From Phlyctochytrium arcticum (taxonomy: Eukaryota; Chytridiomycota; Chytridiomycetes; Chytridiales; Chytridiaceae): a stretch of 64,000 bases of DNA. The notes under the pieces are model-generated. The model was not told where the DNA came from and did no database searches. It was given only the letters and a program-made list of their open reading frames with translations. Positions within the stretch are counted from its first letter, which is position 1, and each line of letters opens with the position of its first letter. The DNA is taken from assembly GCA_025602905.1 (NCBI GenBank), contig JAHLKI010000021.1, positions 310,001 through 374,000 on the forward strand. The letters are read 5' to 3'. This document shows positions 1 through 64,000 of the stretch, one piece after another. The position numbers were made by a program, and so were the translations under genes.

Positions 1-797
1 AGCAGCTGGGATGTAGCACTGCCATTGCCGACATGTACGATGTTTCAGCCCTTACCAAGGTCTTTCAAAGCGATGAAGACGCTACACTCTTTTACTTGCT
101 ACCTGAAGCGTGGGCAGAAGACATCTATGTCAAGGCTAAGGAGAGTGCGCAAGCTATATGTCAGGCTGTGAACGCAAACACATCTCGGATCAAAAAGGTG
201 GTTCTTCTCTCATCCATGGGCGTCGAAAAGGACAAAGGAATAGGCTTTCTGGCAACACTCCGGACCGCGGAGCAAGAGCTAGAAAAGCAACTGTCTTGCA
301 AATTGGTGTTTGTTCGAGCGGCTTACTTTTTGGAAAATTTTGAGCAGTCCATCACAGCTGTCACAAAACAAGGACAGGAGACGTTTATGTCGGGCGTGCC
401 ATTAGAAGAAGTTAAGATGCCAATGATTGCAGCTGAGGATATCGCAACGTACGTTGCCGATGCCATGATTCAACCACTCTCCGGCGAAACCAAACCTAGG
501 GTAGTGCAATTGGTAGGACCCCGAGAGCTTTCCCCGAGGGATATCGTCTTGGCCTTGTCAAGTATTTGCGGGAAAGATGTCAAGCTGGGCATGATAGATG
601 AAAACATGATGAGGGGACTCGCCAAGAAGATGAGGTTTAGCGACACATCAGAGCAGGCTTGGATCGATACGTGGAAGATGGTGGGTAGTAGGGGGGAATG
701 GTCATTTGAGGAGAAGCAGCCTACGGTGGATGATGTGGTTAGAGGGAAAACAACCATTGATGAGTTCTGCAACAGCTTTCTCGCGGCCAAAGGTTAG
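1..797 (+). CDS. NmrA-like NAD(P)-binding protein, 5' truncated
   Basis: The reading frame is already open at the window edge and continues through the ATG at 33, so the gene begins outside the window and the usual N-terminal glycine-rich nucleotide loop is not visible. What remains is typical of the NmrA/atypical short-chain dehydrogenase fold: a KKVVLLSSMG strand, then a segment resembling LVFVRAAYFLENF, where the family carries its 'R(P/A)..F.EN' substrate-side motif, and a C-terminal part with PMIAAEDIATYVADAM, the conserved 'DIA' region. Members are NAD(P)-binding redox sensors or quinone/azo reductases; the family is clear, the substrate is not. The stop is at 795-797. Confidence 0.8.
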   Translation, partial: QLGCSTAIADMYDVSALTKVFQSDEDATLFYLLPEAWAEDIYVKAKESAQAICQAVNANTSRIKKVVLLSSMGVEKDKGIGFLATLRTAEQELEKQLSCKLVFVRAAYFLENFEQSITAVTKQGQETFMSGVPLEEVKMPMIAAEDIATYVADAMIQPLSGETKPRVVQLVGPRELSPRDIVLALSSICGKDVKLGMIDENMMRGLAKKMRFSDTSEQAWIDTWKMVGSRGEWSFEEKQPTVDDVVRGKTTIDEFCNSFLAAKG

Positions 798-1224
798 GCA
801 GAACCTGAGAGCTCTTCATATACATACCCTCCGATTGACGGCCTTACGCTCCTTATACCTATACACTCTGCTACAGTCTAAGATCTAAAAAAGTCATAAA
901 AAAATTGGAGCTGGTCAGCACTAGTCACGTTCCGGAATTTCCTGTCAAATTTCGGATCCGCATACAATTTCTGTCCAAACCCGACTTTTACTATATGGAG
1001 GCACAGTCATTGTGGCATTAAGTAAGCAGATCCGACCTCGCCGTTTTACTGTACGTTATTGCAAAACATTTGTTCACCATCTGTCCATTTCCACGCGATC
1101 TTTTCAACTATACACCTCCAGTAAACTTTCAAACCTCACCTCAGCCGGTATTAGAAGGAGGCCGTGTGACTTTATCTGAACCTCTCTCACAGGATCTTTA
1201 GAATTACGACGCGCAAGTGACAGG
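798..1224. other. Intergenic region between NmrA-like gene and CxxC-finger gene
   Basis: No convincing coding sequence. It holds the 3' flank of the upstream gene and the presumed promoter and 5' UTR of the gene starting at 1225. I recognise no RNA gene or repeat here. Confidence 0.5.
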
Positions 1225-4107
1225 ATGCCGCCCAAAAGAAAGGTGAGATGGGCATCTTCATGATCTCGAAAACAAGCCTTTATCCGGCTGTAGGAGTCAG
1301 TTCACTCATTCTTTTACTTCTTCTTATTACAACCATTATAGCGCCAGGTAGACGGACTTAGCTGGTACGATCAGGTACCCGGTAAGAGGGGTAACAAATA
1401 TGGCTATAACCCTGGATGCATCGGCTGCGGGACCAAGAGCTCAACCCGATTTCACAAGTTCATTTGGGCTGAACTTGACAGCCCGGCACGTTTGAGGCCC
1501 CAGGTTGGACCAGGAGCTGCTGATCCGTATGCTTGCAATGCGTGTCGAACCCGCTGGTACAAAGCAGGGATCATTCGACAGCCCGCCGTCAGGCCCATCA
1601 TCCCTGCTCAACCCAATGAGGTTGCGGCCATTCAGGAAGCCAGCATCAGTACCGACAATGTGGTGGATGCAGCAGTGAACGCTCAAGTCAGTGACGACAA
1701 CGTTGTCGATGCGGTTGCGAATGGCAGTGTCATCTTGATGACGGACGTCGAGCTTCCGGAACCTGAAGGCGATGATGTTGATATTTCTGAAACATCAGGA
1801 CCATCTCCTGCGACTCTTGCTGATTTTCACCAAGAAATGCGCAACTTCATTGCTCATCCGTTCGGAGGAAATCCGTTCGTCGAGATGGATGAATTTGTCG
1901 CTCAGTATCCCCGCCTATATGAGCTCAAGTCACTCATGGTCGGACATGACGAAAGCCGGTATTCTGTTCTCTACAACGATCGAATGAAGCGGCACTTGAT
2001 CTTTGCCATATGCTATGAGGGACAGTGTATGGACCGGAAGACTGATTACGTCAAACGATATATCGGATCTGTCTTCATCACGGGATCCCACACAGACCAA
2101 CGGCTTCTTTCACGGGTGAATCTGGGCTATCATCCGTCAAAATCGATTACGCGGATGAACAACATGATCATGACGGCCCACGAGCGCGTTGTGAAAGATA
2201 TTTTGGAGAATGACCCACTCTTGGTCGTCACCATTGATGACTTCCATTGGTGTCAAGTCCGCCCTGTACCAGATGCCGCAAACGCACCCGGAAAGTTTAC
2301 GAGTGCGAGGACCACCGCCAACTATGCGGTAAAGCTTCACAGGGAACTGCCACCTCTTCCTCCTGCAATCACCGATGTTCTAGCTTCTGTGTTGCAGGAC
2401 ACAACATGGATTCCCTCAGTCCTGTGTGCTCCCGCAACGCAGACGTATGCGGAACTACGTAACGGTGAAGTTTTGTCCAAAAAAATGTTCGCCTACAGTA
2501 TGGCTACCAAGGCCGGATCGCAAGAGGATTTCCACATTATCGGCAGCGACAACAACCCTATGAAGTCCGCTCTCGATTTGGACCCAGTGATGGACAATAT
2601 CGAGACATTCTTGGCGAAAGTCAACTATCCTGACAAAGACGGTTCATTTAGTAAGTCTGTGGTTTTGGCCGGCGAATACTATGTTTGGATGTACGCTAGC
2701 AAATTGCTGCGATCAGCCAAGTATAGTAATCTCAGGCCTCACGTCCTACCGGTCCCGGACAATATGCATATAGCCCTGAACATACAGGAGGCAGTCCTTG
2801 TCCATGGTTGGACAATCATACACCGGCTGTGGGTTGCCGGGTATCCGGACGTGGAAAACACAGCTCCCATCAACATGCGGCCAAAGCGCAGGACGGCAAT
2901 GTTGGCCCTCTCTATGACCGCTTGGCAAGAGTGCCGTAAGGAAGTCTTGCGTTCCTACAAGGCGGCGGCATCCAGCAATATAAAGGCAACACCTGTCCGC
3001 AAGGCGATGGTGGATTCGATCATCTCGCTTTTCGAAGATCACATTCCTCTTGCGGTGGATTGTCCGTATTTACTGTCTAGTGGGGATCTCGAACAGATCA
3101 AGATGTGCCTCAAGCGGCTGTTCCCGTTGTTCACTCTTTTGGGAAAGAAAAACTACGTGAACATTGTCCTCTACCAGCTTGGTCTCTTAGAAAAGCTTCC
3201 CTCCCACCTACCAAAAGATGTTGCAATGGCTTTCCTTTTCTCCACTTTCTCAAGTGAGGATTTGGAAGTATTTCACTCCATCCTCCGGGCCGCCATCCGC
3301 TTTCAAGATACTAATGCGCAGGTCTCAAGAAAGGCAATGTTGATAACCGCCATGAGGGGTGAGTCTGCCATCAAGCAGCTTGCGGCTATGACAGAAAGGG
3401 AGTTGGCGCTACGTGGACAACCAGTTTCGCCAATCAAAGTCGAGCCAGGTACCTCTGGTCCGGCCCGTACTCCCGCCCTATCCCCGCTAGAAAAGGCAGC
3501 CGATGATGTCGTCCCGAGGATGGTTGCGTATCTCAAGGACCTGTTCTCCACCCTTTTTCAGTTCACTTTTGACGTCGTTGGACAACATGATAAGATTCCA
3601 TATGCGTCTGCTCTGCCGCATTACAACCTGATTCTCCGCCCTCCAGCTCCAGCCCCACCCGTCACCAACCCTGTACTCTCTTCCGGGTCAGCTACAACCA
3701 ACAAAGAGAACACTACGGTAAACCTCCCTCCAGCCAGCGCAGAAGAGATCCCCGTGGTAGTCTTAGCTACCATCCGGGAGTCACTTCTGCCTTTGCCGCT
3801 GCGCCGTCAACCCTTCGTAAATCTCGGCAACCACATCGATGTTGAAGGGTTTCAAAGTGTTCCAATGCCGGTCGCGAAGACCCCTCTTGCTGACATTACG
3901 AATGGGCCATCTCCCAGTAAGGCCAAAAAAGTCACAGTGCGAGATTTCTTAAAATCAGACTCGCTGAAGCAAGATCTGACCGCTTGCGGTTGCGTGATCT
4001 TCAACTGCCAATGTACAGCAATGTACCAGTGGATTGCAACCAAGTCCCTGAAGCATTTTTCAAACAACATTGACAAGGAACTTGTGCGTGATGATGAAGG
4101 TAATTAA
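1225..4107 (+). CDS. CxxC-finger protein of unknown function (927 aa), possibly transposase-derived
   Basis: Two exons: 1225-1242 (six codons, MPPKRK) and 1342-4107, joined in phase 0 across a 99-nt GT-AG intron. The first ATG of the long frame lies far downstream, so this tiny basic first exon is the best start. Near the N-terminus are two CxxC pairs (CIGC and, about 45 residues on, CNACRTRW), spaced loosely like a GATA-type or zinc-ribbon finger. The body (residues ~170-700) is alpha/beta and Leu-rich, with acidic positions in VTIDDFHW and VPDNMHIALN and a GKKNY segment; the tail is Pro/Ser-rich and ends with several Cys. The order faintly recalls fungal DUF6589-type proteins, which are thought to derive from transposases, but I do not recognise the family securely. 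There is no obvious terminal inverted repeat around this gene. Confidence 0.75.
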
Positions 4108-4497
4108 GCCAGAGGTACCGCTCAGTGTCTCGCGAGTTGCGTCCTTTTCCCGGCTATGAGCGATTAACAACCTTCTTTCAAACACTATTTAGAATCATCA
4201 GTTTCAACATCAACTCAGTAGCTCGTGTATCTCACCATGCTTACGCATTTCACGTACCCCATCAAATTCTTAGATGCGCTTAGACTGTTGGTTTTTCGGG
4301 TCAAACTCTATCCTTTATATAGTCTGAGGTAGCGGCCACGTTTTCCTTAGCTTCTTAGATATGTTTCCTTCATTCTCGTTTACTCGGTTTCGTTATTTTA
4401 TATAAAGTTTGGGTGAAATTGGGTCACTTTCAGGTATCCCTTCATTCTCGCGGAAATGGTTCGGGCTGTCGGACATTGCTTATGTAAATTTTTGGCG
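4108..4497. other. Intergenic region left of the MULE
   Basis: Non-coding by inspection. Before the transposon inserted, this stretch would have continued directly into the sequence at 7848, so it probably contains the original distal promoter of the CDF transporter gene at 7898 as well as the 3' flank of the gene ending at 4107. Confidence 0.5.
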
Positions 4498-4505
4498 CCA
4501 AAATC
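4498..4505. repeat. Target-site duplication, left copy (CCAAAATC)
   Basis: The 8 bp CCAAAATC abut the left terminal inverted repeat and are repeated exactly at 7840-7847 next to the right one. Length and position fit the 8-11 bp duplications made by Mutator-like transposases. Confidence 0.9.
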
Positions 4506-4604
4506 GGCGGCTGCCAAATCTCCACGGGTCTTCTTGCCATTTCTCCACCCCCTGTCATGGTGACTCACAAAGCCCCTTTGTAAAGTGGGTTCACAGCCAC
4601 TTGC
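4506..4604. repeat. MULE left terminal inverted repeat
   Basis: This pairs with 7740-7839. The outermost 46 bases agree except for one T/A difference; the inner part is more diverged but keeps GTCAC-like and CACAGCCACTTGC blocks. Confidence 0.9.
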
Positions 4605-4707
4605 CCGGACAAAAGTCCGACAATCTTTGGCTCAGATCCATTTTACCCTCCCTTGCTTGCAAATACTCCTTTAGCAAGCAACGTCCCACACAAACTCGAT
4701 AAAAGAT

Positions 4708-7501
4708 ATGTCCTCCAACAGCACCCAGTCTGAGGATGTCTATAATACCATGCTCGCATTACTAGATGAGCATAATGAAGCCAGCAGAAAGCTATCACAG
4801 AGGATGACAGACCTGATGGCTTTAACCCCGGTTACTCCAACTCTCATGCAAACAGCGTTGCGGGCGGTACAGCCTGTGGGTCATAGGGCTCCTACTTCGT
4901 CTGAGGGTAACTTTACACCCTTGAAGCCAATGATGAACCATGGAAAATCTCATGCGCCCAATTGTTTACTTACAGCAGAAATCAGTATTGGGTTGAACGC
5001 TACCGACGAGGCTCACAACGACTCGACCAATACACAGCCTAGTGGTCAAATTCAGCTTGGAGGTAAAGTATTCCTCTTCAATGTTTGTTGGTCATCAAGC
5101 TCATTTGGCTCATTGTCATCCTAGAACCCCATATCGGCTTGAACGACGACGGCGAGAATGCCACTTCAAACGGTGCGGAAGATGACGGGAGGCTTGATGA
5201 CCAGTCAGTTTTGAACAGTTCTGGAGATGCCACGACTTCTGATGGTATGATTGCGCCCAAAGACAGTAAAGGTTCACACGCTTAAATAAACCTTGTTTGC
5301 GCAGCATGGACCCCGCCCCTCCCTCCTTCCGGTCCATTTGCCACCGCAGAGGAAGCAGATCATGCTTTGAAGCAGTTTGCCATCGACAACGGATTTGCTA
5401 TCGCGAACCTAAGGGAGCAACGCGTTTCTGGGCCAGGAAGCGCAGTTCACAAAATCTGGCGCCCCTGCGCATGCCACGGCGAGTATAAGCCTAAGGACCA
5501 AGGTGTGCCACTGTGCAAAAAGGGGAGCAAAAAGACCGGTTGCGGCTATATGGCAATTCTGAAGGGTGTAGTGAACAAAGGGGTTGTGGGAGAATGGTCA
5601 ATCAAATTGTCCGATACCGTGGGCTCAGGAACCCATACGGGACACATGCAGTTGACAATGGCGGGGTTGAAGACTATGTTTCAAGCTCGGCGTTTTACCC
5701 AAAATCCTACTGTGTCCCGGGAAATCCAAAATATGATCGAGGCGGGCACAAAACCGCGAGAGATCTTGGCTACCATCAACAAGCACACGTCTCGGCCATT
5801 GGTGACGATCAAAGAAATCACGAATCAAAACTCGAAAACCATGGAAAACATACTGCAGGGACGTTCTCCCTTGACAGCACTGCTCGACACCCTTTCCCAG
5901 TCTGTGGAGCAAGGTGTTGTTACAGACGTGGTCCAGAATGAAGAGAATGTCTTGACTCACCTTTTCTTTCAAACTGATGTGAGTTCGATGGCTCAAAACC
6001 TTGTCTTATTTTCTTTTAATCCTCGAGGCATCTAGCTGGAGATGGCAAAGCTTTTAGAAAAGTTTGGCGATGTTCTCATAATGGACTGTACGTACCGGAC
6101 AAACCGGCACAGAATGCCGCTTCTCCACGTCGTGGGAATCACCGACACCTTTCATTCCTTTTCCGGCGCGTTTATGCTGATGGCAAACGAAACGACTGAA
6201 GATTATAAGATTGCGCTTGATCGTCTGACAGCTTCGCTGCCAAAGCCACCACACGTCGTTGTCATTGATTGCGACACCGCCTTCATTGCAGCCGTGAAAG
6301 CTCAGTGGCCTAATACGAAGATCATCCTGTGCCGATGGCACTTGTGGCAGAATATAAAAAAACATTGCCAGAAGAATTTCGTTGACGACGACGAGAAGCA
6401 TGATGCAGAAGCATTCTCCGAATTCAAAGAGTAGGTTCTATATTCCAATGCTCATAACCTGTGATTGCTCAGATATTTCAATATAGGGCATGGATGGAAC
6501 TGGAAAGCGCTACTACAGAGGAAAGCTTTTTTCAACTCTGGGAACAGATGGAGAAGGACATTGACAAGGCAACGTTCGCCTATCTGGAAAAGAACAAGAT
6601 GCCCTTACGCCAACATTGGGCCAGCGTGTTTATCGATAAACATCAACATTTGAATGCAACTGTGACTTCGCGCGTCGAAGGAAAGCACTGGGCTTCTATC
6701 AAGTCCAACGGCTCTGCCAACTCCACCATCTTCACGTTGTATCAAACTATCAAAAGAAATTGCGACCAGCAGATGGCGAATTATCAGGCTGCTGTCGTTG
6801 CAAACTCGAACACCATCCACCGCTTTCTCACCGAAGATGATATACAAGAAAAGCAGAAAAAAAGATTCATAACCCGTGTCAAAGTCAAGCCTTTCTACTC
6901 GGAAGTTAATCAACGCCTTTCTTTGCACATACTCACCATTCTTGACCAAGAACGAATCAAGGCAGATAGGATTGTCAAAGCCAATGATCCTAACACTGTT
7001 TTGAGCGAAGGGTCATTGGTCCTGAAACCATGCACCTCATGGCATAGAACAGTCATGGGTATGCCGTGTGCGCATGAGATATTAGCTATGCGGAGAGAGG
7101 ATCGTGGATTGAAGATGAGTGATTTCACTTCAATATGGCATCTGCAGCCAGTCACCGCCAGCTCGGAGGTGCTTGAACCTCCAGTCGGTCGCTTTACCAA
7201 TTCTACGCATGGGCGTGGGAATAAAAGGCTGCGGACATCGGCAGAGATCGCAGAAAGCCAGCTGCAAGCGAGCCAACGACACTGTGGAGTGTGCCAGGCA
7301 CGTGGGCATGACAGAACGCAATGTCCGTCTGCTCTTGTAGCTACGCAAGCCGCGCAAACAATTTTCGACGATATTTCCGACTCGAACGTCCCCGCACCTG
7401 GAAGCAGCTCAGAGGCACCACGCAAAATTCGGGCTGCACCACGATGCTCCGGTTGTGGGTCGTCGGGCCACACTTACAAGAGTTGTGCAGCAAAAAACTG
7501 A
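4708..7501 (+). CDS. MULE transposase with FAR1-type finger, SWIM-like motif and two zinc knuckles (852 aa)
   Basis: Exons 4708-5062, 5125-5244, 5305-5978, 6036-6430 and 6487-7501 join in frame over introns of 56-62 nt. After a low-complexity N-terminus (~160 aa) comes a FAR1/FLYWCH-like zinc domain (HKIWRPCACHGEY...C...GCGYMA...HTGHM). The DDE domain follows: first Asp in LIMDCTYRTN, second in VVIDCDTAF with CRWHLWQN after it, and a Glu in SRVEGKHWAS. A degenerate SWIM finger (C..11..PCAHEI) follows. The C-terminus carries two CX2CX4HX4C zinc knuckles (CGVCQARGHDRTQC and CSGCGSSGHTYKSC). This is the classical MULE order. All catalytic residues look intact, so the protein is plausibly active in transposing its own element. 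Confidence 0.92.
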
Positions 7502-7673
7502 TTTTTCCTTTTACATCTATCTTTTGTCTACAATTACATTTCCGTTCCGGTATCGCCAGTATTCTCCTGGCATTTTCAGCAGTTTTCTTGAAGCATTTGA
7601 CCCAAGCAAGCATGCTCTATATAGATGGTGAACATGCTATGTTTGCTCCGTATACCCGTGTAGTGAGCGGGGG

Positions 7674-7738
7674 GCAACCAGGCAACTAACCAGGCAATAC
7701 CGGGCACTGGGCCAGGCCTGGGGCCAGGCAAGCACGTC
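7674..7738. repeat. Short CCAGGCAA-type tandem repeats inside the MULE
   Basis: Just inside the right terminal repeat, the sequence reiterates variants of CCAGGCAA/CCAGGCCTGG several times. Subterminal short repeats of this kind often serve as transposase binding sites in DNA transposons; that role is inferred here. Confidence 0.6.
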
Positions 7739-7739
7739 C

Positions 7740-7839
7740 GCAAGTGGCTGTGCACTCCATGAAAAACCATGCCAACAATGGACGTGACTCATAGGGGTGG
7801 AGAAATGGCATGAAGACCCGTGGAGATTTGGCAGCCGCC
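7740..7839. repeat. MULE right terminal inverted repeat
   Basis: Reverse complement of 4506-4604, ending in GGCAGCCGCC and followed directly by the duplicated CCAAAATC. Confidence 0.9.
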
Positions 7840-7847
7840 CCAAAATC
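7840..7847. repeat. Target-site duplication, right copy (CCAAAATC)
   Basis: Exact copy of 4498-4505. It lies 50 bp upstream of the ATG at 7898. Confidence 0.9.
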
Positions 7848-7897
7848 TTGGGTTGCGCTGAGCGCTCGCTGTGGAGTGCAGAACACCTGCAGCCATC

Positions 7898-9326
7898 ATG
7901 CCCTCGGCGACTCACACTACGCTGCCCGTACTGGACGTTATGTCGTTTTCCAAACAGAATGTCAGTGACGAAGGAGGATCTTCGTCCCCCCCTTCCCCGC
8001 ACATAGTGCTGGAAACATTTATTCCACCTACCTCACCCACTGCCGACCCCTTATCCCTGGCCTCCCGAGTGATCTCCAATGAGCACCTTACCGATCTTCG
8101 CCGAAGGAACAAGAGTGAAAAGAGGGTTGCTGCGTTTTATCAGGATCAAAACGATGAAATCAAGCGTCTCTTGTCGCCGCTTGATCAGCAAGGAGGTGAC
8201 TTTGGGGATGATGGCGTAGAGCGAACCGAAGACGAAGAGGAGGCCATCAAGCGGGCCAAGGGTTTTAAGCGATTCCGTCTGGCTCTTGCCATTAATGGAT
8301 CGCTTATCGCCAACATCTTCCTTTCCGGACTTCAGTTGTATGCAGCCATCTCGTCCGGCTCCATGTCGCTGTTTGCGACTATGGCTGATTCAATCTTTGA
8401 CCCACTGTCCAATCTGATTCTCAATTTGGCCCATGTCACCAGTGTCAAATGGGATGTTGACAAGTACCCCTCGGGCAAAGCTCGGATGGAGACTATTGGA
8501 AACGTTGTGTACAGTTTCTTGATGGGAACTGTGTCAATTGTGTTGATTGTCGAGTCCATCCGCACCATGCTGACGCACGATGGTGATGAAAAGTTTGAAT
8601 TGCACATCCCATCTGTTATATCTGTAGGAGTTGCTCTTGGTACGTTGGCAGCTAGATTGATTACTGAGCCCCTGACTGACGTCTTGTATATCACTCACCC
8701 AGCCATCAAGTTTGCTCTCTTCCTTATTTGCTACTCCCTTCGCTCATATTCCCAAGTCCGTATGTTGTGGGAGGACCATAGAAATGATCTCTTTGTGAAC
8801 AGCTTCGGTATCTTAACCAGCGTGTTGGGCGGAAAGCTAAAATGGTGGATCGATCCGACGGGCGCCATCGTCATTTCTGTTGTCATTCTTGGGTTATGGA
8901 CCCATACAGCTTACAAGCAATTGCAACAACTCGCGGGTGTCTCTGCTCCACCCGATTTCATACGCTACGTGACGTATAAGGCCATGACATTTGACCCGCT
9001 AATTCAAAAGATTGATACCTGCCGCGCATACTTTTCAGGACCGGTAAGTCACTTGCGTTGCTTGTCAGTTGGAATGATCTACTGAGTCTGCTTTCTTTTT
9101 CAGAAAATCATTGTTGAAGTCGACATTGTCATGGATCCTGCTACACCGCTCTGGAAAACGCATGACGTTGGGGAAGCCTTGCAAATGGCTATCGAGAAAA
9201 TGGACAATGTCGAACGAGCGTATGTTCATGTTGATCATGAAACCGATCATAAGCCGGTACGGGCTAACTATATTTGGGATTTACGCGCGTCCCCTTCTAA
9301 TGACTTGCTTATAGGAGCATCGGTGA
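7898..9326 (+). CDS. Cation diffusion facilitator (CDF) metal transporter, Mn-type motifs (436 aa)
   Basis: Exons 7898-9043, 9104-9256 and 9315-9326; the last encodes only EHR and the stop, giving the usual ...HKPEHR ending. A ~130-residue cytosolic N-terminus precedes six transmembrane helices and a C-terminal cytosolic alpha-beta domain (KIIVEVDIVMD...VDHETDHKPEH). The transport-site motifs are visible: ADSIFD in helix 2 and EDHRND in helix 5. Both fit the DxxxD pattern associated with manganese-type CDFs rather than the HxxxD of zinc transporters; metal preference is therefore inferred. It would move divalent cations out of the cytosol into an organelle or out of the cell. The MULE at 4506-7839 sits in its promoter-proximal region, so its normal upstream control sequences may now be 3.3 kb away. 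Confidence 0.9.
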
Positions 9327-9617
9327 CCAACTCGTAATTTGGTTTCGCACTACAAATTACATAGCATGACTTCATCACAATCACAAATTCTTCCACTGTT
9401 TTAATTTATTCATTGTCATTAAATTGGTTGTTCTTAAAGAACTTGGGCTCGCGTTCTGGATACGAAATTGGTTACTTGGAAAAGGGCACCTGCATCAACT
9501 CGTCAGCTGAAACGCCCTAACAAAACCTTTGGTTTACGCCGACAAAACTCCCACGAGAATTTATTGTTACGCGGCACCAACAAAATTTATGAAAAGGTTA
9601 GGCCGTTGATATGCCGC

Positions 9618-11865
9618 TCATCGGGTTCTTACGACCCAAGCCAAATCTTCTTCCACCCGCCGTGCATCCTCCTCCCTGAAAATGCGCTTGTTCCTCACAT
9701 CAACTCCCACTTTGCCCTTGACTTGCTTGATCCCGTGTGCCGCGGAAAGTTTCTGATCGCGTACTAGCTTACGCAGTTCCTACGAACATGAAATTAAGTG
9801 CACTTTTCAATGATCAGGTATTAGAGGCCAAAGTACCTCAGTGTGTGCTTTGACGACAACCTCCTCCTCCCGGCGAGCATCCGCCAGTTGTTCTTGCAAT
9901 AATTCCAGTTGCGTTCGGAAAAATGTGTCTTTGGCAGCCTGAACACGCTGGACCTCCTCCTCAACTTTTTTCCGCGCTTCCCTCTCCAGTCGTCGGTCAT
10001 GCAAAAGAGTAGTACGCTGCTGACGAGTGTAATTTGCCAGGAGATTGCGGGTTATCTGTGGAATAGCTTGAATGAGGCGGGCTAATGACAGCATGGCAGA
10101 TGCAGAAAGAATCTTACTCTCTCGTCCTCCAATTCAGATTTTTGCGTTTGTCGCTTGGCGAACTGTTGCGCTTCCATTGTAAGCTTTTTCATCCGTACCA
10201 CCCGGTGTCGCTGAGCTTTGAGTTTGGATGTTGCTGTCTGTAAAGCCTGCACTTCCTTCTTCTTATGCCGCTATACCGTTTGATTTACGTCAATTGTTAC
10301 CAATTTCTAAACGAAGAGCAAGCTTACCAAAGCGATATCCTCGGCCAAGCGTCTAGCTCCCGTAATAAGAGGTTTAACTTCTTGCTCAACAGTTGTCCGC
10401 GGTCGTTGACTTCTCCGGTCCCAAACTCGATCCTTTAATGCACGGTCATGGACCTTGAGCTGTTGATCCCATGCGCGAGCACGAGCACCCGCGGGCAATG
10501 GAGCACCGGGGAGGGCGGTCCGAATCATTGATTCGAAGGTACGGAGATTAGTGATGGGTTGGGGAGTGTCGCCTTCTTCAGAAGAGTGCTCCGAAGCCTT
10601 GTGGTTGGCACTGCGTGTGGGTGATGCTTGACGATGAGAAGGTCCACCACTTTGCTCTGGTGACGGAGCTCGGTCTCGAACGATAAAGCCTCTGTTTGGG
10701 ATTTTAGAAACCCCGCGAGCTTTCACGGGACTGGGTGTTTGCGCTTCACGAATTATCCGTGCCCGCCTCCGTTTGAGGGCACGAGTATACGGCGTATCTG
10801 TGGCATGTATTTTGAGTACGGCAGGCGTTTGTGGCTGTCTTTTTCGTGTCGGGGATGCTTTTGGTACTCGATTTTGGTCATTGTCGTGCTGGGGGTGAAA
10901 TGTTTAGAGCACAGCTACGTTTATAGGAAGGATAAGTCATCACCCTTTTGACGGCACGTGGAGTCCGGTCCGTTTGTACATCCTCATCGATCTCATCTAT
11001 CCACCCTCCGTCGCTAGATTTATTTTCAGCGAACATGTTTTCTTGCAAATACTCCTCGACATCATCCTTCACATCCGTCAAAATGCCGGTCTCTCCTCCG
11101 GATCGCAACCGCCGCCGTTTCGGTCGCTCAGTCTTGTTTTCTTTTCGGGATGGAGAACCTCGGAGGTGAATAGCTGACGCTTTTGAAGGATGTGGTGAGG
11201 GGGAGCGATGGGATTCTTTGGGTGGGGACAAAGGGAGCGGTGTACTTGTTTTTGGATAAGCCGCAGAACGTGATTTCCCATGCGGCCGATGATGAGGTAG
11301 ACGAGATTTCTCATCTAATTCGGGCTGCTGCTCGTCTGCTTCATCACCGGATACCTCCGTCCAGCCGCTTTCATCCGTCCTTCGGGGTGCTGGAGGCCCA
11401 TCCTCCCTCAGTACTCGTCCCACTTCTCCAAAGACTTCTACCAGATCGGCCACTCCCCATCCGCCCGCAACAACTTCTTCAGCTTGAATATGGCTCAGTT
11501 CTGTTCCCACGGCTTCGCCCAATGCCTTCAGTACTTCCTTGACGTTATTTATCTTTGCGCTTTGAGTTTGAGAGTCTCGCACAATCGACGGAATTCGAGT
11601 TTGGAATAGCCCTTCAAAGAGAGCCACCCACAAGGATGGCACGACATCTTGCAGAGCGGCAAGGCGGATCGGGACATGTATTTGATTTAGCAATGTATTG
11701 AGTGTTTCCACATGGGCTGGTGGAACCAACTTCGGTTAAATTGCAAATACAGACTACTGGCTGGAAAATGACCGACTTACCCGTCGATTTATCATCAGAT
11801 GGAACTGCTTTCTCCTTTCCTTTCTGAAGCAGTCTTCCTGGACGGCTTTCTGTGTGCCGCGGCAT
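9618..11865 (-). CDS. CEP95-like centrosomal/basal-body protein (650 aa)
   Basis: Six exons on the minus strand: 11865-11781, 11716-10944, 10888-10328, 10270-10118, 10055-9837 and 9779-9618, all closing in phase. Residues ~30-130 match the N-terminal helical (DUF5745-type, CH-like) domain of CEP95/CCDC45: LNTLLNQIHVPIRLAALQDV, then VALFEGLFQTRIPSI, and LSHIQAEEVV...LVEVFGEV. A disordered, charged middle follows, then a long coiled coil rich in Arg, Glu and Gln to the C-terminus. Animal CEP95 localises to centrosomes and spindle poles; in a zoosporic fungus the natural site is the basal body. It is transcribed divergently from IFT38 (12367), which supports a flagellar role. Function is inferred from family and neighbourhood. 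Confidence 0.8.
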
Positions 11866-12366
11866 TATCTGGTACTCTCGGCGGAGATTGTAAGTCGGAG
11901 ATCGGGGTCATCCTTCGACTGCGCCACGTCGCAGGTTTTGAGCGGTAAGTTCAAGTTGAGCGCCTTGATGAGTCTTGCAGCCCTTGCTGCCTTGGAGATT
12001 CCCAAGTGCATCATTTGCATTGCCATTCAGCGTTTTTGGACTGGCAGATTGATTAAAACTCCTGAGTCTTTATAGACGAGCACCATCAAGCGGAGTTAAT
12101 ATGCTCTGTAGCAGAATAAGATCGCTACAAAATAGACGGACAGGAATGCCTCCAACACATACCTATACATGACCTCTGAGCCTATGGTGTCCCGATGTAA
12201 ATTATTGAACTTTAAAGTACTCAAGGCGTTGTCGCCATATCCAATGCGCAACATGACAGGCCTTTGAGCTTTGACGCGACAGACGACGCGTCGCGCAGCG
12301 GAGCTTATTTGGGTGAACCTCAAGAGAAAGCCATTAACATTTCGGGATAACCGTCGATTATAAGCC
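11866..12366. promoter_or_regulatory. Shared 501-bp promoter region between CEP95-like and IFT38 genes
   Basis: The two ciliary genes start at its two ends and read outward, so this must hold both promoters. I looked for a clear RFX X-box (GTNRCC-N-RGNAAC-like) and did not find an unambiguous one. A 90-codon minus-strand frame inside it lacks any recognisable feature and is not called. Confidence 0.55.
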
Positions 12367-14167
12367 ATGTCTTTTCGAGAAGTTCGCTGTAAGGAATTGT
12401 GTATTGTCCTAAAACATTCCTGGGTGGCTATTTACACGGGATGAGGTAGCTTTCACCGAAAAGATGAGGGCCTTGGGGTACCCCTCCCTTATATCGATGG
12501 AATCCTTTCGGGCTCCCAACTTTGATATGGTAGCTAGTATTCTACTTTGGCTCGTGAAAAGGTGTGCGTGTGCCAATGTGCGTTTGACCATAAGTACAAT
12601 GTTAACGTCGGTCGAATAGTTACGATCCAAGTATAGATATTTCAGAAGATGTGAGCACGGAACAGGACCGGATTGTATTTATCAAGAGCATCGCATCTTT
12701 TATGGTATTATCATCAGCACCCGTCGATTAGTACATACATTTCCTAATGACCCAGTGTTCAGGCTCCAAAAGCACATATCAAATTGAACACGAGAAAGCT
12801 ATACATGGCGGATGGGAACGCTGTGCGGGAACTGCTGAAAATCGCCCAGGTTCTATACGATGCCAGGCTGATCAAAACCGACGAAGCTGAGGTATGCTAC
12901 AAGTGAAAATCTAGAAAGACGGGGTTTCTGAAGATTGTGATAGGAAACTACCCACATACCGCCATTGGACATTTCTGGTAAAATTGGGCAGTTAAGGACT
13001 TGTCGCACCTTGGCAAGTGAAATCACCGAACACGGAGCCAAGTTGTATGACTTACTTGGAAAGGAAATGGAACTCAAGGTAGATGAAATTTGAAATCGAA
13101 TGAGACCATGAAAGTAAAACTAATGGGATCATCGCACAAGGATATCCGTGCATCGGTCATTTCACGTCCCTTCGAGCTCAAGACTATGGAAGCTACGGTC
13201 ACTGCTGCAATCGCTCAATTGTCTACTCAGATTCATCAAACCCGCGCCTCCCACGACAACCTCACAGCCGATGAATCCAATCTTTTGTCTAAAATCGAGA
13301 AAAAGAAGGTCGAGCTAGATCGAGCACGCAAACGGTTGGCCAGTTTGCAAAGTGTTCGCCCTGCTTATATGGACGAGTATGAGCGGATCGAGTGTGATTT
13401 GGCCAAGCTTTATGATACGTACATGTCGCGGTTCCGCAACTTGACGTACCTGGAGCAGCAGCTGGATGAATACAACCGCCAGGAGCAACACAAGTTTGAT
13501 GAAACCGAGGAATCACTGAAACGGATGCAGAACAGGCTCAGAGAGGAGGAAATGCGATTGCTGAGGGGTGATAAAGAGATGCGTTCAATGATGGCCGGCG
13601 GGGTGTTCGGTGGGGAGACTGCTAGTGCGCGACTGAATCGGCCAAAAGGTAGACATTTCTGTGGGTCATAGCGAAATCGACTTCTTAACACTTTTGGGCA
13701 GCGGCAGGACAGCGAAGTAGATCATACCGAAACTTGAGCGAATCTGGTTCTGATAACGAGCGTCGAGGGCACCAGAACGCAAGTAACCCTGATTTTTAGT
13801 TCCTCGTGTAAGGTGCTGACGTTTCTCGCAGGACAATGTGGATGAGGATGATATGGACGATGATCTATCCATCTCGGCCACCGATCTCATGGCTAATGCA
13901 GACTCAGCTTTACTCGGCGAGGAAGTTGATTTTGCTCAGGGTATCCGTGATGAGGGCGGGTCACGATCGCGATCATCTGGATCCGATAATGACAATCAAG
14001 GCGATGAAATGGATGACGACGAAGACGATGATGATTTGGAACTCGACGGGAGGAGAATGGATAGTGAGATGCTAGATATGGATGGGGATTCAAGGGATGA
14101 GATGGACGATATGGAAGGTGAATTTGGCAAGGAAGCGGATGATGGAAGTGATGACAACGACTTTTGA
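12367..14167 (+). CDS. IFT38: Intraflagellar transport protein IFT38/CLUAP1 (467 aa)
   Basis: Eight exons: 12367-12388, 12450-12561, 12620-12704, 12763-12891, 12944-13078, 13141-13648, 13702-13778 and 13832-14167. The N-terminal CH-like domain reads [19 protein letters not shown], then [16 protein letters not shown] and [17 protein letters not shown], followed by [18 protein letters not shown], all diagnostic of CLUAP1. Residues ~165-330 form the family's coiled coil ([33 protein letters not shown]). The C-terminus is strongly acidic ([10 protein letters not shown] and long D/E runs), as in animal CLUAP1. It is a subunit of the IFT-B complex that binds IFT20/54/57 and kinesin-II-driven trains in the flagellum. 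Intron 7 is GC-AG rather than GT-AG (donor at 13779); only this choice keeps the frame. Confidence 0.95.
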
Positions 14168-14652
14168 AAGAGTCGCCGACACATGCAGGCTTGATATACA
14201 TATAATGAATGAAGCGACCCTCAGTCCTTGATGTACATCCATACTTCTGTTGCACCGATCATTGAATTTTTGAATTTTTGAATTTCGATTTTGAATTCAT
14301 AACTGCCCAGATGTATGGAAACAATGGGGCTTTCGTAGGATCTGACATCTTTGATGTCACACCCTCTGAGTGGGCCTAATTTGACATCTTTTTTCAAGCT
14401 TTTGTCGGTCTTTTGAGATCGTGCTGGTGGAATGAGATAGTATGTCCTTCAAGCGAGTTTAGGTCACGGCAGCCAGTGTAGCTCAAGAAGGATACTTCAA
14501 GTGCCGAATGAAAATCCCTTACACTGGCGATTACTAGGTCGGCAAAGAACCCAAACTTTCTAATGAGGGATCAGCATGGGCTGTATGTTGGTGAATATTA
14601 TTGATTATCGATAATAGATCTACATCTATTACATGTGTGCGGAGACACTACC
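14168..14652. other. Convergent intergenic region with GAATTTTT repeats
   Basis: It lies between the 3' ends of IFT38 and the minus-strand receptor gene. A short direct-repeat run of GAATTTTT units occurs near 14264-14299. No coding sequence or RNA gene is recognised. Confidence 0.5.
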
Positions 14653-17600
14653 CTATTCCATAACCGCAGCAAGTTGGATCGCAGCAGTCGCGACGGCGGC
14701 GGTAGCAGTCGTGCTGATGACGCCGGTACTGACCGTGGTGTTTTTGCTGGACCTAAGCAATGTGGAATTTAAGGGGTTTTGTCGAGTATGAGCTGTAACA
14801 CTGCGCGCCTACTTTAAACTCAAGAGCTTCTTCTCCTCAAATTTCTTCATCCATTCCGCAATAGTATTTTGATTTTCAAATTGCAACTGCAGACGGTAAC
14901 CGCTTGGTAACTCAATCAGCAAGCACATTTCTTCTAGATCGGGCTGCAGGGCGAGGTCTGTCAACCTGTAAAATTGACCCTGTTTCCTTTGATTTTAGAA
15001 CACTTTCAGATGGAAAATGTCAAGATGCATTGTTACCTTCTTGGTGTCGATGTCTGTTATTTCAAAATAGTTTGCGACCAACGAAACTTGACTGGCTCGC
15101 CAAACCAAAGCAGTGTCCAACTTGGTAGGAGTGTACTTAGTTTCCTGGTAGATATTATTGCTTTGTTGCCCTTTCTGTAATGTATATTGTGAATCTCAAG
15201 TTTCATCAACTTCGTGCGAGTTTACTCACGTTGGCAACCTTTTTGACGCTGCGCATCACATGGTCATCCTCCGAATCCTCGGACATTGTTAGCCAGATCT
15301 TGTATCCCAGGATAGTCACGCTTAAAACTGTTCCTACAACGAAACACAATGCGACGCGCAATGCAAACTGCGCAGAGCCGTCCATCATGTTGGGCAGAAG
15401 GATTCCTGCGGCGAGCCCACCAGTGACAATCATGTTGGCCGCATTCAAAAAGAGGATTTTGTCTTCCATGGCGGGCGCTGGCCATCCAACTTTGATAGTC
15501 TTGAGAGAAAATCGAGCGGTGAATGCCAGAATCATAGCCATTAGTGCGAGTAGTATTCCAACGAAAGGCGTTTGGCCGTTGCCGGAACATGACCAAAATC
15601 GGGACTGACTGGTGTAAAGCAGCCGCGGCGTTGGCGCTTGAACAGTGCGCCAGACGACGGCGAGCGTCTAAAGATAGTAAATGTGTGTTGAGTGGGCAGA
15701 TAATGTGCAAAGCCGGAGTGTGAGCTTACCCAAAAGATTGCTTCAGAAATGAAAATACAAGAAGTGCCAAATCTGTGCATGATGAGTGGGATGGGGGAAC
15801 GCAGAGCAACCTTGTTGCGCCGACGTGTAAAAATCTGGTATGCTTTGAAAAGCAAAACTCTGCAAAGGGCGCATGAGCAATGAGAATTGTCACATCAACT
15901 TGCATTACTCACGTTGCTGGTAAGCCGAATGAATTGGGTAACATCAGAACTTGAGCACTGCATGTGGCATTGGTAGGTTCGAAAGCATCCGTGATCGGGA
16001 ATGCCAAGAGGTTCACGATTCCAAATGCTAGTACCATGTCTAACGCAACTGACGTTCCGACGAGGGCAGGATGGGCGCGTTTTCGGAAGAGCAGAATTGC
16101 CAATACGATAGTGAATATAATAGTGACTGCTGAGGACACTACGACAAGTATGGAACCAATGCTGTTAATGCTGGTGTTTGCGAGCGCACCGGTTGCGACG
16201 CCTACTCCGGCCGAACCAACTGAGGTGAAATTGGGGTCAAGCGATGTCTGTAACTTTCCACCAGCAGCCTGGAGCTCTCGATAGTTGAGGAAGTTGCCAT
16301 CGTACAGGTTTATAAGGGAGAATTTGAGATTCAGCGTTCCATTGGAACTTCTTCGTTGGAGCCGCGTGCTAGGCTCGGACGACCAATAGTCTCGGAAAAT
16401 CACATTGTGTGAATCGCCATAGACCTTCTGAACTTGAGCGAAAAGAGCATCACGACCCGCCACAGAAAAATCAAATGTTTGTTGTGATCCCGCAAAGACC
16501 GGTGATGACGGTGAGAAGGAGAAGGTCAGACTGTCATTTTGGCCGCGTTTCAGCTGACAGGACAGGCCTTCATACGAGGTGTCCACACAGTTACAGTTGC
16601 CATCTCCGACGCAGACACCGGCCGGGGCAGCACATCCTTGCGAGCATCTTGGCAATCGACATTCCAGCTGATTCACTTGGTTGGCAACGCGGCTACCTAC
16701 ATTGAGCGAAGGAAGCAGCTGCTTGGGAGCTTCACAGTTTGATATAGAAACCGGAATAGTGAAAGGCGGAATCTGAATGCCTTGACCGCTGTTGTCTTGA
16801 GAAATGGTTAAATTGTATGAGCCAACTTGCCCAAAGATAGTCAGATCGTTAAACGTCAAGCGTCCGCTGTCCGCGACCATCAAGGTTGAGCCAAGTAGCA
16901 AACCATTCGCAGGTGATACCACCTCCCCGGTCGTAGCATTTCTCAGTGATGCCTGTAAGACAACGGCCGTCTCTTTTTCGTGATCAATAAACGTCCCATA
17001 GCAATCGTAAGTGTCCAAAGAAACAGAAGGCAGCACTTCTCCCGCTAGTAGGTTGACATTTCCCCAACTGCTTGATGACTTGATGGAGCAGGTGGCAGAC
17101 CCAAAGTCGGCAACACGTGGAGCCGTATTATTGATAAATCCCGAGTTTCCGACTGGAAAATACTTTCGAGCACCTGTGTAGACGGCACCGCCATACTTCC
17201 GTGCTGAATTGTTTGTGAAAAGGACATCCACCAAGCGTAATTGCGGAGTTTCCGTAAATTTGTCAATATAAACGCCACCTCCTATGTCTGCTGAGTTTGA
17301 AGTGAAGTTACTAGGGAATATAATATTGTCAGACACTTTTGCGCAGTAGAATTCCTGATTTCAAGGTAAGTACCTTCGCCAGACGTCGATAGAACAGCCG
17401 TGGACATCAAGATTACAAAATATGGCACCTCCCGAAGTCTGAGCTGAGTTGCGGGAAAAGGTCGAGTCATCGAAGGCGATGGATCCTTTGCACTCACTGA
17501 GTACGGCACCGTTCTCTGGTGTTTTGTTGTCTGCGTAGAGTTCAGTCAGCACAACCATCACTTAACAACTGTGTTGATATCTATACCCTCAAAAGCGCAA

Positions 17601-19910
17601 CGCTGAATTGAAAACTGACTTCCACCTATCGGGCGGAGAACAGAACCACCCGTGTTGTTTGAAAACGTGCACTGACTAATGTTGACCGGGGCAAGAGACC
17701 CTTCGATGACAGTATTGACAATATCTGTTTCCGAGATACTTGTAGTTAGAGATTGACGAAAAAGCATACTTCTATTGCGAACCTGTGAACTTTGATTGAG
17801 AAATGCGCGTCAAGGGCCAGGTATCTTCAGCTTCCGACCGTTCTACTTTGAGGAAAGCCCCCTGTGTTTTGATACCTGTAGCAATCTGTTAAGCAAAAGT
17901 ATAGGGCCTATTCCTCAGTAAGAAACTTACTGGAGAAGTTTGAGTTTTTAATTGTTAGATCACCAAGTTCATTGACGAGCAGGCAGTTGCTAGTACATGA
18001 GGTGCCTAGACATATCGGAGAGTTAGTATATAATAAAGCCCTTCAATTATTGCTGCGCGTACCTTGTACGACCACATTGCTCAAAACTACCACCGCTGTT
18101 CCGTTGCATTGTAAAATACCACTTTCCATCACACCGGCGGAAGATATTATCGAGTCAGTAAGGTTCAAAGACGATGCAGCAACGGCAGCCAGAAAGTAAG
18201 CCGTAGTTCCGCCCGCCCCGGATTGTGCAGAGTGATCTGTACAAATTGAATGTTATGAAATGTGCGCGGGACCGCAGGCGAAAATGCAACACGTACTTTC
18301 GATCAGAGATTTCTCGATGCTCAATTTGCCCTCGGATCGAATAACTCCGACATTGTTACGCATGGTCAGACCAGTGGCTCGCATTGTTGACGGTTTTGCG
18401 ACATCAAAAAGGTTCACCGGGCGGTAAGTGATTTTGTCGTCAATATCCAATACCGGCACGGCGTTGGGGTATTCAGCGGTTGAATCTACAATGCGCATAA
18501 GACAAATTGGTAAATCTCCAGAACTGATCCGACCAAATATTACCTTCAATCAGCGTATTGCTAACTTCAAATTTTCCCAACGGAACGTCGAAGATATTAC
18601 CTGTATAGTCTGGAGGACACGAGAAAAAAGGGAACAGAATGAACATGAGTAATATATCTCTTGTAACATAACGGTACTTAACTCACTCTTAATATGCAAA
18701 TTTTTAACAACGCTATCTTCAAGCGAGCGCTTGCTGAAAAGTGCCGAACACCAATGTTTTGGGTATAATGTGGTCGTGTCTTTGACTACCACATTGTCAA
18801 CCCAAGCGCCGCCTCCACCAGCGAGATGCTATGTACCAAGGATGCATCAGTGACACATTCGACTTTTTACTCTATAAATGCAAAACTCACCGCAAAAAGG
18901 GGGTACCCGTATTCACACATACTAAAAACAATCATTAGTATGTGAAACAAAATCAACATCTCAAATAGCCAGTCTCTACTCACGCTCCTGTTTAAATATG
19001 TTAGCCTCAAAGATTTCAAGAGGTACAAAAACAATTAACTTACCAGATACAATACTATCCGTGAAGGACGTGTCAATTGTGACCGACCGGAGGCCGAGAA
19101 TCGAGGGACCTGTGCCCAGTGATGAATGTTGACTCGAAAACCGGCAATCGAGGGTAAGCATACCTTGGAAATCTAAACGTTCAACAATCACGGAAGAATA
19201 GTGTGCAGTTGGGCGAAAAATGACTCCTGGTTTGATTTTTATATCCCTCCAGGTAAGGGAATTGTAAAGGGATTCTTCTGTATCGATCTGAAATCTGACT
19301 ACATCATCATTGGTCACCCCATTGGTTTCCCAGTTCGGCTGTAGTCCCCCTGGCAATAAGCATTACTAAGTGCCTGGCAAACTCTTCGAAGCATGAACCA
19401 ACCTTTAACAGTAACATTCGAAAATGTAATATATTGAAACATCGACTCCCAGTCCATGAACCACATAAACTCCGTCCCACCACCCGACAGCTTCGATTGA
19501 CCAAACTCAATGTTAAAGACATCCAAATCAATACCTCCACCAATAATCAAATCAACTTGCGAGGGAGTATTAGCTCCGCGAACAATAGTAGGCCCGTGTG
19601 AACCTTCCCACGCTGATTGACCGGCCTTAATAGTGAGATAAATATATCCATCCGAGCGCAATGAGTAATAACTCTGGTCGAGGGGGTATTCTCCAGGCGC
19701 CTGAAGAAGAATGGTTACTTCCCAGTCTCCGGAAGCGAATGCCGCATCTAGGGCGGAATCGAGTGACTTGAAGGGATCCGTTGTAGTTCCAGTACCGGCT
19801 TGAGCATACGATGAATTGACGGATAACGACAAACCGTGTACAGCAGAAGCCATTAGACATAGCATTCCCAGCAGCAAACACAAAGGAGAGGATATTCGAA
19901 CTCCGGGCAT
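14653..19910 (-). CDS. Receptor A: beta-helix (POMP-repeat) ectodomain + class C GPCR 7TM + PH-like domain
   Basis: Many exons over 5.3 kb. It starts at the ATG ending at 19910 with a clear signal peptide (MPGVRISSPLCLLLGMLCLM). Next comes a pectin-lyase-like start (DPFKSLDSALDAA) and a long stretch of beta-helix rungs, including POMP-type repeats such as FTNNSARKYGGAVY. A Cys-rich EGF-like module (CSQGC...CVGDGNCNC) and a membrane-proximal domain precede TM1 (SILVVVSSAVTIIFTIVLAI). The seven-helix region (exon 15909-17336 through 15206-15541) has class C features: ATCSAQ before TM3, ARFSLKTIKVGW, and a final GYKIWL. The cytosolic tail has a PH-like fold (exons ending 14979-14813, QFYRLTDLALQ...TIAEWMKKFEEKKL). 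The last exon is 14752-14653; reading past the apparent TAG at 14809-14811 through a 60-nt intron yields a TVST-containing tail that matches receptor B. Middle exons are only partly resolved. Confidence 0.8.
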
Positions 19911-20511
19911 TTTGGTATCTAGATTTTGCAGCAAACAGGGGGTATTTTTGCCAGGAATTATTCTTCTTGGACGGGGAGGAGAACGGGCACCGTTGTTATA
20001 TTTTAAAAAAATTGCTTCACAAAATAAATAGGTACGATTAAACTTAAACAATAGCTAGCTATTTAGCTGTCGGAACAACCGTATCCAGTGAGGCGCTGAA
20101 TCTTATTTGCCTACACGGCTATGGCGGGTTTCTGAATACCGGATGAATACCCGCGCCATTGTGCAAATCCGAATTTGCATAAATTTAGACTTGGATAAAT
20201 CTAAAAGATCCCCAAAATGTTCGGGTTGAGTCGTCGGCGACCTGGCAAAATTAACATTTAAGCAAACAAATATGACCATTCCTTGTGTCTTACGCCTATT
20301 TCCGGCAATACGGCATCCAACTTTATTTAGAGTATTTACAAATCCCATCCCACCCCGCTCGTTGGGTATCCGACAGAATTCCAAAATTAAATCCATAACA
20401 AATACAAGAAGTTTCCGCAGATTCCGTGCGCCCCCTCACTCAGAAGTTAACGCCTTATAAGTCCGCAGCTCTAGTGATCTCTTTGGGTAAAAATCTCGAA
20501 GTCGCCCCGAA
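19911..20511. promoter_or_regulatory. 601-bp bidirectional promoter of the receptor pair
   Basis: Receptors A and B start at its two ends and are read outward. The region is AT-rich and contains short inverted repeats (20162-20179; 20184-20205) that could bind a dimeric regulator. Shared control of the two receptors is an inference from geometry. Confidence 0.55.
20162..20179. repeat. Short palindrome in the receptor-pair promoter
   Basis: TGCAAAT and ATTTGCA form a perfect 7-bp inverted repeat around a 4-bp spacer. Its central location between the two start codons makes it a candidate regulator site; chance occurrence cannot be excluded. Confidence 0.35.
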
Positions 20512-23500
20512 ATGTTACTCCGCATCAAGATGGTGCTGATTCAGGTGGTTTTTGCGCTAATATGCAACTTACAGCTCGTCTCTACTGGACTAGCTGGTAA
20601 ATAACTACTTGAGCAAAAATTCTCGATGATCCGCAACCTAATCAAATTTTTCTTATGGTCTTATAAGATGTGAGCGTCACGGTTGATGTATCCTCAACGA
20701 CCGATGTATACCCAAATTTCTCCACAATTGATTCTGGTACGTTGTTCTTTGTAGAATTGGCGAGCGGAATTTGCAAAGCTAATATTTTGTACCCTCAGCA
20801 TGGAATCACATTCTCAAACTCCAATTTGGGTCGCCTTATACCTCTGCAGTCATACGCTTCTTACCGGGCACCTATGTGATTGCACATAATTTGACTCGCA
20901 CCTTTGCCAACATGTCTATCCGACATGTGGCCGATACCCCAAACACTGTTACCCTTGTTACGCCTCTTATGACAAGCACTGCGGACGTTCCTACGCTTGT
21001 TGAGATGGGAAATGGCACAAATTCATATCTGGAGTTCACCAATTTGACTGTGGCCATACCTGACAATGGCATGTTTCACTTGACCATGACAGGAAATAAT
21101 GCCACTATGAATGTGACAAACTGTTTGTTCGAAGGTTTGTCTGACAGATACCGGATTTACGGGCGATTACTGAGCATGTTGGCTGTAATTAGGAGCCGGA
21201 TATTATAGTCGTCTTACTTTACGAGTGGGGCATCTCGATATCAACAGAGCATCCCAGTTCATTTCCACGAACAACATTCTTCGCAGTAAGTATTTTTCAG
21301 GATACTTATGACCGCCACCGCATCTCATAGCTGTAACAGATTTGGCCCCTGACATTGCTGTTTATCGCATTGCTGGCGCTCATATCAAGGGCGGCGGTGC
21401 CTACCAGATGTTTCGCTATCAAGGTGCACCCTTGAAGGCCGAATCAGGACCTGTCTTGATCGAAGACTATGAAGCCCGCAATTATACTTGGTCACAAAAC
21501 CCGGTATTTCAATACTTGAATAAGTACCGAGCCACTTGGAAATCATACCAGCTCCGCATGCGAAATGTAACAATTAGTGGTAAGTTAAATGCACCGTTTA
21601 CTCAACAACTGCTAAATGGCCACAAAAAGATGTTGCTGTTCTAGGACCCCTTCTTCGTATTGAGGGCGGGAACACTCATCTTTCCGACATCTTTATGGCT
21701 CGCAATAATAACTATGGCCCCTACCTGGGTGTTCAGCAATCTGAGCGCAGTCTTGTTCGTGTGCAGGCAGACAGTGAAATCTTGCTTGAAAATTTCAACG
21801 CAATCGGTATAGTTTGTTCAGTGAGGTCGTGGGTATCCCGAGAAACTAACTTGTCGATGGCTGAATGCAGACCATGAATTGGATATGGGATTCGACCTTG
21901 CGTTAGCGACTGGTGCCAAATTCACCTTCCGAAACGGTAACATTAAAAGTAATTTCAATGCTCTTTTTCCATTTGTGGAATCGTCAATTCTTACGCTATT
22001 TAACTTAGATTTGACTGCTCGCCATTGTGCAAAGCTCTCGTATGGATCAATTTCCATTGAAGGGTCCACTATCGGTAAAAAGATACTGGTGAGATATTGA
22101 AGGAAAGCTAACATTCCCCAAAGAAAACAGCAACTGCACGTACGTGCTCGCAAAGGTTCAGCTAAATCGAAGTACCCTCACTTTCCAGAACTCTACACTG
22201 AAAAGTAAGAGGCCGAATCAGTACACATTCTGATTGGATATTCCTCTAACGAGCTTACAGATAGCACATGTGTGGATGGTGCAACCTTATTCGATGTCAG
22301 CGGCTCCAGCCTGATAATCAACAACACTCTCGTGGAGGGTAAGCTCCATGCATCAAAATTCTTGATTTGGTGTTAATAGCCTAAATACATTTACTTAGGT
22401 ACTCGATCTCCCCGTGGAGCAGTTTTCATTGCCCGAGACGCCGCCGAATTCGTCTTCACCAATTCAGCTCTCTCCAACAGCTATGCTTACCGATCTCTCA
22501 TTTCGATCGATATCTCCAGCACGGTGAAGATTTCCAACTCGGCAGTCAAATCAAATACGGCGCAGTTCCGAGATTTGATTCTCATTGATTCCCACGGTGG
22601 TAACACGGTTTTAAATAACAATACTTTTGAAGGTAGGATCTTTGAGATGTCGCGATTCTTTAGTGTCCAAACTATTAAGCACTTGGCAATCAGATAACAC
22701 ATCGGTGCAAGAGTCGTTCATCAAAATTTCTCCCGGGGTCAACCTGGTCCTCTCCAACTCCACCTTCCATCGTAACCGCAAACCCCTTTCCATTGACTCC
22801 CTCTCCGCCATTTCCATTGAAAAGTGCATGTTTACTCAGAATTCAGCCGTCATCAATTCTCGGGGTAACACTACTGTCAAAGACTCTACGTTCCGGCATA
22901 ATATTGCCGCGACCGACAGCGGCGGCGCCATTGCGCACGTTCCCGGCCATACATCCGCTTTTCTGGTTATCAGCAACACAGTATTTGACACCAATGTAGC
23001 CGATATAGACGGCGGAGCGATCTTTTTGGATTCTCCAAAGTTTGATCCAATCAAACTGGTCAATGTGACGTTCAAAGGAAACTCGGCAAAACGAGGGGGT
23101 GCCATGTTTCAAGCGCAGAGCCAATGGGCTAATAAGGGACTCGGAGGGTATGCCTCCTCTGCATTCGAAGGGAATACCGCCGAGTGGCAAGGTTCGTAAA
23201 ACAAACATTTTTTGCTGCGCTCCAGTACCGCTAACAGTATGGGGTCGTTTTAGGAAATGACTTTGCGACTGGCATCAAGGACATAGTCATACTCAATACC
23301 ACGGCTCTTTCAACCGAGTCCGGCAATCTCATTGGTGATCTCATTGTTCGAAGTCGGGATGGTATGTATATTTTACAGTCTCGTACTCCGCGCGACTAAC
23401 TCTTTTGAATGAACGTGCAGCGTACGGAAACACATTCCGCCCTCCCCGGTCCGCGTTGCTCAAAGTCTACCTAACTGCGCCCACAAACACCTCCCTCCTC

Positions 23501-25935
23501 GGCGAAACAACCAAGTATCTCCTGAGCGGAGAAAGTGCCTTTCCCCTGCTCCGCTTCTTTGCGGTTGCCGGCAAGCACAATCTGACTGTTGCCCCGGACG
23601 CGTCTTCTCTGTACAACTCAGCCAATCTGACTGCGACAATTACGGTACAGACGCTGCCGTGTACGGAGCTGGGAAAGGAGGAACGACCCGTGGAAGGCAC
23701 AGATATTCCTGCTTGTGTGACTGCTGTCTGCACGAATGGGTGCTTGACCGATTTTGGGTACTGTCGGGCAGACTTTTGCGTTTGTACGGATCCCTCCCGT
23801 GAAGGTACGCAAAAGGGAGTAAACCTCCCACACTATTTCCGTCGGTTACGGGTCCTCATCTGTCGTTTAACAGGCATTAACTGCGGTCTGACCAAGAACG
23901 CTCGTGATACACTCTCTTTCACCCTTCCTAGTAACTACACCCCCACAGCGGCAAACCGGGACACCCTCCTATCCGCCGCGCAGAGCGCCCTCCCACCCGG
24001 CTACATTGCGCAGTTCCGCTCGCTGACCCCGAAAACAGCGATGACTGCTCAATCATCGATTCTAGCTCGTCGCTCAAATGACAATATTTTCACAGTTGCA
24101 GTCACAACAACCGGCTCCAACCCCTCCTATATCGAAAATGATGCATTGCAAGTCTTGGTTCCCGGTCTGTCCAGTACAATTGCGGCCGTGACCGTTGGCG
24201 CCGGAGTAGACTTGCCCGTCCAAGTTTACACCTCCCCAAAACAGACTGTGCCCCCTTCCAACTCCATCGTAATCTTCTTTCTCGTGATGGCGGCCATCAG
24301 TATCACGTTTTCCATCATATTCGCGGTGCTCCTTTTCGTATTTCGGCAAAACAAGGCGTAAGATCATTTCTTTCCTCCGCATACTGTCATCAAACTAACG
24401 TTTGTCCCTCGGCAGAGTCAAAGCTTCATCCCTAGTCTTCTCCCAAATGATTATTGTCGGAAGTGTGCTAGGATACTCGCTCATATTCCTTTACATTGGC
24501 CAGCTTTCGACCGCCATCTGCATGTCTCAAGTCTGGTTGGGCGGTGTAGCCTTTGCGTTGGCAGTCGGGTAAAGTTCTTACCACATTTTGATACTGCGCA
24601 AAAAAAATGACTAAATTGATTCAAAATTTTAGAAACTTGATTGGCAAGAATTGGCGTATCTACAAGATTTTTAATACACGTGGAAAGACTCAGGCCGTCA
24701 AAGACCACCATGTGCTGATGGTCACCTTCGGAATTCTTTTCATCGAACTCGTAAGTTTGCCAGTGTGCACTACCATCCCTTTGATCCTAAAACCGCTGAA
24801 AAGGCAATTGATGCCATCTGGACTGGTGTATCCCCTCTTCAGCCTACCCTGAAAGAGACTGGCAGTGGACGATACTATACGTGTGACTCGGACCATGTGG
24901 CCAACATGCCCATGACCGCCATCTCCCTTTTATACAAGACGATTTTACTCCTCACGGCGTGCTCGCTCGCGTTCTTGACGCGTAATGTGGATATGCTGTA
25001 TGGCGAGAGTAAAGCCATTGGAGTTTCATCATGTGAGTACCATTGCTTTTATTTCGATATTTTTGATTCAGAGATACTAAATATGACACTGATATAGATG
25101 CCATGCTCTTATCCGGCGGAATTATCATTCCCCTTGTCTTCCTCCCCCAAACCGACGCCCAAACAGCCTTCTACCTCAAATCCACTGGTATCCTAGTCTC
25201 GGGTCTCGTGACAACATTTGCCCTCTTCTGGCCCAAACTCTACTTGACTGTCTTGAACGAAACGGGAATAGACTCGTTCCTTCGGTCCGGGACGCGGCGG
25301 TCCTCGCGATCCCGCAAAGGCAAAACTACTGCCGTCTCAAGTGGAGGTGGCGGCTCCAGCGGTGGTAATCAGGACACGATGATGGCTCAGTCGATGCAAG
25401 CCCGAACGGAAGAGCAGGCGAAAGAAGATGACCGAATTGTCAAGACGCCCAATGTGTGTACGTTGTATCAGAAGGGGGGCATGAATGGCCGACTCCGAAA
25501 ATGTGAGGTGGTGATGGATCCGGCGCAGGGCATTATTTTGTTTGCCGTCATGTCAGAAAATGTAAGCTCAAAATTGTAGCTCTCCCCACATCCATCTTTC
25601 GCAGAGCTAAACATTTTCCCCCGACTTAGTCACAATTGAACTTCCCTGGCGTCTCGTTCCGCCTCGAACACCTATCCTCCTGCAGCTGGGACCCGCAAGA
25701 ACATTCCCTGATCCTCCAAGCCGGTGACAACTCCCTCCAAGTCACGTTCCAATCTACCCGCATCCTCCAGGCATACGTGAATGAAATGTCTGCCAAGCTG
25801 GGTAAGTGTTGCCTTTCCATAAACCTCGTAGTTTTCAAACTCTAATCCTTTTTCTTTCTGATAGTGGGCAAAGATGCGACAGTCTCGACGCCTGCTTCAT
25901 TCATGTCGGCTTTCCGCACTTCCCGAATCGGTTAG
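20512..25935 (+). CDS. Receptor B: beta-helix (POMP-repeat) ectodomain + class C GPCR 7TM + PH-like domain
   Basis: It starts at ATG 20512 with a signal peptide (MLLRIKMVLIQVVFALICNL). Beta-helix rungs are encoded over many small exons; the exon at 22700-23199 shows POMP repeats clearly (TFRHNIAATDSGGAIAH, VFDTNVADIDGGAIFL, TFKGNSAKRGGAMF). The Cys-rich module (CTNGC...CRADFCVC...GINCG) and a SEA-like juxtamembrane part lead to TM1 near 24270-24345. TM2-TM7 carry class C signatures: SSLVFSQMIIVGSVLGY, the NWRIYKIF loop, HHVLMVTFGILFIEL, RNVDMLYGESKAIGVSS and ALFWPKLY before the C-tail. The tail has a Gly/Ser linker and a PH-like domain (GRLRKCEVVMDPAQGIILFAV...SFRLEHLS), ending ...FRTSRIG. 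It is a paralogue of receptor A by domain order and local sequence. The first extracellular exons (20670-21300) are only partly resolved. Confidence 0.8.
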
Positions 25936-26131
25936 ATACCCCCAATACATGGCCCCCAATTAAACAGAGTTTAGAAGTAAAGTACTTTACATTTGCAAGT
26001 ATGTTCAATTTGTAGTATATCTACAAGATAGCCTCAAGAATAGTATTCAATAAAGTATGAAAATTATATATGGTTGCTATCCGACTTTTCGCAAAAACTA
26101 GAGTGAAAAAAGTGTGTTCCTTGGTATATAT

Positions 26132-27637
26132 CTACAACTGCGCACCATAATCTGCTACCTCTACCGCTTCCTCCTCGCCCAAGAGCTTCCGTCCAGAGAC
26201 CCCAAACCAATCCGGGCAATCAGGCTCAACCTCTAAACCCAGCACCATCCGCGCAACATTTCTCCCACACAGAAACGTGCGCGGCATGCCGTGGCCGCCA
26301 AACCCGGCACAAACGTATTCGCCCGGTCGGGATGGTCCGAGTGGTCCCACAAACGGGAACCCGTCCCGCGAGAAACCCATCATCCCCGGCCACTCCATTT
26401 CGACCTTTGCGTCTTTTAACCCGGAGAAGTGCGCAGGGAGGTAAGATCTCAGTCCCGCTGAGACATCCGGGTTCAGGCTTTCTTCATCGTTGTTGCCGAT
26501 ATCGTGGTCGGGGGCTAGGTACCGCATTCCGCCCAAAATAACACGCCCGGATTCGCGGGTCGAGAGGTACTCGTATCCATCATGGGCGTCGGCTGCCAGG
26601 TCAAATGGGACGGGCTCAATCGGGTTGGTGACGACAACTTGGTTGCGGACCGGGGCAATGGGAAGTGTGGGGAGGAGACCCCGAGTATACGCATTCGTAC
26701 AATACACAACATGTCGCGCAGAGAGGATCCCTCGCTGAGTCGTAATCTCCACCAGGCCCTCATCACTCTTGACTCCTTCCACCATCGTATGCGTAAACAC
26801 ATCCAGGTTTCCGCCCTGCTCATCCATTCTAAGGGCTTCCTGAACCAAGGACCAGACAAACTTTGCCGGCCACATCCGGTACCCAGGCGTTTTATGCACA
26901 GCACCGACCTGATCCTTATTCCCCGTCAACGCTTCTGCATCTGCCGAACTAATCACGTCCATGGCGACTTCACACCCTCCCTCCCGTTTCATTTGCTCAA
27001 TCTCGCCCTGCCAAAACGGGATTTCTTCGGGCGTGTTGAGCATCTGCACACATCCTTCTGTGAATTCGTGAAAGTGGGGGTCTTGGGCTTGTGTGCCATT
27101 GGAGGCAGCTGCCGTCTGTGCGAACCGCTCACTGAATTTGCGAAGCTCGTCACAATTGGCATTTTCGAATCGTAACAGCTGCTTGGCTTTGGCGATTCCA
27201 AGGCGTTCAGTCAATGCAGTCCATTTGTAATTCAGCCTGCATTTAACCATTTATTTCTGAACCTCAACCCCATAGCCATTATTATCAAAAAACATACCCA
27301 GGCACAATCAATCCCCCATTCCTTCCCGTAGCTACAAACATAAACAAATCAGACATTATGCAAAATCACAAGATCCAATATTCTACATACCTCCAGACGC
27401 AATCCCCCTAGCATCAATCAACGCAACCCGACTCGCCGGATTTAAATGCCTCATATGCCATGCAACACTCGCGCCCGATATGCCTGCTCCGACCACGACC
27501 ACATCATAGACTGCTTTGGGGAGGCGATCGGGTGGGGGCGGGAATGAAATGTCTTTTAGCCAGTAGGACGGGAGGGGTTTTTGGGAGGGTAGGAAGCGCT
27601 TCATGGTGTCGTCGGGGGTGAGGGTGGGGCCGGCCAT
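26132..27637 (-). CDS. FAD-dependent oxidoreductase of the D-amino-acid oxidase (DAO) family (461 aa)
   Basis: Exons 27637-27391, 27331-27298 (34 nt) and 27236-26132 join in phase. The Rossmann FAD motif is VVVVGAGISGASVAWHM at residues ~46-62, followed by the small exon encoding GRNGGLIVPG, a flavin-contacting loop in this family. The C-terminal third has the conserved GFSRDGFPFVGPLG and YVCAGFGGHGMPRTFLCGR, which place FAD and substrate. Overall it resembles bacterial/fungal amine or sarcosine-type oxidases (OrdL/PuuB-like), which oxidise C-N bonds of amines or amino acids and release hydrogen peroxide. No signal peptide is seen; the exact substrate is unknown. Confidence 0.9.
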
Positions 27638-28171
27638 TACACGGGTTTATATTACTCGGGTTAGGTGCGGGATCTTGGGTCTTTTGACGCGCAGAGTCGC
27701 CAGATTCGTGATGTGTGGTGTGTGACAAATGTCCACACGTGTCCTAAGCGCAGCGCCGCTTAGCCGCTTGGGCGGAGTTTGGGGAGTTGTTCCGGGAGTT
27801 GATTCACAGATTCAGGGATTCAATCCAGCGTTGCCTTTGAACTTTCGCCAATGTCCAATGCAGCCGTGGAAAAATGTATTAGGGGGTGTGTATGGTAGTT
27901 AGAAATAAGTGTACATGAGTTAAAGATTAAATCTTGGTAGGCAGTCCGGAGTCGGCGGTAAACAAGTCCTTTTTTACAAATTTTGTTTTCTGAATGGGAA
28001 AATTGATCTAGTATATAGGCGTAAATTTAATAAGAATACATGGTGCCCTTGGCGCCTTGGGCGTTCAACTTTCGAGGTAATAGGTAGGTAAAGAATGTGG
28101 GCGGGGAAGTACGGAGTCGACCCAAGTTCCGTTTCTTTCCCTACAGGTATGATATTGTTAAACATAACATG
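27638..28171. other. Intergenic region
   Basis: It contains the promoter of the DAO-family gene (reading left) and the 3' flank of the disordered-protein gene. No convincing coding frame, RNA or repeat is seen. Confidence 0.5.
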
Positions 28172-29332
28172 TCAACTCATATTTTTTTCGTCGGTGGTAG
28201 CATCACCCCCATCCTGAGACCCGTCCCGCACATAAGCATCATACAACTCTGAACAAAAGCTATCCAACGAGTCCGTCTTCTCTTTCAGTGGTGAGTAAAC
28301 AAGCATGGCAGGTGCAGATGCCGCCAAAGGTTTGAGGGGACGAGTTCTAGGTCTTGCGTGATTTTTCTCGATTTTGATGCCTTTCCAGGAGAAGGCGCGG
28401 GATGCAGGTTGGTCTGATACTATGGGTTGTGGTGCAGGTTGAGCGTCAGTGTCGGCCGGGGAATGGGAGATGGTACATTTTCGTTCCTTGGCGGTGGCAA
28501 CTGCAAGATCATACGAACTGGGAGTTTGCGATGGTGAATCCAGTGTCGTTTCCTCCATGGTCGGAACGCGTTCCAGGGTCGATATGAGCTCGACTTCATC
28601 CCGCTGCTGCGATTTTCCCCAGTCCATCATCCGTAATATCGAGAACCGGTTATTTCGGGGGCGGGAGAGCGGGACAGTCTCCGACACAGGAGATGGCCTT
28701 AATGATGGTTTGGTAGGTGGATCTGACGGTTTAGATCGGATGACATTGGTCAAAATCCGGCCCATGACGGTAATCTTGCGGCGGACGGTATTGGACAGTG
28801 AAGGCCGGCGGGGCGTGATGGGAGTTATGCGGGTTGGTAAATGGAGTTTGGAGGATGACGAAAATGGAACCAGGATGGGATGGTCAGATGCAGGTGAATC
28901 GGTCGGCGGAATCGGAAACATGGTTTGGTATACTTGGTCCTGAGGAGTCGGTTCGTCATTATGGGTTGTAGTGACAGAGCCGGTAGGGGAGAGGGGTATA
29001 GCTTTCCGTACGTTCGCGGCGGCAAGACTCTTCCATTCCTCTTCCAACGTTTTACAACTCGCCGTGGTTTTGGTTGACGGTGTCAGGGATACCAGCGACA
29101 CCATCGACGCTTTACGGAGCATCGGTATTGGACGCTCAGGTGTTTTGGTGGCAGTAGTCGTGGGGAGCATATCGGGCATAGAGTCAAAAAGCTGCCGGAC
29201 GCTGCCTCGTATTCGTTTCGGTTTTTGGTGGGGCGGCCGCCAGGAGAGGTAAGAGTGTCCTGAGCCTTTGGTGGGTATAGGCGGCCTCGACCAGTCTTCT
29301 TCAGCAGATTTGTTCTGGGTCCTTGCCGACAT
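28172..29332 (-). CDS. Disordered Ser/Pro/Thr-rich protein of unknown function (386 aa)
   Basis: An intronless minus-strand frame. I start it at the ATG ending at 29332 (MSARTQNKSAEEDW); the frame stays open upstream to 29545, where further in-frame codons exist. The protein is rich in Ser, Pro, Thr and Arg, with many SP/TP sites, and has no recognisable globular domain. Short conserved-looking islands are RGSVRQLFDSMPDM, RRKITVMGRILTNV and the acidic end SLDSFCSELYDAYVRDG. Such composition suggests a regulatory phosphoprotein. The long, stop-free frame and codon use support a real gene, but no function can be assigned. Confidence 0.65.
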   Translation of the reverse strand: MSARTQNKSAEEDWSRPPIPTKGSGHSYLSWRPPHQKPKRIRGSVRQLFDSMPDMLPTTTATKTPERPIPMLRKASMVSLVSLTPSTKTTASCKTLEEEWKSLAAANVRKAIPLSPTGSVTTTHNDEPTPQDQVYQTMFPIPPTDSPASDHPILVPFSSSSKLHLPTRITPITPRRPSLSNTVRRKITVMGRILTNVIRSKPSDPPTKPSLRPSPVSETVPLSRPRNNRFSILRMMDWGKSQQRDEVELISTLERVPTMEETTLDSPSQTPSSYDLAVATAKERKCTISHSPADTDAQPAPQPIVSDQPASRAFSWKGIKIEKNHARPRTRPLKPLAASAPAMLVYSPLKEKTDSLDSFCSELYDAYVRDGSQDGGDATTDEKNMS

Positions 29333-30174
29333 TTTTCCTGTCTTACAAGTTCTGTTCAAACCCCGCCCTCCAACAAGTTTTACCAACTTTTCCAAGATTT
29401 GCTGCTCCGCTCGGATCTGACGAGGAGCTTTGCTGCCGGCTTTCTTGCGGCTTTCCCACGCGCCATGTACCCATATCGGGACTGATTGCTCCGAGGAGAT
29501 TTTCGAGCGGTTTTCCTGAGGTTTTCCTGGGGATTTCGACCTCAAGGGCTGTCTGTCTGTAAGTAGGACTGGTTACTCTCTGTAAGCGAAATTTTCGAAA
29601 TGTGGAGCAAGGACGAGTTTTCAATACGGCTATGAATCAGGGTTGTTACCCCCCCCATCTGGCACTTAATCTTTGGCATCTGCGCATTTTTTCCCTACGA
29701 CTTTGGTCCATTTGGATGTGGGGATGTCAATGGGAGGAAAGGACATTGCGAAGACAACCTAAGTGATGGAAGGATACCGATGCTCTTATAGTGATGCTCG
29801 TTCAGATGGATTTCGCCCGTTTCGCACGCATCACCCACAAAATGTGTTTACATGTCAATTTGTCAAAGATCCAGAGTCCATAAGATTCAGAATGAGGCAC
29901 GATCAACACACGTCATTACTATAAAATAAAGGGAGGAGGAAAAGAGGCTCAAGTGTTTCTATAAAAAGGGGGGAAAGGTGAGGCAGATTTCTAAAATCGT
30001 TAACTAAGTGATCAAGGCTTTCGCCCGTAGAATACAGAAAATAAGGTCGCTATCTAAAAGGTCTATTTATGTTTTGTTGCGTGAGGGTGATGGGAGGTTG
30101 TGCATATGGTTACGTGTTAAAGTAATGTGTGTGTGTTGAGAGTCAGGAGAGAAGTTGCTGTGGGTATGTATTGC
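29333..30174. other. Intergenic region upstream of the disordered-protein gene
   Basis: It contains the presumed promoter of the gene reading left from 29332 and the 3' UTR of the LPMO gene. Purine-rich stretches occur near 29920-29990. No additional gene is supported. Confidence 0.45.
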
Positions 30175-31193
30175 TTAGAAGAGAGCGGCAGCAGCGGCGA
30201 CCACGCCAGCGACCAGCGAGGCAGGAGCCAGGTGGGACGCACCCGAGTAGACGACGGGGTGAGTGGGCTTGGCGGCGGCCGGGGCCGGGGCCGAAGCAGC
30301 AGCTGGAGGGGCGGGGTCCTTGTTAGCGTAGTAGATGGGAATGTCCTTGTCGACTGGCTTGGCGTTGGCGGTCTCCTTGTCCACTGGCTTGGCGGTGGCA
30401 GTCTCCTTCTTTGGAACAGATGTAGCCTGGGTGACGGTGGTAGCGGATCCCTTGGTAGGTTGAAGAGGAGCAGGGGCGGGAGCAGACTCTCCACCCTTAC
30501 CGCTGATGGTGACATCGATACAGTTTTCGTAGACTTCGGGGTTACCGGGACCGCCCATGTGCCAGCCCTCCCAGTACCAGCGGAGAACGCAGCGGTTGCA
30601 CTTGATCTTATCGGCATTCTCGACCTTGAACGTCCAGGTAGAGAGGCACATGTCGTTGGTAACAAGACCCTTGGGCTGCTTTCCTGGGCACTGCCCGGAT
30701 GCAGAAGACTTGTCGTTGCCGGTGTAAGCGGTGTTGTGGGGTGGGACGGCACAGCCGTTTTTGCTCCAAAGGTTGGTGATGACGGCTCCAGGGGCGCTCA
30801 AGTTGTCGGCATCGCGGACCTCGATAGAGCAGGGACCAATGTGGGCAGCACCGGTGGACATGGCGAGAGTGACGGTAAAGTCTTGGCCATTGTTGAGGGT
30901 GATGGGGACGGGTGCTGAGGCGGGAGCACCACGGCAGATGGAGCTGTTGCCACGACCGACGGGGTTACGCAGGCTGTCGATATCTAAAGAAAAGTGTTGA
31001 ATGATGAGTCTATTGGCCATTTGTTTATCGTCGTCCGCGGAAAACACTCACCAATGTTGATTTTCTTGTAGTTGCGGACAGAGCCCTCTTGACCAGGGCC
31101 AATGACACCAGGTCCAACAATAAATCCGTGCGCGGCGACGGTCGAAGCCAGCGACAGCGTCAAGGCGGCAGCTCCCAGAATCGAAGACTTCAT
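30175..31193 (-). CDS. Secreted lytic polysaccharide monooxygenase (LPMO_10-like) with GPI-type tail (316 aa)
   Basis: Exons 31193-31052 and 30983-30175, intron 68 nt, phase 1. A signal peptide (MKSSILGAAALTLSLASTVAA) is followed directly by His-Gly-Phe, so cleavage leaves the N-terminal His needed for the copper 'histidine brace'. A second His occurs in STGAAHIGPCS, a segment typical of LPMOs, and RWYWEGWH...YENCIDV gives the conserved C-terminal core with paired Cys. The catalytic domain is followed by an Ala/Pro/Lys-rich linker with two KETA.AKPVDK repeats and a hydrophobic end (SLVAGVVAAAAALF), typical of a GPI-anchor signal. It would oxidatively cleave chitin or other polysaccharides at the cell surface; the substrate is not determinable. 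Eight or more Cys suggest several disulfides. Confidence 0.85.
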
Positions 31194-31953
31194 CTTGGTT
31201 CGTTCGTAGGACGGCGGTTGCGGTGGTTGAGGGATGTTTTATGAAGGGGACGGGGGGAAAAAGAAGGTCGGAAAGTGCTTTTATAGTCGCTGGATCTGGG
31301 CCGTTTCGGTGGAGACAATTACGGCATTCAGGGCGGCCCAAGCTGGTTGTACTCGTTCGCGCGCTCTTTTGCACGACAGCTGGGCCTTTTATGCATTTTC
31401 GATTTTACGATGATTTTACACAACGCATTCTTTGAAAGACAGTTATTTCTCGGGCAAAGAACAGAAAAACGGCAAAGGCCAGAAATAGCAACCGGCCGTA
31501 CTTTATTTTAAGCTTAACCATTCCATGGTCCGGCCGAGCCGAAGAAAAAATCGCATCCTTTCAGTGTCTGCATAAACTTGGAAGTCACAAGTTGGAGTGG
31601 ACATTTGACGAGGCAAATTCTGCAACGGCAAAAAGACGTCTCGTGGGCTCTGAGTTACTTACCCGAACTACAAAAATGGACTCTTTCTCAGTTCTATTCT
31701 ATCATGCTCGAGCACAATTGCTAATGCTACTTGCTACGTCGAACGTCGAATAGATGAACTGGTTAATTTGTTGATGTTGTGTGTGTGATCGGACCCCAAC
31801 TCTAAGAAAATGAATTGAAAACGGGCTATGGTCTTGTGGAAATTGTGGACGGTCTTGGCCTGGCTGCTTGGACATCTCATCGACCTAAGACCTTGTCCCT
31901 ATAATTCAGTCGAGTGCATCGATAGAAAATTCAGAGGCACCTGGGGAAGCAGG
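31194..31953. other. LPMO promoter region and intergenic sequence
   Basis: No coding frame worth calling. The first few hundred bases are the likely LPMO promoter; pyrimidine/purine tracts are present but no clear operator-like motif. Confidence 0.45.
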
Positions 31954-32514
31954 TCATGGAGAAGCTGATGACAGACACTCGTACTTGGCAGCACCACCAC
32001 CGGTCCACCGCCTTTTGGCAACCACGGAAAAAGTGTGCTTTTCCACCAGAGTTTGAGCGCCAATAAACACAGGCTTGGTAGGCCACTCGTATTCAACAAA
32101 TGGAAAAAGACTTGGCCTGCCCACTTTCTCCTCCACCCATCTTCTCATACTCGAGTACCCGTTTGCTGGTAGGTACATACTCGAGTACGTCCAGCCGTGG
32201 ATGGACCTCAAAAAATCATACCGAAGCATTCCTCTGCATTCCGTGTCACCGTGGGCTGTCATCCCGGGCTGTGGGGTAAGGTGGAGACAAATCAGACGCT
32301 GTGCCTTCCGATGTAGATATCCTGAATTTACTCGTGCTGCATCTTCATCCATCTGTCCCATCAGCCCATCATCCCCATCGAAGCGGTATTCAATAGAATC
32401 AATACCATGGAAAAAAGAAATCTGCAAATCTTTACACCATCATCATCATTTCGAATGTTTGGCGAGATGATGAGGAGTGACGACCGAATGCCGCATGGGG
32501 CCTATGGGCGACAT
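31954..32514 (-). CDS. Hypothetical protein, possibly spliced
   Basis: A 157-codon minus-strand frame (32427-31954) has coding-like composition (acidic GDDGLMGQMDEDAA, then aromatic- and Arg-rich segments such as EEKVGRPSLFPFVEYEW) but begins with a non-ATG codon. A small upstream exon starting at the ATG ending at 32514 (MSPIGPMRHS) can be joined through an intron ending TTTGCAG at 32425-32431, although its donor (GTCGTC) is weak. No family is recognised. The gene may be real but the start is uncertain. Confidence 0.35.
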
Positions 32515-32692
32515 TTTAGAATCAGTCAATGGGGTTGTTCTTTTAGGAGATGTGCGGGGCAAGGTTGCAGACGGGCATTGGCTCAAGTTGGATCTTGCTT
32601 TTGCAAAGTAGGGGGCCGTGGTGGGGTGCGATGATAGACTTTTGACAGCTATCACGGGCCAGGACTTTTATTGAGCGGAAAGAAACAAACAT

Positions 32693-33264
32693 TTACCTCG
32701 GCAACTCCAAACCTTTCGAAGGAAAATCCAAATTTGTCGTCGTGCTGGAGCCACTGCCGTTGCCTCCATTTGTCGAAGACTGGGAGGCCTTCACCCGTGC
32801 CGCCACTACCATCCAGGCTTCTTGCCCATTGACGCCTCTTTGTGCGGACTGCCCATACCCTTTGGTCCGAGGGTCGGACACACCCTCAATTGTCCTCAAG
32901 GCCCCAGTCTCTGTCCCGTCTTCCATCCCCTGCACCAACCATCCCGCCGACCCGGAAGGCTACTGGAAAGACATACTGCGCCAGCCTATACCTGGCCGAA
33001 AACGGTCGATTGTTTCGGAAACGAGATCTCAAGCGCGGACTTTGCCACCGCATTGGTGACGGGCGCCGCAGTTGCAGTGACCGCCTCTATCAAATCGTAC
33101 TTCATATCTGATTCTAGGGGCAAATCTATCACCCACACTCTGGCGTTGGAAACTATTCGGCTCCTTGAACCTGCTGGCACCATACACATTCCCGTCTCTA
33201 CTGTATCGAAGGAAAGCGATTGGTTGCTGAACTTGTAAATTTTGTTTGCCCTGTCTTGTTTCAT
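32693..33264 (-). CDS. Hypothetical protein (169 aa), two exons
   Basis: Exon 1, 33264-32992, begins with ATG (MKQDRANK) and its frame runs into a stop that forms part of a perfect donor (CAG|GTATAG). Joining it in phase 0 over a 62-nt intron to 32929-32693 continues GMEDGTETGALRTIEG and ends in a Gly/Ser/Thr-rich tail (GGNGSGSSTTTNLD). The in-phase splice at a consensus donor is the main support. Exon 1 has a strand-like segment SNARVWVIDLPLES followed by a helical one. I recognise no family. Opposite-strand frames of similar length exist here, so the strand choice rests on the splice fit. Confidence 0.5.
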
Positions 33265-33490
33265 TTTTGTTTTTCATATTATTTGTATTCTATCTGTTTC
33301 TTCCCGTTTTCATTTTTGTTCTTCAATACATCTCACTTGGCCTGCTTCTCCTACAAATTCGTTTTCTGAGTAGATTCATAGAGATTAACATATGCTAGGT
33401 AAACCCTCAGCACTGTTGGTTTGTCGCATCGCAACGGACCCCAGGATAATACAAACGTAGACTGGGCCTATTTCGCCCTGTTTCGCCCTA

Positions 33491-33661
33491 GGTTGCTATG
33501 ACGTGACTTCCGACATCAGATTATGTCGAAAGCATTTTCCGACAAAATGCACGAAATGCACGAAATTGGTCGAGGATTCAGAGGAGGTGTGCGGGTTTGA
33601 TTGCTGCTCAGAGTGTCTGGACAATCACAAATGTGGAGATGATCCGAGAGTATATATATAG
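33491..33661 (+). pseudogene. Relic copy of the C-terminus of the neighbouring Cys-rich protein gene
   Basis: Read on the plus strand, this stretch encodes LCRKHFPTKCTKC...EEVCGFDCCSECLDNHKCG, closely matching LCYKHYPTKCTKM...EEVCEFRCCSKCLDNHTCG of the minus-strand gene at 34079-34769. It is inverted relative to that gene, has a 9-bp tandem duplication (TGCACGAAA twice) and lacks the N-terminal two thirds. It ends at a stop at 33659-33661. I see no upstream exon that would make a full gene, so a decayed inverted partial duplication is the best reading. Confidence 0.6.
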
Positions 33662-34078
33662 GGAATGCAAAAATTGGACTTGTCCTGATGTACTTGCACG
33701 CCGAGGCGAGCATAGGTTTGTTACAGAATGCAATTATGTTGTCCATTTCCCATGAAATGCTCTACTCTTTCGTAGCGTATCTAGCGGCTCGATTCTATCC
33801 GCCGCCCTGACTCTACCAATAATGTAGCCCCAGTGTTGCCCCCTCCCACGTATGCCCAACTCCTTCTTTTGACTTTCAAAGACACATCGCGTAACACTAT
33901 GAGAAGACGATGTCTCGCATTTCTGACGGTGGTGCGAAAATGTGCAGAGGGGTTGTGATGTTGCGGTCTTGATGGGCTCACGAGGCCTTTAGCTTTCACA
34001 TATGAAGCCTTGGGCTCACGGCAAATCAACGGAAAGGATAGGAAGGAAGGCCCTCGGATGCCGCTTTGGACGTCAGTT
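33662..34078. other. Intergenic spacer between the relic and the Cys-rich gene
   Basis: Short frames only; no homology to the neighbouring gene could be followed further by eye. It presumably contains the 3' flank of the gene ending at 34079. Confidence 0.4.
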
Positions 34079-34769
34079 TCATGGTATCATCTTCATTCGT
34101 CTCAGGTGAGAGTAATCGTAGTTGAGTCTTTCGGCCCATTGGCTGGGGGATATTTTTATGTTCGAAAAATGTCCACATGTGTGATTGTCCAGACACTTTG
34201 AGCAGCACCGAAACTCGCACACTTCCTCTGTCCCCTCGATCATTTTCGTGCATTTCGTCGGGTAATGCTTATAACATAAGCTGACTACACCGGGTCTGTT
34301 ATACCTACATGGGTGTGCGTCCATCGAGCCCCAATCTGTGCACACAGTGCAGTCCCGGGTGTAAAAATGGTGGTGCATGATACAGAAGTATGTATCGCAG
34401 TCTCTGCATTTTTTAGTCTGGTACGTCCAGTGATCTGCACCCTCTTCGAAATTGGCTTCCCCCCATCCGTGCTCCTTGCAAGTTTTCATCTCGCAACTAG
34501 AAATCTCACAGTTTGCCAGATCGCATACTGTTTTGGCTAAGATGACGGAGTTGTTCCCCCCAGTAAACCTTTGAGTGCAGTTCCAGCCTTCTTCCTCTAC
34601 GTAGGATTCGGATTTGGTGCTCTTTGGTAAGGATAGTCTTTCATCCTGTTCGTCCTGTTCATACTCGACATCCACTCTGTCGTCGTCGACAACGGTAGCG
34701 ACTGCAGCCGATCTTGCGCGTTTGCCGGCTTTCCGTTTCTTGATTCTAATGTTGTTTTTCGAGGGCATT
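34079..34769 (-). CDS. Cys/His-rich zinc-binding nuclear-type protein (229 aa)
   Basis: A single exon from the ATG ending at 34769 (MPSKNNIRIKKRKAGKRAR), whose basic N-terminus looks like a nuclear localisation signal. After an acidic linker (VDVEYEQDEQDE), the protein has about twenty Cys and many His arranged in CxxC-type pairs: CEMKTCKEHG, CRDCDTYFCIMHHH, CTVCTDWG, KCTKM...CEFRCCSKCLDNHTC. This indicates several cross-braced zinc sites, but the spacing fits neither RING, PHD nor MYND exactly, so I leave the family open. It is divergent from the FKBP gene with only ~76 bp between start codons. A relic copy of its C-terminus lies 0.4 kb downstream in inverted orientation. Confidence 0.7.
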
Positions 34770-34845
34770 ATGCCTTGGTTAGTGGGACCCAGAGAAAGAG
34801 TGTTGTGGGTGAGAGAAGAGATCAAGATCAGGATCAAGAATCAAG

Positions 34846-36028
34846 ATGGCAGGGCTTGTGTTGCAGCGACTCACGCGTCAAGAAACTCGGCGGCGAGTTG
34901 GCGAGACAACACTTCAACCATCCTCAACCGTTCAAATCAAACCAGTAATGACCACCAAAACCCCCCACAGTCCAACAGCTGCCTCAGCAGCAGCAATCCG
35001 CAAGAAGATTCCCAAAACCCATTCCCAAAAAGTCAAAAAGTCATCTCACACGCAGATTCTCGCCGGAGTCGGGATCGCCATCCTGGCCATTCTCGCTCTG
35101 TATCTCATAGCCCCCAGTGGACCACCCAAACCCCGCCCCGGGTTCAAGCCTGCTGCGTCCAATGTAGCCACGGAAAAGAAGGCCGCGGCGGCTGATTCGG
35201 GAGAGGTATTTTGGACCAAGGAGATCAGCAAAGAAGGTATGAGGGGTTGGATTTTGCTCTTGCTGATGAGGTTGTTGATGGGTTTTCTTCTGAATAGGCG
35301 ATGGAATCAACTTTCCTAAACCTGGGGATATTGTGGCTGTTCATTGTAAGTCTTCTTAGTCGCTACCATGGGGTACATTCGCTAACATCAGCCCATTCTT
35401 TGTTTTTTCCAGATATTGGAGTTGTGAGTTACTTATTTATATCCAGAATGGTCAAGGACATTTTTTTAAAACTCTTCCAACCTCTTGTAGCTGGAAAACG
35501 GAACAATCTTTGACACATCCATGCGTGACGAGGACGCGCAACCATTACGCCTTCCCATTGGTGTTGGAAAGCTGATTGCCGGTATGCATTTACATACCTC
35601 TCGAGACATTGGAACCCCATAATTTAAGCCAGCATCTCTATTCTAATCATATAGGATGGGACCAAGCTGTACCAACCATGTCACTCGGCGAGCACGCTCA
35701 GTTGACCATCAAGCACCAAGCCGCGTACGGTCCCAATGGCCACGGACCCATTCCACCCTTTGCCACATTGGTGTTTGATGTAAGCTCACAATGGAGCTGG
35801 CCATTTATGTATTGGTTCAATCATAACATTGTGTGCGTCTAGATGCGACTATTGGAAATCAACGACATGAAGGCGCCAGAAAACTGGAAGGCCAAGGCGG
35901 CTGAGGCGGCGCGAAAAGCAGCATTGTTGAAGGAGCAGGAAACCGGAAAGGGAGGACGAAAGCAAGAGGCTGACGCGGTTGGCGGAAATTTGAATGGAGA
36001 GGATTTGGAAGAGGTTGGGGATTTGTAA
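34846..36028 (+). CDS. Membrane-anchored FKBP-type peptidyl-prolyl isomerase (283 aa)
   Basis: Exons 34846-35236, 35298-35345, 35413-35423 (only 11 nt), 35491-35581, 35655-35779 and 35843-36028. The N-terminus is basic and followed by one membrane helix ([20 protein letters not shown]). The FKBP domain follows: [22 protein letters not shown], then [31 protein letters not shown] and [26 protein letters not shown], with the Trp of the binding pocket (GWDQ) conserved. The C-terminus is a charged Ala/Lys/Glu helix. It catalyses prolyl cis-trans isomerisation and would be FK506-sensitive if the pocket is intact. The anchor suggests the ER or another membrane. A second in-frame ATG at 34948 would shorten the N-terminus and leave more promoter space. 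Confidence 0.88.
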
Positions 36029-36278
36029 AAAAGCTGTGTTTTTCTTTGTCACATTTTATTGCTGGCCGGGAGGGACGCCAGGAGGACGCAAGGGGGCGGG
36101 GTGGGGTTGTTTTGTACAGATTTTTGCAAGCATAATGCTAACATCACTCATAAATTGTAAAAACTTGGCTCTGATTGGTCCAGAACGATCTGATACTGTG
36201 ATTACAGGGTGACAGAAAGAACGGTACGACGAAAGAAGGACAAAAGACAGAGTAAAATCTACTACACGGAACATAACC

Positions 36279-37881
36279 TCAAAATCCCTTCTCAGCCAAC
36301 ATAGTAGCAATCTCCATATACAACTCAATCGCGTTAAAGGACCTTTCCTTCATATTCTGAACCATCTCTTCTTTCTTTTCTTCCACTTTTGCTTGCGCGG
36401 TCATTTTGGCTTTATCCACTGCCCCAGCATCCCCAGTTGGCTCCCCAATCGCATCCTGTACTTTTTGCGCGGTTTTGATGCCCTTTATTGCCTTTTCCCA
36501 TTCCCAGGCGTTGAAGAGGTTGATGAGGTCGATGTGGTCGGCGCGGAGCGTGCGGATGTATTCGCCCCAACGGGATGAATCGACCGTAACGAGACCGTCA
36601 TTGGGGCCGTCTTTGAATGCGAGATACTCGTACGTGAGACGGAGAGGATATCTGGATTGCGGGTTACCATGCAGCCTTTTTTTTTTGGTAAACCACCCAC
36701 AGCTTGAGTCCCACTTACATGAATGGTTTCTCGTAGACACTTTCGACCCCGTCAGCACCATACGAAAAATACGCGACGCCTTGGTTGTCCTTGGTGGCCG
36801 GGTTAAATTCTTGGGTAAGGTAATCAGGCGTCAAATCCGTGAACGCCCGGAAATCGAGTGTCGTGGATGTGTACAGCAGTTTGATCATGGGCAAGGTAAC
36901 GGAAGAAACTAATGGAAAAGACGCAATGGGTGAGCCGTGATGAGGTGTTGCTACTGTTGTTAGAGACTGATATGAATTGAATTAGATTGCGGGTTTGGTA
37001 TAAGGGAACGGGTTGCCGCTGCATTGGACGTACATTGACGGAAAATGGGGGCCGGGAGTGGTTCAGGAGGTTGGAAATCATGTATCGACAATCTAGTCCT
37101 CCCTAGGGTCCGCGCAAAACTTGTCAGATGTTGACCGTATTATTACCTCAAAGAGAGATATGATTACCATAGAATGGGCCTATGACAGAAACCGGTCAGC
37201 ATGGCCTTTCAAAAACAGAGTGGTATCTCATCAACGTACGACCAGATTGACGCGTTTTCCGAGGATATTCGACTCCATCGAGGCCTTCAGCGCTTTAGCC
37301 CGTATGCTGACATCGGCGGCAAAGGGAACTTTAGTGATGTACACTGTACAGCCCAGAGATTCCAATGCTTCTTTGACGCCGCGCCAGTAATGGAGACGGG
37401 CAAAGGAGGGTCCTGAGTGACCGAAGCTGTTATGCATGTTGAATATGAGTGATTCCCTTTACTTTTTTACCGATGGTGTCAAAGCCTGTTTGGTCATATA
37501 GTAAGTTGGAATTGTGGAAAAAGGATACAAACAAAGTGACATACCCAGTAAACCATGGCACAGGACAATGGGGTGCTTGGGAGCCCGGAATTGTCGAGGA
37601 TCAAATAACCGAGTCATCTTCACCGATTCATTCTTACGGCCTTTATTCCTGGCACGAAGTCGCAATGTATTTGTAGGCCAAATGTAAATGTCAAAAGGCC
37701 GTGAGTCCGTGACGTACGATATCTGCCGATGGAGCCTACCGCCGTCGGAGCGCGGCTTAGCCGGGTGGGCGTTCAGGCGGTGTTGTCGAATTTTACCCCA
37801 CGGACATTCGAAGAACGGGGACGGCCCATTCGGAGCTGTATCTGCGTGAAGAACTTGCCATAAAACGAGTGGGGGAATCAT
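36279..37881 (-). CDS. Lipase, alpha/beta-hydrolase fold, with two microexons
   Basis: Exons 37881-37545, 37485-37471 (15 nt), 37412-37240, 37179-37168 (12 nt), 37102-37034, 36966-36719 and 36651-36279 close in frame. Conserved elements: HPIVLCHGLLGFDTIGP (oxyanion side), LHYWRGVKEALESLGC, the nucleophile elbow AHSMGG whose Ser is encoded by the 12-nt exon, TPHHGSPIAS, and NDGLV with DH...INLFN supplying the likely catalytic Asp and His. This is the triacylglycerol-lipase family found in fungi and bacteria. Start is uncertain: ATG at 37881 gives ~408 aa with a basic N-terminal extension, ATG at 37617 (MTRLFDPRQF) gives 320 aa. A C-terminal charged coiled segment (AQAKVEEKKEEM) is unusual for the family. 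Confidence 0.88.
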
Positions 37882-38722
37882 TGGACGGGCGTAACTGGCC
37901 GAGAGCAGGGTGGTCCCTCGACCATGAGCTCGTCCGTGGCAGGATCCTGCTGGGACATCGAGCTCGGTCCGTGACTTGTGCAAAGTTGCAAAGATGGCCG
38001 GGAAGGGACAACCATTATGATGCTTGCTTGAGTTGATTCATGTTCTTGCTCCATGGCACGTTTCCATAAAATGTCGTTTACCGATCTTGCAACGTTGTTT
38101 GGGGACCCAGTGGCTTTATCGTGCGAATACGATTACGTTATCAGATTGGGACGCCAGGCACGTGCCCCGTCGCGCTCCGTGAGTTTGTGTGAGTTGTCCG
38201 TGAGTTGTCAAAGTCAACAGTCGCTCCAACACAGCGAGCCTTGCCGTACAGATTATCAGAGATTTCGACAGGAAGACGAGCTTTTCGTACGGCCACCAGA
38301 ACAATCAGAGGATCATCCTCGACGCCTCCAACGTTTCCTCCTGTACGCTATCCCGGATTCTGCGCGCATCTTGTCGCCCATCACTTTGTTCGCGCGACAG
38401 GTTACCCTCACAGCGAGGGGGAAGGTTTTGTACTGCCAGCATCCTGTAAGAGCTTGAGTCCGTCATATCAGAAGGACCGGATGGACTGTGTGGAGAAAGT
38501 CTGCGGCTTTTCTATTGGTGAGTCTGCGTACTGGCCGATTTTCGGCAGGGTATCCGGTCGGTGCTATACAAGTGTGAACCTTGTGTCTAACCTTTGATCT
38601 CTGATAGACACTTTGGCCGCTTCACCACGCGTAGTTTAGTTGCCGCTACGGGCCAGCCAATGTCCCCTCGCTGATACGTACTCATCCACGATTGTTCCAT
38701 TGAAACTGGAGAGAGTGTCGTT
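37882..38722. other. Divergent intergenic region between lipase and kinase genes
   Basis: It contains the promoters of the lipase (left) and the RIM15-like kinase (right). Two overlapping plus-strand frames of ~130 codons are present but have no recognisable features and could be leader sequence; I do not call them. Confidence 0.45.
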
Positions 38723-41700
38723 ATGGATCAGCCGACGCAATCCGGCGGCAATCCCACCAATGTTAACAACTCAGGCAACCCGACTAGCCCGAACAACCCA
38801 AACAACTTGGCCAATCCTCCCAACAATTCCCTATTGTCTCCGATCCCGGCGATCCCCCCGCGCTTTACATTGCCCGCATCATCTCGACCTGCCAAAACTG
38901 AGCGGAGGCTTTCACCACTTAACCCGCTTGCTGCTGGACCAACAGCGGTTGCTGCAACCTCCCATCCCATCAATGTACCAACGCCAATCAAAACCCCATC
39001 AGCTCGGCAGTCACAAGACACTTCCGAGCAAGTACCGCTTCCCAAGGGAGTGGTGTTGTCGCCTCAAGGAAGTGCGATATTTTCTTCGCCATCGCAAGAA
39101 CCTAGTTTACTTTCATCTTCTCCCACGAAAACTAAGCGGCGGACGCTCTCCAATATTACGGCAAGTCTACGCAAACTCACGCGAAGTTTTTCCGATCATG
39201 AAAATGCCAATTCCGAAGATGCCAACGAAAGCATGAACAGCAGCAGCTCCTCCGTTTCCCAACTATCTTCACCGGCCACGACAAAACCCACGCTCTCTTC
39301 CCAACTAGGTTGGGGCCGCACCATGTCTCCAGCCAATTCCGCGTCCAATTCTGTAAATGATTTGAATTCGGAACCCTCTTTATCTATACCCAACATGCGT
39401 ACGATTCTAAGTGAGCAAGAAACGTCGCCAGTACGTATTCCCATGGATCGCCGCAATTCAATTTTGGAGCAACATAACAGCCCTTGGGGAGGCAGTCTTC
39501 CCACTATGTTGTCGACCAGTCCAAATAGGCCGCATCTGCCACCCCGTCGGCCAACGTTTGATGGAACTAGTATTGTCGCGGGTAGCGGTGAAATGTTTTC
39601 GCGAGGATCACCGACTGTGATTCCATCGTTTTTTCCTTCGGATGATGGTGGGTTCGAGGAAGGTGGCTGGGACGATCCAACAACAATGGTGCCGAAACAT
39701 CTTCTGTTTTCCACAGCCTCACTACCTGATATACCACGGTGGTCCCGCGGCTATTTTCAATTGCCCACCGCATCACAATCAACGCCATATCGGCCGGATG
39801 CACTGCCAGCGATAGGGCATTCAGCAAGTCAATCATTGCCGGGCGGCGCTGCAGAAGCAATTAGGATGGCAGAGCGGGCACAGAGAACTCCTACTTCAGG
39901 ATCACGATTGGCGCAAGCAAATCACCCTGGTGGCGGAGAGGCCCGTAATAGCGCATCGTTAACGCCCAAACTGACTATGAGACCTCGAGCCAACTCGAAT
40001 GCTTCTGAGCCAGTCGAGAAATTACGCGAGAACTTGGGACGACCGACTGTCGTAGCAGCTAGCGAGACAGCACGCACTCCAACAGTACTCACTCCAAGCG
40101 ACATGGACTCTCTACAGTACATCTTGGACCGTAGTCGACAAGTAAAAAATTATCGATGGAAAGGAATGGAGCCTGTGGCGCTGTGGCCGTCATGGAGTGC
40201 TGGTACGGATATACCGGACCAACTACCCTCGGTATTATCTGCTCGAAAAGGCTCTCGGGCGTCGATTTTCGATTCACCAATGATGCAACCGTTTCAAAAC
40301 TCCGATATGCGAGCTCCCAGCCCTATGTTTAATTTGGATGACGATGAAGCTGCTGCAGCCGATGATGACGTTATGTCCATCGGCTCAGTTTCCACGACGA
40401 CCTCCCGTCGGTCCCGGCCCGAATCACCCTTTTTGGCCAATATGTTGAACAAAAAACGACATAGCCGAACGGGAAATCCCCTCTCCATAAAAACCAGTAC
40501 ACATGCTGCTCGCCGCAGATCATCCGGGGGACCAGGATCCCCGCCCCCAGGTCAACAAAATGCTGACTCGCCGAACTTGAGCAGCAAGTCGTCACATCAG
40601 GCGCAATCAGGAGGGCAAGGCCCTACCATGACCAGATCACTGAGTGATACAGATCTATCCGAGTACCTGAAGAGTTTCAGCGAAATGAAAAACTCGTTGC
40701 GAATCGCCAAATCAACATGCAATACCCAGATTCAGCGAATCATATCTGAGCTACACGTTTATGTCGAACAGAATTTGCAGTATCACAATGAACCGCCCTC
40801 GAGCAACGCAGGTGGGACTCGGGGAAGGGCCATGTCGGCGACAATGCTGTTTGCAATGGACAAAGATGGCAAAGCACGCTCGTTATTGAGTGCGCGGTCG
40901 GAAGGCAACATTGCTGGCCCCTCAAGTGACGATGCGGATAACTCGGACATACATACTTCGTTGCCGTCATCTCCAAAAGCTTCACGGAGGGCTTCGCGAG
41001 CGTCTAGGTCGAGTACCCGCTTGGAATCGCAAACTTCGTGGACCTCGGATTTGTCTATTGCTGGAGATGAAGATGCTAAAGAGCCCCCTTTGCTCAAGGC
41101 CATCAATGAACTAATCGCTATTGCTCAGCAAATCTTGGAAATGGATCTAACCCAGTTGATGACACCTGGAGCGTATCGGTCGGTGATTTCAAGTCTGATC
41201 GGACTTCAGAATCTATGGAGCGAGAACCCAGAGTGGGGTTGTGGCCAGTATGTTGTGCGGATCCTGATGGCATTTGCCGATGTGGCACGGATGGTCGAGA
41301 GTTTGGAGGAGGATACACGCATGTGGACATATGTTGTTGCTGGTACGGTGCATCATGCCCAACTTCAGTCACAAACATCTGGCTTGGGGCCACTGCCAAC
41401 GGTGCAAGCGAGATCCGCTCGACCGGGTTCAGCAAAGGCGCCGCATAGACCTGCTCGCCCGCCAATGTTTCGCCGCGACTCGGGGTCGTCTGCCTTTGGA
41501 GTGGAATCGAGCGGTGGAGAGGACGATGAAATCAACAACTATTTCACTGATAGTGGAGCAGAGGCTAGCGATAATGCTGCCACGCGGTCTGGATCACTGA
41601 GCCGTGCAACGAGTGCGCGACGACGGAGTCAACGCACTAGCCCCGCCCCATTTCTTAATCAATCATCCCAACTCCAGCTAGTCCGCCCTCAAGAGAACTG

Positions 41701-44700
41701 GACCCTGACTGAACTTCGGGAGGCTGCCGGTGAAGCACAGAGTGTGAATGTGATGATGGAAATTGGATTTGATGGCCGTTTGACGTATGTTTCCCCCGTT
41801 GTTAAAATGGTATTTGGGTACGATGTGGAAGAAATGCTGGACGAAGTTGACGAGTCACCTGTATCTCCCAATACCAACGTAAAGTTTGTCTCCACCCTCC
41901 CATTTTTGCCGCCCGATAGTTCCGATGCCAACGTTTTCAAGGACGCTTCAGAGATGCTTCAGCAGGAGGAGAAGACGGCTGTCGAAATCACATACCACGC
42001 ACGCCGCAAAGATGGTAGATGGCTGGAAATGGAGGGTAAAGGAATGGTCAACTTTGATCGCACGACCGGACAAAAGCGGAGCACAATTTGGGTGACTCGA
42101 CCCGTCGCGCTCTTGGGCGAAGAATGGGACGACGTGGCCGATTCGAGTGAGGAGGAAGAGTCGGATTCACTGACGGGGACCGAAAGTGATGCACTGACCA
42201 CTGGTCCTACCAGCGCATCAGAACGCGCCATTACGGTTCAGGGCGCAGCTGATGATGATGAACAGGGTACGCCGCTCCATTTTTCGCCTTCGGTTACCAT
42301 TGAGCCACCAACACCTTATGCAAGTATGCATGCATTGACCCGGGGAGTTGCAGGGTTTGCGTCATTGGATCTGGTCTTATGTAACATATGTGAACGCTCC
42401 GTTCCAGCGGTGGTCTTCGAAGAACATAGTGAGGCTTGCAGCGATGTCCATCGTATTGAGCGGGATCTAGTGCTTGTTAACGATGAGCTTCGAGATGCGA
42501 AACTGCAATGCCATGACCGTTTACGAGTTCTCGAATCTGAGATGGCGTCTGAGGAGGAGGATGAAGAAGAGCAAGAGTACATAGATCGCAAGCGATTTGA
42601 TGATTATTTACTCAATCTTTCGTCCATCACGAGGTCGGTGGCTGATATCATTGACGACGCACTCGCCATGCCGATTCCCGACGCTGCGGGAAGTAAAGAT
42701 TTAGAAGATGATTGGGCGGCAATAGAAGAGCCAATCAGTCCAGATGGAAAGAGTATGGAGAAGCCTGCATATGAGCAACTTCCCGGTGCATATCCACCAG
42801 CTCGACCACCTTCACCATATGCTAGCTTATCTCGACAGGTTAGCACAACCGGCTCAAGCAGGACCTCGCGACTTAGGTCGTGGCGACCACCTCCAGAAAC
42901 CGACTTCTATCCTCCCGATCTGGCATCCCCATCGATCCTTGCAGCACAAAAGGCCCTTGATTACCTTCACACAGACACCAACTCCCCACCCATGATAGAT
43001 ACCGCCATGGTCGGTCTAGGATTGGGTATATACCATCTCTCAACTGACGTAGAAGCTCTCATTCAATCCAAGTGCGAAGGCTGCGAGAAGATGAGAGGAG
43101 CTGTGCTGCGTTACCGTGAACTGGCAAGTCGAGAAGAAGTGATTAAGGTCGAAATAGGCGTTCATACAGGCACAATTGCTCTGGAAACCGCTGAGGTAGA
43201 AGGCCGCGACGTCGGTGGTGTCATTGTCCGTGAGATGTCTGGAAATGATCAAGATAAGAAAGGGAGTCATGCAGACAGTGGAAGTGATTCTGATCACGAC
43301 CGGCCCGGCCGCATTGCTATGAACCGCTCGGCAACGATAGGCAGTGACGAGTATCTCAATCGAAACTCCGGGTCTCCTAGTGCTCAACGCCGGGAAAAGC
43401 GGAAAAATCGGAAACGACGATTCAAGGGCCCCGCCAGTAAGGATGCACTTAATATCGTTACGCAACCCGGCGACCCGGCCAGGATACCCAAACCGCGCAT
43501 GGTGGTGAATGAAAATACCACGCTGGAGGTCGAACTCATCTCATCTCCCATGTTGTCTGCAGCACCCAAGCTTCCTCGTACTTCGTTTAGTTTACCCATG
43601 GGCCAGCTACCAGGAACCCCGTATGCCGGTTCCCAGCCAATCTTGACTGGATTGTCACCTTCAAGTGGGGCGATTGGTCAGAATAGTGCGGGATCTACGT
43701 TGATTGGCACACCTCCGTCAACTGGCAACCCAATTCAGCGATCTATACCAAGTATCAAGGACTTTGATATTATAAAACCGATATCAAAGGGGGCATTTGG
43801 ATCAGTCTATCTCGCAAAGAAGCGTCTGACGGGCGACTATTACGCGATCAAAGTATTGAAGAAAGCGGACATGGTGGCGAAAAATCAAGTCATGAACATC
43901 AAGGCCGAACGCATGATTCTCACGCAGCTTGACAGCCCTTTCGTGGTCAAATTGTACTTTTCGTTCCAAAGCCGGGACAATCTTTATCTGGTGATGGAGT
44001 ACCTCAACGGTGGAGATTGTGCAGCCCTTATTAAAGCGGTGGGCAACCTTGACGAAACATGGGCTGGGCAGTACATCGCCGAAGTTGTACTGGGACTCGA
44101 ATTTCTGCACAGTCGAGGGATTGTTCACCGTGACTTGAAGCCCGACAATATGCTGATAGATCAGGACGGGCATGTCAAGTTGACGGATTTCGGATTGTCA
44201 AAGGTCGGCTTTCTGGGCCGCCGAGCACGAGATACATTCTCAGGGCCTGGTTTAGGGAGTAATCTCCCTCCATCGAGTCCCATAATAACAGCCATGCCGC
44301 CATTTCCAATGAATGTGGGAACGCCAACCACTCCGACCTTTTCGCCGGCTTCGCCTTTCAAGTTGTCAGAGCATTATTATGGTGGCCAATCACCATACGC
44401 CCTAGGTAGACACAGTCGACGAAGTAGTGTGGCAAGTACCGGAAGCGTGGGCAGCGAGCGTGAAGATGGGACTATGCCGGGAAAAGTGTTTGCTGGAACA
44501 CCGGATTATCTTGCCCCTGAAAGTATTCTGGGTTTAGGCCAGGGCACAAGTGTAGATTGGTGGGCTTTGGGTGTCATTTTGTACGAGTTTCTTTATGGCA
44601 TGCCACCATTCCATGCACCAACACCGTCTCAAGTGTTTGAAAACATTCTTACCCGTCGAATAGATTGGCAAGAAGAGACACTGGAGGTATCAGCAGAAGC

Positions 44701-46526
44701 ACGGTCTTTGATGGAACAGCTCATGTGTACAGATGTGGACCAGCGGCTTGGGACTAACAGTGCAGATGACGTGAAACGGCATTCTTTCTTCACGGACATT
44801 AACTGGAATACACTGTTAAAGGAAGAGGCCTCGTTTGTTCCCAAAATCAAAGGAATGGAGGATACTGATTATTTCGACGATCGGGGGGCCAACGACTTGT
44901 CCGGAGCTGTGGATGAGGATGACGAGGAAGTAGCGAGTGTACCTGAGCCGCCAACAACTCCGTCAGCTAGTAGTGCACCGGCTTCGTGGAGCCTGAGGAG
45001 AATGAGCGTAATGAATGCGCAAGATGCTGCACAGGCGGCGGCGGCGGCGGCCAGGAGGTGGGAAGGCGGTGAGCAAGGTCCAGGACAGCCAGGTAGTCCT
45101 GCAACAGGGACTGGTAGCGTGGGTGCCGCTCAGAAACAGGCGTCGGAATACTCATCGCCTTTAAGTTCCCCGGCCCCCATCAGTGGGCCGTCAGTTGGGG
45201 AGACGGCTAGCATGCCTTCTCCTCTACAGCACACGGAATCGGCACCTGATTTCGGTGAATTTGTTTACAAAAATTTGCCTTTATTGGAGAAGGCCAACAA
45301 CGATGTTGTCCGTCGGCTCAGATCCGAATCGATGAGTGGCTCAATGAGTGATAGCGGAAGTCGATCAAGGCATAGGTCATCGCCAGCTGGCGTCGCTAGC
45401 CTCTCGCCTTTCCGTTCTTTGACTGGGCTCGTACCGCCAAGTCCTAGTCCAGGGGCACTTTCCCCACGGGCCGTCAACGCGGCTATTAACCCAGCTCATT
45501 CTCAATCAGTTGCCAATAGCTTGGACAGCAATTCCCGGAATCTCTCTTTCAGTGGCAGTCTGCCACCTCCGGCTCCTTTCTTACTTTCGAGCGGTTTACC
45601 CATGCCAAGTCCACCCCTCACCACAGCTGCCGGCGACACACCCAAAATTTCCCGATCGCGCCTTGTGGAAGTTGAATTGGCCGCGCGCCGCAACTCACTA
45701 CCTTCACGGCTACGAGCAAGTAGCTTTAGCCAAGGTATTCCCTCACAACTCTCACCACCCGCACCGGGCATGTCCCCGCCCACACCACAGAGCTCTCATA
45801 TGGGAGGTGACTCGTCACCAGGAGAGTATCTTCAGACGGCCAAAGAGCAACTCAGAAAGGAGAAGGGACCAGTACCGATGGTACCACTGCCACCCAGTGC
45901 CATACCGCTCGACCGACCGTCAAATCACAGTATGCTTCCTGCGATTCCTCTACCACCCGGCGTGAAGCCTGCAACCGCTGCCCCTCCTGTCGCTGTCAAA
46001 ACACCGACCGGCGGACTACGCCAAATGGATGTTCTCATTGCTGATGACAATCCTGTCTCGCTACGCATCTTGGAAAAGATGCTTAGCATGCTTGGTTGCC
46101 GGTGCGTTATTGTCCGGAATGGTGCTGAAGCCATTCGGTGCGCCATGGGGGAAGTCAAGTTTGACGTCATTTTCATGGATATTCGTATGCCTATTGGTAA
46201 GTAGAACATCTCGGATCCATTTTCTAGCCAACATTACTAACACGAAGGTATTTGTAGTTGATGGTGAGACGGCCGCTCGAATGATCAAATCCACAACCAA
46301 CGTCAATCAAACAACGCCCATTGTGGCTATCACCGCCTACGAGCAAACTTTCCATATGAGTCAAGGTTTTGACGACACCATGTCGAAGCCAGTCACCAAA
46401 GATGTTCTTTGGCGCATTCTTGTCGCTATCGAAAGCAGGAAAGAGGGTTGCCTTCCACCGCCACCAACACCAGCCGCCGTGCCGAGCGTTATAGGCGCCA
46501 TATTAGAAGCACCTTCAACACCTTGA
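38723..46526 (+). CDS. RIM15: RIM15/Greatwall-family kinase with PAS, C2HC finger and response-regulator domain (2580 aa)
   Basis: Exons 38723-46196 and 46258-46526. The N-terminal third is disordered and Ser/Pro-rich. A PAS domain (~990-1110: [22 protein letters not shown]) and a C2HC finger (~1217-1240: CNICERSVP...HSEAC) follow. The AGC kinase domain starts at ~1679 ([19 protein letters not shown]), with HRDLKPDN at ~1801, DFG at ~1821 and GTPDYLAPE at ~1925. The ~100-residue insert between DFG and APE is the hallmark of Greatwall/MASTL and Rim15. A receiver domain ends the protein: [15 protein letters not shown], phospho-acceptor Asp ~2486 in FMDIRMP, TAYE and K of MSKPVTKD. In yeasts, Rim15 integrates nutrient signals for quiescence through endosulfine and PP2A. 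The architecture is complete; no key residue is missing. Confidence 0.93.
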
Positions 46527-46936
46527 ATTATCTTTACGATCTTCCCTTTGTGGACTAAAACTGCAACTTTTATCCCTGTCACCACATCCCCTCTGATTTT
46601 CGCGAAGATCAGAGTTCCACCCACCTCGTCTGACACGCTCCACAACTTTTCATTTACCGCTCATCTATACTCTTTCTTCATTGATTCTCGTTTGCCGAAT
46701 TTCGGCACTAGTACTATTCCTCTCTGTATACCACTTTCGACCCATGACTTTTCGTATTTTCTCATGATCGTTTCATTAATAATATGATGTGAGAAATATC
46801 GCTATGTAGTCTATTTAAATGGCCTAATGGGATGCGCCCAGCGCACGGTCTGCTCTGAAATCTGTAGTTCCACAAAGGTGGCTCTAGCGGAACAGAAAAT
46901 ATGAGGTGTAGTGTACTCGCCAATCGATTATGAAAT
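46527..46936. other. Convergent intergenic region
   Basis: The 3' flanks of the kinase gene and of the membrane-protein gene on the opposite strand. Nothing further is recognised. Confidence 0.45.
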
Positions 46937-48065
46937 TTAGAACTCATCATCCCAGTCATGGCCGTAGGGATGTTTTGATTCAGGAGCAGCTTGATTGCCA
47001 ACGACGGAAGAAGATTTACCCTCACCGTACTGAGAACCTGTCGCTGCCAAAGTTGTCAAGGAATACAAGAAAGTACCAAGACCAATGATGAGGGTAATGA
47101 TTGAAGCGAATGTTGGACCGAACCACTACAAACGTCCGAGAATATGAGAAAACAGTACAAGCAAGGTCGAATTCTGACGGTAAACCTACAGCGAGGAAGC
47201 GCGACTGCGCGAGAGATCCAAAGGAATGTGCCAACGCGACGGGCGCAATTCGATCCATCCTTCCTTGTCCAACCAATAAGGTCAACCCGACGTGCAAAAG
47301 AGTGTTGCCCAGTGTAGATGTGAGCTCGGCCACTGGAGCTACGACAAATGTGTGGGTCCGCTCCAATGTCATTAACTGGGTCTTTGCGAATATGGCGCGC
47401 TCATCTTTGCGTCGGTACAGGCTCATCTAGGGTAACTAATACGTCAGGGTCATGTAGCGAGGGCTTGAGATGTCATGATAACTCACACGAGCGGCCAACC
47501 TTCCAATCATTGCCAGACATTCACCAGCCGCCCAACCAATTCCGAGAGAATACAGAGCTGTCAACGCCTTTTGCGCACGAGTACCCGGTCCGGCAGCGTC
47601 CGCAGCCGCATCCAGAGTAGGCCACCAGTACATTGCAGTTCCGCGAATAAAAGTTTCGCATATCCCCACCATCAAAAAGGTCAGGGCACCTCCTCCAACC
47701 GACTGGGGTGAGATCTTCTTTTCGAAATAACGAAACGGAAGTCTGGAGCTCAATCCAATATACCACGCCAAGACGCCAAACAATACATATTTCAAATTGA
47801 AATTCGGGGAATAATCCAGACCGGGTATGACGAGGATACGGAGGAGGATGGTTGGGACGAGTAGGGTGAATGCAAAGAGAGGAAATACGATTCGGGCGAG
47901 AAGGGTGAGACGTTCGAGCTTCTTGGGGTCGGGGAATAGACCTGTAGCCAGAAATTCGGCCTCTGTTGGTGGGCGAGGCCCTTTTCCTGACGGCTTCTTC
48001 GGTGGCACCGCCTTTGCCGTTTTTATTCGAGCAGGCTCGTCCTCTACTGCTGTGATTTTGGCCAT
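46937..48065 (-). CDS. Polytopic membrane protein of unknown function (334 aa)
   Basis: Exons 48065-47487, 47426-47190 and 47125-46937 join in phase 0 throughout, with the first ATG giving MAKITAVEDEPAR. A ~65-residue basic, Pro-rich cytosolic N-terminus precedes about seven hydrophobic segments, including VFPLFAFTLLVPTILLRIL, YVLFGVLAWYIGLSS, ALTFLMVGICETFIRG, ALTALYSLGIGWAAGE and ITLIIGLGTFLYSLTT. The tail is hydrophilic and acidic (HPYGHDWDDEF). Conserved-looking charged residues inside helices (Glu in ICETFIRG and AAGECLAM) suggest function in the membrane. I do not recognise the family. Confidence 0.75.
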
Positions 48066-48506
48066 TTCAATGCGTGAGCGTAACAAATTCGACCAAAAAT
48101 TCGACGGTCAAATCGCTGGTCGACATTTCCGGAACTCCGTTGAGCGGTTCAATTTAAATACTTTTAGACAAATTGCGTTGTTGCCCCAGCAACACGGGGT
48201 TTTCAACTTTTGCGGGGTTTGACAGCTGTCATTTCGGCATTTCTCTCACCAGCTGTGATAGCAGAGAAATGTAGTGTTGACGACGAATGTCGGCTCGTTA
48301 TCGTCAAAGTCGTTGATTATTTATTTTAATGACATTTGTTCACCTACACCTATACAAAGCGGCGTTCCAGTATGTTTCCACGTTCTTGACGACACCCAAC
48401 CGCCTCGAAGAACGTTGAGATCTGGTAAGTAAACAAAAGTCTTCCTCACTTCAGTTATATTATAAAGTTATTCTAAAGCGGATGCGGGCGTACCATTAAT
48501 TTGTCT
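48066..48506. other. Intergenic region
   Basis: The promoter of the polytopic membrane protein (reading left) and the 3' flank of the Ctr gene. No other feature is recognised. Confidence 0.45.
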
Positions 48507-48989
48507 CTATCGGCGGCCATGATATCTTTCCGGGTGGACGGTGGTGAATAGGAGAGTTCCCACTGCTAATCCAAGCGTGATTGAAGCGAAAAATCCCACA
48601 TTGTAGGTCATCACAAGAAGCATACAAATAAAGCTTCCCACAATAGAAACTAGCCGAAAGGCTGCGCGCATCAAACGTATCCTGATGATGTCTATACTAG
48701 CTCTGGTCCTATCTGCTCGCTCGACCGAAGTATCCGATAAAGCACTGGCTAGTAATGGTTGGTGTTCTGAGTACAGTTCATCAGAATGACTTGTAAGTGA
48801 ATCCTGGCCGCCACCGGGGCGTTCGTAGGTGTCAATGAGACGCTCTTGGAAGATCCGCCAAGCTTCATATACCAGGGCGAGCAGAAAACACGCAAGGCAG
48901 GCGCTTGCATACTGTAGGCCGTTGCACGCCTGAAGCCCCTCAAAGAGAAAGTAGTCTCCGTATCCTGTATGAAAATACATCTTCATCAT
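48507..48989 (-). CDS. Ctr-family copper transporter (160 aa)
   Basis: The first ATG gives MMKMYFHTGYGDYFLFEG, the short extracellular Met-containing end that precedes TM1 (QYASACLACFLLALVYEAW) in Ctr proteins. A ~65-residue cytosolic loop leads to TM2 with MxxxM-like Met (CMLLVMTYNVGFF) and TM3 with a GxxxG helix-packing motif (GLAVGTLLF). MTYNVG is the most diagnostic segment. Trimers form a copper(I) pore at the plasma membrane or an internal membrane. The short N-terminus, without a long Met/His-rich stretch, resembles intracellular (Ctr2-like) members; an additional upstream exon is possible. Confidence 0.85.
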   Translation of the reverse strand: MMKMYFHTGYGDYFLFEGLQACNGLQYASACLACFLLALVYEAWRIFQERLIDTYERPGGGQDSLTSHSDELYSEHQPLLASALSDTSVERADRTRASIDIIRIRLMRAAFRLVSIVGSFICMLLVMTYNVGFFASITLGLAVGTLLFTTVHPERYHGRR

Positions 48990-51793
48990 GATGTTGCACA
49001 ATATTCCTCCCAAATCAATTCAAAGCTGTCCAATCGTTAAAACGAACAAACGGAGGATGATCCAAAGTTAAGGAAGATAATACTGTCGAATTCTGAGTGA
49101 GACCTGCAGTGAGCGGCCGTCGTTGTCTCATTTTTTAATGATATCACCGCAAAGTCCCTTTTTCGCCGCTGTTAGAAACAGTGGAGAAGTACACAAAAAT
49201 GGAAGCGCTTGGAGACCAAGTATGCCCATGTCAACCAGTGAAGTGAGAAATAGGATCTTGCCGATTGTTCCGTATTCCTAACAGATCAGAAGCGAACTCG
49301 AGCGCATTTTTCCCGTTCTTGGCAAGCTTTTTTTCGCAATTGTAGACATCAAAGCATAGTGCTCTAGCTTTGGATGGAGCAACTGGTCATAGTCGTTCAA
49401 ATCACAAGGCTTTTTCGCAAAAACCAAAGCGGATGGTGGAAAGGAGCCTCCGAGGTTTATTTCTGGAAATGGTAACTCTTTTCTTTCATTCGCACTTCTT
49501 TCACATGCAAACCACTCAAACTTGTGGCTGGAAAAGAGCACGGACTTGAATGTATTACAGATTTTTGGCCTTTCTATCTCTCCACCTTGTCCAACATGCA
49601 CGGAGGCTAATTGGTAACAATACCCGAATCTGAGAATGGTGCTTTGGCTCTTTTGCATCTCGGGCGTATTTCATGACAATTACTGAGGTGGCGGAAATTC
49701 GGATCGAAATGAAAACGATAGATTACGGGCGCTCTGCCGTGAGGGCCGGTGATTAAATCTACTCTTGAAGGCATCTGAAGAATACCTGCCACGCCATAGC
49801 AGCATTCGCACGTGAGTTGAAGCTTATTACCTGTCCTTCGTCGTAATTTTTAGATCTGACTGAGCCCAAGTCGCTATAGTCAGGTTGTGTACGCGTCGAC
49901 AGAAGCGTGCCCTCCACTGCTTAGAACCGAGCAATTCTGGGATCCCATTCATTCTTCTGGTCACACTAGGAGATCATTTCTTGAGTTTTGGGCTATTTGA
50001 GCATTGCCAAATCTAGTTAGATGGTCTTGGAAAACCCGTTGTGATCGGCCCCACATAGCTCGCTAATTCCACCTATGAGACTGCACAAAAGGTGCATGGA
50101 GTACTTCTCATTCTCATCTTGACTTCCATTGCCTCCTATACATCATAAATTGAGTCGAACCGCTCGGCCCCCATCAAAAGATCAACGGGTCATTCAGTGG
50201 GTATATATCGTAGAGTATGACGGTGATTGGTCGCACTGTTGGATCTGGGCTAGCCCGCGCGCCATATATATAAACATGAACTCTTTTTTAGGTGCTTTGA
50301 CAATGAGGGGAACTTGCTTTACTCCTGCTTCACTCCTTGTTACGTGTAGCAATCCCGCAAGTAAATTTTCATTGATGTTCATGTTCTACCTGCACCAGCA
50401 TCCGCGCATGTGTTTCAGGATTATGTTCAGTTTTGAATGTCGCGAGCATTGGGAGTCGGGGGTCGTGAGAGCGACCCCGTTCAGTTTGATCCAGTTCCCT
50501 TTTTTTGCAGTACGGGTTTCCGAATTATTTTTTGATGGCAGAAGCAGCAGCTTGAAAGTAGGTGGAAATAATGCTCTACCGTAACCATATTTCCCCATTT
50601 CCTGCTATACGTAACACAAAAGAAAGTTAACGGCTTTACGTGTCACAAGCTAGCGAATGCCTAAAAACATCACTCCCATTGATTCGCACGGAAAGCGCAG
50701 AAGGAGGATATATAGGAACATAATGTAATTACAGTAGATCGGCACTAGTCATGCACCTCCGGCTTGATATGCGCGGAGGAAAATATTATCATGCTTAATA
50801 GCATGATGTTTCAGAAACATCCTTATGTTTTAAAGCAACTTGTGGCCCCTGTTTTCGCCGAGATCAACTACCTCAACCTGCTCCGAACAGACAAAAAACA
50901 GGTTGTAATTCTGACGGAGAAATTTAGAAGGAAAATTAGATAATACTATCGTCCAACATAAACCTTGCACGGCCAAACAAAGATTGCGGAAAGTTGTTCA
51001 CCGATCTGTTGGCTGGAAGTTTTCCATATTCCAGTATACAAAAGTTGTGGTTCGCAAACGATACCTTTCGTACAATTCATTGTTTCGCAGAGGAAAATTA
51101 CTTTCAACCAAGCGTGCCATCAACCTGCACAGCTGCGAGGTCCGGGACCTCCCATAACGTGATCATTACTTGCTATGTACTGAGGGGCCATTGCTATCTG
51201 ACTAGGCCACTCCCGAGTTGTTGTAATGTCCACTACACATCTTCCTTTCAATGTGAAACAAAGAATCCTTTCCAGCCCGAGGTTGGATGCATAGAGAATA
51301 ACAGCTAATCCACTGAATCAACACATCTCTGCTTGAGCCATCCAAGCTTCCAGGTCGTACGGACGAGAAAGAGACTGCTATCGAAAACTACTGTAGAGTG
51401 CTAAAGTAAAAGTAAAAAGCAATGGGCGTGGCATCAAAGCAAAACATGATCTATGGGTGTGAATGAATCAGTAAATGTCCAGCTGCAAATCTTCAGGGGC
51501 CCCGACGTCGCGAGAGACGTAGCAAGCTCCTCCTCCCCCGGGACCCGCTTCGCATACGCGCTGCACACGTTTGAGACAAGTTGTACCGCGAGTCCTGGGT
51601 CTACCACGGATGTGGAAGTACCCATTGAAACATTATTCTAAGCGGCACTTTATAATCTGAGCATCGCTTCGAATTTCCCTCCCATCTCACAACAAGTCTT
51701 CCTACTCGACACTGCAACAACATACCACAACAGCGGTCTGGGATTCCATCTTCTGCTCCAAAACATTCTTCTGATACTACTCCTGTTTCCGCC
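48990..51793. other. Gene-poor 2.8-kb region upstream of the C2H2 factor
   Basis: Frames on both strands are short, lack consistent splice-joinable partners and have no recognisable domain (the longest are 126 codons at 49658-49278 minus and 151 codons at 50129-50584 plus). I find no tRNA, no inverted terminal repeats and no remnant of a transposase. It may hold a long regulatory region or 5' leader of the gene at 51794, or a non-coding RNA, but nothing in the sequence proves it. Confidence 0.45.
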
Positions 51794-52960
51794 ATGAATG
51801 ATTTTTTCGGCAATATTCAGACGGATTACCATCATAGTCCCTTAAGTACACATATCCATGGCACCAGTAGTTTTGCTTCGCCGTACGAAACTCATTCTGC
51901 AAACAACAACGTATTGACTGAAGGAGGACAACATCCTTTCCTGTCTGTCTCAACCATGTCTATGACATCGCCATCCTATGCACCATCTCCACCATTATCA
52001 GCTACACAGTCTGCCTTTCCGTATTACGGCCAGGCCAGTGGTCCAAACTCTCCATACACATCCTGCCCAACATTATCCTCTCCACTGACTCCCCAACACC
52101 CCTCCCAACATACACTGCCATCTCCTCCGCCTATGGATCCTCAGCTTCAACGCCAACAGCAGATGTTACAAGGCATGTACCATTCCCGAAAAAGTAGCTA
52201 TTCGCACCTACACGACGGCCGTGCCAGACACACGCAACAATCTCAACAACTTTATAATCAACCAACTGTGCTCTCTCATTACGGGGAATCTCCAATTACA
52301 CCTGCGAGTGAAGCAGACCATCGGTCATCACTAGCTGATCGTCGTATGAGCAAGCTTAGTTTGGACACCCAACTTCCGTACTTCAACCACAGCAACCCCA
52401 ATACCCCGCAAGACAGCAACCAGATCTATTCCGCTCACCCCAATTCGGGACATTCCGACAGCCACAACAATGAAGAAGAGCTTGAGGGTGAGGATGCTGA
52501 CAATGATGAAACCGATTCTGGGCAGGGGAATGATGGCGAGGACGATTCAAAAGGCGGTTCTCGTAGCCGCAACAAGAAGACATTTCCGTGTGATTTATGC
52601 GGTCGTCGCTTCACCCGAAACTACAATCTCCGCGAGCATATGCAAGTTCACGACTCTATTCGCGTTCGTCGTTTCCACTGCACTGAATGCCCTCGTTCAT
52701 ACTTCCGTAGTGCGGATCTGTCCCGGCATCGCAAATCCCAACACGCTCCCCCAATCCTTCTATGCATCTGCGGGGCTGCCTTCCGTCGTCCCGCACAAGC
52801 TCGCCGTCATCAAAGCGAATGCATGCGCCGTCTCCTCGGAGTCAATCCAGGTCAATCTACAATGCAGCAAATGCACGCATCACCTAACAACCACTCTTCC
52901 AATCATATGATGATGATGGGGCACCCTCAAACCATCGTGCCCAGCCAGCATGTGTGCTAA
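51794..52960 (+). CDS. C2H2 zinc-finger transcription factor, Crz1-like fingers (388 aa)
   Basis: Intronless. The first ~260 residues are Ser/Pro/Gln/His-rich and probably an activation region, followed by an acidic linker (EEELEGEDADNDETD). Three fingers are near the C-terminus: FPCDLCGRRFTRNYNLREHMQVH, FHCTECPRSYFRSADLSRHRKSQH and a short atypical third (LCICGAAFRRPAQARRHQSEC) that ends in Cys rather than His. The order and the RFTRNYNLREH helix resemble Crz1/Prz1-type calcium-responsive factors, but I see no clear PxIxIT calcineurin docking site, so that identity is tentative. A long gene-free region lies upstream, as is common for regulated transcription factors. Confidence 0.85.
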   Translation: MNDFFGNIQTDYHHSPLSTHIHGTSSFASPYETHSANNNVLTEGGQHPFLSVSTMSMTSPSYAPSPPLSATQSAFPYYGQASGPNSPYTSCPTLSSPLTPQHPSQHTLPSPPPMDPQLQRQQQMLQGMYHSRKSSYSHLHDGRARHTQQSQQLYNQPTVLSHYGESPITPASEADHRSSLADRRMSKLSLDTQLPYFNHSNPNTPQDSNQIYSAHPNSGHSDSHNNEEELEGEDADNDETDSGQGNDGEDDSKGGSRSRNKKTFPCDLCGRRFTRNYNLREHMQVHDSIRVRRFHCTECPRSYFRSADLSRHRKSQHAPPILLCICGAAFRRPAQARRHQSECMRRLLGVNPGQSTMQQMHASPNNHSSNHMMMMGHPQTIVPSQHVC

Positions 52961-53570
52961 TTCCGCCCAAACTATATAGATGTTATTCTCTCCCTTAGAC
53001 TATAGCCTACAGATGTTCTGCAAGTAATCTGGAAGAACTTGTTCACTTTAATGCTTCCCTCCAATCCTGTCTTTGGCTGCTTCTTCTTTGACAATTTGTC
53101 CCAGTACATAGTTTTAATGTTTTTTTACAATTTTTTCTTGACGAACAAAACTTTGGTTGTCTCGCTGACATCCAAATTGATCTCGCATAAGGCATCAGGT
53201 CCGAAAGATTAATTGCAATTGTTTGCAAACAAGGTAAAGCTGAAGGTAAATTTTAGGGGACAAGCCTGAGAAGATATCAAATTCATGATTCAGATGAGGG
53301 AATATGTGGCGCAGCCCACGCAAGTCCGCAACCTGGCAATCTTCAGCAACAAAATTCGCATAAGATCGGTTCAGTACACGAGCTGAGCCTCTTCCACCCA
53401 TACATTTCAAGCTTCCAGTCAGTGAGAGCTTTCTCTTGACAGGCTATCGGAACTCCTTGTTTTCAAGAGTAGGATCCACAGGCCTTGGCAGACGACTCCA
53501 CCTCTCGAGAGTAACCCACCAAAAATCCTTCAGAAGCCACTTCAATTTGGAACCCCGCAATAGCAGAGAT
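52961..53570. other. Intergenic region
   Basis: 3' flank of the zinc-finger gene and promoter of the phosphatase gene. The frame of the phosphatase continues upstream to ~53436 but has no ATG there. No other feature is recognised. Confidence 0.45.
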
Positions 53571-54132
53571 ATGCCTAATCCACCCCAGTATATTGAACCG
53601 CAAGAGGTTGCCGACATCATTCGTTCCAAAGAATTGATTCCAGGAAAGGACTATTTGATTGTTGATGTGCGAGGCGATGACTTTGGGGTCAGGGCTAGTG
53701 GCCAGAATTATGAAAGAAGGCTGCTTTAACCAATCTTATACAGTTTGGAAACATTCCGGGCGCCATAAACATTCCCAGCCACGAGTTCCTGGATCATCCG
53801 ACAGAATTTTTGGATAAGCTAGCGCCAATACCGAAAGTCATCTTTCACTGCGCGTTATCGCAAGGTGTGTAGTGTCACTTGGTACTATCTCCACATATGA
53901 AAGCCAAGCTCATCATGCTCTTCAAGTCCGAGGACCACGCTGTGCAATGGCATACGAGCAGGTGCGAGCAATTCAAAAGGGCCAGGAGGAGGCACAATCG
54001 TCCGCCCATTCCGGGGGCCCGCAGGAGGTACTGGTCTTGCGTGGAGGGTTTCAAAATTGGCAGACTCAGTATGGATCAGATATTACGTTGACTGAGAAGT
54101 TGGATGCTCAATTTTGGAAGGACTATCAATAG
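53571..54132 (+). CDS. Small rhodanese-fold phosphatase, Cdc25/Ych1/Acr2-like (147 aa)
   Basis: Exons 53571-53687, 53744-53864 and 53927-54132. The chain begins MPNPPQYIEPQEVADIIRSK and has the rhodanese pattern YLIVDVRGDDF...GNIPGAINIPS. The active-site loop HCALSQVRGP gives a Cys-(X)5-Arg phosphatase signature, with the six-residue loop of Cdc25/arsenate reductases rather than the shorter sulfurtransferase loop. It is split by an intron directly after SQ. The C-terminus (LVLRGGFQNWQTQYG) closes the fold. Yeast relatives are Ych1 and the arsenate reductase Acr2; fission yeast has Ibp1. Either phosphotyrosine phosphatase or arsenate reductase activity is possible; no arsenite transporter gene is nearby to favour the latter. 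Confidence 0.88.
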
Positions 54133-54446
54133 AAGTCATTAATTTTACTATGATCTGTGCTTCTGATACTCAGCACATTCAGGAATAGCTTTCGCAGCAT
54201 GTATGCATAGCACGGACAAATTGGCAAATGAAGACAAATCTCAGAACCAGTCGTACTCAACATTTAGATATTGTTACCGGTCCCTGTGAAGTTGAGCAGT
54301 ATTCAGCTTCGAGATATATAACACTCACATCCGTCACCTTTGAATTTACTATTCACAAGTTGAATGGGCAAGCATGGAGGGGTGCGGTGTATATTACGTA
54401 TTTGCCAGACCTCTTGAATGTCATTTATTGATCGGACACTTCGGAA

Positions 54447-54486
54447 GACTAGCGCAGAGTGGGATTGCGCCCACTCTGCGCTAGTC
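54447..54486. repeat. Perfect 17-bp inverted repeat with 6-nt loop
   Basis: GACTAGCGCAGAGTGGG at 54447-54463 is exactly complementary to 54470-54486, around the loop ATTGCG. Its right arm overlaps the stop codon of the phosphotransferase pseudogene (54481-54483). Thirteen bases of the arm (CTCTGCGCTAGTC) also occur inside that pseudogene at 54671-54683. It could act as a bidirectional 3'-end hairpin for the convergent transcripts. Confidence 0.85.
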
Positions 54487-55590
54487 CAGATTATTTGGTA
54501 ATGAAACTAAAAACTTGTTAACCCAACGTTCCAACATTCTGACGAAAGATGACCCATCCTCTTCCCAGCCATAAGCATGCTCAATGCGTAGAATCTGCCA
54601 CAGATACGGGAGGTCTGGACACTGGTGGACGCGTTCAATATCAAGCCAACCAAGTCTGGCTTCTCGCACTCTCTGCGCTAGTCGTTGCTCCCCGTCTCGC
54701 TCAAGGACGTACTCATAAGTCTCACACAGAGTTTCGTTCATTTGCTTCTCCTGATCTGTCAAGCCGTGACCTTCCATTAACCATGCGAGCCCATGGTCCA
54801 CCAGCTCTGCCGGTAAAATGACAGCCCCGTCCCAGTCGATGATACCCGTGTTACTGCTCCCTTCCACCATGATGTTTCTTGGATCTAGGTCCATGTGTTG
54901 CAAGGCTAGTCGCGTATCTGCGTCCATTATCAACTGTTCGAGATTCTCCCGAGCCTTTTTTTAGAGATGTCTCGCCGTCTCGTTATCACGATACTGGACC
55001 GCAACCATCCGCAACACATTGGCGAAAAGTCCTTTCATAGTTTTCCGATAGCAGGTTCGCCCCAATCAAAAAAACCCGCCAACGTTTAACCGTCGTTATC
55101 CATCCCGCCGTAAACACCCGATAGTCATCAGCCGAGTTGTTCCAAGTAGCATCCCCTGTATCCCCGCCAACTGTTCTGTTCAACGACGCTCCGCTTGGAC
55201 GACTGTGAGAGCAAGTCCCACGACTTTGATAGCGGCACGCCTTGTAGTCGCTCCATGACGGCCACTTGCCCAATCATTCCATACAGTTTTGGTACAGGAA
55301 CGAACGTTCGTTCGCTTTTCGAGCCAATGTTGCGTGGCGATCCCGGATAGATGTTCTTCTTGGTGATCATCCGTAATTGGAATTCGTAGCGCTATGGGCA
55401 CTGAGTTCCCCTCAATGCCCATCGTGGCAAAATAGACCCGGTTGTAGCCTCCGTATGCTGCTTGATCAGCAGGATCAATGATGAGCATAAGCCTTCCATG
55501 GCGCAAAACGTAAAGGGGACTAATCCTTCTCGCATTGATCGAGCTACGGCAACAGATACGACGAAAAACAGCTTCAGGGAGCACTGTTCT
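54481..55590 (-). pseudogene. Broken APH/choline-kinase-like phosphotransferase
   Basis: The last frame (54933-54481) keeps the catalytic loop LQHMDLDPRNIMV and the metal-binding IIDWDGA of the aminoglycoside-phosphotransferase fold. Upstream coding signal continues in pieces in different frames: YGGYNRVYFATMG and LRIPITDDH with HWLEKRT in one, PVPKLYGMIGQVAVMERLQG in the next, then QLAGIQGMLLGTTRLM in a third. The switches coincide with short tandem duplications (four bases in GTTCGTTC near 55299-55314; five bases CTGTT twice at 55171-55180), and more stops follow around 55040-54960. No splice sites explain them. It was probably a kinase-like phosphotransferase of unknown substrate; an assembly error is a less likely alternative given the duplicated bases. 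Confidence 0.75.
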
Positions 55591-55841
55591 TGCCGCTTTT
55601 TTTCGTGATGACTTTGGCTATGTGTAAGCATCTTGCGCATGTCTCCGCCATATGATAAAAGGCATCGTGATTGTTCTCGCAGATAACTCGATGCGGTTCC
55701 AAAAAGGGTACCGTACATTCTGTTGAATTTCTGCAAAAGGCCGCGTTTTGGTCAGGTCAGAACCTTGAACTCGTACTCAGGTGTCTTGTCGGCCAAAAAT
55801 CTGTACATTTGCCTCAAACAAAACCTGGCACTGGGATAGGA

Positions 55842-57459
55842 ATGTCCACTTCCCCAAGAGTGTGGGGAGACCAGCACGGCGGAACCTTCGAGACGCCGTA
55901 TTATTATACCCTGGCAGATCTGACGAGTCATGCGGAACGAACTGGACTCACGGAGGCGGACGAAGAAGAAGCACTACGAAGAACAGTCAAACTGGTTGGC
56001 AGAGTGTACCGGCGAATGAGACTGTAAGTGGAGAGCGCCATCTGTGAGAAATGAACGCTTACCTGGCGGTCTAGGCCGGCAAAGACGTTTGCCACTTCGT
56101 CGTACTTGCTCCATAGGTTTTATGCTGTGTGGCCACGAAAAAGTCCCTACTATACGGAGGAGGAAATATGTCTTGCATGCATGGATATGGCCTGTAAACT
56201 AGAGGAAACAACAATCGGATTGGCTCAGCTGTCGCAGTATGTGCTCTGTGAACACCGAGGGGAACGCCTCACCGAAACTGTATGTAGTCAGTCAGTTCTT
56301 GTTGTCAAAGCTTGAGACTAATCGAAGCGTCAAATGTAGGAAGCAAAAAGTGCCATGGAAGGAAAACTCGCCCCACATCAACAAAAGATACTTGAATCTA
56401 TTCAGTTTGATCTTAATATGCGACATCCATTTCCCTTTTGCGCAAGATTCATCAAACTACTAGCTGGTAGGTATCATAAATTTCCCTCCCCATCAGTGTG
56501 CTTGGCATACTAATTTTCTACAATAGCGGACCATCGACTCTCACCGTCAATATCTTTGAAAGCTTATCGCAATACGCTGCGAATTATACTGGACACATAC
56601 CGCATTCCACTTTCCATTCAGTTCCCCGCACATATAATAGCCATGTCCTCAATACTAGTTGCTTCAAAGTTCTTCAAAGACATTCCAAGCATCGACTCAG
56701 AGTTTGCCGAGGATAATTTCTGCTCTATTGATATCGTTGAAGGTTTGTTGATGATGAGTGCTTCTTCAAATACTGTGCGGTAACCATGAACCCTGGTAGA
56801 TGTCTGCGTGCAGATACTCCGCATGTACACAAAGCTTCCAGAATTTGAAAAAATCGCAACACAAGCCCAAAAGTATTTATCTGAACTTGAAGAAAAGATC
56901 AAAAACAAACCACCACCGTTGAAAACATCACCTGCATCCCCTGATCCCGGTACGTTCCGCGTTACTGGATGGCAGAAGAGACAAGTTGCCGTACTCTCGT
57001 TTGGTCACAACTAACAATCCACCTATAGGCTACTCGGCAGACTCCCTCAAGTCACCTCACATCCAATCCCCAGTCCGCTCCGCTCCCGCAAATGGAAATA
57101 TACCTGCAGACGATCGACCATCTGGTGAGAACAAGCCTTCAAGTCATCACTCGTCCCCACACCATCGCACATATCCACACAGTTCCCACCCTCGTCATGA
57201 CGCTTCAACTCACTCTAGTCATCATTCCGGATACCGGGAATCAAGCTCTTTAAAGCGCCGATGGACTGAGGATCGTGAAGATTACGGCCACGAGCGGCGG
57301 AATCGTGATCGGGACAGAAATCGCGAGCGGGACACGCAGGGGCGCGAGCGAGTACATCGTGATAGAGAGGATCAGCGTGAGCGAGAACCGGACCGGGATC
57401 GCGACCGGAATGGTTTCTATCGCGAGTACGACGAGGGAAGACGCCGGAACTGGCGTTGA
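55842..57459 (+). CDS. Transcription-type cyclin (K/L/T class) with RD/RE-rich tail (436 aa)
   Basis: Exons 55842-56023, 56075-56279, 56340-56466, 56527-56742, 56800-56949 and 57029-57459. The first cyclin box contains RRTVKLVGRVYRRMRLPAKT, SSYLLHRFYAVWP and LACMDMACKLEET; then come KILESIQFDLNMRHPFPF and a second box with RIPLSIQFPAHIIAMSSILVASKF. The C-terminus is low complexity, first Ser/His-rich, then alternating Arg with Asp or Glu, ending RRRNWR. This pattern belongs to cyclins that activate CDK9, CDK11 or CDK12-type kinases in RNA polymerase II elongation and splicing. The RD/RE tail favours cyclin L- or K-like function; I cannot separate the classes by eye. Confidence 0.88.
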
Positions 57460-57837
57460 GACACTTGTGAAAGCGATCTACCGTTTCTGAACCTTCGGTT
57501 ATTCGCTTTAGATTGGCTTTTTTTGTAAATATGGCCTTGATCTCGTTGGATAGTCTTTAGATAGTACTAATACTTAGAAGCGAATGCTAACTTATATCCC
57601 GAAGCGTGGATCTATTCTTTATTTTTTGCTTCGAGGTACACATCACTATCGAAGATTTGCTCAATGTTGTATTGCTTCTAAAATGACCAATCGGTGATGA
57701 CGTGTACACCTTTGTGATGAAGGCGGTTCCTATGCCCCTGGTGGCAGCGTTTGCTTCTTTACCATTTGAACAAGTTCAACCTCTTGGCCAACACACCTTA
57801 TTCTCTATTCATAATACCTGAAGACTAGCAGAAAGCT
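57460..57837. other. Intergenic region
   Basis: 3' flank of the cyclin gene and promoter of the glutamine synthetase-like gene. No other feature is recognised. Confidence 0.45.
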
Positions 57838-59407
57838 ATGCTCGAAGCGCCCAAGTCCGAAAATGATCTGGTGGAGATTCTCAAAAACACCACACGCGTC
57901 AAGGTCTCTGGGTCGGATATCGATGGCATTGCGAGGTAAGAGTTCCAGTTGAGCTGGAAAATGTGAATTATGATTGCCGGCCGTGGGGAGCTCTTTTTCA
58001 TGATTTTTACTTATGTCAATGTGGCTTTTAGGGGGAAGATCATGGACAAAAACAAGTTCTTGTCCTCACTCAAGGATGGATTTGGTATATATCGAAACAT
58101 ACGGCTCTTGTATAGTCTCGAAAGGGAGCTAATACACGAATGGTACAGGCTTCTGCAATGTTGCGTTCAACTGGGATATGCACGACAAAGTCTATGATCA
58201 CGATCTGTTCCCTCAAACCACACCCCGTGAAATTTCATTCGCCGACATCCTCGCTCGTCCTGATTATAAAACGCTCCGATGCATTCCTTGGGAGAAGGAT
58301 ATGCCGCATGTGTTGGTTGATTTCTTGAAAGTAGATGGGACTCCGTACCCGGTTTGTCCTAGGGGCTTACTGAAACGGATGATCAAGCGATGCGGTGATG
58401 CAGGGTACAGTGCATACTGCGGGATGGAATTTGAGTTCTTCAATTTTCAAGGTAAGTTGCAGTTTGGACGTGTAGGATATTATATATTATATGCTGACTC
58501 CAGGACTATAGAAAGTTCAGAGTCATTCCATGGCAAACGCGGTGATGACCTCACGCCTCTCACCAAAGGCATGTTTGGCTACTCTCTTCACCGCCCCGCC
58601 GCCAACGCCGACTACTTTGCGGCTATTTACGATCTATGTTACCAGTACCGCATCCCAATTGAAGGGCTGCACACTGAAACAGGTCCTGGCGTGTACGAAG
58701 CTGCCCTTTGTTATGCACCTGCTCTGGAGATGGCTGACCGAGCCCACTTATTCAAGTCAGCAGTCAAGCAGATTGCCATACCCTACAAAATCATTCCGAG
58801 CTTCATGGCCAAGCCGAGTCACGACCTACCAGGATGTTCTGGGCACATTCACATCAGTCTGAAAGGCCTAGATGGGAAACCACTCTTTGATGTGCAAGAA
58901 GCAACAGAAAAAGGGGGAGAACCCACCATCAATGCCCCATTACAGCACTTTGTAGCAGGAATTCTGACGGCTCTCCCAACCATGCTTCCCTTCTTTGCAC
59001 CCACCATCAACTCTTATAAGCGATTGGTAGAAAACTACTGGGCGCCAACCCAAAACACCTACGGCGTCCAAGACCGGATCGCCGCCATTCGCATCATTGC
59101 ACCGTCGCGAATCGAGTTTCGCGTTCCGGGGGCAGATGTGAATCCCTATATAGCTATTGCTGGTCTCTTGGGTGCCGGCATGTGGGGAATCGAAAATAAA
59201 CTTGATCTGAGCAAGGTCAAGACCGAGACATTACCCAAAGACTTGAAGATTGCGACGGATAGGATGGTGGCCAAGGATAGCATAGCAAGGCAAGTGATTG
59301 GCGATGAATTCATTGATCATTTTGGTGGGACTCGTTTGAACGAGTGGAAGCAATGGTGTCAAACAGTCACAAGCTGGGAACGTTTGAGGTATATGGAAAC
59401 GGTGTAG
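57838..59407 (+). CDS. Glutamine synthetase-like (GS I-type) enzyme (449 aa)
   Basis: Exons 57838-57935, 58032-58084, 58149-58451 and 58512-59407, all in phase. The N-terminal beta-grasp region includes GKIMDKNKF and FCNVAFNWDMHD. The catalytic core has MEFEFF (metal-binding Glu pair), HTETGPGVYEAAL, CSGHIHISLKG (HxH metal/ATP contact), NSYKRLVENYWAPT and RIEFRVPGADVNPY, all in GS order. Length and motifs fit the class I-type 'GlnA-like' enzymes of fungi, which often use other amines (gamma-glutamylation of polyamines or amides) rather than ammonia. It is distinct from the main eukaryotic GS II. Cytosolic, since no targeting peptide is visible. Confidence 0.92.
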
Positions 59408-59577
59408 TCAAAAATGCGGCGTAGGACTTCCTGGGACGATCATTTTCTGTATCATTCTTTTTCTATAGTTTCAAAAACTATCATTACTACTATTTGGTAG
59501 TCTCTACCGTAATATATGTTCGGCAGAAATCTGTTTACACCAGATGTCGCGCATCAGACATATGAGTTGGACAGTTT

Positions 59578-62500
59578 TCATTCCCGGCCCGTCAATTTGC
59601 TCATGCAGCAAGCTAACCCCCACAAAACCGCCTGCCTGAAGCGTTCTTCCACATGATCCGCTTTCCGCCCCTCTTCCTCCTCACTCTGTCCAAACAGAAA
59701 ACAATCTGCGCTGCTGTTCATGACATGACCATCCTCGGCATCATCCAAATGATGAATTCGACGCCATGCCCAGGCCAACGATGCTACATCACCCTCGCGA
59801 GCTGCTTGGATACACCACATGATGCACAGCTCGGCACAGGCTGTTTTCAACGAGGTAATGAGGAACCGGTCTGCCAGGGCGTGCGCTTCAAACAAAACTT
59901 CCAGAGTCTCGGGGCAACAGGTAGTAGTAGTATGACCCCCAGGAGTCAAAGTTGTGTTGGGGTCTACGGATAATGCGTAAAAGACGAGTAAGGTCCATAC
60001 CGGACGCGTGACATCCCGGATTGTCACAACGTTCTCTTGTGCTTCACGGTACTCTCCGTAGAGCAACGTATGTAACGGATCCGAAAGTGCCGCGATAGGT
60101 CCCCGGGGCGCGCGGATCACATATTCTGAATCCCCATCGGAAAGTCGAAACGAGACCAAATCCGTATTTGAATGTAAATCGTCAGGGACCGTGGTTGACT
60201 GCGCGAGTATATCTCCCATTTTTAGTGCGCTCTGCAGGTCGCGCGTACACTCTTCATCTACGGGGATCCCCCCGAGTGCGTCTTCGAAGGGAGTGTAAAT
60301 GCTGCCCTTGAGGTGAACAGTCCAAGCCAGATACTTGCAAACACCCACTGCACGCATTTTCTCCGAGTTTAGAGTACTAGTTTCTTCTATTTTTGATTCC
60401 ATAGCAGGCTTATCCGAGCTTGAACGTCCCAAAGCCATACCCAGCAGTAACTGCAACATTCGTTTCCCACTTTGATGTGAATATGACGGTTCATGACGCG
60501 CAACCGACACCACATCTTCACCCATCCACCAACCTAGCCCAATCATGCAGCGGCGGTACATGCCAGGATCACTAGCATAATAGTCCCGAAAATTAGTAAG
60601 ATGGGCCACGGCTGCATCCTTGTACGGCAGCATTTTGCGGCGAAAGAGGATCAGCAGGTCGCTGTTCTCGAGTAAAGGTTCCATAATGGCGGATATGCCA
60701 AAATCAAAAATGAGACGCTCGAGGGATTGTTCGGCAGTCAACAGTCGGACCAGAGTCTGTACGAGCGAGTGGGTTTGGTAGCTGACCCCGGCTTCGGAGA
60801 GAAGCCGCAAAATGTCGGATTTCAAAAGCTGGTCCCGGGACGCTTCCGTGTTCATTAACGTGCTCAAGAAGTTGGTGGATGGTTCATAAAGACTGCAGAT
60901 AATCGAATGGTCCGGGGCTTGCGATATTTCCGTATCTGATGCATCAGTCTCAAGCGCGAGTACCACGTCCAGGGGGTAGACCCGATGCCGAACAATAGTG
61001 AGAATAACATCTAAAACGCTGATAACCGTCTCCCCTGTTTTCTTGGCATGGAGCCATTTTTTCGGGATATGCTCAGTGAGGGGCCCAAAAGTAGATGCCG
61101 GGCAAGCGCATAAAACATCTGTTACCGACACATCATGGGCAAAATATTCGCCCAGTAGTAACATGGCGCGTTGGACAATCACGGCCAGCTCTGGGTCCGT
61201 TGCTGGTAGTTTTGTTTTGACAGAATGTGTCTCGGAAGGATTCCACCGGCGATAAAAGTCTGCCACGGGGAAAATAATTAGAGCCAAAAGAAAGTGAATC
61301 AGTGTAAAGGAGCTCGTGCGTCGAATCGCCACATTTGCCGTTGCAATCTTTGTAGTAGCAGGAACTTCCGTGTCGCTATCTGACACATGTTTGTCATCAG
61401 ATGCATGCTCTACCAGGAATACCCCGTCCCGCATGTTGAATCGGATATTTGATGTCTTGGCTAGCTCCCCAAGCACCGACAAGAGTAGGAGCAAGTTGCT
61501 GAAACCGTCAACGATGGGTTTTGTGGGTGCATTAGGCATGAAGAGCACTTCCAGATACTTTTGATCGATGAGATCGGCAAGTAGGCCATTGTCACTGAAC
61601 CGAGTACGACAGACTTTGTTCTTTAGAAGCAAGGAGACAATGCGAAGGCAGCGGATTCCCAATGCCGGTTGTGAATCTTTGTCCTTTCCAGGATGATCGT
61701 TAGCAGATTCACCCAACTCAGATTCCGATGTACTATGTTCCATCAGATTATCTTCGCCAAGCAGCATCGTCCGAATAGTCGATCCGACCAATTGTTGAAA
61801 GGGTAAAAAGGATTCCATCTCGATATGTGCAAAAGCATCCATCCCATTATCCTTTCCAGCAATGAAAGTCAAGATCTTTAAGCACTTGCTTTTCAGCTTG
61901 GTCCAATCAATGCTTTTCTTCGGGTCCAGCGGGGTTGGTGCTTGAAACATGAGAACGCACCAATGTAGAAGGACTTCTACGATGCCGGCATCGATTGCGG
62001 CGTCGCAGCTGATGGGGTTTCGCGGGAGTTCCAACAGTAATGTATCGAGAACGGGTTGAATGATAGCTGGATGCAGTAATTTGACGCGGCGATCGGCGAG
62101 ACGACCCAAAAACCGCATGAATGGTACGAGGCCCACAAGAATATCCGCATCGCCACCGGCCATCTGGTCTGCCGAGGAGGGCCGTTGTCGTCGAAGGGTA
62201 AACAACACCGTTTGCAATACCGTCTGTGCCAAATTAAGGTCGGCGGAAGTTGTAATCACCATGGTCAATGCAATCAGCGCCTTGGCAAGAGCTCTTCGTA
62301 ATGGTATCTGCAAATCAACAGTCAAAAGCTCTTGACGCTTGCACAAAACATAGATGGATGTAAGTGCATTTTTTAGAAACTTTTTCTTGGCATCGTTCAA
62401 GACGGGCACTGAGCTGGGTGTTGATAAAATGGAGCAGAGGGCACTCAGAAAGGCAGACAGCAGTTTGGAGATGCATATGCTGAATATACTCCAGTGGCCC

Positions 62501-63231
62501 TTTTCCAACAAATAGGCGATAAACGCCGCAATGTGGACATCCACATCTACCAAAATGTGATTTGGATTTCCTACTACCTCCACGCCCTCGACAAGCGGCG
62601 ACAAATCCCGGTCTGCCAGTGCCTCGGCGAAGGCTCTAGGTAAGGTTTTGACCAGAGCAACGAGGCAGCGTGATGCATGATATCGGCATGCTGAGATTCT
62701 CAAGCAGGTAATGAGTTTGGGGAACCCCATTTTCACTATAGCAGGCTCCTTTCCAACCAGAAATTCGACAAAGGCGAGCATATCGTTGGAGGCATAAGCG
62801 GGGTTTCGGACTTTGATGTCATTGGGTGGTTTCAGTATGACGGCCAGAACCCGAAGATTCGCCGCGAGCATACTCGATTCATCTTCCTTGCAGATGTTCT
62901 TGACCAGCAGGCTTACAACCGCTTTTGATTCTTGTTTATGCTTCAAAAGTTCTGGAGTGTCAGACTCTGCTACGCGCGAAGTGCAAAGTGATCGCACGGT
63001 AAAATTTAGACATTCCAGTACGTCAACTGCTTTAAACTCGCGATCAGAATCCCGGAATTGATGCCGTAGGAGCTGGCTAAGATGCCGTAACGTCTTTGGG
63101 GGGTGAGACTGGACCAGTTTGGCGCGAGTCGTGATGTCTGTGGTTTGTAGGATGCCACGGAGAATGCCATCGTAATCGGGTGGAGGTTGCGACGATTCCA
63201 GTTTTATTTTCTTGTGAGGCGGCTCTGCCAT
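59578..63231 (-). CDS. ARM/HEAT-like repeat protein with C-terminal BTB domain (1217 aa, ARMC5-like architecture)
   Basis: Intronless, beginning MAEPPHKKIKLESSQ, a probable nuclear signal. Residues ~30-950 are alternating amphipathic helices (e.g. FVEFLVGKEPAIVKMGFPKLITCLRIS), resembling armadillo/HEAT repeats. At ~1040-1140 is a BTB-like fold: SFRLSDGDSEYVIRAPRGPI, then LLYGEYREAQENVVTIRDVT, WTLLVFYALSVD and EAHALADRFLITSLKTAC. In animals ARMC5 has the same order and serves as a CUL3 substrate adaptor that targets RNA polymerase II subunit RPB1. Homology beyond architecture is not proven by eye; the lack of introns contrasts with neighbouring genes. Confidence 0.7.
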   Translation of the reverse strand: MAEPPHKKIKLESSQPPPDYDGILRGILQTTDITTRAKLVQSHPPKTLRHLSQLLRHQFRDSDREFKAVDVLECLNFTVRSLCTSRVAESDTPELLKHKQESKAVVSLLVKNICKEDESSMLAANLRVLAVILKPPNDIKVRNPAYASNDMLAFVEFLVGKEPAIVKMGFPKLITCLRISACRYHASRCLVALVKTLPRAFAEALADRDLSPLVEGVEVVGNPNHILVDVDVHIAAFIAYLLEKGHWSIFSICISKLLSAFLSALCSILSTPSSVPVLNDAKKKFLKNALTSIYVLCKRQELLTVDLQIPLRRALAKALIALTMVITTSADLNLAQTVLQTVLFTLRRQRPSSADQMAGGDADILVGLVPFMRFLGRLADRRVKLLHPAIIQPVLDTLLLELPRNPISCDAAIDAGIVEVLLHWCVLMFQAPTPLDPKKSIDWTKLKSKCLKILTFIAGKDNGMDAFAHIEMESFLPFQQLVGSTIRTMLLGEDNLMEHSTSESELGESANDHPGKDKDSQPALGIRCLRIVSLLLKNKVCRTRFSDNGLLADLIDQKYLEVLFMPNAPTKPIVDGFSNLLLLLSVLGELAKTSNIRFNMRDGVFLVEHASDDKHVSDSDTEVPATTKIATANVAIRRTSSFTLIHFLLALIIFPVADFYRRWNPSETHSVKTKLPATDPELAVIVQRAMLLLGEYFAHDVSVTDVLCACPASTFGPLTEHIPKKWLHAKKTGETVISVLDVILTIVRHRVYPLDVVLALETDASDTEISQAPDHSIICSLYEPSTNFLSTLMNTEASRDQLLKSDILRLLSEAGVSYQTHSLVQTLVRLLTAEQSLERLIFDFGISAIMEPLLENSDLLILFRRKMLPYKDAAVAHLTNFRDYYASDPGMYRRCMIGLGWWMGEDVVSVARHEPSYSHQSGKRMLQLLLGMALGRSSSDKPAMESKIEETSTLNSEKMRAVGVCKYLAWTVHLKGSIYTPFEDALGGIPVDEECTRDLQSALKMGDILAQSTTVPDDLHSNTDLVSFRLSDGDSEYVIRAPRGPIAALSDPLHTLLYGEYREAQENVVTIRDVTRPVWTLLVFYALSVDPNTTLTPGGHTTTTCCPETLEVLFEAHALADRFLITSLKTACAELCIMWCIQAAREGDVASLAWAWRRIHHLDDAEDGHVMNSSADCFLFGQSEEEEGRKADHVEERFRQAVLWGLACCMSKLTGRE

Positions 63232-64000
63232 TATCCATAATGTCTTGCAGAATGTCTTTCATTTCTGAGAAGAGTGTTGGTGCTGAATTTGCGGACGATT
63301 CATCTCCACGTTCATCTCCAATTTTTGTTCGTGACGTTTTTGTCGGAGATTTGACGAACAAGCCACCTCTCAATTGTTCCCACCGACACTCCCAGCAACT
63401 GCCTGATTTATGCAAAGAAAGGTTGGAAATCTTGCCATTGAAAGTCCGAGCGAGGGTACTGTGGATCAACTCAAAGCCGCTCTAGAAAGCAGTTCGTTTT
63501 GACGGGCATGGTTTTCGCTGCTTGTTACCAAAAGTTGACACCACGAATGACAAAAGATTCAGATGAAAGCAGTTTTAACGCAAAGGATATGTAACTAGTG
63601 TATTAGACAAGAAATAGCGCCTAGAGAATCAGGATATCGCAAAGAAAGATAAAAGTAAAGTGATCTATGCAAAAAAAGAAAGTGCAAAACCCAAAATGCA
63701 AACCCAACAAAAGTAATCTACAAGAAAAGGCAAAAGGTATTTGGAGAAAGAAATGTTAACGCAAAAAAAGAGGTGGGAGAAAATCCCAATTGAATCAATT
63801 CTCAAAATTCTCTAGGCTGTCGTGAGGCCTTTGTGTGTGCAGAAGATGTTGTGTATCAACAAAAGTGGTTGGATAACGCTTTTTGGGTATCGCGACTGAG
63901 GTTGTATTTACGATACGAGGATCGGGAATGGGTATCCCGCACCTCGAGTATCCAGAACGGGTTGCGGATTCTGCATCGTTGGGGACGGGCCCTTGGGAGG
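63232..64000. other. Right-end intergenic region
   Basis: The promoter of the ARM/BTB gene, then A-rich sequence with no coding frame of note. A plus-strand frame at 63180-63485 overlaps the start of the ARM/BTB gene and shows no family features, so it is not called. Confidence 0.45.

Follow-up and report, generated by a model that had tools for sequence, protein, structure and literature searches.

Two genes read away from each other

The window, 64,000 nucleotides of one contig of the chytrid Phlyctochytrium arcticum, holds two receptor genes, here called A and B, whose start codons face a common intergenic region.

14653..19910, minus strand: gene A (A-type receptor), 19 exons, 1399 amino acids, spliced by hand
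19833..19910, minus strand: signal peptide of A, limit approximate, hydrophobic segment at residues 6-24
19911..20511, no strand: intergenic region common to the start codons of A and B, 601 bp, candidate bidirectional promoter
20512..25935, plus strand: gene B (B-type receptor), 20 exons, 1420 amino acids, spliced by hand
20512..20596, plus strand: signal peptide exon of B, hydrophobic segment at residues 5-23

Neither hand-spliced frame has an internal stop, in 1399 codons for A and 1420 for B. Both encode a signal peptide, a beta-helix, an EGF-like Cys module, a class C seven-helix domain and a PH-like tail, in that order. The first-pass annotation had described just this, a head-to-head pair with these modules in this sequence, and its place, orientation and domain order are correct. 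For A there is an alternative model of 18 exons, with a stop at 14809 and 1367 amino acids, and its 4-nt micro-exon (18984-18987) is uncertain. The published protein, P0005, is identical to hand-spliced A at 1266 of its 1271 residues; the two differ at the micro-exon, by a single residue, and at the 3' end, where the published model reads through the intron after 15230 and so lacks the PH-like tail.

Gene models made by hand or automatically invite the suspicion that neighbouring beta-helix and receptor genes have been fused by wrong splicing. Against this, a single unbroken exon of A (15913-17310) runs from the end of the beta-helix through the EGF module and the ferredoxin-like domain discussed below to TM1-2. 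Moreover, proteins that combine beta-helix or POMP repeats with a seven-helix domain (7TM) in one chain are annotated not only in P. arcticum but also in four other genera, Powellomyces, Spizellomyces, Gaertneriomyces and Thoreauomyces. The suspicion is almost refuted. By the same annotations, beta-helix or POMP repeats and 7TM also occur together in other chytrids, where the earlier reading had suggested looking, and the two halves are very probably not products of separate genes.

A class C core that differs between the two genes

15311..16166, minus strand: class C 7TM of A, introns inside, 7tm_3 at 46.1 bits
24257..25237, plus strand: class C 7TM of B, introns inside, 7tm_3 at 160.7 bits

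The membrane domain has the class C fold. Its similarity to 7tm_3, on which the first-pass annotation had staked its interpretation, exceeds the Pfam cut-off of 33.5 bits in both A (E 6.4e-12) and B (E 6.8e-47), as it does in all six paralogues. The A-types score lower, at 46-75 bits (6 sequences) versus 89-173 bits for the B-types (6 sequences), where the value of 89 comes from a model lacking part of TM3. The best match in PDB to the sequence of the B domain is GABA-B2 (E 1.9e-23), which accounts for all five alignments shown, and the PDB search with the published A protein gave no class C match, though Pfam finds 7tm_3 there.

The residues tell more than the scores. (The Powellomyces hirtus protein P0013 was excluded from residue counts and trees because its 3' end is missing.) The Cys of TM3 is present in 7/7 B-types and 8/8 A-types, and that of ECL2 in 7/7 and 7/8, the eighth being a gap. 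All eight A-types also keep the Lys of TM3 and the Glu of TM6. What they have lost are two arginines facing the cytoplasm. The Arg at the end of TM3 occurs in all seven B-types (six read from the alignment, one from the raw frame) and in 14/14 other class C receptors; the Arg of the third inner loop occurs in 7/7 B-types and in 13/13 of the others, plus one gap. Neither is found in any of the eight A-types. The genome has G-alpha genes, and the loss is consistent with, rather than proof of, an A-type receptor that may be uncoupled.

It might be supposed that the A-types are non-signalling adhesins or decoys, anchored by a degenerate 7TM, and that B is the sole receptor, working alone. Their weaker 7tm_3 scores and two missing arginines would fit this idea. 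However, A keeps its disulfide Cys together with the Lys of TM3 and the Glu of TM6 in every gap-free sequence, and it has a conserved tail, none of which one would expect if the 7TM served only as an anchor. I regard the idea as improbable.

The ectodomain

17070..19829, minus strand: parallel beta-helix ectodomain of A with POMP-like repeats, spliced, limits approximate (Beta_helix, Chlam_PMP, TIGR01376)
20700..23273, plus strand: parallel beta-helix ectodomain of B, spliced, limits approximate (sequence; Chlam_PMP under cut-off; relative P0001)
16551..16664, minus strand: EGF-like Cys module of A (Cys pattern; EGF_2 under cut-off)
23657..23890, plus strand: EGF-like Cys module of B, one intron inside (Cys pattern only)

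The beta-helix of A exceeds the Pfam cut-offs (Beta_helix 1.1e-6, Chlam_PMP 2.8e-8), and P0005 matches TIGR01376 at 5.8e-8. That of B falls under the cut-off (Chlam_PMP 0.013), while the one in P0001, its relative from P. hirtus, exceeds it (2.5e-7). POMP repeats were found in all four proteins scanned. The EGF-like module is recognized by its cysteines: EGF_2 reaches E 0.4 in A, under the Pfam cut-off, and Pfam has no EGF match in B. Thus, of the modules first proposed, profiles recover 7tm_3 in both proteins and the beta-helix in A, but leave the beta-helix of B under the cut-off and PH unmatched. A profile search of the genome with Chlam_PMP gave nothing at E <= 0.001, so it is useless as a survey tool here.

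As had been claimed, no Venus flytrap is found: neither A nor B has an ANF or SBP match in Pfam at E <= 1, which is why they are not classed with the receptors that bear a periplasmic-binding ectodomain (mGlu, CaSR, GABA-B type). Adhesion GPCRs were considered and rejected, since at the same threshold Pfam finds in A and B no GPS or GAIN autoproteolysis domain and no class B 7TM (7tm_2).

The nearest precedent comes from anaerobic gut fungi, in which a pectin-lyase fold occurs in about 30% of class C receptors; some of these add beta-helix repeats, and a few have EGF (Seppala et al. 2016, PMC5168858). Like those receptors, A and B are fungal, occur in many copies per genome and combine a beta-helix-type ectodomain with 7tm_3 and no ANF (B's own beta-helix being under the cut-off, that of P0001 over it). 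The EGF-like module, present in a few of the gut-fungal receptors, is assigned to A and B by Cys pattern. The notion of a system special to this locus is therefore rejected, the architecture recurring both in this genome and in print (PMC5168858).

A domain next to the membrane

16170..16541, minus strand: membrane-adjacent ferredoxin/SEA-like domain of A (model of P. hirtus relative P0011)
16350-16355, minus strand: Arg-Arg codons in a loop of that domain
23897..24241, plus strand: membrane-adjacent ferredoxin/SEA-like domain of B (model of relative P0001)
24068-24073, plus strand: Arg-Arg codons in that domain

Predicted structures of P0011 (A-type) and P0001 (B-type), relatives of the window's own A and B, place a beta-alpha-beta-beta-alpha-beta fold against the membrane (pLDDT 79 and pTM 0.73 for the domain in P0011). 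No SEA match was found in 8 members at E <= 5. Foldseek with the domain returned 0 matches at E <= 0.001, and SEA families are not among the matches listed. Nor did its sequence find a relative in PDB or Pfam, a single N-WASP row (0.0084 over 23 residues) being judged chance. A ferredoxin-like domain in A- and B-types is thus supported by the models but not proven. The membrane-adjacent domains of cadherin-23 and protocadherin-15 (MAD28, MAD12) are among the closest known systems. The dibasic loop suggests that the domain may be cleaved by a convertase.

PH-like tails

14813..15141, minus strand: PH-like tail of A, missing from the published protein, linked to PH through other class C tails
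25457..25800, plus strand: PH-like tail of B, one intron inside (model of relative P0001; weak support from sequence)

Pfam PH matches neither A's own tail nor B's. The A-type tail is kept in P0006, P0011 and P0012, and a Trp in its C-terminal helix is present in 7/7 sequences. Taken alone, the A-type profile gives 22 matches in PDB, of which 11 are PH proteins, 10 ferritins and 1 tau, the best PH match (E 0.026) not being significant.

The link to PH comes by way of the genome's other class C genes. Ten of their tails were picked from 14 modelled genes. Searched singly in Pfam, six match PH either best or exclusively, at E 0.0011-0.067 and each time under cut-off, and four match nothing. Combined, they find PH proteins, judged by name, in 21 of 22 PDB matches at E <= 1, the best at 9.4e-4. 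These tails, then, do resemble PH profiles, and the A-type tails resemble them (hhalign 92.5%, E 5e-7). A mixed profile of A-type tails with eight of the ten, chosen to leave out L025 and L026 (which lack a PH look) along with the tail of A_C6, reaches E 5.7e-5, and the 60 PDB matches listed are PH proteins; two controls in which the three tails were restored were weaker.

B-type tails, never part of the mixed profile, lack the invariant Trp. Their own profile has 0 matches in PDB, and hhalign gives 55% to the mixed profile and 3.3% to the other class C tails alone. The tail of P0001 is modelled with seven strands and a C-terminal helix, its 10-residue pLDDT blocks lying at 53-79 except for a loop at 32. 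The PH-like tail first read into both genes accordingly stands for A through the other class C tails and for B mainly through the P0001 model, with no Pfam PH match to the tails themselves: supported in both types but not proven. It is not a feature of the pair alone, an idea rejected because six of the ten other tails also match Pfam PH, under cut-off.

The pair occurs four times

The genome contains four head-to-head pairs, each of one A-type and one B-type gene, with start codons 491, 601, 633 and 661 bp apart. All eight beta-helix class C receptors found sit in these pairs. There is no A+A or B+B pair among the four, no A-type gene outside them in a genome search with an A-type protein, and no head-to-head arrangement among the 15 other 7tm_3 loci of a genome scan, which went exon by exon and missed gene A, so that a weak partner beside another receptor could escape it. 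(Fourteen of the 15 were modelled, their ectodomains judged by eye.) No 8-base word is common to all four intergenic regions.

A small gene finder, tuned by trial and trained on the 37 introns that A and B contain, supplied the paralogue models. These have wrong or absent exons in B_C10 (EGF), B_C2 (TM3) and A_C6 (5' part); the best-scoring A_C6 model ends before the tail, which is present in an earlier model; and the start codons of B_C10 (808511) and A_C6 (171930) were placed by eye.

In a joint tree A and B form separate clades (support 100/100 and 96/96), and within each the order is the same, ((C10,C2),C6) apart from C21. The two nodes have support of 98/98 and 98/98 in A and 100/100 and 92/92 in B; in separate trees the values are 100/99 and 100/100 for A and 100/100 and 100/99 for B. 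Separate clades that branch alike show that A and B were copied jointly and stayed side by side as the paralogues diverged, to about 28-33% identity (best pieces).

P. hirtus may provide a second case. B is 51% identical to P0001 over 98% of residues 560-1420, and A-type P0013 and P0001, a B of the C21 type, are each listed on one contig of 751,007 bases, their linkage being read solely from these equal contig sizes. By eye P0013 is nearly the same as P0011, a protein that falls with the C21 type. No A-type is among the matches listed for Geranomyces or Spizellomyces, and no B-type among those for Gaertneriomyces or Thoreauomyces. Further matches were P0004, a class C receptor from a metagenome, and P0008-P0010, which have the beta-helix only.

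The claim of an undescribed system must therefore be divided. Class C receptors with a pectin-lyase or beta-helix ectodomain were reported in 2016, and the PH-like tail is shared with other receptors; the pairing, the division into A and B and the PH tail, seen in this chytrid, are not described in the main text of that report (PMC5168858). What is new here is the A+B pairing, recurring four times.

A proposed heterodimer

GABA-B1, too, departs at the two Arg sites. Four A+B pairs, parallel trees and the loss of both arginines from A together lead me to read the pair in the manner of GABA-B. I propose, leaning somewhat towards this over its rivals, that a single heterodimeric class C receptor is assembled from A and B as its subunits, which are produced together from their shared promoter region. 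Each would extend a beta-helix stalk, an EGF-like module and a ferredoxin/SEA-like domain outside the cell, cross the membrane by a class C core and carry a PH-like domain inside. B would couple to the G protein. A, its core residues kept and its two cytoplasmic arginines lost, would stand to B as GABA-B1 stands to GABA-B2, with a sensing or allosteric role. The ligand of the beta-helices may be a surface or a polysaccharide, the tails may tether the receptor to certain membrane lipids or to G-beta-gamma, and a Kex2-type protease may cleave several members at the dibasic loop, giving a two-chain receptor.

An alternative view is that A and B are independent receptors, each a homodimer, sharing a promoter only because one and the same stage, such as the zoospore, requires both. 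Head-to-head genes commonly are co-expressed without their products needing to bind each other, both proteins have complete sets of domains, and the layout would arise equally if each receptor acted alone and required co-expression. However, A alone looks impaired, because both conserved inner arginines are gone from 8/8 A-types, and independence does not sit well with four pairs that always join one A to one B, with trees that agree. I consider this view rather unlikely, though the strongest of the alternatives.

The tail of GABA-B is a coiled coil. The heterodimer proposed here would resemble GABA-B in having two unlike subunits, one without residues that its partner keeps, B matching GABA-B2 best. 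It would differ in having a beta-helix for the Venus flytrap, a PH-like domain for the coiled coil and genes that lie head-to-head. So do the genes RPS4 and RRS1 of Arabidopsis. These, like A and B, encode paired unlike receptors, immune receptors that form a complex, but belong to an unrelated family of cytosolic proteins (PMC4707544).

The proposal can be carried further, though only as an unlikely extension of it. Chytrids may have evolved a paired class C receptor gated by contact or force. Two unlike beta-helix stalks, expressed from one divergent promoter, would touch a surface; tension would pass through convertase-cut membrane-adjacent domains, like those of the cadherins, to a GABA-B-like heterodimer; and PH-like tails would bind that heterodimer to membrane lipids or to G-beta-gamma. 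With four pairs whose stalks have diverged, a zoospore would then have a modest set of sensors with which to pick its settling site.

Among class C receptors, obligate pairing of two unlike subunits is best known in animals, from GABA-B and the taste receptors. If the heterodimer is real, the four A+B pairs that duplicated together in this fungus would represent another case, independent or older and built on a different sensing module, and it would become testable which came first, heterodimerisation or the Venus flytrap. The fusion of receptor and PH domain would link a GPCR to lipids or G-beta-gamma within one chain, and the pairs are a concrete candidate for how zoospores recognize surfaces.

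The receptor genes and their surroundings

The first-pass annotation placed two receptor genes in this stretch (C21:310001-374000 of a 31.5-Mb genome), and both are borne out: spliced by hand, with GT..AG introns of 49-77 bp, A and B are unbroken frames with no internal stops, each with 7tm_3 above cut-off.

20512-25935, plus strand: gene B, 20 exons, 1420 aa, hand-spliced
19910-14653, minus strand: gene A, 19 exons, 1399 aa, hand-spliced
15174-14653: stretch affected by the shortening of the published protein, through intron read-through

The published P. arcticum protein for A, P0005 (DFS34DRAFT_628680, 1271 aa), is identical to the spliced model over 1266 residues. Its 3' end falls within the intron after 15230, which is why it has no tail; A-type proteins of other genera (P0006, P0011, P0012) carry one. 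No P. arcticum protein for B appears among the matches (7,993 candidates scored). Beta_helix and Chlam_PMP are above cut-off in A, and POMP repeats (TIGR01376) occur in all four proteins scanned, P0005, P0011, P0012 and P0001 (B-type, Powellomyces hirtus).

Adjoining gene B is a putative FAD-dependent oxidoreductase, DAO-like by eye (26132-27646, minus). Long open reading frames at 1342-7501 (plus) look transposon-derived, with a SWIM-like motif by eye. At 38675-46204 (plus) lies an open frame of 2509 aa that, judged by eye, links a protein-kinase core with the beginning of a response-regulator receiver and looks Rim15-like.

Four pairs, probably duplicated as units

A 7tm_3 scan of the genome gave 35 exon matches, grouped as 15 loci plus seven genes of pairs; it overlooked gene A itself. 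Its coordinates pointed to three more head-to-head pairs, and tblastn comparison of 20 fetched stretches shows that each pair comprises one A-type and one B-type gene.

Table. The pairs, named by contig, with orientation and start-to-start gap (two of the start codons placed by eye)
C21: A(-)/B(+), 601 bp
C10: A(-)/B(+), 491 bp
C6: A(-)/B(+), 633 bp
C2: B(-)/A(+), 661 bp

None of the 15 other class C loci has a head-to-head partner with a 7tm_3 match. The 13 genome matches of P0006 are confined to the four pair loci, as are the ectodomain matches among the 32 found with P0001 (35 of 48 candidates scored), the rest of which lie within the 7TM or slightly beyond. Domain order is identical in the gene models of all six paralogues. 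Between the C6 genes, at 172250-172500, a short repeated motif is visible by eye.

In a joint tree (15 rows: six A, seven B, two outgroup) the A and B clades have supports of 100/100 and 96/96. Separate trees of eight A and seven B rows branch alike, ((C10,C2),C6) with the C21 type apart, supported at 100/99 and 100/100 for A and at 100/100 and 100/99 for B (corresponding joint-tree nodes: A 98/98 and 98/98, B 100/100 and 92/92); the tree tool flags long branches for A_C6, B_C6, B_Spalust and the outgroup with A. The C21-type A and B cluster with the A and B proteins of other species, P0003 lying deeper. Because the two trees agree and the C21 types group in this way, the sequences indicate that the pair is probably older than the split of these genera and was duplicated as a unit.

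B-type relatives are P0001 (51%), P0002 of Geranomyces variabilis (45%) and P0003 of Spizellomyces 'palustris' (34%). A-type relatives are P0006 and P0007 of Gaertneriomyces (41-42%), P0011 and P0013 of Powellomyces hirtus, and P0012 of Thoreauomyces humboldtii. P0001 and P0013 are each assigned to one contig, with a listed length of 751,007 bases in both cases, an indirect sign that the pair is probably linked in Powellomyces hirtus too. NCBI places P. arcticum under Chytridiales, but the genera of its nearest receptor relatives (Powellomyces, Geranomyces, Gaertneriomyces and Spizellomyces) belong to Spizellomycetales; the genus label Phlyctochytrium may be misplaced for the source organism.

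Introns in the ectodomains of the eight pair genes (20512-24357 in B, and paralogues) are mostly in phase 1 (74/90), against 4/33 in their 7TM and tail and 37/119 in 14 other class C genes, counts taken from mostly automatic models by a gene finder that gave phase 1 a small bonus. This preponderance, like that of exon-shuffled extracellular proteins of animals, suggests that the beta-helix coils arose by exon duplication or shuffling.

The PH-like tail

Single Pfam scans find no PH domain in the tails of A and B; in ten other tails, picked out of 14 other class C gene models, PH matches below cut-off in six, and four give no match. A mixed profile of 14 chosen tails (six A-type, eight other, no B-type) matches 62 PDB sequences at E <= 1, and the best 60 of the 62 are PH-domain proteins, as judged from the proteins' identities; ARHGAP21 (5.7e-5) and GRK3 (7.2e-5) lead. 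Control profiles, with the rows dropped from the mixed profile restored, weaken the PH case for B, and also for A when taken by itself. The ten other tails alone retain PH proteins in 21 of 22 matches (best 9.4e-4), and seven A-type tails alone reach 0.026, with 11 PH, 10 ferritin and one tau among 22 matches (a smaller A-type profile of five rows has 11 matches, the best at 0.16). By hhalign, A-type tails match the other class C tails at 92.5% (E 5e-7); B-type tails match the mixed profile at 55% and the other tails alone at 3.3%. The B-type profile has no PDB match, and the invariant Trp is absent from B-type tails. PH identity is thus well supported by profile comparison for class C tails as a set, and the case for the A tail is fair. 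For B it rests on one predicted model, that of the P0001 tail, with seven strands and a C-terminal helix.

Class C genes outside the pairs (L018, L019, L020, L022, L023, L024, L027 and L028) also carry PH-like tails, on receptors whose ectodomains, judged by eye, resemble periplasmic-binding domains. Fusion of 7TM and PH may thus be a general feature of the chytrid.

Relation to known receptors

PMC5168858 describes about 100 class C receptors in gut fungi; a pectin-lyase fold is present in around 30% of them, at times accompanied by beta-helix repeats and, for a few, by EGF. Chytrid class C receptors, the majority with an ANF domain, are reported in PMC3251606, and PMC10445921 covers amoebae. 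A survey of 918 fungal Glutamate-class receptors does not use 'PH domain', 'beta-helix' or 'heterodimer' in its main text (PMC12842992). Among the open-licence PMC papers listed, no title or abstract opening describes an A+B pairing or a class C PH tail. Of the first-pass idea of an undescribed system, then, the architecture falls away as already known (PMC5168858); the recurrent co-duplicated pairs and the class C-PH fusion did not turn up in that literature.

A proposed division of labor

In a 7TM alignment of 29 rows (seven B, eight A, 14 other receptors), the Arg three residues past the TM3 Lys is present in six of seven B rows (the other, gapped there, reads GKNYR in the raw frame), in all 14 others and in no A row. 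In the third inner loop, an Arg occurs in all seven B and in 13 of 14 others, the last being gapped, and again in none of the eight A. TM6 Glu is kept in all 29 rows, TM3 Lys in all eight A, and both disulfide Cys in A, one gap aside. B-type sequences score 89-173 bits against 7tm_3 and A-type 46-75 (six of each). The best solved match of B is GABA-B2 (E 1.9e-23); P0005 has no class C match among solved structures. Judged by sequence, A and B differ at the sites where coupling happens.

I propose, as the reading I somewhat favor, that A and B are the two subunits of one receptor, a heterodimer like GABA-B1/GABA-B2. The weaker PH case leaves this estimate, which is independent of it, unchanged. 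Both subunits would be made from a common promoter region, A would sense and B would couple, with the tails as tethers; G-alpha proteins are present in the genome and hence available to such receptors.
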